From NCBI GenBank assembly GCA_034766995.1, contig CM068325.1, forward strand, positions 3,863,668 to 3,927,667: a DNA stretch of 64,000 nucleotides, read 5' to 3'. The DNA comes from Acanthacorydalis orientalis. Taxonomy: Eukaryota; Arthropoda; Insecta; Megaloptera; Corydalidae. The translations under genes and the position numbers were made by a program. Below the pieces are notes generated by a model, which was not told the origin of the DNA, did no database searches, and was given only the letters and a program-made list of their open reading frames with translations. Shown piece by piece: positions 1 through 64,000 of this stretch. Every line of letters begins with the position of its first letter. The first letter of the stretch is position 1.

Positions 1-22
1 ACCTGCAAAAAATACAGACATA

Positions 23-535
23 CTAAACCTGTGATTGAGTGCGACGCGCTCTTTTTCCACTCTCTGCCTCGATCGCCGTCTCGGACAGGAACCACACAAC
101 GGATCTACTACTGTACTGATATATACAGCCGGGCGGTCGTACGTCCGGTCCGATAATCAGGAAGCAAGCAAGCACTCCCGGGTGCCTCCCTCCTGCAGAG
201 CCACGACGCGCGCGCGACCGTGCGGGCCACCTGGACAGGAGGTCGAGGACGCACTCGAAGGTTCGAACGACACTCGGTGTTTCACTACTTTTCGCGCACA
301 CACAAATAAATATGGAAAAATCACTCTGTCTTAGACGGACGCGATACGGAGTTATTTTTGAAAAAACGACAAGGACGGACGATTCCGAGTCGTTTTTTGT
401 GAACGCGATCGGCAGCGGGTACCGAACCGGCGGACCGACGGACCGAACCGAGCCGGCGCGAGAGACGGACGAACGGTACGAGAAGGAATTCAGGATGCGC
501 TGCTGGGAAGAACCTAGGCTGGAAAGGAAAATCAT
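23..535 (-). CDS. Hypothetical ORF in left arm (170 codons)
   Basis: This open frame points outward, like the spliced arm gene, and matches the right-arm frame at 15532-16080. The protein is rich in Ser and Arg and I recognise no domain. The two copies differ at roughly seven residues, and most nucleotide differences change the amino acid, which does not suggest purifying selection. A splice-acceptor-like CAG lies just before the conserved part, so it may be an exon or untranslated region. Coding status is doubtful. Confidence 0.18.
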   Translation of the reverse strand: MIFLSSLGSSQQRILNSFSYRSSVSRAGSVRSVGPPVRYPLPIAFTKNDSESSVLVVFSKITPYRVRLRQSDFSIFICVCAKSSETPSVVRTFECVLDLLSRWPARSRARRGSAGGRHPGVLACFLIIGPDVRPPGCIYQYSSRSVVWFLSETAIEAESGKRARRTQSQV

Positions 536-786
536 TAGACATGGCGTACGCCATCACATGACAGATTAACGAACGGCACGCGACAAAGACTGCTGATTCG
601 ATCGACTCTCTTCGTCTGACACGAAGAGAGTTACATTTGATGAAAATGCTGAACTTTAAAAAAACATTTACAGTTTCCCGGTGCTATTCACAGAGGACCG
701 TTGTCTGTCAACATACGAACTCGGTGTCTCAAAGCGGACACAACTACAGGTATTTACAGCTAAACCCGGCGGCCCCTCGTGAAGAA

Positions 787-1030
787 TGACTGCCGGCCGG
801 ACGGCGCGCGACGTACCGCCGCCCGGCCCGGCCGAGGGCTCATCGCCTCACCCGCGCCGATGTTCCGACTGAACGATGCGTGGACATCAACGACTATGAA
901 TTACTGCCGGCGCTAGCACCACACCCCAGTGTGCGTACAGGCACAAGTACGGTGTCGACGGCGAACCGACGATCGTCCGCACGATGCCGCATCGCCCCGC
1001 CGATCCACCGGAACAAGTGTGACGACGAGC
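787..1030. repeat. Internal direct repeat, copy 1 (left arm)
   Basis: This segment recurs about 700 bp further on at 1502-1724 in the same orientation. Its mirror copies are at 15082-15326 and 14397-14620 in the right arm. This copy has about 25 extra bases of GC-rich sequence near its start. The strand pointing towards the spacer keeps one frame open through all four copies, but the opposite strand is open in several frames too, so I do not call it coding. Confidence 0.8.
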
Positions 1031-1501
1031 TCAAGAATGAAAATTTAGAAAAGTATTCAATCGACCGGATCGAAATTCGAACAGAGAGACGATTTCCGAA
1101 CACGATTGCAATCCGACGCCCGACTCTCGACTATGAATCCGGGGACCTGGACGAACACGTGGATGTCTAGAATCATGATCGAATCGCACTTTGTCTCGCG
1201 ACGTTCGCGCCTCCCCCGCTCAGCACACAAAACCATCGACGGATATCCTGCTCGATTTGCGGTGAACACATCGCTGCCTCGACACCTGCTCCTGGACGAA
1301 CACACGAGCAGGATAACACCTCAGGGAGGGCATCAACAGGAACCGTATGTGGGTGGGAGGACGCGAAATGAATTTAACCGAAACTACTCTGAACAGTGAA
1401 GGGAATTTACTTATTTTTCAAAAAAAAAAGATGAATAACTACAAAATACACGAAATGAAATCTACATTAATCTTCGTGAAAAGCGAACGCAAACAATTTA
1501 C

Positions 1502-1724
1502 ATGACTGACTGCCGGCCGGCCCGGCCGAGAGCTCATCGCCTCACCCACGCCGATGTTCCGACTGAACGATGCGTGGACATCAACGACTATGAATTACTG
1601 CCGGCGCTAGCACCACACCCCAGTGTGCGTACAGGCACAAGTACGGTGTCGACGGCGAACCGACGATCGTCCGCACAATGCCGCATCGCCCCGCCGATCC
1701 ACCGGAACAAGTGTGACGACGAGC
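1502..1724. repeat. Internal direct repeat, copy 2 (left arm)
   Basis: This is the second copy of the segment at 787-1030, nearly identical apart from the missing GC-rich insert. Because the pair occurs in both arms, the duplication came before, or was copied with, the arm duplication. Confidence 0.8.
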
Positions 1725-2416
1725 AACTCTCAAAAATTAATGCAAACAAAAGCTAAATCTAATCGAATGCTTGAAACGGATCAGCAAAGAATTAAACAAA
1801 AGAACGTTATGCGAAAATCGGTTAAATTTAAAAAAATCTCACTCGATCGTGGTACAAAGTGAAATTCAGCAAGAGAACAGTTACGCTACAGTTACTTGAA
1901 GCTACATCCTGACACTTGAATTCTGATCAAAGACTCTACAAAAAAAACACAATCAATTTCTACAACAAGGTAAACGGTACGAGGGGGCATGAGGAGCTGA
2001 AAATCATGTAAATTATACGAAAATCAATGATACTTAATGGTCGAATCACACGAAGTCCAGTTCGGCTGCAGGTACTGCTAGTAATCTGTACAGAGAGGAG
2101 TGAGGAAACTCCACATCCGTCACTCTAAAATGACAGCGGAACAGGGTCACAGAAGAATCTAAATGGGGGCGAATTTACATTCAGAAACGATTGAAATTTA
2201 GAAAAATCAAAGATAAATTAATTCACTTTAAATCTATACACAAATAACTTAATTGTAGACAGGGACTTGAAAATTATCAGCAATGAAATCAAACACTAGT
2301 GCAAGGTGTCTGTTAAAATTTCTACGGATTAAATCCGAAAAATTCAAAGCAAAATTAATGAGTTTAAAGATTATATGTGAAAAGAAAATCATTATGAACG
2401 AGGGCTCTAAAGTGAT

Positions 2417-3869
2417 TTACAAGAAATAAAAAATCAAATATAGAAAAACTGAATGAAATCTACAGGACTGATCGAGGATTCGAAGAATGGTACGGGGAGG
2501 ACGTTCGTGTTTCGACCGAGCTGAAAATCACATAAAATAAAACACAATAATGCTTAAAACACTCCTCGTACTCTGAAGAACATACCGCGTACTCGCCAGC
2601 AACGCCAGCAGCGTCCTTCGTTCCCTCGATGATCCGGAACCGAGATCTGGACGCGCGTGCCAGATCTTCGTCGCTTCAGGGCGAAGCGACAGACCGACAT
2701 CCGCTGCCGAAGCGGAAAACAACAAAAAAAAAAAAAACGCGGAACCGACCGGAAACGCGACGCGGATACACGACAGCCCATCGCACACACACACGCCCAC
2801 GCACACGGTCTCATCCACACGCCACGTCCTTTCGGTCGCCTCGTACGACGAGCAGGAAATACTGCGGCCGAATTCTGATCCCTGGCCGCAGGGATGCGTC
2901 TCCGACGTCGCTCCGTCGACGGTCAGCCCCATGTCCGTACGGTCGGGTCTTCGGAATCTCGTCCGGTGCATCGAACTCGGTGGACGCCGGCGATGATCTG
3001 AAACGCGAGACGGATCGTTCGAACGGGGATTTTTATAGGAGGCCTGTCGACGTATCTATGCAATTTTTGTCGTTCGAGATTGTTATTTGAAAGTAGGAAC
3101 GCCGATACGCCCAGCCAAATAAACACACACATTGAGCCTACGACCGCTATGCAACCGAACGCGCGCGTGCACGTCACAAAAATCGTGCGCGGCTGCGACG
3201 CCCACGCTTCGGCGTTACGAACGGCGGTGCAGAATCGAGAGCGGAAAAATCCGTTCGACCGAGCGCCGCACCGGTCGTTCGAGATCGGTCGTCGCGCCGG
3301 GACGCGACATCGACGCCAGATCTCAATTTACACGTTAGAACACAAGTTGACCGCCGCCGTATCGGCACGCGTACATCCACCGACCGTACACATCGACGTA
3401 ATGTGAAATCGTGAGAGAGAGAAAAACGTGACCCACCTGGTTTTGCCGGCGACGTCCGCACGTCGTTCCGCATCGCCGCAATAATATTTTCGCCGGACGT
3501 TCTCACAGCAGCGTCGAACACGCACACAAGTTCTCCGCACGACGTGTAGCACGGGCGACAGATCATCCGCGTCTGTTTTGTTGACCGACGCCAGCGTCTC
3601 CGAAGCGGCCGGCGCTGGCGGCGTGCGGCGGATTCCGCAGTCGCCGGAATCTATGAACAAATATGCGTTCGTTTCATTAAAAATGCACTGCAATCACAAT
3701 TGTTCGTCGATTGATTATCGAATAAACAGTATCCGCAGACACACACACGCTCACAGATTCGAATTTCGATTGAAAATTCGAACCGTTTCAGCGGAACACG
3801 ACACGCCGCCGTCTCTCTCAAATCCGATTTACACACTACACATATCGGATATGAATATGTATATATATT

Positions 3870-3901
<32 letters not shown>

Positions 3902-4136
3902 CATATATATTTATATATATATATATATATATTAGCGTGCGTGCGTGTGTCTGCACTGAAAACACATTCGACAACAATTCGAAACCGCACGCAAGTACTC
4001 ACATGCACTGGAGTAACACAAACGCACGCGTCGGCACCGACGCGTCACTTCGGCCGGCGAGACGATCCCGGCGCGTCACCACGGATTTAAACGCAGAACA
4101 CTTCGAAAAGGATACGACGCGGCGTCCGCACTCCAT
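2417..4136 (-). pseudogene. Left-arm copy of the five-exon arm gene, disrupted
   Basis: This is the mirror of the right-arm gene at 12219-13706. The start codon (4136-4134), exon 1 (to 4003, donor GTGAGT), exon 3 (2997-2847, the same 151 bases long, CAG acceptor, GTACGA donor) and the terminal region with stop near 2417 are all present. Exon 2 lies in the diverged block (about 3420-3652). In the frame set by exon 1 it hits a TGA after about 26 codons, although downstream residues similar to the right copy (a Thr/Met-Ser-Gly-Glu-x-Ile-Ile-Ala-Ala-Met-Arg motif) survive in another frame. The copy is therefore either a pseudogene or uses a different exon structure. Family unknown. Confidence 0.35.
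3850..3945. repeat. TA-rich microsatellite
   Basis: An imperfect (TA)n tract with interspersed TTTA and TGTA. A shorter counterpart is at 12423-12465 in the right arm, so the tract expanded or contracted after the arms separated. Confidence 0.9.
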
Positions 4137-4315
4137 GCGTGTCGAATATTCGCACGTCCGTGCATCTTCTACACACAGTTTGCACTCGCGGAGATGAGAT
4201 TTTCCACGCGAAAACACAAATTTTGCAGGACGATGACACGGGTGCGACCGCACGCGCTAACAACAATGGCGATTTGAAAAATATGAACGTCAATCGGTCG
4301 AGTAACCGAGATCGG

Positions 4316-4341
4316 CCGAGTGACGTCACAGCCTCACTCGG
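4316..4341. promoter_or_regulatory. Palindromic site with CRE core at the inner end of the left arm
   Basis: CCGAGTGA (4316-4323) and TCACTCGG (4334-4341) form an inverted repeat, and TGACGTCA (4321-4328) is a full cAMP-response-element type palindrome overlapping its left half. The mirror site is at 12015-12040. It lies about 200 bp upstream of the left-arm gene start, so it could serve in that promoter. Function is inferred from sequence only. Confidence 0.4.
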
Positions 4342-4350
4342 TAGACGTCC

Positions 4351-4362
4351 ATATATACATAT

Positions 4363-4460
<98 letters not shown>
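4351..4460. repeat. TA microsatellite at inner end of left arm
   Basis: Imperfect TA repeats mark the left edge of the single-copy spacer, mirroring the TA tract at 11872-12004 on the other side. Arm similarity stops here. Confidence 0.9.
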
Positions 4461-4639
4461 ATATAGACATGGATACAATAGACTTAACGATAAATTCAAA
4501 TATTCTATTCTTATTCTAGAGTCAGAACAAATTTTTCTTTGTCGAGATATGAACCTCTGTCTATAGGATAGTGTGACTATGGATTGCTGTGAAAATTCAT
4601 GAGATTAAACAAATGTACCTGTGTCGATATCTGAGCGTC

Positions 4640-5625
4640 CGTCTTAAGATTGTGTGTCTTTGTGTCTTACACAAAAAATCCGCAAAAATACAAGTTTTTC
4701 CTTCATAAAATATCCAAATCGTTACGAAACTGGCGACTATTACATACTGTTCGATTCGTATTTTAGTGTTATATATCATATATGAGACAATATTAACATC
4801 GTTTCATAATGGATACCGAAAAAGTCACAAAAACCGCGAAATACCCGCAAAAATACACGTTTTTCCTTCATAAAATATCCAAATCGTTACGAAACTGGCG
4901 ACTATTACATACTGTTCGATTCGTATTTTAGTGTTCTATATCATATATGAGACAATATTAACATCGTTTCATAATGGATACCGAAAAAGTCACAAAAACC
5001 GCGAAATACCCGCAAAAATACACGTTTTTCCTTCATAAAATATCCAAATCGTTACGAAACTGGCGACTATTACATACTGTTCGATTCGTATTTTAGTGTT
5101 ATATATCATATATGAGACAATATTAACATCGGTTCATAATGGATACCGAAAAAGTCACAAAAACCGCGAAATACCCGCAAAAATACAAGTTTTTCCTTCA
5201 TAAAATATCCAAATCGTTATAAAACTGGCAACTATTTCATACTGTTCGATTCGTATTTTAGTGTTCTATATGATATAGAAAACAAAATTAACATCGTTTC
5301 ATAATGGATACCGAAAAAGTTACAAAAACCGCGAAGTACCCGCAAAAATACACGTTTTTCCTTCATAAAATATCCAAATCGTTATGAAAATTGCAATTAT
5401 TTCATACTGTTCGATTCATATTTTGATGTTCAATTTGATATAGAAAACAAAATTAACATCGGTTTATAATGGATACCGAAAAAGTCACAAAAACCGCAAA
5501 AATACACGTTTCTCTTGCTCGAAATATCCAAATTGTTATGAAAATTACAACTATTCCGTACTGTTCGATTCGTATTTTGATGTTCTATATAATACCTAAG
5601 ACAAAATTAATTCTCTCTAATTACG
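4640..5625. repeat. 165-bp tandem satellite-like array (about 6 units)
   Basis: The marker CTTCATAAAA falls at 4701, 4866, 5031, 5196 and 5361, a strict period of 165 bp. A sixth unit follows after 153 bp because it lacks about 12 bases. The first four units are nearly identical and the later ones drift. Units contain GATACCGAAAAAGT and AAAATATCCAAATCGTTA. The length is close to a nucleosome repeat. The array lies about 800 bp upstream of the promoter of the two-Myb gene. Confidence 0.95.
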
Positions 5626-5779
5626 TGTTGGCTGACAAAACATTTTAATTTAATTACTTTATATCATGAAATTTTAAATACTTTTAAACGTATTTGTTTC
5701 ATCAATTACTCATGCCTCTTTGCATATATTTAATTAATAATACAAATAATTACAATTTTTGTTCAGTTCAGATTCAGAT

Positions 5780-5935
5780 GTTCACGTTTGATTCAGATGT
5801 CATTTCACGTGCTGTTGTTTCAGTGTTCATTGATATATTTTTTTATTAATTATCGTCAGTTATGTTGGATGATCCGAGTACTGGGTTCTGTACTAAATAC
5901 ATCTGAGCATGTGGTGTCAATATTTCATAAAAATC
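5780..5935. repeat. Direct repeat flanking the Myb gene (upstream copy)
   Basis: This segment resembles 10245-10400 downstream of the gene in the same orientation. Shared stretches include GTACTGGGTTCTGTAC and ATCTGAGCATGT. More diverged copies are at about 10065-10200 and 11140-11240. The Myb gene is therefore bracketed by copies of one repeat family. Confidence 0.7.
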
Positions 5936-5999
5936 GAGCCAAGAAATCGTCCTGTATGTCCGTGATAACTTTTAATTGAGATGGAAATATTTATATGTC

Positions 6000-6000
<1 letters not shown>

Positions 6001-6055
<55 letters not shown>
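6001..6055. repeat. TA microsatellite
   Basis: A nearly perfect (TA) run of about 54 bases between the upstream direct repeat and the promoter region of the Myb gene. Confidence 0.95.
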
Positions 6056-6057
<2 letters not shown>

Positions 6058-6426
6058 TTTGCATAAAATCAAAATAATCAAGTAGTCAAGTTAGTATCTA
6101 TTGGTTTTACTAGCATTGGTTCTGGAACGTTCGACCGTTAATGTGTTATAGAACCACTAGTGTAACGTCGAGCTGTTACGCGGACACGGCATCGCGACGA
6201 CAGTGAGACGGAAGATCGCGCACGCTTGCAGGGCGCATACGGTCTCTCGCTCGGAAACGCACGACGTTCGTTTTGTTACCTAAACGTTTTCGGCGCGACG
6301 CGCATACGAGACCCGTTACCGAACGCCGGCGTTCATGTCGCATCGGCGATTCGAAGCGATTGCGTAAGTCTCGTTCGTGTTTCAGATTCATTTTTCGGTT
6401 GTTACGAAACCGTTCCGTGCATGGAG

Positions 6427-6463
6427 TATAAATAGCGGCCGGCCGGCAGCGACGATATCAGTT
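6427..6463 (+). promoter_or_regulatory. TATA box and initiator of the two-Myb gene
   Basis: TATAAATA at 6427-6434 is followed by an arthropod-type initiator TCAGTT at 6458-6463, which would place transcription start at about 6460. The TATA-to-start distance (33 bp) is near the usual 30-31. The 240 bp upstream are GC-richer than the surroundings. The first ATG in frame with the spliced protein is at 6590, giving a 5' untranslated leader of about 130 bases. Confidence 0.65.
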
Positions 6464-6589
6464 CGAGAGTGTTTTATGGTCGGTATCGTTAGTGTTTGAT
6501 AAAGAATTTCAAAGTTTTCTTTTATTATTTTTGTATATATTTTTTTTTAATTTTTATAATTTCGTTTTGTATAGGTTAGCAATTGTAAA

Positions 6590-8617
6590 ATGGTTCGAAG
6601 GTAAGTGTTAACGTTTTACTTTTACTGTCGCCAAATATCTGTGTAAAATGTGATCGGTTCGAAAGTGAGGAACAATCTTGTGTTTTAGATTATATACCGA
6701 AGAGGAGGACGAAATGATCCTGGAGTACGTGCGGAACAGGCCCTTCGTCCTAAGAGGAAGAAGGGCCTGGGAGGACCTCCTGAGGGAGACCGTGAGTATT
6801 TATTTCACCGTCTACACGGCTCGCCGAAGGTCGGACGGGCACGTGACGTTCGTAACTTTTCAGGATCTGCGGCGTTCGTGGATGAGCGCCATGTCGCGCT
6901 TCAGGAATCGCATCCTTCCGCGTCTGGCGAGAAGACAATTCCGCAACATGCCAGACGCAGAGGCTCATGCGATCCTGAGGAGGTACGTGTCGTGCGGATG
7001 TCGACCGGAGATACGGTGTTTGCGATGCCGACGAGGAAGATTTATCGAAGTGCCGTTTTTGCAGGTACATGGGCTCATCCCCCCCGCCGCCGGAGCAGCC
7101 GGCAGGCGCCGAGCAGCAGTCGGCAGGCGCCGAGCAGCAGCCGGCAGGCGCCGAGCAGCAGCCGGCAGGCGCCGAGCAGCAGCCGGCAGGCGCCGAGCAG
7201 CAGCCGGCAGGCGCCGACGTCGGCAGCAGCACCACCACCAGCACCGGTGCGGCGCCCGGGAGAGAGGTGTTGAGAGGCCTCTTCCGGAACATCATACCTA
7301 GGTTGGTTGGACCGGAGGTTTTGGTTGACCAGACCGTGAGGGACGTCGAAGACATCATCGTCCCGGCGACCCCCGGCGACGACAGGATCTCTATGTCGAC
7401 ATCGGGGAGCGAGATGGCGGCGGCGACTCCGGTCGCGACGTCGGCCGAGGTCCTGGTGACCGGGGACGACGAGCGCGTCGCGAGCTACGGTCCGCTCGAC
7501 GTAGCGTTCCGTGGCTCCGACCGCAAGACAAGCGGGAGCGCGTCGGACGGTAAGAGGATCGCTCGAGCGTCGTGCCTTAACGACACTCGCGTGAACTATA
7601 CGATTTCGTTTCAGGTAGCAGCGACGGCGACGTCGCCGGTGCGGGGTTCATAAGGAGCACCGCGCCCCAGTATCAGCAGAGATACGGTAATTCGAAGGTA
7701 CGAGACAAACATGCCGGACGAGTTCGAACGAATCCTACTGTTTCAGATACGAGGCCCGATGAGCCCCAACCCGGCACGTCGAGAGACTGGCCTCCCGTGG
7801 CGCGGCCCGGCCCCCCGAAAGACGAGGCGCGGCCGGGCCCTTCGAAGCGGCCCGTCACGTCTGAGACCAGCTCTGCGGACGAGCCCGTCCCTGCGCTCCC
7901 GAGAGGTACGTGCGCGCGAAACGCCGTCGGCTTTCGCTCTCATATCTATTCGAAACTCCGATCGTCTCGGTCACTAAACGTGTGCGCTTTCCTCTTTTCC
8001 AGAACCACCCGTCGTCCCCAGGTCAAAGAAGTTGAGGATGCCAGGCACCAGGTGCGTGTTTCTGAGTCGTTCGATCCGAACGTTCGGTCGCGATTAACGC
8101 AGACCTGTTTTGTTTTTGTTTTCGTCGTGAAGGTACACGGAGGCCGAGGACAGCCTCCTCCTCGACCATGCGCTGCGGCGGATCTCCTCCGGCGATCCGG
8201 CCATCCAAACCAACAGGTTTTGGATGGAGCTGGTAACGGATGGCCGAATCGGTACGTATTGTTCGTGCGCGTCGTCCGATCCGCGTTCGGACGACTGGCC
8301 GGCCGAGTTTAAAACTGACGTTTCTATTCGTTTCAGGTCGCACCGCCGAGAGTATGCGGTTGAGGTTCCGAAATTACATCTTGCGGAACCTCGACCAATA
8401 CGACATTTCGGCGGCCAGCAGATGTCTGCTGCGGAGGTATCGTATCGTCCGGGCACGTTTCGGCGGACGGATCTCCGTTCTACGCGCGCGACGAACGGCC
8501 CGTCCGGCGGAGGCGGTCGTCGTCGCCGCGTCGAGAATGGAAGTCCGTCCGCAGAAGCGAACCGACGTTGACGCCAGTCTCTGTCTGTGCAGGAGATTCC
8601 CTAAACACCATCGGTAG
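6590..8617 (+). CDS. Ten-exon gene for a protein with two Rap1/TERF2IP-type Myb domains
   Basis: Exons are 6590-6600, 6689-6791, 6864-6982, 7065-7549, 7615-7686, 7747-7905, 8003-8051, 8133-8251, 8337-8436 and 8593-8617. All nine introns are GT-AG (60-156 bp) and the joined frame stays open for 413 residues. Residues about 5-79 match a Rap1-type Myb fold: the start YTEEED, a later AWEDL, then RRSWMSAMSRFRN. Residues about 333-406 repeat it (YTEAED, RFWMEL, RLRFRNYILRN), but the W of the last helix is replaced. Both domains end in LRR at a phase-2 intron. Between them lie a PAGAEQQ repeat (residues 90-128), a Pro-rich linker and a basic RSKKLR (323-328) that could be a nuclear signal. Known relatives bind telomeric DNA or Rap1/shelterin partners, and a role in DNA binding is inferred. 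It sits alone in the spacer between the palindrome arms. The gene model is strong; the exact function is unknown. Confidence 0.85.
7099..7215 (+). repeat. 21-bp coding minisatellite inside exon 4
   Basis: About 5.6 copies of a 21-base unit encode PAGAEQQ, with one Ser for Pro. The unit is a multiple of three, so copy-number change keeps the reading frame. It lies just after the first Myb domain and makes a flexible Pro/Ala/Gly/Gln linker. Confidence 0.95.
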
Positions 8618-8749
8618 GCCGCAGCGCTCCGGCCGACGTCGCCCGCCAAGGCGTGCGGGAAGCACGCGTCTGCAGTTCGAGTGCGGATCGCGTCGCCGAC
8701 AGTCAAGTTTTCAGTCGATCAGGAGATCGAGTACTCTTCACGTGCATGC

Positions 8750-9005
8750 TCATTTGTCTTGTAATTTTTATAGAGCACATTTTTTAATGTGCGATTCGTT
8801 TGTAATTTTTATACAGTCTGTTTTTGATGTACGGACGGTCTGTAATTTTTATATAAATTGTTATACAGTCTGTCTTTTGATGATCGAACGGTCTGTAATT
8901 TTTATACAGTCTGTTTTTTGATGTTCGGACGGTCTGTAATTTTTATATAAATTGTTATACAGTCTGCCTTTTGATGATCGGACGATCTGTAATTTTTATA
9001 TAGTA
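8750..9005. repeat. Alternating 41/53-bp tandem repeat after the Myb gene
   Basis: GTAATTTTTATA recurs at 8761, 8802, 8842, 8895, 8936 and 8989, giving spacings of 41, 40, 53, 41 and 53. The longer unit carries an extra piece ending in TTGTTATACAGTCTG. The array begins about 130 bp after the stop codon and probably lies in the 3' untranslated region or just beyond. I saw no AATAAA between 8618 and 9005. Confidence 0.85.
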
Positions 9006-9079
9006 AATGCTTACTTTATTTCGTATCTTTCACCTGGTTTTATTTTGTGGATTAACCTTAAGTCACAGAACGAGAGGAC

Positions 9080-9482
9080 TAGAGTATATATATATATGTG
9101 TATATTTATATATATATATATATGTGTGTATATTTATATATATATATATATATGTGTATTTATATATATGTGTATTTATATATATGTGTATTTATATATA
9201 TGTGTATTTATGTATATGTGTATTTATGTATATGTGTATTTATGTATATATATATTTATGTATATATATATTTATGTATATATATATTTATGTATATATA
9301 TATTTATGTATATATATATTTATGTATATATATATTTATGTATATATATATTTATGTATATATATATTTATGTATATATATATTTATGTATATATATATT
9401 TATGTATATATATATTTATGTATATATATATTTATGTATATATATATATATTTATGTATATATATATATATATATATATATT
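9080..9482. repeat. TA-rich array with a 16-bp unit
   Basis: Irregular TATATG repeats change into about 12 head-to-tail copies of a 16-base unit (TTTATGTATATATATA) from about 9245 to 9450, then pure TA. Long open frames of Tyr/Ile here are artefacts of the repeat. Confidence 0.95.
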
Positions 9483-10060
9483 TAAGCAGCAGGACCGTTT
9501 TCATACGAGAACCTCGAGAGGTTTGTATGTAGTGGTAGAAGAAGTATATTTGTTCACAAATATGCGTTGTGTCAGTGGGGCCGAGTCACAAGCGAGGAAT
9601 AACATGTTTCCGATTCGAATGTTCCGCAACGATGATAGTGAAAAGCAGAACGTGCGGCGCCCGTTCGAGGAGCGACGATTTGAACACGTCCTGGTCTAGA
9701 GTCGAAGTGACAGTTTCGAGTCCCCGCCGCTACGAACAGCTCGGCGTCTCGCTGCCCGTAAGTTTGTAGCGACTGTGGCGGTGAATAGTGAAACTATAGT
9801 ACACTTAGCGCGTAACAGAACCAGTATGAAAAATTGTGCGTCCGTGCGAAATAATCGGCGAACGGCAATCAGACTGACGGATTAGATTGTTTCACGCGAT
9901 TCCCACGGGGGTGGGGACTTCGACGCTGGTGCATTGTCGTGCCGGCGTCGTACTTTCGTGCGAATCCGAGTGCGTCGATTCGTACGCTACCTTCTGTAAA
10001 AATTCAGTCGAATTCTCTGTATCAGTACGGGTACAAGAACTGGTCGAATCCGCGACGATA
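9483..10060. other. Unique stretch in spacer, no firm gene
   Basis: GC-richer than its flanks. A 66-codon open frame (9569-9769, plus) runs into a good splice donor (GTAAGT at 9758), so a short exon is possible, but I recognise nothing in it and found no partner exon. Confidence 0.4.
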
Positions 10061-10400
10061 GCAGATCGGCAGCATGTTGTAATGTTAGTGCTCAGTAAAA
10101 TATTTTTTTTATTAATTATCGTCGATAATTTTAGAATATCTGAGTACTGAGATACATACTGATTATATCAGAGTATGTTTTGGCAAAAATCTGTTCAAAT
10201 CTAGCATGAAATGGGCCCTCTTGATCGATAGAAATTAAAGAAGACGTTCGATTCAGGTGTCATTTCATGTGTTGTGATCTCAGTGTTCAGTAATATATTT
10301 TTTCGTTAATTATTGTCAATTATGTTAGTCGATCTATGTACTGGGTTCTGTACCAAATATATCTGAGCATGTTGTGTCAATATTTTATAGTTTTACTGCC
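10060..10400. repeat. Two further copies of the direct repeat, 195 bp apart
   Basis: Copies of the 5780-5935 segment occur here: a diverged one (AGTGCTCAG at 10087) and a closer one (AGTGTTCAG at 10282), spaced 195 bp. Another diverged copy is near 11164. The stretch 10400-11330 otherwise shows no gene. Confidence 0.65.
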
Positions 10401-10537
10401 ATTAGTTTGGTCAAATTGCACTTTGAAAGCCTCACAGCTAGGTAGTGCCACTCACTGCACTATTCCCCTTGCAATCCGTTTGAATTTGTCCAGATTATGT
10501 GTACTTAATGATTATTAATGAACTTTATTTTAATTTA

Positions 10538-10542
<5 letters not shown>

Positions 10543-10583
<41 letters not shown>

Positions 10584-10655
10584 ATGTATATATATGTATA
10601 TACATATATATATATATATATAATTTACATACATACAATACATATATATGTATAT
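10543..10655. repeat. TA microsatellite
   Basis: Two TA runs separated by TGTGTGTATG and short TACATA pieces. No gene nearby. Confidence 0.9.
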
Positions 10656-11334
10656 ACAACAGCCGTTTACGAAGAAATCTGTCAAAAAGCGACTAACGGT
10701 TAAAACCTTATTCGATATTCGAACGCGCTCAGCTCTTAGATTCGTTTAAGAATGTGAGTTTTTTCAGACGCCGAAACCGTACCATACAAGTATCACACGA
10801 AACGTACGATTGTTTCAAATAATCTCCCATCGAAACGATTAGAATGTTCGAATCGACGATCCGTTTTCATTGTTCTCTTAAATCAAGAATTCTTTAATTA
10901 ATCGCTAATTGCGGCCTTAGTCACTGGTCGAAAATTACGAAAAAAATATATATTATAGAGAATTTCACGCTCTTTCGAATGGTCCAACGTGCAGTCTTCT
11001 ATCTGTGGCCACTGGACAAGATTTGAGCGTGTGATTTCATAGAGCTTGTATCCGAGTATCACGTATCGAGATTTGATTCGAATCGAACAAGGAACACGCC
11101 CTGTGAATCGATCGAATTGAGAGATGACGACTGATCGATTGCAAGCATGATACGTTGTAATCGCAGTGTTCACGATTCTGCTAATTACTGTCGATTGTTC
11201 GAGCTGGTCCGTGTGAGTGAACTCAAGCAGTATATATTTCGGTTTAATGTGTCAGTTGTTTAGTCGAAACAGGACTAGAAACACTCCTCGAGTTTCAGTT
11301 AAAATTGAAATCAGCTAAAGTCACGATATTCATT

Positions 11335-11835
11335 CAGTGAAGCCCAAACACTCTATCGTAAGGGTCGAGATCATATCTCGGTGCAGAGACATCTATTTAG
11401 AGTCGAGAATTTTTACAGCAAGGTACAAACACTTTATCTTAAGACACAGGTTCATATCTCGACACTGCGACATTCGTTTGGGCTCGAGGATTTTTACAGC
11501 AAAATCCGGAATGTCTATCGTAAGACACGGGCTCAGATCCCGATACAGGAACATCTCTTCAGACTCGAGAATTTTGATAGTAAAGTCCGAACACTCTATC
11601 ATAAGATATAAGCTCAGATCCCGACACAGGAGGACGTTTTTTATACTCTTAGAATTTTTACAGCGAGGTGCAAACACTTTATCCTAAGAAACAGGCTCAG
11701 GTCTTGACACACGGTCGTCCGTTTAGACTCACGAATTTTTATCGAAAAATCTGGACACACTATCGTAAGACACAGGCTCAGATCTCGACACAGGAACATT
11801 CGTCTAGACTCAAGAATCAGAATGGAATATTGGAA
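11335..11835. repeat. 81-bp tandem array (about 6 units)
   Basis: The TCTATCGTAAG-like marker falls at 11352, 11433, 11514, 11595, 11678 and 11759, an 81-bp period with one 2-base slip. Because 81 is a multiple of three, two frames stay open over several units, each repeating a motif like RLENFYSKV every 27 codons. There is no start context or neighbouring exon, so I treat it as a minisatellite rather than a gene. Confidence 0.9.
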
Positions 11836-11871
11836 TTTATCGTAAAGTCAATTGAAACGAGCGAAATCCAT

Positions 11872-11945
11872 TCCCATATATATATGTATACATATATATA
11901 TATATATATATATACATATATGTATACATATATAAATATGTATAC

Positions 11946-12004
<59 letters not shown>
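11872..12004. repeat. TA microsatellite at inner end of right arm
   Basis: Imperfect TA repeats with TGTATACATA interruptions close the single-copy spacer on its right side. Confidence 0.95.
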
Positions 12005-12009
<5 letters not shown>

Positions 12010-12014
12010 GTCCA

Positions 12015-12040
12015 CCGAGTGAGGCTGTGACGTCACTCGG
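12015..12040. promoter_or_regulatory. Palindromic site with CRE core at the inner end of the right arm
   Basis: CCGAGTGA (12015-12022), TCACTCGG (12033-12040) and TGACGTCA (12028-12035) mirror the left site at 4316-4341. It lies about 180 bp upstream of the arm-gene ATG. No TATA box is evident close by. Confidence 0.4.
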
Positions 12041-12218
12041 CCGATCTCGGTTTCTCGACCGATTGACGTTCAAATATTTCAAGTCGCCATTGTTGTTAGC
12101 GCGCGCGGTCGCACCGCGTCATCGTCCTGCAAAATTTGTGTTTTCGCGTCGAAAATCTCGTCTCCGCGGGTGCAAACTGTGTGTAGAACACGCACGGACG
12201 TGCGAATATTCGACACGC

Positions 12219-13706
12219 ATGGAGTGCGGACGCCGCGTCGTGTCCTTTTCGAAGTGTTCCGCGTTTAAATCCGTGGTGACGCGCCGGGATCGCCTCGCCG
12301 GCCAAAGTGACGCGTCGGTGCCGACGCGTGCGTTTGTGTTACTCCAGTGCATGTGAGTACTTGCGTGCGGTTTCGAATTGTTGTCGAATGTGTTTTCAGT
12401 GCAGACACACGCACGCACGCAAATATATATATATATATATAAATATATATGTATATATATATATTCATATTCAATCCGATATGTGTAGTGTGTAAATCGG
12501 ATTGGAAAGGGACGGCGGCGTGTCGTGTTCCGCTGAAACGGTTCGAATTTTCAATCGAATTTCGAATCTGCGAGCGCGTGTGTGCCTGCGGATATTGTTC
12601 ATTCGAAAATCAATCGACGAACAATTGTGATTTCAGTGCATTTTTTATGAAACTAACGCATATTTGTTGACAGATTCCGGCGATTGCGGAATCCGCCGCA
12701 CGTCGCCATCGCCTGCAACTTCGAAGATTGTGGCGTGGGTCAACTGATGTCGAAAACTTACGTGTGTTTCGACGCTGGGAAAATGTCCGGAGAAGATATC
12801 ATTGCGGCGATGCGGACGGACGTCGCCGGCGAACACGGGTGGGTCTCGTTTCTCTTTCTCGACATCAATTTCCCTCAGTAGGCTTTGCCGCAGCGCACGG
12901 TATCTATAAAAATCGGTTGCGCGTTTGGTTGCATAGCGGTCGTAGGGGTAATGTGTGTGTTTTTTTTTTGGCTTGCATATCGGCGTTTCTACTTCCAAAT
13001 ATATATATATATATATATATAGACTGTGGAATACGTGCAAATAATACTTCCCAGCGATCAAATTGCATAGATACGTCGACCGGCCTCCTATAAACTTCTT
13101 TGTTCGAACGATCCGTCTCGCGTTTCAGATCGTCGCCGGCGTCCACCGAGTTCGATGCACCGGACGAGACTCCGAAGCCCCGACCGTACGGACGTGCGGC
13201 TGACCGTCGACGGAGCGACGTCGGAGACGCATCCCTGCGGCCGGGGATCAGAATTCGGCCGCAGTATTTCCTGCTCGTCGTAAGAGGCGACCGAAAGGAC
13301 GTGGCGTGTGGATGAGACCGTGTGCGTGGGCGTGTGTGTGTGTGCGATGGGCTGTCGTGTATCCGCGTCGCGTTTCCGGTCGGTTCCGCGTTTTCTTTTG
13401 TTGTTTTCCGCTTCGGCAGCGGATGTCGGTCCGTCGCTTCGCCCTGAAGCGACGAAGATCTGGCTCGCGCGTCCAGATCTCGGTTCCGGATCATCGAGGG
13501 AACGAAGGACGCTGCTGGCGTTGTCGGCGAGTACGCGGTATGTTCTTCAGAGTACGAGGAGTGTTTTAAGCATTGTTGTGTTTTATTTTATGTGATTTTC
13601 AGCTCGGTCGAAACACGAACGTCCTCCCCGTACCATTCTTCGAATCCTCGATCAGTTCTGTAGATTTCATTCAGTTTTTCTATATTTGATTTTTTATTTC
13701 TTGTAA
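12219..13706 (+). CDS. Possible five-exon gene of unknown family (right arm)
   Basis: Exons 12219-12352, 12674-12838, 13129-13279, 13420-13537 and 13603-13706 have GT-AG junctions (donors GTGAGT, GTGGGT, GTAAGA, GTATGT) and join into one 223-residue frame. I do not recognise the protein. It is Arg-rich, has scattered Cys residues including CNFEDC in exon 2 and CWRC in exon 4, a Pro/Asp/Glu stretch in exon 3 and a hydrophobic end. Upstream of the ATG the same frame is open without a start. GC-rich sequence leaves other frames open in some exons, so the evidence is the four coherent junctions, not any domain. It is transcribed away from the spacer. It may be a non-coding transcript instead. Confidence 0.4.
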
Positions 13707-14396
13707 ATCACTTTAGAGTCCTCGTTCATAATGATTTTCTTTTCACATATAATCTTTAAACTCGTTAATTTTGCTTTGAATTTTCCGGATTTAAATCCGT
13801 AGAAATTTTAACAGACACCTTGCACTAGTGTTTGATTTCATTGCTGATAATTTTCAAGTCCCTGTCTAGTATTTAATTATTTGTGTATAGATTTAAAGTG
13901 AATTAATTTATCTTTGATTTTTCTAAATTTCAATCGTTTCTGAATGTAAATTCGCCCCCATTTAGATTCTTCTGTGACCCTGTTCCGCTGTCATTTTAGA
14001 GTGACGGATGCAGAGTTTCCTCACTCCTCTCTGTACAGATCACTAGCAGTACCTGCAGCCGAACTGGACTTCGTGTGATTCGACCATTAAGTATCATTGA
14101 TTTTCGTATAATTTACATGATTTTCAGCTCCTCATGCCCCCTCGGACCGTTTACCTTGTTGTAGAAATTGATTGTGTTTTTTTTGTAGAGTCTTTGATCA
14201 GAATTCAAGTGTCAGGATGTAGCTTCAAGTAACTGTAGCGTAACTGTTCTCTTGCTGAATTCCACTTTGTACCACGATCGAGTGAGATTTTTTTAAATTT
14301 AACCGATTTTCGCATAACGTTCTTTTGTTTAATTCTCTGCTGATCCGTTTCAAGCATTCGATTAGATTTAGCTTTTGTTTGCATTAATTTTTGAGA

Positions 14397-14620
14397 GTTG
14401 CTCGTCGTCACACTTGTTCCGGTGGATCGGCGGGGCGATGCGGCATTGTGCGGACGATCGTCGGTTCGCCGTCGACACCGTACTTGTGCCTGTACGCACA
14501 CTGGGGTGTGGTGCTAGCGCCGGCAGTAATTCATAGTCGTTGATGTCCACGCATCGTTCAGTCGGAACATCGGCGTGGGTGAGGCGATGAGCTCTCGGCC
14601 GGGCCGGCCGGCAGTCAGTC
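14397..14620. repeat. Internal direct repeat (right arm, inner copy)
   Basis: Mirror of 1502-1724. It repeats at 15082-15326 in this arm. The segment contains CGGCCGGGCCGGCCGGC next to an AT-rich flank. Confidence 0.8.
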
Positions 14621-15081
14621 ATGTAAATTGTTTGCGTTCGCTTTTCACGAAGATTGATGTAGATTTCATGTAGTTATTTGCATTTTTTTTTTTGAAAAAT
14701 AAGTAAATTCCCTTCACTGTTCAGAGTAGTTTCGGTTAAATTCATTTCGCGTCCTCCCACCCACATACGGTTCCTGTTGATGCCCTCCCTGAGGTGTTAT
14801 CCTGCTCGTGTGCTCGTCCAGGGGCAGGTGTCGAGGCAGCGATGTGTTCACCGCAAATCGAGCAGGATATCCGTCGATGGTTCTGTGTGCTGAGCGGGGG
14901 AGGCGCGAACGTCGCGAGACAAAGTGCGATTCGATCATGATTCTAGACATCCACGTGTTCGTCCAGGTCCCCGGATTCATAGTCGAGAGTCGGGCGTCGG
15001 ATTACAATCGTGTTCGGAAATCGTTTCTCTGTTCGAATTTCGATCCGGTCGATTGAATACTTTTCTAAATTTTCATTCTTG

Positions 15082-15326
15082 AGCTCGTCGTCACACTTGT
15101 TCCGGTGGATCGGCGGGGCGATGCGGCATTGTGCGGACGATCGTCGGTTCGCCGTCGACACCGTACTTGTGCCTGTACGCACACTGGGGTGTGGTGCTAG
15201 CGCCGGCAGTAATTCATAGTCGTTGATGTCCACGCATCGTTCAGTCGGAACATCGGCGCGGGTGAGGCGATGAGCCCTCGGCCGGGCCGGGCGGCGTACG
15301 TCGCGCGCCGTCCGGCCGGCAGTCAT
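15082..15326. repeat. Internal direct repeat (right arm, outer copy)
   Basis: Mirror of 787-1030, with the extra GC-rich piece near its end. Between the two copies, 14808-15056 is open in one plus-strand frame (82 codons, conserved in the left arm), with no recognisable domain. Confidence 0.8.
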
Positions 15327-15531
15327 TCTTCACGAGGGGCCGCCGGGTTTAGCCGTAAATACCTGTAGTTGTGTCCACTTTGAGACACCGAGTTCGTATG
15401 TTGACAGACAACGGCCCTCTGTGAATAGCACCGGGAAACTGTAAATGTTTTTTAAAGTTCAGCATTTTCATCAAATGTAACTCTCTTCGTGTCAGACGAA
15501 GAGAGTCGATCGAATCAGCAGTCTTTGTCGC

Positions 15532-16080
15532 GTGCCGTTCGTGGTTCGATGGCGTCCGCCATGTCTAATGATTTTCCTTTCCAGCCTAGGTTCTTCCCAG
15601 CAGCGCATCCTGAATTCCTTCTCGTACCGTTCGTCCGTCTCTCGCGCCGGCTCGGTTCGGTCCGTCGGTTCGCCGGTTCGGTACCCGCTGCCGACCGCGT
15701 TCACAAAAAACGACTCGGAATCGTCCGTCCTTGTCGTTTTTTCAAAAATAACTCCGTATCGCGTCCGTCTAAGACAGAGTGATTTTTCTATATTTATTTG
15801 TGTGTGCGCGAAAAGTAGTGAAACACCGAGTGTCGTTCGAACCTTCGAGTGCGTCCTCGACCTCCTGTCCAGGTGGCCCGCACGGTCGCGCGCGCATCGA
15901 GGCTCTGCAGGAGGGAGGCACCCGGGAGTGCTTGCTTGCTTCCTGATTATCGGACCGGACGTACGACCGTCCGGCTGTATATATCAGTACAGTAGTAGAT
16001 CCGTTGTGGGGTTCCTGTCCGAGATGGAGATCGAGGCAGAGAGTGGAAAAAGAGCGCGTCGCACTCAATCACAGGTTTAG
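15532..16080 (+). CDS. Hypothetical ORF in right arm (182 codons)
   Basis: Outward-facing frame matching 23-535 in the left arm. A CAG acceptor-like site follows a pyrimidine tract near 15582, and a second one lies at 16098-16100 after the stop. The product is Ser/Arg/Val-rich with no domain I recognise. The differences from the left copy mostly alter residues, so there is no sign of selection on the protein. Confidence 0.2.
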   Translation: MPFVVRWRPPCLMIFLSSLGSSQQRILNSFSYRSSVSRAGSVRSVGSPVRYPLPTAFTKNDSESSVLVVFSKITPYRVRLRQSDFSIFICVCAKSSETPSVVRTFECVLDLLSRWPARSRAHRGSAGGRHPGVLACFLIIGPDVRPSGCIYQYSSRSVVGFLSEMEIEAESGKRARRTQSQV

Positions 16081-16102
16081 TATGTCTGTATTTTTTGCAG
16101 GT

Positions 16103-17150
16103 GAAGAGGGGTTTAGTTAAGCATTATTAGAACTGTTCATTGTCGTATGTCAGCTTTGAACCCGCGTTTTTCTCACGTGCTAGGGGTTTCAGTCGCGCAC
16201 CGAAAAGGGAGGGACTCGTCGTCTGGAGTAGTCTCGCCTAAGCGCCTAGCGTATAAGAGACGTTGCGACTCCCGACGGTGGAACGGCAGGGCGTGACCTG
16301 CCCCGGCACCCGTGCTGTCGATGCGGGCACTCGCCTCAGTCGTCGTGCTGTTGAGCGATCCCCGCGCCAGCGCTCTTGTCGTTGAGCGGTCACCGTCCCA
16401 GTCCGACCATCGGCCGGATGAAAAGATATCGGCGACGAATGCAGGGCGGGCCGGTCGCCGAACGATCGTGTGTCGGCCGGCCCGCAGTCCGACGTTTCTT
16501 AAAAACGTCCACTAGCTCAGGTCACTCTCGATCATATCCGATACGGACTGTTTTAATCCCTTGACAGTCTGCTCGCAGAGCCGCGACCGTACCACGCCGA
16601 CCGGCGTCCCGGAACGCGTGCGGTGCGATCTGACCCATTCCCGGTGAAGTCACAAGCCGGGGTGCGTTCGGATCTCAACGCGTGCGCTTCGGGTCACCAT
16701 TGCACCGGCGTACCACGGTCGATGCGCTTCCTCCGTGGTTTTTTTTAGTCATTTACATTTTGCAGCCCGATCCTTCCGTTGACCGATCGGGTCACCCCCG
16801 CGAATCCGGCACGCTATCGATCCGTATCTAGCTGTGCATAAGAGGACACGTCCCGTACCCGACCGCGGCTAACCTTAGCTTCAGTCAGAGCCTCGGGTGC
16901 AAATCAGGACCTGCGGGGTACCGTCGCCACGTTGTCTTCGGACGGAGCGTGCGCTGGGCGACGGCGGGAGGCCGGCCTCCCGTCCGTCCCCCATAAAGGT
17001 AGTCCGCAGGATTTAGGATTTGGTACGGGTCTTTCAGGTCGTCGTGTGAGATTTATCGACGCGGGACGACGCGGGATTCTCGACGTGGGATTCAGAAGCG
17101 ACGAGGTCGCTAGGTGTTTGTGAGTCGGTGTGGTGTTTCCGAACGAGTCG
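16103..17150. other. GC-rich block of unknown origin next to the right arm
   Basis: Markedly GC-rich compared with the DNA that follows, with no open frame above about 67 codons. Two TATA-like spots (GTATAAGAGA near 16251, GCATAAGAGG near 16837) are present. It could be the 5' untranslated part of a truncated non-LTR retroelement, a promoter-type region or more of the repeat unit. No reverse transcriptase or other coding signature is visible. Confidence 0.4.
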
Positions 17151-20030
17151 TTCGAACACACACCGAAATGGTTAATGTAATTATTAACGATGACAAGTGG
17201 TAGTAGTATATAGGTTAATGAATTAATGAAGAGACAAAGTGTATGACACAGACACAACTTCGACCGACCTGGAACGAAATGACGAACGAAACTGACGACT
17301 CAGCTCGAGACGTACTCGAGACAGTAATACAGACACGGGACTACGCGTCAGGACCGTACTATCAAGACAGTTCGAATTCTGATTAACACTTAGATTTCGT
17401 TCGTGCCTGGAGATGTTCGCCCATCTCCCTTTGACTACACGCAGGATCTCTGGACTCGCCAGTCAGCGACATCCTGGCCGTGAGTCTGATAAGTTCTACA
17501 CGAAATCACACTGTGTTCGTTCGCGGTCCTCTTCGAGGCCGCTACGTTTTATTCCGGACTCCGGAGTGTTTACGAAGACACTCCTTCATCTATCATGTAA
17601 ATGTTGTACAAACCGTACACAGTCTTTCTGGATTTCCTTGCAAATCTGTCGTCAATTCAAAAAGATCTGAGTGTTAAACACGAACAGAACGATAAAGACA
17701 GTAATAAGATGACGAGAAATCGACGTGACGAGACGAAGTGTAGGTTTCGCTGTTCATAAATGATTTTCAGATAATTCGACGTGCGGTCGTCGTTTCGTTT
17801 CGATATCGAAGCGATGTAGACCGAGCGTCGATGGACGCACCATTCGATGTTCAAAAGAGCGCCATCGAACAACGCCGAGAAAAAGGTGGAAGTACATTTC
17901 TCTAACGTTTGCTTCCGGCTTTCGCACATGAATCGTGTCTACGAGGTCTGCGCTCTCTTCAGATCCATCAGACAAGATTGGAACGTTACTTGGCGAAACG
18001 ATGGTGACGCCGTCTCAACCTGGATTCATTTTCTTTTTATGTAGGTTCATTCTCTATGCTGTTCTTGTATCAAATACGTTTCGTTTCGTTCGATCGCACT
18101 ATCGGACGATTCTCTATGCCTGTTCGCACATTTTGCATTTAATCTTGTTCCAACAAACACACAGAGACGAAAGACGTTTCTCTACACATTTAGAATTTCT
18201 CGAATTGTTATCTTATCTTAGTTTTTTACAATATCGAAACGGACAATCGGTCGAGAAACTAATTGAGGGCCCTGACTCGATATCATAGTCGATTGAAGTG
18301 TTTTCGAAAAAGTAAATATTTAATACCATAACCTTTACTTTCATCTACACGTGTTGACAATTTCAAATTTCCATCTTGGTAAATAGAGCCGTGACGATTT
18401 TTCGAAACATTGGAACGAGATTTCAGTGTTCACTTTTCGATTTTCAAAGAGCCGTCATCGTTTCTTCCAGAACACGATTATGGCATGTTAAAGAAGAACC
18501 CTTTTTATAGAAACGGTCGAAATTTCAGTCCTGTATAAGGCTTATTTCTAATTAAAAGACTTCATAAATCTTGAAAACTGTAATCGAATAATTTTATTCA
18601 ACACCCGGTCGAACGACGGATCAAAGATTTAAATGAGAACGTCGACGAATTATGTCTATCCCTGATCGAGACGCGTCGGTCGACAGGAGAACGAAAATGT
18701 CGAAAATACGCAATCGTACCGTTCACTGGACACGACTATACCGGCGCGGTCTCGGGGAGGCTAGCGCTCCGGCGCGGCCGGGCCGCACGAGCGCGCGCCT
18801 GACCAGCCGGCGATTCTCCCCGCTAGTATAGTCCGTTCCGCGCGATCCGCGGTTCTGTCATGATGATTTTAAAACATCCGATACTGCTTGTGATTCGAAC
18901 AATTTACGATTTTTTAGTCACAAATCTGACAATACATTCAAATTGGAATGATTTTATCGTACAATCGATTGAAAATTCGGTTCGATTTCTTAACAGCGGA
19001 CAGATATCTTGAAAAATTTACACTTTTTTAGAAAAGCGAGCGCGTCAATCGATAGGTGATACGTTTTACTGTAAATCTTGAACTTTTCAAATTTTCAAAA
19101 AAACAATTACGCCTGGTGCGATTTTTCAAATATGCAAAACTCGGTTTCTATATTAGTTAGACGATAGTCGAGCAAGAGGACTGGGACATGCTTATTTAGA
19201 GACGAGTGTTCGACCAAGAATGACTGGAATATTCCTCGAAATTTGATTTTAGACTGGTCAGTGATCTGTTCGACCATGATTTGGTCTTCGATCGCGACTG
19301 CATCGCCTTCAGAGCGTTAGAAAGGCAAAATAATGTTTGTAACGATTAGCAGACACTAAAAAGTGAACTAGTAGACTACCTAGAGGACTCGTTTACACGA
19401 CACACACAATTCTATTAAATCCTGTCAAGTTTTCTTAACGGCACACACATTTTCTATTCAATTCACTGACCTGCCCCTATTAAAATATCTATCGTTTTAG
19501 TATTGAAACCTCAAAAACTTGCAGGTATTTTTTTAATGTACAGTCGACGATTTTAAATGGTTCGAGGATCTGATACGTTTACGCTTCCATCTGTCATCCA
19601 GACGCTCGACCAGTCATATAGGCCAATTTGTAAAATCGGGAGGAGTCGATTAAACAAAATGTTAAATTCGATCGTACAGCATGTGCTCGGGATCGAAACG
19701 GTCCCGTTTTAAAACACTTTCGCGCACTCCCTGGTTATAAATTCGGGTCGGCACGCCGGTTCGAGTCGAATTTCAGGTTTAATTCCGGGATAGTCGAACT
19801 TGGATCCGAATCTGCGCCTCACAACACGGATTCAGCGACACGTTAACTGTTTTGATACCAAGAAATGTCTGTTTTCATGCTGCCTGTCTGACGAAACGGA
19901 TATTATTGCATAAAACGGATGTTCAGGACACGATTATGCGATATTCGTCGGTTTTCTTGAACGGCCTCGATCAGGTATCATAACGACCAGATCTAAAACT
20001 GTTCTGCGTCATCGCAGCTCGTAAAATAAA
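17150..20030. other. Non-coding stretch, no gene recognised
   Basis: AT-rich sequence with open frames up to 117 codons (17935-18288) that show no domain or codon pattern. The only structured item is the GC island at 18734-18833. Confidence 0.5.
18734..18833. other. 100-bp GC-rich island bounded by 8-bp inverted ends
   Basis: GACTATAC at 18734-18741 and GTATAGTC at 18826-18833 bracket a very GC-rich interior in an AT-rich setting. I see no clear target-site duplication. It could be a small insertion or a binding-site cluster. Confidence 0.35.
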
Positions 20031-20034
20031 TTTT

Positions 20035-20930
20035 TTACTTATTGTATTCTACAAGACTGTGTATTTTTCTAAAAGCTGTAAAAATTTGACGATCCTGACA
20101 AGATAAACAGAGGTGGAGAACGTGGTTTATGAACTGTGAAAGTTTCAAAAGACTGGATCGAGATGCAGACCTGCAGGATTGTTTCAAAGAACACACTGAC
20201 CGTCGTCGATCGAGAAACGGTTCTGTCTTCATTCGAAATCGAATAATTGATAAATAAAACGATAATTATAAAAATAAATCAACACGTGATAAGAACAGGA
20301 CAATTTTTCGAAAATATCTGCAATTGTGAAAACTCGGGATCAAGAAACAGACACACAGGACTGTTTTGAAAAAACTCCGGCCGACATGTCGACTGAAAAA
20401 CGATTCTGTCTTCATTCGAAATCGAATAATTGATAATTAAAAAGAAAATTATATAAATAAATCAACACGTGATAAAAATAAGACAATTTTTCGAAAATAT
20501 CTGCAATTTTTGAAAACTCAGGATCAAGAAACAGACCTACAGGACTGTTTTAAAAACACTCTGGCCGATTTCTCGACTAAGAAATGATTCTGTCTTCATT
20601 CGAAATCGAATAATTAATGATTAAAACGATAATAATAAAAATAAATCAATGAGTGATAAAAACAGGACAATTTTTGATAAAACCTGCAATTCTCAAAACC
20701 CAGGATCGAGAAAAAGACCTACGGGACTGTTTTGAAAAAACTCCGGCCGACATGTCGACTGAGAAACGAATCTGTCTTGATTCTACATCAAATAATTAAT
20801 GAATGAAACGAAAATTATGAAAATAAACAAACACATAATAAAAATAGGACAATTTTTGATAAAACATGCAATTTTCAAAGCTCAGGATCGGGAAACACGC
20901 GCCTACAGGACGTTTTAAAAACGCTTGAGA
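20035..20930. repeat. 183-bp tandem array (4-5 units)
   Basis: CTGTCTTCATTCGAAATC recurs at 20223, 20406 and 20590, with a variant at 20772 (spacings 183, 184, 182). Units share GACAATTTTTCGAAAATA and a GGATCAAGAAACAGAC segment. Confidence 0.9.
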
Positions 20931-21154
20931 ATGAGATGAGATGATTAACGAAAATCACTGGCGATGAACTGAGACGGCGACTTAAAAAAATGGAAAATGA
21001 ATAACAAACCTTGCGCTTTTTCGTTATTTATTTAACACAATGTAGCATCATATATATTTTTATATTACACACAATAGATTCTCTAAGATTAATTACAATA
21101 TACATATGTATATATATATATAATTCATTTTCTTACAATTTTAATACATGTCCC

Positions 21155-21194
<40 letters not shown>

Positions 21195-21377
21195 GAGGCT
21201 CGATCTCTTCATTTATTTATTTATTTATATATATATATATTTATATGTCAAATATTCATGATATAATTCCTCTTTATATACAAAAAACCGAACAGAAAGA
21301 ACGAACCTTCATCGTCTGCTCGACTGTGTGAAGCTTCTTTCAATCAACTGATTCGATTTGATTCATAATTCATATAC

Positions 21378-21431
<54 letters not shown>

Positions 21432-21960
21432 ACTTATTTATATACTTATTTATTTAGAAATTAGTAATGGTTCAACGTCCTCTTTTTTATTATTTTGGCA
21501 CACAATTTCATTTAAACGAGTGAATCGGTTGATCAGAATGTACTCTCTTTACCATTCACATCCGTGTAATTGATTGATTTGTCTCGAATACATTGGACTG
21601 TCTCTGTGAGTCGTTCAGTTCATCTTGATTTTTTTTAAACGAAAAAAACAGTTCAGTTTTACAGGTCCGTTTCGTTAAAGCCTCCTTCACGCGTGTCCGT
21701 TTAATGTACAGAAAAATCGAAATTACAAACACAGTAACAGGAAATAAAAATCAAACGTTGTCGAAAAGAAGTGAAAAAAAAATAATGCAGAAAGTACAAG
21801 AAAACGATACGGTCCCAATTCTTATATATTTTCGGACTGGGCGTCGTTTTCGAATCGACTAGGGTGTTAGTTTAATTGTCCGACGATTTTCGTAGAGTAT
21901 TAAGTGTGCAATTCGTTGAAAATCGGGCTAAGATTTCGTGATTGGGTAGGGAAAAATTTG
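20930..21960. repeat. TA microsatellites in otherwise empty DNA
   Basis: TA runs lie at about 21100-21122, 21158-21192, 21225-21242 and 21380-21430. The rest is AT-rich and shows no gene. Confidence 0.7.
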
Positions 21961-23900
21961 CTCGATAATTAAGCTCTATCGGATTTCTGTCCTGAAGTTC
22001 TTTTAAACGTTTATGATGTTTTAAAACGAAGCGTACGCTTGTTGAATATCTGAGTATATCAGAGATGTTGCGCGAAGATTGAACGGTATGAAATTCTTGT
22101 CAGATTTTCTCCGGTCGAAGCGATTTGGCCGGGAGATTGATCGGAGTTGAGGCGTTGGACGATTCGGCCCTGTGCGGGTGTTCGGCTCGGCTTCGTTCAC
22201 ACTTTACGGACTTGAAAAATAGACCGAATGGTTTTAAAGTGTCTGAGTATGTCGGAGGGTTTGTCAGTGAATGACTTTGTACAAAATCAATGTTAGATTT
22301 TCGAGAGTCGATAAGGAAATTCTAGAACGCAGACCGTGGAAACGATATGCGCTTTTTCCATGATTTCCGGGCTTAGAAAACAGTTCAGGTTTCTGTTCAG
22401 CATTTAAGATATATCAGTGACTTTTTCGAGATCTTAATTTATCCGAAAGTAGGGATAGATTTTTTTAAAATCACTGCGGGAGTGGATAGAAGCCAGTGGA
22501 GAAACGTTGTGTGACGATTCGGTTAGACTTTCGATTCGGTTTCATTCACATTTTACAGGTTTTAAAAATAACTTAAACGCTCTTCAAGTGTCCAGATATG
22601 TCAGAGAGGTTGTTAGTAAACCGATTTGTATAAAAAAAAACGTTTAGATTCTCACAAATCGATAGGAAAAAATCTAAAAAAAAGACTCTCGAGCGATTTT
22701 TTCCGGATTTCCGGGTTTTTGAAAACAATTAAAGTTTCTATCGAGTATCTAAATGTGGTAGTGAGTTTTTTTAAGATTATAATTTACTCAAATCAGGGAT
22801 AGAGTTTTTAAATCGCTGAGAAATGGGTAAAAGGTAGACCGAATAAATGTTGTAGGACGATTTGGTTCTATCGGATTTTAGATTCGGTTTCTTTCACGTT
22901 TTGTGGGTTGTAAAAATTAAGTGAACGCTTTTCAAGTATGTAGGTATGTTAGAGATGACAAATGAATAATTTTGTACGAAACCATGCTTATATTTTCACG
23001 AATCGAAAGAGAAATGCTAAAAAAAATAGAGCGGGGAAAAGCTGCCGGACGATCCGGCGCAGATCCGTCTCACCGTCACGGGCCGGATTTTCGATCAGGC
23101 TTCTAACAACATTCCTGGCGTTTTAAAACAATCAGAGTTTCCGTCGAGCGTCCGAATATATTAGAGAAATGATCGAAATCTTAATTTATCGAAAATCGTC
23201 GACACAATTTTTGAAATCGTCGAGACAATTAGCTTAAAAAACGGAGAGGTTGAAATGTCGTTTCGCGCCGGATTTTTATAGGATTTCTGTGGTTTTCTGA
23301 ACGTTTCAAATTTCTATAGAGTATATATATATATATATATGTTAGAGAGCTGACAAAGATCTTATTTTGTCCGATATTACTGGTGGAAGAGCAGAGAAAT
23401 ATCGTTTGACGATTCGGCCATGACTCGTTTCACTTCGATCCGGGTTTTCCAGGATTTATACGTTTTGAAAACGATCCCAGTTTCTGTTGAGTATCTAAAT
23501 ATATTGGAGATGTTGTTAAAATCTATACCTGTTCCAAATTATCGCTAGAATTTTTTTGAAATAGCTGAGAATTTCCAAAAGAGCAGAGAAATATCGTTTG
23601 ACGATTCGGCACTGACTCGTTTCACTCTGATCCGGGTTTTTCAGGTTTTCCAGGTTTTAGAAACAATTCAAGTTTCTATTTAGTATCTAAATATGTTAGG
23701 AAGCGTTTAAGACTTCTAAAGTTAGGGGTAGACTTTTTTCAATCGCCGAGAGATGACCGGAAGATAGAGCAGAGGAATGTCGTATAACGGTCTGTCTCTT
23801 TTCCGGTGCTCCGGACCTGAGAGTTGAATACAGCGAGTTTCGAGCGTTTGAAAAGATTGTAAAAAGTTCATTCTATTCGAAACCGATGCTGTGTCTGTGG
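21960..23900. repeat. Degenerate 192-bp-type tandem array downstream of the DIP gene
   Basis: A GACGATTCGG-like marker recurs with spacings of 192 (22849 to 23041, 23401 to 23593) and irregular ones where indels intervene. Shared phrases such as TCTGTTGAGTATCTAAATAT and GTCGTTTGACGATTCGG link it to the arrays inside the DIP introns. A short TA run interrupts it at 23322-23341. Confidence 0.75.
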
Positions 23901-24152
23901 ATTGAAGTGGGAGTTTTGAATATGATTTTGTAAATGTTTGAATATGATTTGAAATTTATCTTTGAGTGAAGTACAAAAATAATAAACAGAGAAACATTAG
24001 TCCTCAGTCGGCAGGAGATAAAATATATAAGAGTCAGTATCGGAAAGTATTTTTTTTTTAAAAAAAATCATACAGAGAAGAGAACAGAAAAGAAAACGAA
24101 CTGAAAAACGGACGAGACCGAAACCGGATAGGCGACAGCAACGGGTGTGTTC

Positions 24153-24475
24153 TTATAAACGGCGGCGCGCGTTCGCGACGATCGCGACACCGACGCACAG
24201 GATCGATCCGCGGGCGGCGGTCCGCGCCGCGTCGCTCTGGCCGACGTCCTCGTCGACGTCGTCGTCGTCGAGGCCGGACGGACTGCCGTCGCCGGGCTCG
24301 CGCAGCGACAGCTGGCGGTTATTCTGGCCGGGACCGGCCTGGTGCGGGCCCGCGCCGCCCGGGCCGCCGTTCAGGCCGGACGCGCTGTCGTTCTCGTCGA
24401 ATATCTGATCGGACGACGCGCCCATCTCGACGTGGTTGCTGTCGATCGTCTTCTTCTTCAGCTGCAGTTCCATTT
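24153..24475 (-). CDS. DIP-family gene, terminal coding exon (C-terminal tail)
   Basis: This exon follows a CAG acceptor and adds 106 residues and a TAA stop after the third Ig domain. It starts in the phase left by the previous exon (split Glu codon), giving the junction IRLY-EMELQLKKK that is typical of DIP proteins. The tail has Gly/Pro-rich and Asp-rich stretches, including DDDDVDED, and ends with a short hydrophobic run (ILCVGVAIVA) before a basic ARRRL end. DIP proteins are usually held at the membrane by a lipid anchor. This end is a weak match for an anchor signal because the hydrophobic run is short and followed by Arg residues. An alternative last exon is possible. Confidence 0.8.
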
Positions 24476-24899
24476 CTGCGAAACAAACGCGTTTACACGG
24501 ACGTGTCATCTATCCTCTGATCGAATTTCGTGTTCCGGTGACGATTCCGTCCGGTCCGGTGCTCAGTCATGCGGATTTCGTAAAGAAAACATGTATCCGA
24601 TTGGACAGTAATTGATTTATAAGCAACAATTACAAGAATTCATCCGCGATTACAGAACTAGTGTCGAAAAAACAGCCTAAACTTCTCCCATCGATTGAAT
24701 TCCGAGCTAGAAGGAACGCGAATCAGTCCCGTTTCACGATTTATTTCACTTTCTAGACATTCTCTCAATCTAAGACATTGAAAACATATACTGAAATACA
24801 TTGCAAGAATGCATTTTGTGAGAAATCGTTGAAAAGTATACAAAAATCCATCGAAGGATGAGCGGACAATCGATTGTTGATTCAGTGCAGAAGATTCGA

Positions 24900-26210
24900 A
24901 GCCTCTACTTTTATTCTCATATCAACATCTTTTCTTAGACTTTAAAAATAAACAAAGCGTCTCTTAAGTATTTCAGTACGTTTGCAAAGTTTTCTAAGGC
25001 TCGAACTGATCCGAAAATATGGCTAGATGTTCTTAAGTTGCTGAGAAATAGTTCAAAAAATCTAGAGAAAGGTCGTGTCGTTTGATAATCCGGTATGGAT
25101 GTGTTTTGATTGAGATTAAAATGAGATTTTTCGATATTCAAAAACAATCCAATCAATTATTGAATATATAAACAGTTAAAACATGTATTCAAGTTCTTAG
25201 TCTATACAAAATCATGATCAAATTTCCATAAATTGCTTAGAAGTGTACGAAATTCAGTACAAGGAAAAATCGTTTAACGATTCAATCTAGACTCATTTTA
25301 ATTGAGATTCAGCGTGTATTTTTATCATCTTACAAATAATTTAAGTAAATTTTCAACAGATATAGATATAAGTAAGATGTTAAAGTCTTAAAATGTTCAA
25401 AAGTCAGGGTCGAATTTCCATTAATCGTTTAGTAGTGTGCGAAATTCAAAACAAGGAAAAATCGTTTAACTCTTCAGTGCAGACTCATTTTAATTGAGAT
25501 TTTGCCAATATTTTTATCATCTTACAAATAATTTAAGTAACTTTTCAACAGATATAGATATAAGTAAGATGTTAAAGTCTTAAACTGTTCAAAAGTCACG
25601 GTCGAATTTCCATTAATCGTTTAGTAGTGGTCGAAACACAGAACAAGGACATGTCGTTTAACGATTTAGACTTGACGCGTTTCGATTTGAGTTTCGACCC
25701 GAATTTTTCGGTACTTAAAAATAATCCAACCGAGTTATGATTATCCAAACACACGAATCAGATATCTGAGACACGAATAGATCGAAAATTACGGGTAGAT
25801 TTTCTTAAATCGTCGGGAAATAGACAAAAGTCCGAGAGGGGAGAAATCTTTTGGATACGGTTCTGCGTAGACGCTCTTTAGTTGAGTTTCGACCTGTCTT
25901 CCTCCAGGTTTGAAAACGATTCAAGTGACTGTTGAACATACAAACGTATAACGTTTGTATCTTCAATGTTAATTCATTGTACTACTAATTCACATTTTCC
26001 GGGATTTAAAAAGAATCCAGGTATTTTTTAAGAGTCAAAATACAGTAATAAGATTGTTCAGAATTGTGTGTTCGAGAACCAGGACTGGATTTGTATAAAT
26101 CGGTGTGGATTTGTCGAAAGTCGGACGGAAGGAGAAGAGGGTTCGCAGACATCTGAATCTTCTTCTTATAAATTTTTCCGGTCTTTGTAAAATCCCGAGC
26201 ATCCGCACAC
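24900..26210. repeat. 192-bp tandem array in the last DIP intron
   Basis: The GTTTAACGATTCA-type marker falls at about 25080, 25272, 25464, 25656 and 25849, a period of 192 (once 193). The units at 25380-25400 and 25560-25580 are nearly identical. This is the same family as at 27300-28190. Confidence 0.92.
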
Positions 26211-27089
26211 ATTAATAAGCTCATCGAGTTCTAATTTTATGCGAATCCGTTGCGAGATTGCATCGAAGGAATGTGTATTTTTTTACGGTTTCATCCCGTT
26301 TCCCTGTACTTTTTTTCCACACTACCCGAGTGATAATAAAAGTGTCTGGAGTATCGGAGATCCGATCGAAACTCGAATCGTGGCGCGGACATTTCATGCG
26401 CGAGCGTTCGGCCGCCGGATCGACCGATATCGGTCCGGAATCCGGCCCTGTCGCCGCGCAATGATTACATTGAAACTTTATAAATCGAATCAAATAAACT
26501 TTGAGCCGTTCGAACGCCGGAAAATTGTTTAAAGATAAAGTGCGCGCGTCCGTTGTTTCACATTTCGGGATACGGTCGCGCGCGACAGAGACAGACCGAC
26601 GGCCGGGGGTCCTTTCCTCGCTTCCCGCTTCGACGAAAAAAAATGTGAAAAAGAGAACGGCGGCCGCCCGTACGCCCGCGCCGACCGTACAATAAACGTT
26701 CAGCGCAAAGTTTTGCAGTTACTTGCCGAACGGTGTACGCTTTTTATTGCTCGAAATTTTCGCATTCGCCGTACGGGGCGGATTTGTATGCGCGTGTGTG
26801 TGTGTCAGAGGGACAGGGACTCGGGATGGGGACGACGCGGTCCGGACGGTGTGCACGATTATACTCGAACGTGTGCGTTCGTTCTGTTCCGGAACTGATA
26901 ACGGGCCGATTTCACGCACGGGCGGCTGTTTCGGGTCCGGACCGTTCTTTGAACAGGATCCGGTCGTTCGAACAGTTCACAGGACCACCCGTCCGACACA
27001 CACACACACACACAGATAGGACGGACGACTCGACGACCTCGGCTCGAAACCGAGATCGTCGAGGAACACACAATCGATAGGAGACAAAC
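26210..27089. other. Unique part of the last DIP intron
   Basis: GC-richer, with a CA run at 26996-27015 and CpG-rich stretches. No further exon recognised. Antisense and sense open frames up to 130 codons overlap the neighbouring exon and are shadows. Confidence 0.5.
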
Positions 27090-27260
27090 CGTAGAGTCGT
27101 ATGTTCCCCTCGGCGTCGCCGATCGAGTTCTTCGAGATGCACCTGTACCCGCCGAGATCCGATCTGTGCAGCTTCTTGATCGTCAGCTTCATCTGGACGC
27201 TGTAGTAGGACAGGTTGTTCTCGCTCATCTCGTACTTGTCGTTCGATATGATCATTTCGC
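27090..27260 (-). CDS. DIP-family gene, second half of Ig domain 3
   Basis: A 171-base exon with CAG acceptor and GTTTGT donor, in phase 1 at both ends. It encodes the part from GEMIISNDKYEMSE to NIRLY, with the characteristic DLGGYRCISKNS around the second Cys of the Ig fold. It pairs with the Cys in the preceding exon (TLQCHVEAS). An NLS sequon (N-glycosylation type) is present at ENNLSYY. Confidence 0.95.
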
Positions 27261-27299
27261 CTGTCGGAGGAGAGAAAATCGTTACAGTTGCCGTGATTG

Positions 27300-28190
27300 A
27301 ACACATATACAGTTAAAACATGTATTAAAAGTTCTTAGTTTATCCAAAATCACGGTCCAATTTCTATAAATTGCTTAGTAGTGTACGAAATTCATAACAA
27401 GGAAAAATCGTTGAACGATTCAGTCTAGACTCATTTTAATTGTGATTCGGCCTGTATTTATATCATCTTACAAATAATTTAAGTAACTGTTCAACAGATA
27501 GACATGTAACTAAGATATTCAAGTCTTAAATTGTCCCAAAGTCAGTGTCGAATTTCCGTTAATCGGTTCGTAGTGGACGAAAGAGAAAACAATGAAATGT
27601 CGTTTAACGATTCACTGTAGACGCATTTTAATTGTGATTCAGCCTGTATTTATATCATCTCACAAATAATTTAAGTAACTATTTAACAGATAGACATGTA
27701 ACTATGATATTCAAATCTTAAATTGCCCCAAAGTCAGTGTAGAACTTCCATTAATCGCTTAGTAATCGATGAAAGACAGAACAGGGAAAAATCGTTTAAC
27801 GATTCAGTCTAGACTTATTTCAATTGAGAATTAGCCTGCAATTTTACCGTTTTACAAATAATTAAAGTAACTGTTCAACAGATAGATATGTAAATAAGAT
27901 ATTTAAGTCTTAAACTGATTCAAAATCAGTGTCGAATTTCCGTTAATCGGTTCGTAGTGGACGAAAGACAAAACAATGAAATGTCGTTTAACGATTCACT
28001 GTAGACGCATTTTAATTGTGATTCAGCCTGTATTTATATCATCTTACAAATAATTTAAGTAACTATTTAACAGATAGACATGTAACTATGATATTCAAAT
28101 CTTAAATTGTCCCAAAGTCAGTGTAGAACTTCGATTAATCGCTCAGTAGTCGATGAAAGACAGAACAGAACACTCAGAGTCTTCTTCGAG
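27300..28190. repeat. 192-bp tandem array between Ig3 exons
   Basis: A GTTTAACGATTCA-type marker recurs at 27410, 27602, 27794 and 27986, exactly 192 bp apart. Units contain ATTTATATCATCTTACAAAT and CCATTAATCG. The first unit begins within about 40 bp of the Ig3 exon. Confidence 0.95.
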
Positions 28191-28273
28191 CTCTGCGTTT
28201 GACTAAAACGAACGATCGGACCAAAAAAAAAACATATTAGATGTTTTCCGGATCAGCGAACGGAAGGACTCAC

Positions 28274-28393
28274 CGGATTCTCTCGTCCAATAGTTGATCG
28301 CTTTCGGCGAAGCCTCCACGTGACACTGCAGTGTGACGTCGGTGCCTAACGGAGCTCCGACGAGTTGATTCGGCACTTGGATCAGCGGATGAA
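28274..28393 (-). CDS. DIP-family gene, first half of Ig domain 3
   Basis: A 120-base exon (CAG acceptor, GTGAGT donor) encoding FHPLIQVPNQLVGAPLGTD and TLQCHVEASPKAINYWTRES, the most recognisable DIP signature in the window. It begins with the last two bases of a Phe codon and ends with the first base of a Gly codon, matching its neighbours. Confidence 0.96.
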
Positions 28394-28439
28394 CTGGAAC
28401 GAGATCGGAAATTTATGAGAGAGAGAGCGCGTCTCTGTT

Positions 28440-29225
28440 CGAATGTGACGATTTTCTGATTCTCGTGTGACCCAGTTTCGGTCGAGTTTCAGCCCGGATT
28501 TCCCAGTATCTAAAAACAATCCAATCAAGTTTTCAGTATCCAGACACATGAGTAATATATACAGGAATAGTACTGATCCAAAATCACGGTTAATTTCTTC
28601 TTAAATCGTAGACAGATTCCTGAACGTCACAGACGAGAAAATCCGCTTCTCCGTCTGACAAATCCGCGATTTTCCCGTTTCCGGAACAATGATAAGACCT
28701 CGAACGGATTAAACTGTATTACCGTGTCCATCCGACATGTATCTGACGGAAAACCATCGAAAAATATTCATAAATCGATCGATGGACGTGCTAGAAAGTT
28801 TTCACGACGATTCGCCGGTTCTCCTGTTAATCCGTTGTACTTCTATTCGTATTTTCCAGGATTTAAAAAGAATCCAGGTGTTTTCTAAGAGTCGCAGTAC
28901 AGTAATAAGATTGTTCAGAATTGAATCCGTTCGAAAACCAGGACTGGACTTGTGTGAATCGGTGCGGGATTGTCGAAAGTCGGACGGGAGGAGAGGAGGG
29001 TTCGATACATTCTTACATTCCGGACATCTGAATCTTCTTCTTATAAATTTCTCCGGTCTTTGAAAAATCCCCAGCATTCACGTACATAAAAATGAGATCA
29101 TTGAGTTTCGAACGGATGGATATTTTCCTGTGTGTATTATTTTCTTGTGATATATGCGAGGGGTGGGCGGGTGGATGTTGGACGACGGGCTTGTACGGTT
29201 CGTGGATCGCGCGAACGATACTTAC
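28440..29225. repeat. Diverged 192-bp-family units in the Ig2-Ig3 intron
   Basis: Phrases such as AAAACAATCCAATCAA and the following segment resemble the arrays at 24.9-26.2 kb. A stretch at about 28855-29075 resembles 26005-26215 (CCAGGACTGGA, AGTCGGACGG, CATCTGAATCTTCTTCTTAT), so a segment of about 200 bp is shared between two introns. No exon here. Confidence 0.7.
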
Positions 29226-29354
29226 AGTGTACGAGGAGCATCATCCTCTTGCTGACGGACGGCGGCACGCCGTTCGCCGCTATGCACAGGTACGCGCCCA
29301 TCTCGCCGCGCGTGACCTTCGTCAACGAGAGCATCTCCCCCTCGACGGCGATCG
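29226..29354 (-). CDS. DIP-family gene, second half of Ig domain 2
   Basis: A 129-base exon (CAG acceptor, GTAAGT donor). It encodes EGEMLSLTKVTRGEMGAYLC and continues to PPSVSKRMMLLVH, carrying the second Cys of Ig2 in the typical YLCIAANGVPPSVSKR setting. Phases match both neighbours. Confidence 0.96.
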
Positions 29355-29421
29355 CTGCTCGTTCGAAACGACATGAGTGCATTGCGCCGCGCGCGTTCCC
29401 GAAGGACGAACGCATACTTAC

Positions 29422-29614
29422 AGCGCGTCTTCCCGTTCGCGCTGCCCCTCGCGATGATCTCGCCGCCGTCCTCGCGCCGCCAAGTGATTTTCGGTTTCGG
29501 GTAGCCGCGCGCCTTGCACACGAGCTTCGCGGACCCGCCCTCCGGCACCATCATGTCGCCGGACGTCTCCTCGTAGACGATGTCCGGCGGGATGACGACC
29601 TCGAGGAACGCCGT
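29422..29614 (-). CDS. DIP-family gene, first half of Ig domain 2
   Basis: A 193-base exon (CAG acceptor, GTAAGT donor), only 67 bp from the next exon. It encodes FLEVVIPPDIVYEETSGD and then the Ig2 strand with the first Cys (KLVCKARGYPKPKITWRRED), both standard DIP sequences. It begins on a codon boundary and ends after one base. Confidence 0.97.
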
Positions 29615-29716
29615 CTGCAAGACGACGCGACCGATCGAAACAGACGCGCACGTGTCGTCGCGCGGCGCGACGCCGTGCGACGCGACGCGCGTCTCCCGAC
29701 CGCACTGTCCTCTCAC

Positions 29717-29902
29717 CTGCATTTTCATCGGGTCCGTGTTCACCTGACACATGTACATCCCGCGGTCCTCCCTGCGAACGTTGCGCACGTGCAACGTCCA
29801 CGTGTTATAGTCGTTGTGCGTGACGCTGAGACGGGCGTTGTTCGTGATCACGTGCTCGTGGATCGCGAGGATCGCCTTAGTGTCCGCTTTGATCCAAGCG
29901 AC
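29717..29902 (-). CDS. DIP-family gene, second half of Ig domain 1
   Basis: A 186-base exon (62 codons, phase 0 at both ends; CAG acceptor, GTGAGA donor). It encodes VAWIKADTKAILAIHEHVIT through YMCQVNTDPMK. This region forms the Dpr-binding face in known DIPs. The second Cys of Ig1 is in YMCQVNTDP. It is separated from the first half of Ig1 by an 11.3-kb intron and from Ig2 by only 102 bp. Confidence 0.97.
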
Positions 29903-30059
29903 CTGCACACAGACGGACTTAGAGGCGGGCCGAGGACGCGCGACGACGTGCCAGTCGCTCGATCTCGGAACAAAGACGGCCGTTCGGTTAGAGCACACAG
30001 GTCTAAGTGCGAGCGGGTTTTCGCATGCGGATGAGCGGAAGGAGTGCGCTTTTCTTACA

Positions 30060-30300
30060 AACACTTATCCGTTCGACCGCGTCACGGACTAAATTCTATC
30101 GAATCATGCTTTTAAAATACATATTTCAGAAGTGAAGCTTCGCACATCGACACACACACACACACACACCTCGATTTCGGCTCAACAGTGAACGTTTTAT
30201 TTTCTTTTTTTTAATTACCATATCGACTTAGAAGATTTCTCTTTCGAATCCGATCGAAAAAAAGCGTTCCTTATCGTAACACGAGAGACTCGACAACAAC
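30060..30300. other. Start of the large DIP intron, no gene
   Basis: AT-rich with a CA run at 30152-30170. Nothing coding seen. Confidence 0.4.
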
Positions 30301-31190
30301 AGATTCGGGTTTATGCACGCAGCTCTCGTTTCGGATCCGTTATGAGCATTGAAATCACTCTAGAAAGTCTGAACACTTCGATCGACCGTACGTGCTCGCA
30401 AGCGACCGTCGCAAAGCATGTACTATTTTTTCGGTTACTACTTTAGACTTAATTAAATTTGAACCCTAATTAGCCAGATAATTCACTCATACCGTACATA
30501 ATTGAAAAGAGAGAAGAATAATCTATCACAGTTCTGAATATGAAACGAATTTCTCGATCCGTGCTCACACAGGACCGTAACAAAATATGCACTATTTTTT
30601 CGATTACCACGTTCGGGATTATCCTTGATTTGAGCACTGATCAATCATATAGCATACTTATGTCGCACATCATTAAAAAGAGAAAACAATAATCTATCAT
30701 AATTCCAAATATAAAACAAATTGCTCGATCCATGTTTACACAGGACCGTACCAAAATATGTACTATTTTTTCTGTTACCAGCTGTTAAAATCAATTAGAT
30801 TTGAACCCTAATTAATCAGATAATCTACCCATGTCGTACATCACTGAAAAGAGAAAAGAATAATCTATCATAATTGTAAATATCAAATAAATCGCTCGAT
30901 TTATGCTCATGCAGGACCGTAACAAATATGCACTATTTTTTCGACCACAACGTTTGAGACAATCTTAGATCCGGGGACTAATTAATCAGGTAACCTAATT
31001 AGGTTACCTGATTAATTAGTCTGCAATGTGTCATACACCGTCGAAGTGAGCGAACAACTGCATATCATAATTCCAAGTATACGACCGATCGCCCGATCCA
31101 CGTTTACACAGGACCGTACCAAAACTATGTACTATTCTCTCGGGTACCACGTTTAACTGGGACTCAGATTCGAACCCTGATCGAACAGAT
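30300..31190. repeat. 171-bp tandem array (5 units)
   Basis: An AGGACCGTA marker is at 30571, 30742, 30913 and 31110, with a diverged one at 30401. Spacings are 170, 171, 171 and 197, the last lengthened by the perfect palindrome at 30976-31021. Units also share TACTATTTTTT and CTCGATCCATG. Confidence 0.92.
30976..31021. repeat. 46-bp perfect palindrome
   Basis: The two 23-base halves are exact reverse complements, with the centre at CCTAATTAGG. It lies in one unit of the 171-bp array and lengthens it by about 26 bp, so it probably arose by inverted duplication of that unit's own sequence (AATTAATCAGGTAACCTAAT). Confidence 0.95.
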
Positions 31191-31199
31191 ACATTGGGC

Positions 31200-31735
31200 G
31201 TGTTAGGCACGTCGTCGGAAAGCGGACGGAACGATCCGTCAACGGTCGAAGTCGCGAACCGATCCGGCGACCCGTACTCGCACGGCGCTGCTCCGGACGT
31301 TCCGGCTCGTTTTCGATATCGTTTCGGATCGAGTTCGAACTTTATACACGAAACGGTAATGTCTTCTGTTCATAATACCGTCAGCCGACACCCTCTCGCG
31401 GTTATTTCGAACCCGTGTCGTTCGAACGGCTCTATTAATTACACTGACGGGCGTGCATTGTTCGTTAGCGTTTTAAGAAACGTTGACGGGTTATTGCACA
31501 GTCGGACGAAACGAACGCGCGGTCCTCCCTTCGGAGCTCATATCAAATTACACACACACTTCAAATGATTATATGTATGTATATATATATATATATATAC
31601 ATGTATACACACACCATAGATCTTTGTCACGTCACAGAACGACGACTAAACAAATTACACCGGGTTCCATTCATCCAGCCATCCATCTATCCCTTCGCAA
31701 TACACACGACCGCACACACCCGTCCATACTCACAC

Positions 31736-31774
<39 letters not shown>

Positions 31775-33470
31775 AACGAGACGAGGCTACGTGCGCGCTG
31801 ACACACATCAGGCGTGAATTAAAAGCGGAATTAGCGTCGCCGTATTGTACGACGCCGACCGACGGACGGACGGACGGACTCGAGTCAGAGTGGATGCTTT
31901 GTATTGTTTCGATGCGACGACGACGACATGGATTACACGCGGTACGAAGGTGTGTTCGAAGGTATTCGTGCACGTGTGGGTGTCTGTGTGTTCGATGGAG
32001 GAACGCGCGAAGAAGTGAATTGTGTATCTTTTCTCAAACACACACAGATTCATGTATATGTACATATGTGTATATATATATATATATATGTGAATGTGTG
32101 TGTTTATGTATTTGGAATCCAGTTGTACATCCAACGATGGATACCAGTCGAGAGTATTGTGTTCGGCATTGTTCTGGTTTTATTTTGATAAATTGTACAT
32201 GTCATCGTTTGTGTACAAGAGAGTCGACAATTAATGCTCGTTCACGAATACAGTCTACTGTGTGCGTGTGTGTGTGTGTACGTGTACGAGGTGCTCAAGA
32301 AGAAGCGAAAACGCGCCGCGGTTCAATCTAAGATCGATTCGCAGACGCCGTCAGATTATTTTCAATGAATCACTGATCTCACTCTCACCGAGATGAAATC
32401 TCGGTGAGAGTGAGATGCAAGATCACACGCCTTCGCGTTCATCTGTTCCTTGATTTACGGGTCAAAAATTGTAGAAGACGATTCGGATCCGCCGGAAACG
32501 TCAGATTCGGAGATTTCCACGTGCATGATAATCAAGTTTGATCCAATGTAGGTCTCAATTTGGACGTTGGTCCGAAACGTGTCGAAAAAGGACCTCTCCC
32601 TTCATTCAATTCCAGATTTATAAACCGACCTGACGATTGTCCTGTCAGATATTCGAAAAACGGGTTCGGCGCGGAGACCTGCAACGGGTCCGCGCCGAAT
32701 CGTCGGCCAGATTTTCCCCGCTCTCTCCGATCAAGCTTTCTCTAATACTAGTCTTAATTTAAGTATTTATTCAATACATAACTAAAGAAGGGCTGCTCTC
32801 TCTAGCTAATCCTAGGTTTAAGTGTCTATTTAATGATTATTCTGTCAGAAATTCCAAAAAACTGATTTTCCGAATCATAGTCCCGAGTTTCCCCACTCGT
32901 CCTTATCTAGTTTTCACCACACACGTCTTAATTTCCATTCAGACGCACCGCCATTTATGAAAATGTCTATCGGCGCCGTGTTCAATTCCGAAATGAATTA
33001 AATATCTGTCTGTCGCGTTTTTCGAACGCCAGAGAGCTTCTCGACGAATCAAAGAGTGGAATTCAACGAAACAGAACTTGCATACCTTTTATATAACGGA
33101 CGTGTGTGTGTGTGTGTGTGTGTCTGTGGAAAATATATATATATATATATTTCCTCAACTATTGAATCTAATATATAATTGTCGTTCGGTAATCAAAGCC
33201 GTATTCGAATCGATATCGTCCCGTCAAAAGAGGAAAATGTTCATCTGTAGTGGCCAGAAAAGCGGAGCTATCCAATTTTGTTAATGTTCATAGGTCAATA
33301 CAGGTGTGTATTCACGTACGTGCGGCGCGGGTTCGACGTGCAGTCAGTGGACGAGACATGTATACATATCGTCACACGGATAGTCTCGATTCAGTTCTTT
33401 TTCAAAACTGTTTCTTCGGAAAACACGACGAGAAAGTGAACCACAAAATATGATAAACATTCAGTTAAAT
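31200..33470. other. DIP intron DNA with microsatellites, no exon recognised
   Basis: TA runs at 31570-31605, 31736-31770, 32070-32090 and 33132-33152 and GT runs near 32255-32278 and 33100-33125 dominate. At 32640-32950 two loosely similar units about 175-200 bp apart share CTGTCAGA and GTCTTAATTT. Open frames up to 282 codons run through the microsatellites and are not credible genes. Confidence 0.5.
32376..32416. repeat. Hairpin with 19-bp perfect stem
   Basis: ATCTCACTCTCACCGAGAT is followed by a 3-base loop (GAA) and its exact reverse complement. It is too short for a typical microRNA precursor, and the loop is below the usual size. Confidence 0.9.
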
Positions 33471-34870
33471 TATTTTAAATCTTTGATGAATTTAAAGCGG
33501 TATAACGGGAGTATTCCTTCTTTAAATTAATTGAAATTCAGTCAACTGATAGACAATTCTATCCTTTCTCCAACTATGTACAATTATCAAACTTTATTCT
33601 AAACAATTTATTAGAAACGGGTAGGAAAATAATCATAGAAAAGAACGTAGACCGAAAATGAATAAAATATTTTTTCTGGATTCAAAACGGTGCACCAACC
33701 GTAATTGTTTTTTCAGAGACTTGAAAGTGAAGTTCCAGATAGAAAATTTAATCCCCTTTTCAACGATATGTAATCGTTCGACTTGTTTAAAAACGCTTTC
33801 TTGAAAGTCGGCAAAATCATGAATCAGAATGAATGGAAAACTTAAAAAAAAAACACTAATGATTTTAAAACCGTGTATCGTTTATGGAAATTAAAAACCG
33901 GGTGTCTGATACAAAAAAATATCCACTTCTCACAGATATATAATATGGAGACTTTTATTTAAATGTTTCTTCAGAAATTAGTGACGACAGAAAAACAAAT
34001 CTTCTACGCGGTGCAACAGACATAAATATCTTTTAAAAAAATTGAAAGTTAGGCACATAGTAGAATAAAATGTCCTCTTTACAGCGACATGTAATTAGTA
34101 GACTCTTGTTGACCATTTTTTTTTAGGAATGAGTAAGAAATTAATCAGATAAAGAACGTGGAGTCTGCAAATTCTAACATTGCTGAGATAAAGGCTGTGT
34201 AATAGACTTAATTATCATTTTAAAAATTTCAAATTAATGTATCTGACAGGAAATTTAATCCTCTTTTTAATGACATATATTTATTGGACTTTAATTAAAC
34301 AATCGTTTAGAAATAACTACAAAAATAATCAGAGAAAGAAGAAAATCTAATGATTCTAACATTGATGAATTTAAGACGGTTTAACAGACTTAATTATCAT
34401 TTTAAAAATTTGAAATTAATATATATGATAGGAAATTTAATCATCTTTTCAGTGAGACATATTTATCGGACTTTAATTTAAATAATCGTTTAGAAATAAA
34501 TACAGAAATAATCAGAGAAAGAATAAAATATAATAATTGTAACATTGATGAATTTAAGACGGTTTAATAGACTTAATTATCATTTTAAAAAATTCAAATT
34601 AATATATATGATATGAAATTTAATCCTCTTCTCAATGACATGTATTTATCGGACTTTAATTAAAAAATAGTGCAGAAATAAATACAGAAATAATCAGAGA
34701 GAGAAACAATCTAATGATTCTAACATTGATGAGTTCATGACGGTGTAACAGACTCAATTATCGTTTTAAAAATTTCAACTTATCAGAACTGATAGAAAAT
34801 TTAATTCCCTTTCAAACAGCATACAATTCCTAGACTTTCATTTAAAAATTTTTCGAGTAATGAGCGTAAA
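33470..34870. repeat. 182-bp-type tandem array in the large DIP intron
   Basis: GACTTAATTATCATTTTAAA recurs at 34205, 34387, 34570 and, changed, 34751 (spacings 182, 183, 181). Earlier, more diverged units extend back to about 33470. Units share ATCAGAGAAAGAA and GATGAATTTAAGACGG. Confidence 0.9.
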
Positions 34871-35700
34871 AAGAGCCGACCGCCCACATACAATCCAGAA
34901 TGACGGCCAGTTTAGTTAGGCCTCTGTTCGAACTTGACGACGAGTCCGTGCACGTGACGAGGAGCCGATCGAATGTTAGGCGTGCGGGTCAGCGCGTACA
35001 TTAATCGGCCGCGACGCCGATTCGGGTCCGGCCCTGTACGAAAACACATTTACATCCGTCTACAAAAGACATAAAGAGGGTACACACAGTATCATTCGGG
35101 CTATATATTCAATAGATGAAAAGGCTGGCAACGTAATAGCAAATTTCATCCATTTACATATATGTTTGTAGATGATATATCCCGAAACAACCCCTCAGAC
35201 ACGGGAATGTAACAACACACACCGCGCTCGCCTCACTCTATCGTCACAGCGGCGCACACTGGGTCACGGCATCCACACGTCTGAAAACATACAATCGTAC
35301 CTTCACACACACACACCCACGTACACCCACACCCACACGCCGTGTGTGTGTGTGTGTGTGTGTTCGTGCATACTGTAACTGTATAGGTGTGTGATTCAAA
35401 CACCTGACGGTATTCAACGTAAAGAGCTACACATAGCTCACGGTAACGTCGGACTATATTGCACGATATACGCTTTCGTGCCGGATGACACGAGTTCGAT
35501 ACAGTCGATTTATGTGTACGGATTCGAGCGGGGATTCAGTGCCGGCGTGCGGTCAAGCATCGAACACGCGTCGCGCAGATCGAGAGGTGTGCTCGGTTCT
35601 TTGTCCGAATCTTTTGCCTGTAGCGACGGCCGACTAAACACCATTAAATATCGTTCAGAATCGAAAATACGTTCTGATTCATCGAAAACGGACGTTTAAG
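34870..35700. other. GC-richer unique stretch with CA/GT run
   Basis: CA and GT repeats at 35304-35362 (they can pair as an inverted repeat) and no recognisable exon. One 102-codon frame at 35391-35699 shows no domain. Confidence 0.4.
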
Positions 35701-36300
35701 TACGAGAGAGCCATAACTATAAGCATTTTTTTAAAATCTACACGTTTTTAATTTAAAAATAACCGTCGAATCAATGCTGAGTAACAGATGTTTGAAGGAA
35801 ACCCGATCGGATTTTTCAAAAGGTCTCACGGGCCTAATAAATTTTTTTCATGAATAAATTTCATACAAATGATTAACAAGAAATGTAAATTAAAGATAGT
35901 ACCGTTTATTACTAAAAAAATCCGGACATTCTCAAAAAAATCGACATCGAACCGAGGCTATACGAAGAAACAGATTTTCGACAATATCGAAACTTTTTAA
36001 AAAGCTCTCACGGGTCTAATAATTTTTTTTCAAGGATAAAATTTATACAGATGACTTAAAATGAATAGCACTTAACGATAGTGTGATTTATTTCTAAGTA
36101 AATCGAACTATTTTTCGAAAACCGACATCGAACCGAGGCTACACAAAGAAACAGATTCTCGACAATACTTAAACTCCTTCCAAAAGCTCTCACGGGTCTA
36201 ATAAATTTTTTTCGACGATAAAACTCGCAGATGTTCTGAAAAAACTCTACACTTTTTCGAAAACCGTTCGAGTTTTCCAGTAAAAAAATTTGGTTTTAAG
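35700..36300. repeat. 182-bp tandem array (3 units)
   Basis: CTCACGGGYCTAATAA recurs at 35825, 36007 and 36189, exactly 182 bp apart. Units share GACATCGAACCGAGGCTA. Confidence 0.93.
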
Positions 36301-37315
36301 TCGAAACTCTAAATGAATCGACACCAATCCGTTTCGATTTCTCTGCTGGATTTTCTTTTAGGAAAGCTCGTAACTGTTCACGGGTGTGCTCCGATGAAAA
36401 GAAAAGAAACATTTTATAAAAAAAACAAACACGATCGGTGGATCCTCCTAGACGGTTTTCATAATTATTTGTCATGAGAACCGACAGGAACACAAACAAG
36501 CGTCCGATACATCCGAGCCGACGTTCCGAAAATAAATCCGAACCCGGATTTCACGTGGAAATTCTCATGGAAATTTATTAGATAAGAACTGTATCTGGTC
36601 ACGTATGTAAAAAATATATACAAAAGGATTCGCATGCGCGCGTGCGAATATAAATAAATGGTATGAAAAGTATTCCTCTGCGTATTTTCGCTTCCGGCGG
36701 CGGGCGGGAGGAGAAAAAAGAGAAAAAAACTGGACAGCATCCATCCATCCATCGACACAGAGCGAAAAAAACACACGTGCGCTGATAGATAAGATCACTT
36801 CAAAAGATGGCATATCTCAAAAGGAGATCAGTCGTCCTCTCTAGTAAATATTTTTAATCTCGCGAAGAGAGATGAGTGCTTTTTTTCTTTTTCAAAAAGC
36901 ACTCGAATAATAAAATACGGCGGGCACGTGATGCGTTTCACATGGAAGCCTGTCGAACAGTGTACGTCACACACACACACACACACATTCGCGCGCGCGC
37001 CCCCGCAGACGCACAGAGGACGATTCTCCTGCCGACGCGATGCCGTCCGATGCGGTTGTATGTGTGGACGTGTGTTTGCATCGCGGTATTTTTTTTTCCG
37101 GTTCGGCATTTTAATTCGTTGGCCGAAGAAAAAAAGTACACCCACACACAGAGAATACACTGGAAACTTTTTATTATTGTACAGAAATGTGCGTTGTTTT
37201 TTTTTAACTCTCGAGAACTCCTTCCACTCACACCTCATCCTTGTTCTTCTCGACGAGAGAGGTTAATCAATGGTTGTTTGTGGGCAAGGGTTGGTATTTT
37301 TTTATTTACATACAG

Positions 37316-37369
<54 letters not shown>

Positions 37370-37700
37370 TTGTAAGTATAGAAGACATGTACATATATAC
37401 ATAAAATTATCTTAAAATTACCATGCAACATTTAAAGGTACGAAAAGAAATCATCGAATCGGATTCGAACAGCGGTCGAGCTTTTTTTATTTAAAAAAGA
37501 CAACATAGAATTCGACACACAAGCTCGATTCATTCGAGCTGTGAGGATTGAGTGATCGATCGACTGTAAAACAGAGATCAGATTCGTAAGGAGAATGATC
37601 GAGGACACGCCGTTCCGACCTTTTTCCTTGCATATCGGCGCTTTTCCGTTCTGTCCCACTGGTTTAATCACATTCGGTATCTTCACGTGGATAGTTCAGA
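36300..37700. other. Intron stretch, no exon; TA run at 37320-37375
   Basis: Mixed sequence with A- and T-runs, CA repeats at 36968-36990 and a TA microsatellite. No supported gene. Confidence 0.4.
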
Positions 37701-38620
37701 GAGTGGTGAAGAGTCGGAGGTAGATTTTCAGAGACTGTGTGGATATTTACAGAGTCTTTGAGGATGCAGCACGATGTCCAAGTGAGACTTTCTGGTAGAT
37801 TTCAGCGATTTTCAATCGTCCTGTCTGACCTTAGAGTCTCTGACTCTTATCTCTGACTTCAGAGTATATGACTACATTTAATGTGTCTAAAATTTCCTTG
37901 TCTCTCAATAAAATCTCTGGAGTTTACATGAAATTTCGATACGATGTCCAGGATGATAGGGACAGCACTTCGAGACAGTTTTCATAGACTGTGAATCGAT
38001 TTATCGCTCTTTAAATTTTTTTTTAAATTCAATACTTTTGTCTTAAACGTTCCTGGAATTTTACTTTCTCCCTTTCTAGTATCCGAATTCGAATCATTTC
38101 CTCATAAAGTATGTTAAATCTAACCGTGGCATCGATACTATGTCCACAATGGCATATATGGTACTTTAAGGAAGATTACTGAGACTGCGAATCGATTTAT
38201 CAGTCTTTACATTTTTCAAATTCGATATTTTTGTCTTAAACTTTCCTGGAATTTTACTTTCTCCCTTTCTAGTATATAAATTCGAAATATCTCTTCTTAA
38301 AGCATCTCAAATCTAACAGAGGCTACGATATAATGTCCACAATGGCATATATGGTACTTTCAGGAAGATTTCAAAGACTACGAATCTATTAATCGCTCCT
38401 CGCAGTTATCAAATTTGAAATTTGGTCTTGAAAGTCCCAGAAATTTATCTTTTTCCCTCAAAAATGTCTTAAATCAACTGACCTCTCTTTAGAATGTCTC
38501 AGATCTACCGGAAGTATCGATACAGTGTCCGAATCGGTCGATACGGCACTTCCAGGAACATTTCATAGACTGAGAATCTATTTCTCTCGCTCTTCAGTTT
38601 TCTGAACAATTTCAGAGCCT
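37700..38620. repeat. 192-196-bp tandem array (4-5 units)
   Basis: GAATCGATTTAT-like markers lie at 37993, 38189, 38382 and 38575 (spacings 196, 193, 193). Units share CCTGGAATTTTACTTTCTCC and a CACAATGGCATATATGGTAC segment. Confidence 0.9.
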
Positions 38621-39480
38621 TTAAAATGTACACCTCTGTCCTCAGTGTCACTAGAATCGATCGTTTTCTTCGTTCGAGAATTTTTTAAGAAACGCTTCAC
38701 ACCTTTTAGAGTCTTTGGAATTTATTTAAAAATATCAGACATGCTGAAACTGAGTGAGGTTAAAGATAACTCAAGCATAGAGATGAATAGGGCTAGATAT
38801 TAACGGAATCACAGGTGGAAGGAGACACAATTTTAATTTCTAGATAGGAGATAGTTTGTTTCTGTTATCTATTGCGACCCCTTTTATCACTATAAAGATC
38901 CAGCTTTTGATATCATGACTAGTAATTCTTTCTAAGCGTTAGACTATGCTCAGTAAGATCTTCAGAATTCCATTCATCGACCTGGAGATAGTTACAAAAA
39001 CGATCTCTTCTCTTTAACAGATTTATCACACATCCGGCACGAGAAGTCGACAAAGATCATTCCTTGTTCTCTGTACAGAATGTCTTCAAACATTTTTGAT
39101 TCGCGTAGAAGATATTTGCACGCTACCTCGTCGTTAAATACGGACTTATACCGCCGAAAAGAGCGATTCTAAAAATTCAGACTCGATCCCGTGACACGCG
39201 CAAGTCCCTCCCGATCCGATGATTTCTTTTCGTACGTCGAAAGATTCCAGTACAACTACAACATACCAGAGTGTGCAAAACTGTGCGCTGTGCGTCGACA
39301 CCAACATTTATTGTGCGATAATGTGCATTTCAATATCAAATATTCATGTGTGTGTGTGTGTGAGTGTGCGTGGGTGTGCGAGTGGGTGGATGTGTGGATG
39401 TACCGAAGAGGACGAGATGTCCATTTAAAAGAATCCTGATAGGAACAAGGTCGAATTTCGTGTTTTCGCTTTAAAGAATT
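38620..39480. other. Intron stretch, no exon; GT run near 39345-39395
   Basis: No recognisable coding sequence. Confidence 0.4.
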
Positions 39481-40420
39481 CGAAATTCGTCTCGTTTAAA
39501 ACAAATAACCGTTTTATCGAACTTGGACTTGAACTCAGTGACAATTATAACGTCTAACTATATGACAGAGATCCTTTTTTAGTCATCCGAGATTTTAAAA
39601 CGGGCACAAATCGGAATTCACAGTAAAAAAACAACATTTTTTTTTCTAAAATCGACCGAGAAAAGAGTTGATGTTCGTATAAATGCTTGGAATCGAACTC
39701 TAACTCTTTTAATAAGAATTTAACAGCTTATATAGTCACCTGGGGATTCTTGTACGACTTTTTAGAGCTCTAATAGAGACTGAAACCATAAACTAGACCA
39801 AAAAACAACAATTTATCTTCTAAACAACTAGAAAATTTATTGTAAAGACAGTTTAAATAAGAGAAAGTTGTTTTTGAAGCTTAGATTCGAACACAGTGAT
39901 AATTTAACAAATTATTTGATTCGTTAATTTTGTTATTAGACTTTTAAGAATTTTAAAACGGGCCCAATCCAAAAAAAACATCCCTGAAACCATAAATTTA
40001 TCTCTAAACGATTCAAAATTTATTTAAGAAATTATTTAAAGACGAGACGACGTTTTATTGAAGCTTGGGATTCGAACTCGATAAAAAATTGACAATCCAG
40101 GTACTTAACTGAGATTGTAGTTTCACTTTTAAGGATTTTGAAATTGTAGTAACTTAGAAAATCGTTCTGAAAACAACTTTTCCTCTAAAAGATTGAAAAA
40201 AAACTTATCCTTAAAGCATTTTAAATAGAAACGACGATTTTCCTGATCTCGGATTCGAACCCGGTCAATATTTGATGATCTAACTACTTAAACGATATTC
40301 TATATCGGTTTTTAATGCTTTTACAGTAGGCATAAATCGGAAAATCGTCCTAAAAACGACATATCTTCTCTCAAAAAGCTCGAAATTTCACCGACGATTC
40401 AGTTTAAAAATAGAAAAAGT
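39480..40420. repeat. Tandem array (about 165-195 bp) with a tRNA-like motif
   Basis: TCGAACTC-like markers recur at about 39531, 39695, 39889, 40074 and 40257. Each unit carries GATTCGAAC followed about 25 bases later by a CTAACTACTTAA-like piece, reminiscent of the reverse complement of a tRNA T-arm and D-arm. The best copy is 40251-40285. Confidence 0.75.
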
Positions 40421-41129
40421 TCAATAACTGAAAAAGTATTTTCATTCTTCACAAGAGAACCTGTCGATCGGTCTACGAGACGGATTCATTATCAAAGTAC
40501 GAATCGATCAATCGGTCGACGGACTGATGTCCCACGGATCCGACGGCGAAGAATCCGTTCGAGTGTCTGCGTGTTCGTGTGTCTGTTGTGTGTGGATTCA
40601 GTGTCTGTAAAGTGCATAATTCGGTGCCCAGTCGTGCGGTGGGTTAAGACAACAGAACGTCAGAACTAACTGAAAAATAATAACAGAAAAGAAAGAAACG
40701 AACGCTCGCACTCGAAACAAATTTGATTAATGAACTCAAAACGAAACGGAGGTGTATGTGCATTGAATATTCAATAACCACACAGTGCAGATGGAACGAA
40801 ATCTGATACGAACGAACGGAACTGAACGGAAAAAAAAAGAAACGCAACGAAAGTGTATCGCAAGAAATCAAATCGGGAGAGAAAGAAAAAAAACAAACGA
40901 GAACCGAACGAAAGAAAGAGTGAACGTATATAACGGCTCTGCAGGACCGGACTATTAATGTGCGTATCGTCCATAAACAATGCCGGTGCATCGATATACA
41001 AAAGTGAGAAAAAAAAAAGATTCAATATATATATTCAATAAGTGTATATATATATATATTTATGTTATGATTATATATATATATATTCGTAATATATGTT
41101 GTAATGGTATACACACCCTGGTGAAAGGA
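40420..41129. other. End of the large DIP intron, no exon
   Basis: A-rich and T-rich runs and TA microsatellites at 41045-41100. Nothing coding. Confidence 0.4.
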
Positions 41130-41153
41130 GCAGGCGGTTCGAGTCCCGCCTGC
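41130..41153 (+). other. Hairpin resembling a tRNA T-arm (B box)
   Basis: GCAGGCGG and CCGCCTGC pair around a loop that includes GGTTCGAGTCC, the B-box consensus of Pol III promoters. There is no matching D-arm upstream, so this is not a tRNA gene. It may be a SINE remnant or chance. It lies about 50 bp beyond the donor of the first DIP exon. Confidence 0.35.
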
Positions 41154-41203
41154 GCAGAACCTTGTGAACCCGAAGACGACGATACACCAGTACCTGAACT
41201 CAC

Positions 41204-41316
41204 CCTATATCCGCCCAGGTTGTTCACGACGCACGTGAAACTGGCGTCGCGGCCCTGCGCTATCGTCACATTCTCCAGTGGGTACAGGAAGTCCGGCTCG
41301 AGGGCGCGGACCGGCG
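41204..41316 (-). CDS. DIP-family gene, first half of Ig domain 1
   Basis: A 113-base exon (CAG acceptor, GTGAGT donor). It starts inside a codon and ends on a codon boundary. It encodes 37 full codons, from PVRALEPDFLYPLENVTIAQ to the first Ig1 Cys in SFTCVVNNLGGYR. The joined sequence GGYR-VAWIKADTK is typical of DIPs. NVT is a likely N-glycosylation site. The exon carrying the signal peptide must lie at higher coordinates. I found no convincing one by 64000. Confidence 0.95.
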
Positions 41317-41599
41317 CTGAAACAGAAAACGAAACGCGGTCAGAACCGGACGACCGTGTCGGAAATCGATCCGTAGACCGACCTCGACAAGTTTCGGAAA
41401 GAGTCTGGAGTGATCTGGACGCGTGCTCCGCGTCCAGGATCTGTCCGATCGCCGTTCATCTTTTTTTTTAAAGAAAAATAGTGTCTCGAATCTAAACGAA
41501 ACTTTATTTAATTCTGGAAAGAATCGCTTAAGACTTGACTCAGAGTCGTGTCTCCGATTGTATTTTTTAACTAGAAAAAAACCTGTAAAAATAGACACT

Positions 41600-42225
41600 G
41601 TTAGAAAGAGCATTAAGACTACTACAAAAATTATTTAATAAAAACGTTATAACTCAAAATATATCCTCAGTTGCGAATTTAAACCAAAAATGAGTTTTCT
41701 CAAGTGTTTTTCAAAATATATGCATCAGGTTTCATGATATCTTTCTGTATTTTCATCTGAACCAAACAAAATTAGACACTGTTAAAAAGAGCATTAAATT
41801 TACTATAAAAATTATTTAATAAAAACGTTATAACTCAAAATACACCCCCAGTTGCGAATCTAAACCGACGATGATTTTCCGTAAGTGTTTTTCAAAACAC
41901 ATGCATCAGGTTTCTTGACACTATCGTTCCGAATTTTCATCTGAACCTAAACAAAGTACGTTAGAAAGAGCATTAAATTTTCTACGAAACGAATACTTTT
42001 TTAAAAAAATTCTAACTCCACACATACCCACGTCCGAATGTTCAATGCAGGGGACGATTTTTCGAAAGGGTTGACTTCGACTTTGCACAGTTCTTCGATG
42101 ATATCTTCACGGATTCTTATCGCAGGTACAAACAATTAAATGTCGTTCGAAATAGCATGAAATTATCTACAAGATGTACTTTCTTAAAAAAAGTTTCGAC
42201 CGTAATTACGCTCTCGGCGACGTAC
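41600..42225. repeat. 181-bp-type tandem array (3 units)
   Basis: CGTTATAACTCAAAATA recurs at 41645 and 41826, with a diverged copy near 42009 (spacings 181, about 183). Units share TGCATCAGGTTTC and AGAGCATTAAA. Confidence 0.9.
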
Positions 42226-42289
42226 TGAAATTTATCTTGGTATATTTTCAATAAAAACGCCAGACAGATTATGATAAAATTCCAAATTA

Positions 42290-42342
42290 AAGATTTGCGA
42301 ATCTCTCTTTCTCTCTTCTTTCCTCCTTCTTCTCTCCCTCTT

Positions 42343-42383
<41 letters not shown>

Positions 42384-42489
42384 ATAATGAACAAACAAGT
42401 TGATGTATCGATATAAAATCGCTACTTGACAAATCGGCCCACAGCAGCAATTCACTTGTGACTAGTAAAACGAAGACAGAACTATAAAG

Positions 42490-42539
<50 letters not shown>

Positions 42540-42545
42540 CACATA
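42290..42545. repeat. CT- and TA-rich microsatellites
   Basis: A CT-rich tract (42300-42350), a TA run with GT (42351-42385) and a second TA run (42490-42545). Confidence 0.9.
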
Positions 42546-43010
42546 TGTGTGTGAGAAGCTGCACAGTGAGTGCGAAAAAAATAAATAAAAGCGAAAAAAA
42601 ATTGCAAAGCAACACACAACAGGTCCCCGAAGATTTAACGTCTAGTACGTCTTCGCAGAAACCTCACCGCCGCACTGTTACAACAACAACAACAACTAGT
42701 ATTCTTCTTTTTTTTCTCCCGCCGGTCCCCGTCCGGATCCCACCGCCGCGTCCGACTGCCCGCAGTCGTCCGCATCCGGACGCCTCTTAAACATACACAG
42801 ACGGCGGTCCGCGCGCCCGCACACCCGCACACACAACGCACGTTCAGACAAAGCTTCGAAAAGCTCACATAAGATTATTATCTTGTGTATTTTGTATTTT
42901 TTTTTCTCTCCTCTCCGCTCACTGTGTCAGTCGATTCGTACGGCCGCGCGCTGGTGTGAGGGTGCGTTTCGCTTTACCCACTATTCCCAAATGTGTGTTT
43001 TCATTTATTT
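42546..43010. other. GC-rich stretch upstream of the DIP Ig1 exon
   Basis: CpG-rich (42715-42850) between two AT-rich arrays, with a CAA run near 42680. It could be a regulatory or leader-exon region of the DIP gene, but I see no signal-peptide frame with a donor site in phase 1. Confidence 0.35.
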
Positions 43011-43015
43011 TTTAT

Positions 43016-43048
<33 letters not shown>

Positions 43049-43199
43049 AAAACCATCAACAGACTCCTACAGATTTCTATTTTAAATCAAAACAGATTCT
43101 AATAGACAACTATATTTTCTACTCGATCCGGCTGTCTCACCCTTAAACATCCCTCAATCGCCACACATTTCCTAATTCAATAATAAGGATATTACATTT

Positions 43200-44220
43200 C
43201 TGATTGTATGAAAAGAGGAAAATACCAGAGAATTTTTATTAAGCTTGAAATTATTGCTCGAATTAATTTTAAAATATCTGTATGCTGGGAATTTTATTTT
43301 CTGATACACTGACGTGTATTTGAATTCATAGCCGGGACTGAAGCCCAATCGATACATTTTTGTAGAGTCAGTTCGTTTATTATACACAAAACCGTGTGTC
43401 CTTTCGAATGTTTGCGATTTTCGAACAGGATTTGTGAGATATTTGAGGAAAACTCACGAGATGTGTAATGAAACCGAACTTTTATTTCGATGATTAGTAC
43501 GGTCCTGCTGATTCTTTTTTTTAAAAAAAATGATATAATAGTGTATTTGATGCAGAATTTAGGTTTCGTTTCAAACAGTGTACATTTTTTTATATTCAGT
43601 TTGAAGATTTATAAGGAATTTATGAAAATTCCACAACGCAGCGGTATGCAACAATTTCTTCTAAAATTGTAATCTATTCTAATTGTAACCATGCTCTTTT
43701 CAATCGTGTTGCGAAAATTTAAATTTACAAATTTTATACAGAACTTAATGCTTTTTCGACCGTCGTGTAAAATTTTTGAACTTGGATTGAAAATTTATGA
43801 GGAGTTTGTGAAAAGTCAACACCGCAACTCTACACAATTTTTTTCTCAAAAGTTGTAATGAATTTCAATCTGACTACGACCCTATCTAACAAGTTAACAA
43901 ATTGAAACTTATAAATTTTATACAGAATTTAATCTTATTTGTGATCTACTAGATTTTAAATTTTAGTTTTGGAAAATTTGTTACAAAATCTGGATAAATT
44001 CCACAACGCAGCTCTGTGCAAAAAAATTATCAATAGTTGCAAAATATTCCGAATGCTACTGCACTCCTATCAATTGGGCTAGACAATCGAATTTTATGAA
44101 GGATTTAATAATCTTTCGAATTTCACATAACTTCTTAGGATTTAATTTAAAATTTTATCGAGAAATTTGAAAGAACGCACGACTCGTCCCACAAATGTCT
44201 AGAGAAAAGTCAGAATCAAT
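43200..44220. repeat. 184-bp-type tandem array (4 units)
   Basis: TACAGAATTTAAT-like markers at 43551, 43737, 43921 and about 44097 (spacings 186, 184, 176). Units share CCACAACGCAGC and TGTGCAA. Confidence 0.85.
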
Positions 44221-44798
44221 TTCTAAACGCGAATAAAGGTTCTTTTAAAAGAGATGCTGTACAATTTAAACCATCGTGTCAAATAATAGTTCTCGCAAGT
44301 GTCTATCAAGTATTTAAAAAAGCTCCAGCAAGCAGTGGACGCGGTTTCGAATCGTCCGGCCGACAGTTCGGTCCGTCTCCGTGGACCGGCCCGGATTTTA
44401 ATTCGACACGACGTCGGCGATACGTCGTACGGTCCTCGAACTGTACTTGTAATCTGTTTCGAAGTCGATCGCGAGGAATGAAAGCCAGTGCGGAGCGCGG
44501 AGCGTTGTACAAGTGACGGACGAGTTCGATACATGTTTCTGTTTTTGCGTTAACGTGCGGCACGTCCTGACAGGTCTCGAAACGAGCACGGATTCGAACT
44601 GGATTAACAAATAAGCGAGACGTCAACGTGTCAAGAAGAGTTTAGCACGAATCCATCTATCTGGGAATTTTATTTCGGACGAGTTCATCGTCGACCGGAG
44701 TTAATCAACTGCGGATAAGTTTAGTTCGAGCAACTATTTCCCGGAGTTAATTGAATACTGACACTAGATATGAGAAAATACACAAACACACACACACT

Positions 44799-44843
<45 letters not shown>

Positions 44844-44974
44844 AGGAAGGGAGAGGAAGAAAGAGAGAGATTCGGCTCAGAGAGCTTTCAATGGCATAAA
44901 ATTTTTATCTAATGTTTTTGTCATAACCGGAAAATCTTTAAAAATTAAAAAGAAATGTTTCGATATTCGCAAAG

Positions 44975-45018
<44 letters not shown>

Positions 45019-46200
45019 TGTGAGTAGATGTACATCCCCCTACCCTCACACACACACATACACAGAGAAAGACGTCGAGGATCGCGTCTAAGTAAGGGAG
45101 ACGAACGGCCGCGAAGAAAGAAATTCCCTAAACTAGTTGTCAGTTTGTTATTTTATTTCATCGCGTGTCTCGCAAATACATAAAAGTGTTCGTCCGTCCG
45201 TCGGTCGGTGTGTCGGTCGGGAGGACTGTGTGTAGCAATGATCGGGATACGTCGTCCCGTCCGTCGCATTCGTCGCGCCCGCCCCACACTCCGCCGCTCG
45301 TATCACTTCCGGTGAATCCTTGTGTTTGTACCGGAAACGAACGAACGGGTCGGATTATCGATACCGCAGAGCGTGTCGAAAACGTTGTTCGAAAGTTCTA
45401 GGCGACCTGTCCGGATTCGTTTCGAGTAGTCCCGGTATCTGTTCTGGAGAACGTGCGACGAGCCGGCCTCGGAGCCTCTCGACCGTTCGCCGGCTTAATG
45501 ATCGCGAAATATGAGCTTACATTTTGTACGACAATCTATTCGAATAAGATCTTCGACGAGAAGCGTCCATCCAGTTAAGAAAATTTAAAAAAAAATCGCG
45601 GAAAGAACAGAATTAATTTTTAGAGACCTCGAATCTGATGATTTAGTAGATTCTACACTCTGGCCGAGCACTGAGACATTTCTTATAGATCCTCGACGAT
45701 GTAACACCTGATAGTTCAACCGACAAAGCTCTAAAGTCCCCACGAAAGAACATTCCCAAACCTTGTACTGATCTATAAACAGATTCAGTTCTGTCTGTGC
45801 GAACTTAAAAGCTTCCTACTTGAAAAATTAACAGCGCGTTGCGAATTTTACAACAGCTCCAATCTTAGATATTCAACAGGAAAATAATTTAGTCGAAAAT
45901 TCCGGAAATCGTCCGGATTTTTCTGAACATCATCCGGTTTATTCCCTAGAAATTCCGAAAATCATTCCAAAGTTCTCAAAAAAGCTCCAATTTTGCCTGT
46001 GTGTCAATGACTCGATTCACTTGTGAGTGTTATTCTCAAAAAGGGGTAAATAAGAAGATCGATAATATTTAATTCAGGGTTATGTATCTTAATTAGTCAC
46101 GGGATTGAAATCACTTCCCTATTAGTTTCAAAAAACGATCGAATCGTCCCCATCATCGACTTCACAGAGGTTTCAGTCTATCGTTCTCGATCCACAGTCG
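44220..46200. other. Mixed DNA with TA/CA microsatellites, no gene
   Basis: TA runs at 44810-44840 and 44980-45015, CA runs at 44782-44808 and 45046-45064, GC-richer parts at 44330-44620 and 45060-45540, AT-rich beyond. No domain in any frame. Confidence 0.4.
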
Positions 46201-47330
46201 GGTATCTTTCATCCCGACCGGACGACCACAATCTTTACATTTCCATAACGGAATCCCATCCCATTTCCATAAACGAATGTCGATTTGAATTAAAGTCGAT
46301 TAACAGTTCCCGACCGCGATTCGGCACGGAACGAAAAACGCGCGCCGAAACGGGGACGGGACGCGAAAGGGAGCGCGAGTTCGTTCGGGAAAAAGTTCCG
46401 CGCGTCGGAATAAAAACGTCCCCGTGTTGGAAACGCGGGCGCCGGTCACGTAGTGCAGACAACACAACGTACATAACACGAATTGGCCCGCAGAGACGTC
46501 GGGCCGATGGAGTCGACCGGAGCGGTGGCCGGCCACATATCGCGGTGGGACGATGGATTCGATCGACGCGCGTCCGTTCAGTCCGAGCCGATCTTCGAAT
46601 CGATTCGGTTTTCAGGTCGATGCACGAGTTCGGATGTTCTGTCGATTCGATTAGAAGATGATCGAGAGGGATCTCTTGTCGACAGGACATGTCGGTGATT
46701 TCGATCGGGTCGAGCGGCCGCCGGGTTCGAAAATTTCACTGGGAGGCACTCTTAGCCGTGGATCGGGCGCAACGTTCCGACGGTTGAAAACGCTGACGCC
46801 GCGACGGTGTCGGCGCCGTGTATTCGTCCTGTTGCACGTTCGTTCGAAGATTAAACATAAAGCGCGTCGGCACGGCTGTCATTTGCATTAATTACACCAT
46901 TGTTGTCTCGCTAATAGTAAATCCCTTCACCTGTACACAGGATCGTCGTCACTCACCGGGGCTCCCATCCCGCCGTTCTCGCTCACTGTGCGCGTCCGTC
47001 TTTCTACCTATCGGTCCGTGTGTCTGTCTCCGCTCGCTCGGCGTCGACGCCCGACCACTCCGCCAAGATTGGCAGCTCGATGACAGCCGCGCGACGGTTA
47101 AAAGGGCACAATTACCCGTACACACTCGCTCGACGTGCACGCGCTAATACCCCGTCGTTATTTTCGTCCGTTTCGCTCGCACGCCGGGAAGAGCGTCGGG
47201 TCGGGACGCGACCCGCCCGCCCGCGTCGCGCGTCCTCTCTCGCTCTCGCACGCCGCACGCGCGGACGTGCCGTACGCGTCGAAATATTAAAACATGCTTC
47301 GCACAGTTTACGTTTTTAATAAAGAGGCCG
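46200..47330. other. GC-rich unique stretch, no gene recognised
   Basis: About 1.1 kb of CpG-rich sequence with several overlapping open frames (up to 151 codons) on both strands, a pattern expected from composition. It may be a regulatory region or an unrecognised exon. Confidence 0.35.
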
Positions 47331-47599
47331 ACAAGTGTGTCGTTTTATAATTCGTATATAATTCACGGGTTAATGACGATGATGCGTTATGTTCGTTCAC
47401 CTGGAGTCGAACCGACGCGTCGGATTAGCGAGCACGGGCGACGGGATGGGGCGGATGTGGGCGGGCGACGCAGTGCCGGGCTGTTAGGTTTTCGGTGTAC
47501 GATCGGAGCTCGCACGTCAGTGTTGTGCGCGAATACGCAGCGGGGGTGTATTTTTCCTCCTTCAGGACCTGCGACATTCTGTGAGGGTTTCGTTCGAAC

Positions 47600-48560
47600 A
47601 CTCGAGATTTGTCTACAAGAAAGATTTTCTAAACTAGAACTCGAATCGAGAGTTCTGTCAAATTATCAAACTTAGAACGTTGTTTATCTTCGAACTTGTC
47701 TAAGAGTCTTTTTTTTGGAAAAAGACAGGACGTTTAACCGACACCTGGCAATTTAAACTAATTTCTTGCAGTTTCAGTAATTCTGCAGGGAATATCTTTT
47801 TCTATATTCGATGATTCAACAAAAATGATACATAGAACCGTTCCAAGTTATCAAAAAAATCGATTTTTTAAAAAGAGGAGTCGTTCGGTTCGTATTCGTT
47901 CGATTCAGGAGTTCCTAGTGGGAGGATCGTCTCTCTATTCCGAACTTCCTGTTAAACAACACTTGAGTTTGTCGAAATTATTGATTTTTTTCTGACAAAC
48001 ACAGGAGATCTGTCTGAAATTCGCGTTGAAAATCAAACATTTCAGTTAGGTTTCTGTAGATTTTTTGATTTAGACTGGACGGTCTTTTCATTATTTGATT
48101 GTTTAAAACATTGAGAAATTTCCAGAGATCCAAAGACTGAATTCTGCTTAAATAGGTCTCTGATTCGGTATTTTCTTGAAACACACTCTGTTTCGAATTG
48201 AATCGTCCACCTTTTAGTAATCTGGAGGAAATATCAAAGCTGAAGACCGATTTTAAAACTTTTATAAAGAAATTTCAGTTGATTAAAGATTCAAATGGAT
48301 TATCAATTCGACTTTGCTTGAAAAAGACCAGATCTGGAATTGAATCGTTGAACTTTCAGCAATTTAGAAGAAGGAACGAACATGAAAACCGAATCTAAAG
48401 CTTGAATGAGAGATTTTCAGGAGATATAATGCCGAAATGTCGGCTGTGTTTTCGATCAGACAGGAATTAATTTTCCAGGATTCGGATTAAGAATCGAACG
48501 CAGTCGAATTCGATTTGGAAAAATATGAGAAAATAAATCGACAGATTTTAATTAAATCCT
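47600..48560. repeat. Weak tandem similarity, no gene
   Basis: AT-rich with repeated phrases such as GAATTGAATCGT at 48195 and 48336, about 141 bp apart. It is more degenerate than the other arrays. Confidence 0.4.
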
Positions 48561-49826
48561 GGTTCGGAGTTTCACGATTATCACATTTTTAAAATGAGTT
48601 CAAGGCAGCACTAGATCGTTTGAATGAAAACATATGTACCGGTCATGAAAAGAACGACGGAAAAAGCTAAAAGCTTCCCGGCATAGCTTTCAGACAGCAC
48701 TGTATTTTTTTTCTTGTATATCAGACATGTAAAAAATCCTTTCCCGATCGATCGTAAGAAAATCGTACGGAGAGCACGGCGGCGGAAAGAAAAAAACACA
48801 CACACACACACAACAGAAGACAGCATATTTTTTTTCCTGAATTCGAAGAACTTTCATTAAACATTTTTCTGTCTGGCGACTGTTAATAAAACGTCTCACT
48901 TATCCGCCGTGCGGACTATTCAAAATGTCTGCCGATTGTATAAAAATTGTATTATTTGCTCGTGCACACACACACACACACACACATCTATGTGTAATGT
49001 TGCGGGTATCTATGCGCCATCTTATCGCACGCCGGCGGTACAAAATGGCGACTAAATTGAAATCTGTTGAGTCACGTACCTAATAAAGCTCAAGAGTTGA
49101 ATTTCTTCAGATTTTCAGAGAGCGCGCGCGTGTGTGCGTGCTCGTGTGTACGTCTCTGTGTGTGTGTGTGTGTGGAGGCGTGTGCGTGACGAAAACATCC
49201 ATTATTATCATCAGTCTTGTTGTAGCTCTTGTGCACACTGCGTTTATATCCACCAACAGTTCATAATATCACATACGGACAAGTGTTCGTGCGTTGTCGG
49301 TTCGATGCCCGTTTGATATTAACGTCACACGGACCGTGTTCCCGTTTATTTGTTTATTTTTTTCGTCTCGCTTTATGCGCGAGAGTCCGCGTCGACGATA
49401 CTGGAACGGGCGCGAGCGTTCGGAAAAGAAATTTCAATGCGGCGAGCGATAGAATCGTCTCGGCTCTGATCACTGCCTTGACTCGATATCAATGGCGCGA
49501 AAACTTTGACCATTTTCTCCGGGAATCGACTGTAAGGATTTATTATAAATACATCACAGGACATCTGGAGAACGAGATCTATCAGGATCAGTATTCGTCT
49601 TGTTTGTTGTTTCTTTTTTTTTATAAAAGAAGTACACTCGGGTTGAATCGAATCGAGGACGCTCGAGCTATTCTCAAGAATGTCCGTGACTGTAAAGATT
49701 TTATAAGAAAGTTCGTGACTGCTGGAGATCGGTCCTTAACTCTCAACGCACGATTTAAAATTTAAATAACGGTGGTTGAGGACTTTTCAAAAAAAAACAC
49801 CAAGGACAATAGACTATTGTAGACAG
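48560..49826. other. CA/GT runs and one 178-codon open frame
   Basis: CA runs at 48795-48812 and 48963-48988 and GT runs at 49125-49175. A plus-strand frame at 49229-49765 is open for 178 codons outside simple repeats, but I recognise no motif in it and see no codon bias, so it is only a candidate. Confidence 0.3.
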
Positions 49827-50345
49827 AAATCGAGAGATATCTAAATAGAATGATTGATAAATCAAGAGATAGCTAGATAGAAAGATAACTAGATAGACTG
49901 ATAATTTGATAGGAAAATTGCTAAATAAAGATATAACTAAATAGAGAGATAGATAAATAGAGAGACAGCTAGATGAAAAAATAACTAGATAGAAATGTTT
50001 CTAAATAGGGAAGTAGGTAGATAGACATATAGCTAAGTGGAGAGATAACTAGATATACTGACAAGTAGATAGAAAGATAGCTAAATAGACTGATAACTGG
50101 ACAGATAGACAGTTAAATAGAGAGATGGCTTGATGGAAAGAGAGCACGATCGAAAGATAACCAGGTAGAAATATATCCAAATAGAAAAGTAGACAGATAG
50201 ATAATCTGATAACCAGATAGAAGGATAGAAAAATAGAGCGATATCTAGATGGAGAGACGGCTCGACGAGAAGACGATCGGATAGAAACGTTGCCGAATAG
50301 AGAGGTGGCCGGCCAGACAAGCACGAGCGGACAGACAGTCGGATG
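49826..50345. repeat. Degenerate GATA/TAGA microsatellite, about 500 bp
   Basis: Long run of AGATAGMTAGATAGAAAGATAACT-like pieces, shortened here to the core TAGATAGA. Minus-strand open frames of 128 codons rich in Leu/Ser/Tyr are artefacts. Confidence 0.9.
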
Positions 50346-51950
50346 AATAGACACACAGTCACAGATACAAATGTGTTCATGAAATATATATCCGAGCCGG
50401 TCCTCGCTCCGTGCCCGCGCCGTACATAAATGCACGAGATCAATCTGGCCATGTAATTAAACTGCAATTAGTTTGTCAATATTGCATGGATTTCCATTCC
50501 GAACCCACGGCCAATAATGATTATACGTCCGCCGCTCTGCGTATCATCGACTACACAAGCTTTAAATATTCGAATTTAATCCGTGTGCGGCAATCATGGA
50601 TTTTCCTACATTAAACATACACACACACACGAATATATATATATATATATGTATGTATATGTATATTTATAAATACTTGTGTGTGTGGGATGATTCGTCG
50701 AAGCCTGTCAATACGAGTATCGAACGGACAAGAACACTAATTCAGTGTAGATAAGTGGAAATATCATTTATTTAATAATCAACTGGGATACGAACGCGGA
50801 GCCCGCGGATTACGACCGGACTGTCGCGGATACGCGTGATCGGTTTACAGGTAGTCTCTCTGTGTGTTTATGTTTTTTTTTTATGTATACATATATGTGT
50901 GATATATGTGAACGGCCTGCGATCGAATCGAAATCTCGGTTTAGTACAGGGGACTAGTTCGGATAAACTAGCCGTGTGTACCGTTGTTTTCGAAAAAAAC
51001 AGATCCGAAAAAAGCATCGAACAATAAATAAACGGTCCTGTTTGTTTGTTTGTTTTTTTTTGCAAAAAAAACCCGCGTACACCGTCCCCGTTCCGCAACA
51101 AAAATTCGAACCGGCGGCCGCCAGCACGGTTATTATCATAACGCATGATCACTCTCCGATTCGATCGGCCGCTCGATTCGGACGCCGAAACGTCGAAGAG
51201 GGCCGCTGCAGAAAAAAACCCGTCGAGCGCGTACGCGCCCTATACGTGTTTGTCGATTCCTGCTGCAGCAGGAATTAATGTTAAAAAATTGAGAGCGAAC
51301 GCACAACGAAATAAATTTCAAATTAATATATGCAAATCTGCTCTAGTCGCGTGCTGCAGGATCTTTCGATGGAGGAAAAAAAACACATCGTTTCACCTCT
51401 TCCTCGCACTCACACTATATGTGTATATATATATATATGTTTATATTTATATATGCACTTGTAGATTATGCATAATCCTGGATTTCGTTCTGTTTGTACT
51501 GTTTCTCAGGAGACATTTCGTATCCTGTTGTATTTTCTTTTAATCTTTTAATTTCGTTACATACAGAGAGAGGAAAAAATACATAAAACACGGTCTGAAT
51601 CGTTTTTTCCGTTAAAAAAATGTAACAGAAAAACGTAAAGGTCGGTCTGAAACTTGAACGAAATCTCTGATTTCTGTTCGAACACTTTTAATTCCAACTG
51701 GGGGCGCAATTTCCGAGATACGACGGTTTCAAGTACTGCCATAGTCTCGAACGTGGTCGATTTCAGACAGTTTCGAACCCCGGATCACGGTTCGACCGGC
51801 GAAAGAGTCACAGATTCGAGACTTAATTCGGTCTTAGATATTATTGACAGAACTCGAACTGCGAATATTATAAGCAAGTGTCTCCTGGAGCCTCGAATCA
51901 CGATTCGATGAGTGTAACAGATCGATCCGGGCTGGAAAATGTCTGTGGTC
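50345..51950. other. Mixed unique DNA, no gene
   Basis: TA runs at 50633-50650 and 51420-51440. GC-richer at 50760-51280. Nothing recognisable. Confidence 0.4.
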
Positions 51951-53250
51951 GCTCTTTAAAAGATTTCAACGAGTGAGATTTTTTTCAAAAAAAAAACGAC
52001 TCGAGTCTCCAGTATCTCAATCGGGAAATATTGTAGATATTTAGTGCTTTCCGTATCATTAAAACAGGATTTGATCAGTGAAAAAGTTCGATCTGGTCTG
52101 AAAGAAATAATAAACGTCCCTTAAAATGGTTTCTGTGTTTGTTTAATTACAGCTTTCGATAAACGAACCACTTTAAGTTGTATTAAAATCTCAATTGAAG
52201 AAGAATAAAGGGAGTTTGTAATTCATAAAGGCATTATTCATGATTCATTGTGTAAAAAAAACGTTCGATTGGGATGAAAATATGAAAGAAGTCTTCAGTT
52301 TCTTTCAAAATCGTTTTGTTTAAGTACGATTTCACAAATAATAAATAATTTAAATGTTTCAAGAACATAAATCGAAGAAGAATATAGATTGCTGGTAATT
52401 TTTAAATCGTCAAATCAGGATTTAATCGGTGAAACAGTTCAATTCGGATTAAAAAATATACAAAGGTTGTGTAAAACAGATCTTTCGTTTCATTTAAAAA
52501 AAATTTAAGGTTCGTTCAAGTCTAATTTATTAGAAAAAACCGATATAAACGTTTCTATAATTTAAATAAAAAAGACTAGGGACAGTTTGTGTTTTGCAAA
52601 CATTTAAATCAGGATTCAGTCGAGAAAAATCGATTAGCACTGAAAAAAATTGTTCATTTCTCTTACAATTACTTTAAGATGTGTTTAAGTTCGATTTATT
52701 AGAAAAAAACAGGTCTAAACGTTTTTATTTTAGATTATAGAGTCTAAAATAAGAGACTAGTAACATTTTGTGATTTATAAATACTTAAATCAGGATTGAG
52801 TCGAGAAAAATCGATTAGAACTGAAACAAATCGTTCATTTCTCTTACAATTACTTTAAGATGTGTTTAAGTTCGATTTATTAGAAAGAAACAGGTCTGAA
52901 CGTTTTTATTTTAGATTATAGAGTCTAAAATAAGAGGCGAGTGACATTTTGTGTTTTATGAACACTCAAATCACGATTTAGTCGAGAAAAATCGATTAGC
53001 ACTGAAAGAAATCGTTCATTTCTCTTCTAATTACTTTAATGTGTATTTAAGTCCAATTTATCAGAAAAAAAACATGTCTAAACGTTTCTATAATCTCAAA
53101 ATAAAAGGGACTATGTACATTTTGTGTTTTTTAAACACTCGAATCAGGATTCAGTCGAGGAAAGTCGATCAGGACTGAAACAAATCCTTCATTCCTCTTC
53201 AAATCAATCGAATCTCGACATACAATTGTCAGGAAAAGAAACTACTTGCA
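51950..53250. repeat. 181-bp-type tandem array (6 units)
   Basis: TCAGGATT-like markers lie at 52415, 52609, 52790, 52971 and 53144 (spacings 194, 181, 181, 173), with diverged units before. Units share GAGAAAAATCGATTAG and TTCATTTCTCTTACAATTAC. Two neighbouring units also share TTTAGATTATAGAGTCTAAA, itself an inverted repeat. Confidence 0.92.
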
Positions 53251-53754
53251 TCTCGAACGAAGAAGCGTTTAGATACTTTAGAGCCCTGCACCAGGACCGT
53301 ATCCGCGAGGAAGATCGACCAGGACCGAAAAACAGTTGCGAGATTCGCAACAAGTCACCGTTCGAGAAGTAAAACCGATCGACGGGATATCGGAATCGAG
53401 AATAAACGTGATTCTGGATGGTCGGTGTAACCGGATCGTTCGAATTTCTCGAAGAGTCGTCCCACCGGGCACGGCGTCCCGTCATGAGTGCGTCGGTTCT
53501 CACAGCGCGAAACCCAACAGCGTGCATAAACTCTATTTTATATTCGACTAAGTATTCGTTAGTTGAGTCTAATAAGCGTACCATCGAGCGTATAACTTCA
53601 TCAGCGGTTACAAAACTAATCCTCACCTCGCACCGATCGACACAAACACACACACACACGCACACAGCCGCTCCGCGATTCATTAACGCGCGAACGAGCA
53701 CCGTTCTCCACGAAATCTTATTATTATTATTACATCCCCCAACTACACACACAA

Positions 53755-53785
<31 letters not shown>

Positions 53786-54110
53786 AACTCGTCGTACACA
53801 ACATAATATCACACTTAGTTTGCGGAGTGAGTGGCGTTCGCGACGCGAAAGCCTCTTATCGAGAACTGCGAGAGGGCGCGAGCCCTCTCGACGCCCACGG
53901 AACGCCGCCCTTGTTTACCCCATCGTCGACGACAAACAACGACCAGAGATGCGAAGTACGGTGACGACAACGTCGCGGAGACATGTTAGAGCCGGTAATC
54001 GACGCGGGGGCCTCTCGAACGCATCTGATACGATTCGGCGTTAACGACGAACATTTAACGACCCCGTGTGTGTGTGCGCGCGCGTTTGTTTATTAATTTT
54101 TCAATCTCAA
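53250..54110. other. GC-richer unique DNA with CA run
   Basis: CA runs at 53642-53665 and 53742-53766 next to a TA run, and a small hairpin at 53869-53890 (9-bp stem CGAGAGGGC, loop GCGA). No gene recognised. Confidence 0.4.
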
Positions 54111-54560
54111 CTCGATTGTAGACAGATTTAAGATCCGTCATTAGACGTTTTTCGGTCTAGGAACAAACACAGCCCGGTTTGTTTTTTAAGAGGGTTGAAA
54201 TATAGATTTCAACCCTCTAGAAACAACATTTTCATATAAAATATATTTGTATTCGATCCAAATCCAGTCACTTCTCTGGAATCAGACAGAAACTACTCTG
54301 GAATCAGTCGAATCTCAATAGAAAACCGTTTTTCAGTCTAACAACAAACACAGCCCGGTTCGTTTTTTAAGGCGGTTGAAATATAGATTTCAACCCACTC
54401 GAAAAAACATTTTCATATAAAATATATTTGTATTCGATCCAAATCCAGTCACTTCTCTGGAATCAGTCAGAAACTTGTAGAGTTGAATCTCAACAAACAA
54501 CCGTTTTTCAGTCTAAGAAAAAACGCGGCCCGGTTTGTTTTTTAAGAGGGTTGAAATATT
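54110..54560. repeat. 181-bp-type tandem array with a 13-bp hairpin
   Basis: GCCCGGTT recurs at 54172, 54353 and 54528 (spacings 181, 175). In the first unit AGAGGGTTGAAAT and ATTTCAACCCTCT pair around ATAG (54189-54218). The second unit has a mutated version. Confidence 0.88.
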
Positions 54561-56250
54561 TCAGTAACTTCCAGGCTGCACGTTCGATTCGAACCGGGAA
54601 CTAGGACCGTCCGTACAAGATCCACACTATCACCGAATATAATTAAAACAATGAAACGGTAATCCTGAATATCAAACGCGAGCGCACGGTGTGTGTGTGT
54701 GTGTGTGTTTTTCGAAATGTGAACGGAACGCGTTTCAACAACATCCGGCGCCGAAATCGAAACGACGAAGAGCTCGAACGGAGCTCCAGCACGGCGACGG
54801 TACGGACGAACGGCGATAATGTGTGATAACAAGCTCGTAACATATATATTTGGTGTCGGACACGCGCTACGGCACGGGTTTGTTGATATTTCGGGGTGAA
54901 AACAGGGTGATTTGCTGTCTCCCTTAATTAATTTCAACATCCCGGCCTGCGTTATATAACCTTGACATGAGAAAAGTTAGCACCAACTAATATTACATAT
55001 ATCTACACACACACACACTGATGTGTATGTATATATATATATATATGTGTGTGTGTACAGATGTGTCCAAATTTGTTACTGACTTTTTTTCCTATGCGTG
55101 CGGAATCATCAAAGTGTGATTGACAGACGAAAAGGTGCCGCATCGTCGACCCGAAGATTATTATTAATTTGTATTCATTTCGTGGATTTACATTTATCGG
55201 AGGGTTGAATTCTAAGCGGTCCGCTTGAACGTCGCTTAACGTGCAGGGCCGTACGCCGACGATGAATAGATTCAATCTAACTGAATTCGTTCGGACTTGA
55301 GGGAGTCTTCCGTTGCGATTCGATCCGTTTTTCGAACGGACTGGGACAGTCAGACAGAACTTGTCAGTCAAACGGCGACAACAGATGCGATTCTTTCTTG
55401 ATTTCCACGATCGTTTTCGGTCCAGAACGACTGGGAATCCATAAATGCCGGATTCAGATAGACAGACTTTTTCGAAATCAATTCCCTGTTTATGTCCTGA
55501 CGATCCGGGGAAGAGTACGTGCGATTCGAAAATGAAATCTGACCAGTACTCGCGAGTAGATAAATATTTCCATAAGAGAAACTAAACTGAAACGCTGGCG
55601 GTTCGAGTGTCGGTCCCTGCGCGTGCACCCGATTCGACCGGTGCCGGACGACGAATCGATCTGCGAAAACTTACAGAACCTCGTTCGATTCACGATGGAT
55701 TTTTAATTAAACAGAGAGAGGGACGGCGCGTTCGACCGGATCGAGACCGTCGACGGTCCGTTCGAAAACGGCCGGCCGGATGCTCGAACGCGCGCGTCAC
55801 TCACTGGAAATTAAGCTCGATTTTAATCGTGAAACTTTTCCGAAAGTATTCGCCGGTCGGTCGGAAAGCTCGCGGAGCTTTTCTCGCGCAAACGTGAAAT
55901 TCTAAACTGTCGAACGCTCCTCCGGTGATACTTTAAGCCGGCCGGAGGAGAGCGCGACGCGCGCGGGGGAAAAAATCGCACCCGACGCCGTTTATTTAAA
56001 TTACTAATTAAATGTTCGCCGCGCGAATGTGTGTGTGTGTGTGTGTTTTGAATTTATCGCTCGCCGTAAATAATTTATTATGTGACATATTCGAGACGGG
56101 AGCGGTTCCGCGATCGACGTGCACGGCCGAACTTTGTAGATAATTCATTCCGGTATCAAATGTAGATTAGTTTTTTTTCCGGGGGCGCGCGCGCGGGGTG
56201 GAGCCAGTCAGTGCGGAGGGACGGACAGGGCAGAACGCGTTTCGGTCTCG
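54560..56250. other. Mixed DNA, no gene; GT and TA runs
   Basis: A GATTCGAACC motif at 54586-54595 followed by GGGAACTAGG is reminiscent of a reversed tRNA-derived SINE end. GT runs at 54690-54712 and 56029-56046, TA run at 55028-55045. GC-rich with no recognisable exon at 55600-56250. Confidence 0.35.
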
Positions 56251-57060
56251 GATCGGAGTCAAACTGATAGATTTTTGAAACGGACGGTCATTAATTCGAT
56301 AATTTACAGGCGGTTCGGTCGTCCAGACAAACAAACGTCCATTCGTCTCTCAAGACTTGTCAATGTTTCATCCGAACGACGGTCTTATTTGTGGCCAGAA
56401 AGTATATTCTCGGAAAGTTCTACAATCAAATATAACTTCTCAGGGATGTCTGAAAAGTGTACTTAATACTGACAGATGTTTAATGAACGATCAAAAAATA
56501 CATGCTTCGGGTTTTTCTGTAAATAAAACTGTCAATTTTTAACCGATCACACAAAAACTGTACAGTATTCGAGCAAGTACTTATATTCACTGTAAGAAAA
56601 ATATTTTTGAAAAATTCTAAAGTCGAACAGGGGTGTCTCACAAGAGCACCCAATACCGACAAATTGAAAAATACATGTTACGTGCTTTTCGCAATCATCT
56701 CTATCAATTTTCGATAACATTTTTAAAAAAATCTATCACTAGAAAGAGGATTCCATTATCTATAACAAGACAGTTTTTGAACAAGTTATCTTTAGTCATA
56801 TTTGCATAGAGATGTCTTAAATACAGTACTCGATACTGAAAAATATGTAACACTTGATCAAAATACATGCTTGAGATTTTTTATAAATATCTCTACTGAT
56901 TTCCAATCAAATTAAAAAACTAATTACACTGTTAGAAAGATAATTCAATTATCTATAAAAAATCGTTTTTTTAAAAAAAATTATAATCAAATATACATTC
57001 ACGGGGGTGTCTTAAAACAAGCACTTAATACCGACAGGCATACTATCTACGTATCTCTCT
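56250..57060. repeat. 180-194-bp tandem array (4 units)
   Basis: ACTTAATACTGACAG-like markers at 56461, 56648, 56828 and 57022 (spacings 187, 180, 194). Units share AAAATACATGCTT and TGTCTYAAAA. Confidence 0.85.
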
Positions 57061-58430
57061 ATCTACCCATTTTTCTCTCACACAGACTCTACAGAGAGCT
57101 TGCATCGGGTTAAAATCGAAGAAACGCGCATAAAAATAATCGTTATTTATCATTCGGACATCATTTCGACTCTCGGTGCAATAATTTTCAAACAATTTCT
57201 GAAAATACAGAGAATTTCAATCGTTTGAGGTTACAACACACTTTAAACCGTCGGAACTGTTTCTAAAAGCGTCAGATTCGTACATCTGTCCTAAGATTAG
57301 ACACCGATGGATCTCCTGATAAGATTTTATGTACTGGTCGACACTTTCCGATCAATTCATCGGCCGACCGATAATAAAAAAAACGGTCTTTATTCATATT
57401 TCTTCCTACCTATCCGGATACCTCTCTATCTATCGATTCCTATCCCGCGCGCTGTCTACAGCGTGCACAGGGGAATGGGAAACTTGTATAATATGACTGA
57501 ATAAATTTTCATTTCGCACGAAACCAATATACAATATTTTTTTTCTGCATACACACATGTTTATGCGTTGTTCTATTTATCGCGGCGGCGAGGGAAAAAA
57601 ACGAACGAACCGCGCTAAAGGAAATAAAACTGTACATAAAATAAAAATCTACACGCACACGTTCGCACACGCGCGTGTACGGACGGCGGGGACGCGCACA
57701 CTGCCGGTCGCACGCACACGCGCGCGTACGCAAGCACTCGAAAATAATGCCAAACTTATAAATTTTCCGACAACAAATCCCTATAAAATTGAATTCGATT
57801 TAGATGCAAAAAAAATACATACATACATATATATTTATGTATATACATATATATATATACATGTACATATGCACATACATGTGGAGAATGAAACCAGCGA
57901 CGAATCAACATACAGGCGTGCCAACGCATTTGTTTACATTCTCCTGTGCGGAAGACTGTTAGTGTGTCTTTCGGTTTTGTCGGTGCGACGTTTCTTATTT
58001 TTTTTTTTTTTGTTTTATTCCCGAGTTCGCTTCCCGTCTTTTATTGTCTTCATAAAAACGTCAAGATCCCAGTTCGGGCGGTGAACGAGGACCGAACGGA
58101 ACGGCGTGTCGTAAATTTGTCGGGAATTTTTGTATAAAACGTAACGATTCGAATGTGACAGCAGGTCTTCTTCTTCTTCTTCTGTACGCGACCGGTCCGA
58201 CGTTTCGGTCCGTCCGACACGACTGGTAACCTGCGCGAGTCGATACGGAGCTCGGGGACGTCTGATCTGGGACGATCGGGTACTCGAACAGGTCGGATTC
58301 GAACCGAGAACTTGCTGGTCGAGTCGGTTATCTTTTTCGGTTCAATATATCGAGAGGTGTACTGATTTTAAATCGATATTAAAGACAGAAACGGATAAGG
58401 AGAATAGAAAAGAATCGTTTTTATATATTC
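57060..58430. other. Mixed DNA, no gene
   Basis: TA/CA runs at 57815-57880, a TTC run at 58167-58181, and a GGATTCGAACC motif at 58295-58305. No domain in open frames. Confidence 0.35.
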
Positions 58431-59520
58431 TTGATAAATTTCAACACTTTGAAATCGTTTGCAGGGCTGAAATCAATCTTAAAAGCAACCCTCATCAATC
58501 TATGAATAAAAATCGAAATTTCAACAAACAGTTCTCAAGAAATTACTTGGAACTGCTTACAGGTAATACTAAAATGTCGATATGAAAATAAACCAACAAT
58601 CAGTTGTATAGATTTATTAATAATTTCAACCCTCTGAAATCACTTACAGGGCTGAAATCAATCTTAAATGCATCCCTTATCAAACAGTGAATAAAAATTG
58701 AAATTTCAACAAACAGTTTTTAAGAAATGACAGAACTGTTTACAGTTAATACTAAAACGTCGACATGAAAGTGAAAAACAATCAGTTGTATAGATTTATT
58801 AATAATTTCAACCCTCTGAAATCACTCACAGGGTTGAAATCAATCTTAAAAGCAACGCTCATCAATCTATGAATAAAAATCGAAATTTGAACAAACAGTT
58901 TTTAAGTAATGACAGAAATGTTTACAGTTAATACTAAAATGTCAATACGAAAATAAAAAAGAATTAGTTTTTCAGTTTTACTGATAGTTTCAACCCTCTG
59001 ATATCACTCACAAGACTGTACTGAATCTTAAATGCGACCCCTATCGAACAGTCGATAAAAATTGAAATTTTAACACATAGTTTTCAAGAAATTACTTGGA
59101 ACTGTTTACAATTAACACTAAAATGTCGATATGAAAACAAAAAAACAATCATTTTTAGGGATTTATTAATAACTTCAACCCTCTTAAATCACTCACAGGG
59201 TTGAAACGAATCTTAAAAACAACCCTTTTGAAACTATGGATAAAAATTGAAATTGTAACAATCAGTTTTTAAGCACTGACTAAGAACTCTACAGTTAATA
59301 CTAAAATGTCGACATGAAAGTGAAAAACAATCAGTTGCATAAATTTATAAATAATTTCAACCCTCTAAAATCACTTGCAGGGCTGAAATGTATCTTAAAT
59401 GCAACCCTCATCAAACAAGGGTTAAAAATCGAAATTGTAACAATCAGTTTTAAGAAATGACTCGGAACTGTTGCTAATCTCTTATGTTTAAGGGTTGAAA
59501 TCGACAATAAATATTCACAA
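58430..59520. repeat. 182-185-bp tandem array (6 units)
   Basis: TTTCAACCCTCTGAAATC recurs at 58439 (variant), 58624, 58806, 58988, 59173 (variant) and 59355 (spacings 185, 182, 182, 185, 182). Each unit continues with ACAGGGCTGAAAT, so the start of the unit itself contains a small inverted repeat (TTTCAACCCT and AGGGCTGAAA). Confidence 0.95.
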
Positions 59521-59542
59521 TTCATACTTTTCGGATGTTCAA

Positions 59543-59620
59543 CCGTTTCAATCTCAGTGATAGAGCCTTATATGTACCCGAAGGATCCGTGCGACGTTTC
59601 TCCGGGTTCGAATCCGGACA
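59543..59620 (+). other. tRNA-like segment with A-box and B-box, degenerate
   Basis: CTCAGTGATAGAGC (59553-59566) looks like a tRNA D-arm/A box, and GGTTCGAATCC (59605-59615) is a perfect B box inside a CCGG/CCGG hairpin. The spacing is about 11 bases longer than in ordinary tRNAs, and no anticodon stem forms. Most likely a tRNA-derived SINE head or a decayed tRNA gene. Confidence 0.4.
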
Positions 59621-60370
59621 ATTATGGAACATTTCATAAAATGACAGAACGTCCGAGACCGTTCGTCCACAAGTCCGATCGTACGTGAGAGAAGGGTCGA
59701 TAACGAACCGACCTGTCCGCGAACGCGCGACCCTCCGACCGTCCACAGGTACCGACAACGATTTTTCATCGCAGGCACTCGAAGCGTCTCTTATTAATTT
59801 CGAGCGCGGCGTTTCAGGCTTCTTTTTCTTTCGCGCCGATCCCCCCGCCGGGCCGTCCGTCCGTCCGGCCGCGCCGCGCGAACACAAATATTTTGCTTCG
59901 TTCAAGTGTCAGACGGACGCGCGCGCGCGCTCTACTTCACCCTTTGTTGATCCGCGCTTATTCGTTTCGCGTCTCGAGATGTTTACTTTCGATTATCGCG
60001 CCCATATCTCGACTGTCGGTTGATTTTTTTCCCGCCCGGACGAGCGGCCCCCGCCTCGTGTTCGACGCCTGTACGCGTGTCAGCACTCGAAAACGAATCC
60101 ATTACATGTGTGGGACGGGGTGGCGCGAGGGTCGACGGATCCGTATCTGTTTCCGGGCAGTTCCGACCGGCCTGTATGGAATCGAACGGAACGGGGAACG
60201 GGCTGCGATAGTTTGAGAAAGAACGGCCGGTCCGATCGAACTGGATCCGCACCGAAACTGCGAACCACTCAATTATCCGATCCACGTTTTTCGCCCGGTT
60301 CTCTTTTAATCAGCTCGACCCCAATACATCCCCATTCGTGCAACATTTACACTGCATGAAATATCTTGAT

Positions 60371-60426
<56 letters not shown>

Positions 60427-61000
60427 TGTATAGGAAAATGTAAGAGAGGGCGCGGGTGTGGCTGTGTGTGTACATTTATTAATATGTAAAAAAATTAATT
60501 TTTTACGAGGACAGCGGCCAGCGCAGAGAAAAAAAACAACAAGCGTCCGTTCGGAATATTTGCGCGCGCCGCGTCGACGGCGCGTCCTCCGCATATCTGT
60601 TTACATCGGTTGAATAATTGGGCAGATGGGTACCCGATAAAAAAGGGCACTTTAAATGTTCGCGTGGGGTCAGTAGGCCGAAAGGGATATATATCAAAAA
60701 AAAAACACACACACACGCACACATGTGTGTGTGTATGTGTGCGTGTGTGCGCGCGGCAGCGGCCAACGCTGGTTCATCCCCGCGCGCGGACGCGACGCGT
60801 GCAGATGAAACTCGATGCGGCCGTTTCAGATTTCGGCCGAATCGCACACAACAGGTACGCACGGTTTCGAAACCGGGTTCCCCGTTTCGAAAATCGACAC
60901 GGCGTGTGTGTGCCGATTGCGGGGGACGCGTCCGCCCCCTCGGTCTAGTGCTGTGAACATTTTCGGACAGATTATCGAACGGACGGTCGTCGCGAGTTCG
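59620..61000. other. GC-rich unique DNA with one TA run
   Basis: TA microsatellite at 60372-60430, CA/GT inverted run at 60704-60745. Open frames up to 193 codons lie on both strands at once and have no domain. No gene called. Confidence 0.4.
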
Positions 61001-61480
61001 ATTTTCACAGGGATTGCAGCCGGGTCGACTTCGAGATTCAGTGCGGCCCTGCATGCGACGTCGGAGGGTCGAAACCGACAACAAATGTACACAGCCGATC
61101 GTTATTCATTCTTCTGTCGAAATTTTAGCAATTTTCTTTAAATATTTGTGAAGGAATTCCTTAAAACCTGCCAGAACAGCCTAACAACTGGATTAAGTTT
61201 GACTTCGAGATTAATTACAGCCCTGTCTTTGACTTTAGAGGGTTGAAATTGACAGTAACTACGCACTACTAATTTTTGTTCATTCTTCTGTCGATATTTT
61301 AGCTGTTTTTTTTTAAAATATTCTTAAATAAATCACTAAAACCTGCCAGATGCCAATATGATTTTTATAACACCTGGATTTAGATCGACTTTGAGATCAT
61401 TACAACCCTGCACGTGATTTCAGACGATTGGACCCCGCACTGTATTTTCCCGATTCTTTCGAACTTTTCGGCCGTTCTTT
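61000..61480. repeat. About 180-bp tandem units (3)
   Basis: GACTTCGAGAT-like markers lie at 61027, 61201 and 61387 (spacings 174, 186), each followed by a CAGCCCTG-like phrase and AGGGTTGAAA or a variant. Related to the array at 62600-64000. Confidence 0.8.
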
Positions 61481-61790
61481 CAAAAAAATCGACCGGACCG
61501 ATCGGTGCACACTTTTCACACAAAAGGGAAGAAACAGACAGTCCGTGATTAGAAACCGGACTGAAAGTTAGAAAATCAGTTAGATTTCCAAACCAGCATC
61601 GCTCGATTCCCGTCGACCGTCCTCCCGGATGAAAAACGACCGGTGCAGGGCGTACATTCGTCTAGATTAATGCATAATTCGAAATTCTGATTGTTTCTGA
61701 GTGACGACGACTAGGCGTGATCTAAATCTCATTCGTACATCGAGTTTACAGGTTTTTCTTTTCCTTCGTATAGAACAGGGGGTGTATTTT

Positions 61791-61821
<31 letters not shown>

Positions 61822-62600
61822 CATGTATATATGTATATGTAGATACGTTATCTTACGTATCAATAACAGAGTGTAGAGAGAAGCTGATATGAAATTCCTG
61901 CCACGTACTTTCGCTTTAATCCTAGTTAGGTGACGTGGCTTGAATATCAGTTGAAGTAGAAGAAGATGAAGAATACGTACACACATCTACACGCGCACAC
62001 ATACGCAAGTGTGTGTGTTTCGCAGAGGGCCGTGCGTCGGTATGAGCTGGAAGTGAACGCGTGCGGTGTAGGTTCGAGGCGCCCTGTACGTCTGTACAAA
62101 TGAGGGACACCTCGCGAGTGGCCGACACACCCGACCGCCCACGCCCCGTGCGCCCCGTCGTTCGGCATTAGCCGCGTTAAGAAATGCAAGTGTGACGTCG
62201 CCACGAGCGAGAAACGAACGACGGACGCCGGGTAACGAACGCCGCTCGCCCGAGTATCAGAGCCAAATTGAATTTGCGACGGTGCGAACGTCCCGGGCCG
62301 GTGCGGCTGCTATGCGGACGTTGCGTGCCGAACCGACGATCTTCTCTCGTCTTTTTCTTCTTCGAATCCGCATACGACACTTTATCAATTATTATATCGC
62401 TGTTCATTGCGAATCGGTCGGTCGACGCTCCGGCCGGCGTTCCGGACCGAAATCGGTCCGCCGGTCAGGATTTCAAAATGGTCAAACGATAGAATTACAT
62501 TAGAAGAGAGTACAACGCACGCCAGTGGCGTCTTTCTCTATAACACGAACAATTAAACCGTCCCTGTAGACATTTCCTGGTCATTTTTTAAAACCTGATC
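61480..62600. other. Mixed DNA, no gene; CA/TA run at 61789-61825
   Basis: GC-richer at 62020-62480. No recognisable coding sequence. Confidence 0.4.
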
Positions 62601-64000
62601 TTTAACAGTTCGATTTTCATTTCTAGTTTCGGTCCGGGTTGCCTTTAAGATCGATTACAGCCCTGTCTGTGTCTCCGCACAGTCGAAAATCGCATCGAAT
62701 GAAACACAAACGTTCCTCATTTATTGTCTTTCTCGTTGTCATTGTCGTTTTTCTTTTATGGGCTACAATGAATCTCAAAGTCAATCTAAATCCACGTGTT
62801 ATAAAAATTATATTTATATGTGACAGGTTTTGGGAATTTATTTCAAAATGTCTAAAGAAAAGAGCTAGAATATCGATAGGAGAATGAATAAGGATTATTT
62901 ATGTATAGTCACTGTCAATTTTAATCCTCTAAAGTCAAATACAGGGTCGTCAAACTTAATCTAGTTGTTTAAAAGTCATTTTTTATATCTGGCACGTTTT
63001 AGAAATCCATTTAAAAATATTTAAGGAAAAGTGCTAAATCATCAATAATAGAATGAATACGAACTAGTTATCTATAGATTCTATCAATTTCTACCCTCTT
63101 AAATTGCATACAGGGCTGAAATGTATCTCAAAGTCAATCTATATCTAGGTGTTATAAAATCATATTTATATCTGGTTGGTTTTACGAATTTGTTTGAAAA
63201 TATTTAAAGAAAAGTTCTCAAATATCGATAGAAGAATGAATAATTATTAGTTATATATAGTATCTATCGATTTAAACGCTCTGAAATCACATGCAAGGGT
63301 GTAATGAATCTCAAAGTCATTCTTAATCCAGGTGTTATAAAAATCATATTCACATCTGGCGGGTTTTAGTGATTTATTTAAAAGTATTTAAGGAAAAAAG
63401 CTAAAATATCGACATAAGAATGAATAAGGATTACTACTATGTAATTACTGTCGATTTCAACCCTCTAAAGTCAAAGGCAGGGCCGTAATTAATCTCAAAG
63501 CAAACTTAATCCAGTTGTTATAAAAATCATATTCACATCTGGCAGGTTCTAGTGATTTATTTAAAAATATTTAAAGAAAATAGCTAAAATATCGATAGGG
63601 GAATGGAAAACGATATATAATGTACAATATATATAAATTCAACCCTTCATACGACACACTGCGCTGTAATAAATCTCGAAGTTATCCCTGATATGACTAT
63701 AGATAAGAACCGTGAATTCAATATCCAGGATTAAGAAATCGCTTGAAAACTTGTACATCGAGTACTCGAATATCGATCCGAGAATAATAAAAAATTAACT
63801 ATGTAAACTAACTACTAATTTCAACCCTCTTCAAGGACAATACGCGGGTATATAGTCTATCTTAAAACCGCCCCTAATCGAACCACGGACTAGAACTGAA
63901 AATTTTAACAGCGAGTTTGTAAGAAACAATTTAGAAACTTTCATCCGGCATGGATAACATACAAACATTAGAATAAAGTAATCATGAACCCTCTGACCGA
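62600..64000. repeat. 182-184-bp tandem array to the window end
   Basis: TTTCAACCCTCT-like markers at about 63088, 63271, 63455, 63637 and 63819 (spacings 183, 184, 182, 182), with earlier units back to 62640. Units share AAAATATCGATA and CAGGGCTGAAATGTATCTC. The array continues past the window. Confidence 0.92.

What the first reader, a model, noticed from the sequence alone, without database searches (positions are those of the whole stretch)
1..16102. Long palindrome: two 4.1-4.35-kb inverted arms around a 7.65-kb spacer
The arms match in reverse complement from 1 paired with 16102 to the TA tracts at 4351 and 12004. Arms this long and this similar are unusual for ordinary insect DNA transposons. 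They fit an ampliconic palindrome kept alike by gene conversion, a giant foldback-type element or an unknown mobile unit. The spacer holds a well-formed gene unrelated to the arms.
Basis: partly seen in the sequence, partly recalled or inferred. Interest (0 to 1): 0.8.

Follow-up and report, generated by a model that had tools for sequence, protein, structure and literature searches.

The report
Two copies of a chromosome-bound repeat
The long "palindrome" is two copies, lying head to head, of a large DNA unit that has spread dozens of times along two small chromosomes of this arthropod genome together with a DNA-binding protein gene; the arms resemble each other because the whole family does, not because the pair is a special hairpin element.

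Summary
The inverted arms are real but longer than reported: the left arm starts about 1.84 kb outside the window and the right arm ends near 17963, so arms are about 6.0-6.5 kb. Similarity is patchy: 98.2%, 75.8%, 93.7%, 70.8% in four blocks. The arms belong to a multicopy family: of 40 loci scored (423 candidates) for window 1-2000, 37 lie on contig C13 (9.5 Mb, smallest of 13 large contigs), 2 on C2, 1 on C12. Among 12 copies the two arms are not sisters; each is closer to copies 0.16-3.9 Mb away. Flanking blocks occur in all four combinations, so copies have exchanged segments. Arm-to-arm conversion and a foldback transposon are not supported. The spacer gene (hand-built model, 10 exons, 413 aa, two Rap1-type Myb domains) belongs to the same duplicon: the 150 listed matches to it (169 reported) all lie on C12 and C13. 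Best reading: an interspersed, chromosome-restricted duplicon, laid out like the primate LCR16a core duplicon, here carrying Rap1-Myb genes. How it spreads, and what arms and protein do, is inferred.

The parts
1..4350 (-). Left arm (continues about 1.84 kb outside the window): modules O2-O-A2-A1-B(left type)-C, putative promoter end at 4350
12005..17963 (+). Right arm: modules C-B(right type)-A1-A2-O-O2, outer end about 17963
3023..3624 (-). Block B, left subtype: 75.8% to the right arm, but 96.4-97.9% to c4445 and p35L (tested over 3082-3800)
12466..12900 (+). Block B, right subtype: 94.9-96.8% to five other copies (p35R, c3705, c489, c7739, c14)
4321..4328 (-). CRE-like motif TGACGTCA near the inner end of the left arm
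12028..12035 (+). CRE-like motif TGACGTCA near the inner end of the right arm; present in 9 of 11 copies of block C examined
815..1030 (-). 216-bp repeat, copy 1 within block A of the left arm
1509..1724 (-). 216-bp repeat, copy 2 within block A of the left arm
4351..4465 (.). TA tract at the inner end of the left arm
11876..12005 (.). TA tract at the inner end of the right arm
4680..5610 (.). 165-bp tandem array (5.7 copies), shared with the palindrome at C13:3.55 Mb
6590..8619 (+). Ten-exon gene, 413 aa, two Rap1-type Myb domains; exon borders chosen by hand, all nine introns GT-AG, one open frame to the stop
11389..11817 (+). 81-bp tandem array next to the right arm, also next to arms in c1, c489 and c7739

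Best explanation
The feature is an inverted pair of two separate members of a large interspersed duplicon. The duplicon consists of a Rap1-type Myb gene or its remains, satellite arrays, and a non-coding 'arm' that begins at a conserved block with a CRE motif. It recurs along C13, as scattered copies and as direct neighbours 14.9-23.5 kb apart, and parts of it (gene and inner arm block) recur in the first 3.3 Mb of C12. Shown: copy number (as a lower bound), chromosome restriction of the scored copies, non-sister arms, recombinant copies. Inferred: copies spread by segmental duplication (unequal exchange or duplicative insertion) and stay alike by exchange between loci; the inverted arrangement formed once and was then duplicated (a second palindrome at C13:3.55 Mb has the same left and right B subtypes with a centre of about 0.38 kb); the Myb protein is the probable working part, presumably a DNA-binding protein; the arm may be transcribed outward as non-coding RNA.
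For: Arm family: 37 of 40 scored loci on C13. Block C/B: of 40 main loci 22 on C13, 17 on C12, 1 on C2. Myb gene: 150 listed matches of 169 reported, all on C12 or C13, grouping into about 38 places at a 5-kb gap. Control stretch window 46000-48000 is single copy. Arms not sisters: ownL-ownR 96.7%, ownL-c4445 98.2%, ownR-p35R 98.3%, with a 100% bootstrap branch between them. All four O/B subtype combinations among copies. Tandem unit of about 18.9 kb at C13:1-20000. Second palindrome with matching B subtypes. Window gene intact; dN/dS 0.21-0.29 in the Myb domains against L076 and L080.
Against: Copy counts are lower bounds: 40 of 423, 40 of 548 and 101 of 339 candidates were scored. Trees of blocks A1 and A2 alone are poorly resolved (14 of 18 supports under 80). 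The second palindrome's left arm has the other O subtype, so 'duplicated once' needs a later exchange. dN/dS against L081 is 0.49-0.69, and L076 and L080 have stops or odd splice borders under the borders used, so purifying selection on the window gene is likely, not proven. The window gene runs parallel to its right arm, while most Myb pieces in c1, c489 and c7739 run antiparallel, so a further rearrangement is needed. No reads, expression or related species were available.
Confidence: 0.8

Rival explanations
1. Ampliconic palindrome whose two arms are kept alike by arm-to-arm gene conversion.
For: Arms share 98.2% over 3 kb next to a 75.8% block, with a sharp edge; multicopy, chromosome-restricted.
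Against: Arms are not sisters. The divergent block B is a subtype shared with other loci, not an unconverted remnant. Similar likeness (left arm to c7739 97.6%, 3.9 Mb away) holds between distant loci. Blocks A1 and A2 alone do not resolve the question.
Confidence: 0.08
2. Giant foldback or long-TIR mobile element.
For: A second inverted pair with the same arms exists at C13:3.55 Mb; copies are dispersed, and a few lie on C2 and C12.
Against: 10 of 12 close pairs are direct. No transposase or reverse transcriptase domain in six frames of 12004-17000, of the spacer, or of C13:1-9998. Best direct match near the two outer ends is an 8-mer, not at the junctions. 37 of 40 scored loci on 1.7% of the genome is unusual for a transposon.
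Confidence: 0.06
3. Assembly artefact: one arm exists, the other was added at the TA tracts.
For: Arms meet TA tracts, a known trouble spot (recalled); some sampled C13 stretches read N, which may be gaps or withheld DNA.
Against: Arms differ by 54 substitutions in 2995 columns plus a 24% divergent block, and belong to different subfamilies; no N in the window; the arrangement recurs at 3.55 Mb.
Confidence: 0.05

Closest known systems
LCR16a / NPIP core duplicon of primates (PMC7419210; abstract and Background section read)
   Same: A core of about 20 kb, interspersed along one chromosome arm in particular, carrying a gene family and joined to other duplicated segments.
   Different: Arthropod genome; gene is a Rap1-type Myb; window gene shows dN/dS below 1, not the positive selection reported for NPIP; a non-coding arm and satellites are part of the unit.
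Human Y-chromosome palindromes (PMC3723533; search listing and start of abstract seen)
   Same: Long inverted repeats with high similarity and evidence of exchange.
   Different: Here exchange is among many dispersed copies; the arms of the pair are not each other's closest relatives.
Rap1 / TERF2IP telomere proteins (Pfam PF08914 Myb_Rap1)
   Same: Rap1-type Myb domains, above the Pfam cut-off for the whole protein.
   Different: Two such domains; no BRCT or other Rap1 domain in the Pfam listing of the 413-aa model; about 38 places in the genome.

Membership tests
Interspersed core-duplicon family (LCR16a type) | A shared core of about 20 kb at many interspersed sites, mostly on one chromosome | tested here: met
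   37 of 40 scored arm loci on C13 in 25 clusters; direct neighbours 14.9-23.5 kb apart; unit about 18.9 kb at C13:1-20000. Inner block and gene also common on C12
Interspersed core-duplicon family (LCR16a type) | Mosaic structure from different duplicated segments | tested here: met
   All four O/B subtype combinations; divergent O2 types
Interspersed core-duplicon family (LCR16a type) | Encodes a gene family, often under positive selection | tested here: inconclusive
   Gene family yes. dN/dS 0.21-0.69 for the window gene against three copies; above 1 only in two middle-region comparisons between other copies (L076-L080 1.70, L081-L082 1.08), on few changes
Interspersed core-duplicon family (LCR16a type) | Core is transcribed | not testable with these tools
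   No RNA data
Ampliconic palindrome with arm-to-arm conversion | Arms more alike to each other than to any other copy | tested here: not met
   (12 copies)
Foldback / long-TIR DNA transposon | Terminal inverted repeats at both ends of dispersed copies | tested here: not met
   2 inverted of 12 close pairs among 37 C13 loci
Foldback / long-TIR DNA transposon | Target-site duplication | tested here: not met
   Only an 8-bp match near, not at, the two ends of this pair; other copies not tested
Foldback / long-TIR DNA transposon | Transposase, own or related | tested here: inconclusive
   None, but these scans also missed the intron-split Myb domain, and only parts of the family were scanned
Rap1/TERF2IP protein family | Rap1-type Myb domain | tested here: met
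   PF08914 37.8 bits, E 2.7e-9, cut-off 27.1, two stretches; each domain alone is below the cut-off (23.9 and 21.4 bits)
Rap1/TERF2IP protein family | BRCT and C-terminal interaction domain, telomere binding | tested here: not met
   No such Pfam family listed for the 413-aa protein; binding not testable. That these domains define Rap1 is recalled

The most novel reading that the evidence does not exclude
The duplicon is a chromosome-marking system: dozens of C13 copies, spread evenly along the chromosome, supply both a chromosome-specific non-coding RNA or DNA landing sites and a Rap1-Myb protein that binds them, so that the smallest chromosome is recognised, insulated or driven as a unit, in the way that the fly dot chromosome and X have their own repeats and binding proteins (recalled analogy).
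Probability: 0.06. Interest if true: 0.85.

Novelty: new member of a known kind. Interest (0 to 1): 0.45.

Why it matters
It turns an apparent giant hairpin into an interspersed duplicon concentrated on two small chromosomes, with sequence evidence of exchange between copies up to megabases apart. The core duplicon I read about is a primate one (PMC7419210); a paper search for 'core duplicon' plus 'insect' returned 7 papers, none with a title about an insect core duplicon (titles and starts of abstracts seen only). A Rap1-type Myb gene family of about 38 places, with listed matches only on C12 and C13, raises a testable question about what such proteins bind. It also warns that high arm similarity alone does not show palindrome gene conversion.

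Tried and rejected
Coding arms: longest frames in block A 176 and 199 aa, against a simulated median of 147 and 95th percentile of 207; no consistent excess of synonymous changes; no Pfam domain in 12004-17000. tRNA and Rfam: none in the window. Protein database search for the Myb protein: one hit, to an unrelated protein through the low-complexity AGAEQQP repeat; the first Myb domain alone found nothing; PDB gave only weak matches, best E 0.017 to transcription factor WER, a Myb protein. Pfam PF08914 searched against the genome by family found nothing and rang in none of 14 controls; I put this down to the domain being split by introns. B chromosome idea: argued against, because the DIP-alpha-like gene in the window has its only full match on C13, other matches being at most 74% and partial (PDB match DIP-alpha E 1.6e-47). 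Taking blocks B and D as 'unconverted' remnants that date the pair was considered after and dropped when one search showed that B is a subtype shared with other loci. Paper searches on palindromes, Rap1 in Hymenoptera, segmental duplication, TGAGGG telomeres and Rap1 family expansion showed no direct precedent in their listings; of these only listings were seen. The organism was not identified; an arthropod is inferred from the DIP gene, and my first guess of Hymenoptera from CpG content was left open.
Full report
Observation. BLAST of the window against itself confirms inverted similarity: 1-3164 with 16102-12919 at 95.4% (gaps counted) and 3415-4650 with 12860-11681 at 81.9%. A segmentation of the arm alignment gives four blocks: L1-3022 98.2% (54 differences in 2995 columns), L3023-3624 75.8%, L3625-4406 93.7%, L4407-4694 70.8%. 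The TA tracts at 4351 and 12004 are the inner end of high similarity.

Base 1 is only the window edge. The window is C13:3863668-3927667 of a 548-Mb, 27-contig assembly with 13 large contigs of 62.3 to 9.5 Mb; C13 is the smallest of these and C12 (19.8 Mb) the next. With upstream DNA fetched, the left arm begins near -1837 and pairs with 17963, so each arm is about 6.0-6.5 kb.

A family, not a pair. Window 1-2000 searched in its own genome gave 423 candidates, 40 scored: 37 loci on C13, 2 on C2, 1 on C12. C13 is 1.7% of the genome. The 37 loci form 25 clusters whose positions do not differ from uniform along C13 (KS p 0.73). Of 12 neighbouring pairs closer than 30 kb, 10 are direct (14.9-23.5 kb apart) and 2 inverted: this one and C13:3552636/3562121. 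The inner arm block (12006-13000) gave 548 candidates, 40 scored: 22 main loci on C13, 17 on C12 between 0.38 and 3.2 Mb, 1 on C2. So the outer arm is nearly C13-only among scored loci, while the inner block is shared with C12. A control stretch of the window (46000-48000) is single copy.

The arms are not sisters. In an alignment of 12 copies over about 3.4-4.1 kb, the left and right arm are 96.7% alike; the left arm is 98.2% to c4445, the right arm 98.3% to p35R and 98.2% to c3705; a branch with 100% bootstrap separates them. By block: O2 types are about 29-30% apart, B types about 20-24%, O types about 7-8%, while block A is 95-98% to the right arm in every copy but one (c513, 91.6% in A1). 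O and B types occur in all four combinations: L/L (left arm, c4445), R/L (p35L), R/R (right arm, p35R, c3705), L/R (c489, c7739, c14). This is a four-gamete pattern: copies have exchanged segments. The three other copies are left out of this count (c4184 and c5563 gave no B match in the fetched DNA; c513 has a third B type, 72.7% to the right arm). Trees of A1 and A2 alone are weakly resolved. The drop in similarity at block B, which could have been read as the edge of a conversion tract between the arms, is thus a difference between subfamilies.

The second palindrome. C13:3551559-3565160 has the same left (B-left, 165-bp array) and right (B-right) subtypes, arms 97.0% alike over 4.2 kb, but a centre of about 0.38 kb without the gene. 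I infer that the inverted arrangement arose once and was duplicated, with later gain or loss of the central gene; against a simple copy, its left arm has the other O subtype.

The unit. At C13:1-20000 the contig begins inside a unit that repeats after about 18.9 kb (120-1037 matches 18977-19945 at 88.4%). Module maps of the fetched stretches show gene 5' modules, Myb exon pieces, the 81-bp array and then the arm in c1, c489 and c7739. There the Myb pieces run opposite to the arm, except a 140-bp first-exon piece at 76% that appears twice in the c489 stretch, and the five aligned first-domain pieces all carry the same in-frame stop. The window copy runs parallel to its right arm. The other five fetched stretches show no Myb exon match in the DNA held.

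The gene. Ten exons from 6590 to 8619 chosen by hand, nine GT-AG introns, 413 codons to a stop. Pfam Myb_Rap1: 37.8 bits, E 2.7e-9, two stretches. In the genome 169 exon matches were reported (101 of 339 candidates scored) and 150 listed: 101 on C12 (0.137-3.23 Mb), 49 on C13 (0.386-9.29 Mb), none elsewhere, about 38 places at a 5-kb gap. Of ten copies fetched and translated with exon borders carried over from the window gene, three C12 copies (L081, L082, L085) stay open for 368-375 codons, two C12 copies (L076, L077) give identical proteins with a stop at codon 378 and non-GT borders after exons 8 and 9, and five have earlier stops; first-exon borders are uncertain in all ten and the last acceptor is not AG in five. 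dN/dS of the window gene against L076 and L080 is 0.21-0.29 in the Myb domains and 0.62-0.69 between them; against L081 it is 0.49-0.69 throughout. This is consistent with purifying selection on the window gene but does not prove it.

Arms: what they may do. No Pfam family in six frames of 12004-17000, no Rfam family in the window. Near its TA tract the arm has a block holding TGACGTCA in 9 of 11 copies and GCCATTGTTG in 9 of 11. The outward strand is T-rich through most of the arm (AT skew up to 0.27 in absolute value in 1-kb windows, near zero at the outermost kilobase; 2-kb windows elsewhere in the window range from -0.05 to 0.14). Outward transcription from this block is an inference.

Mobile element? 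No transposase or reverse transcriptase domain (a method that also missed the intron-split Myb domain), no target duplication at this pair, and scored copies nearly confined to C13 and C12 with a small island on C2. C13 does not look like a B chromosome: the DIP-alpha-like gene has its only full match here.

Comparison. The closest described kind I know is the core duplicon LCR16a, a 20-kb unit interspersed along human 16p that carries the NPIP genes (PMC7419210, abstract and Background read). The layout is alike; transcription is untested here and positive selection is not shown. I file it as a likely new member of that general kind, in an arthropod, with an unusual gene.

Noticed in passing
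window 4680-63605 (13 arrays starting at 4680, 20143, 25207, 27362, 30451, 34171, 35812, 37986, 41587, 52573, 54146, 58437, 62949): Thirteen tandem arrays of 2-6 copies with periods of 165-193 bp, several unlike each other in sequence, as if arrays of nucleosome length form repeatedly.
   Followed up: no
C13 versus C1-C12: C13 looks richer in G+C: 39.5% in 6460 sampled bases (33.4% in a second 1500) against 25.1% in 12000 and 26.8% in another 3600 bases from C1-C12; C12's first 3.3 Mb gave 39.6% in 1250 bases against 30.3% in 1500 further on. Small samples; C12's start and C13 may share an origin.
   Followed up: partly
L050, L052 (C1 and C2 starts): The first bases of C1 and C2 hold CCCTCA (TGAGGG) repeats, not the usual insect TTAGG (recalled); the printed parts of the C1 end, both C12 ends and the C13 end did not show it, and the C3 start read N.
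   Followed up: partly
C2:56175645-56179064: A C2 copy has the same scores as the one at C13:11986-15406, suggesting a very recent copy between chromosomes or an assembly duplication.
   Followed up: no
C12:1022268-1023739 (+), 1069774-1071245 (-), 2745859-2747330 (+): Three Myb copies with identical scores, two of them inverted about 48 kb apart; two of the three were translated and are identical (L076, L077).
   Followed up: partly
window 26980-41500 (-): Exons of a DIP-alpha-like immunoglobulin cell-adhesion gene; the 29228-30064 piece matches Drosophila DIP-alpha; the others were seen by eye only.
   Followed up: partly
L051 (C1 end): The last bases of C1 look like the start of a histone H3 gene (read by eye).
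   Followed up: no
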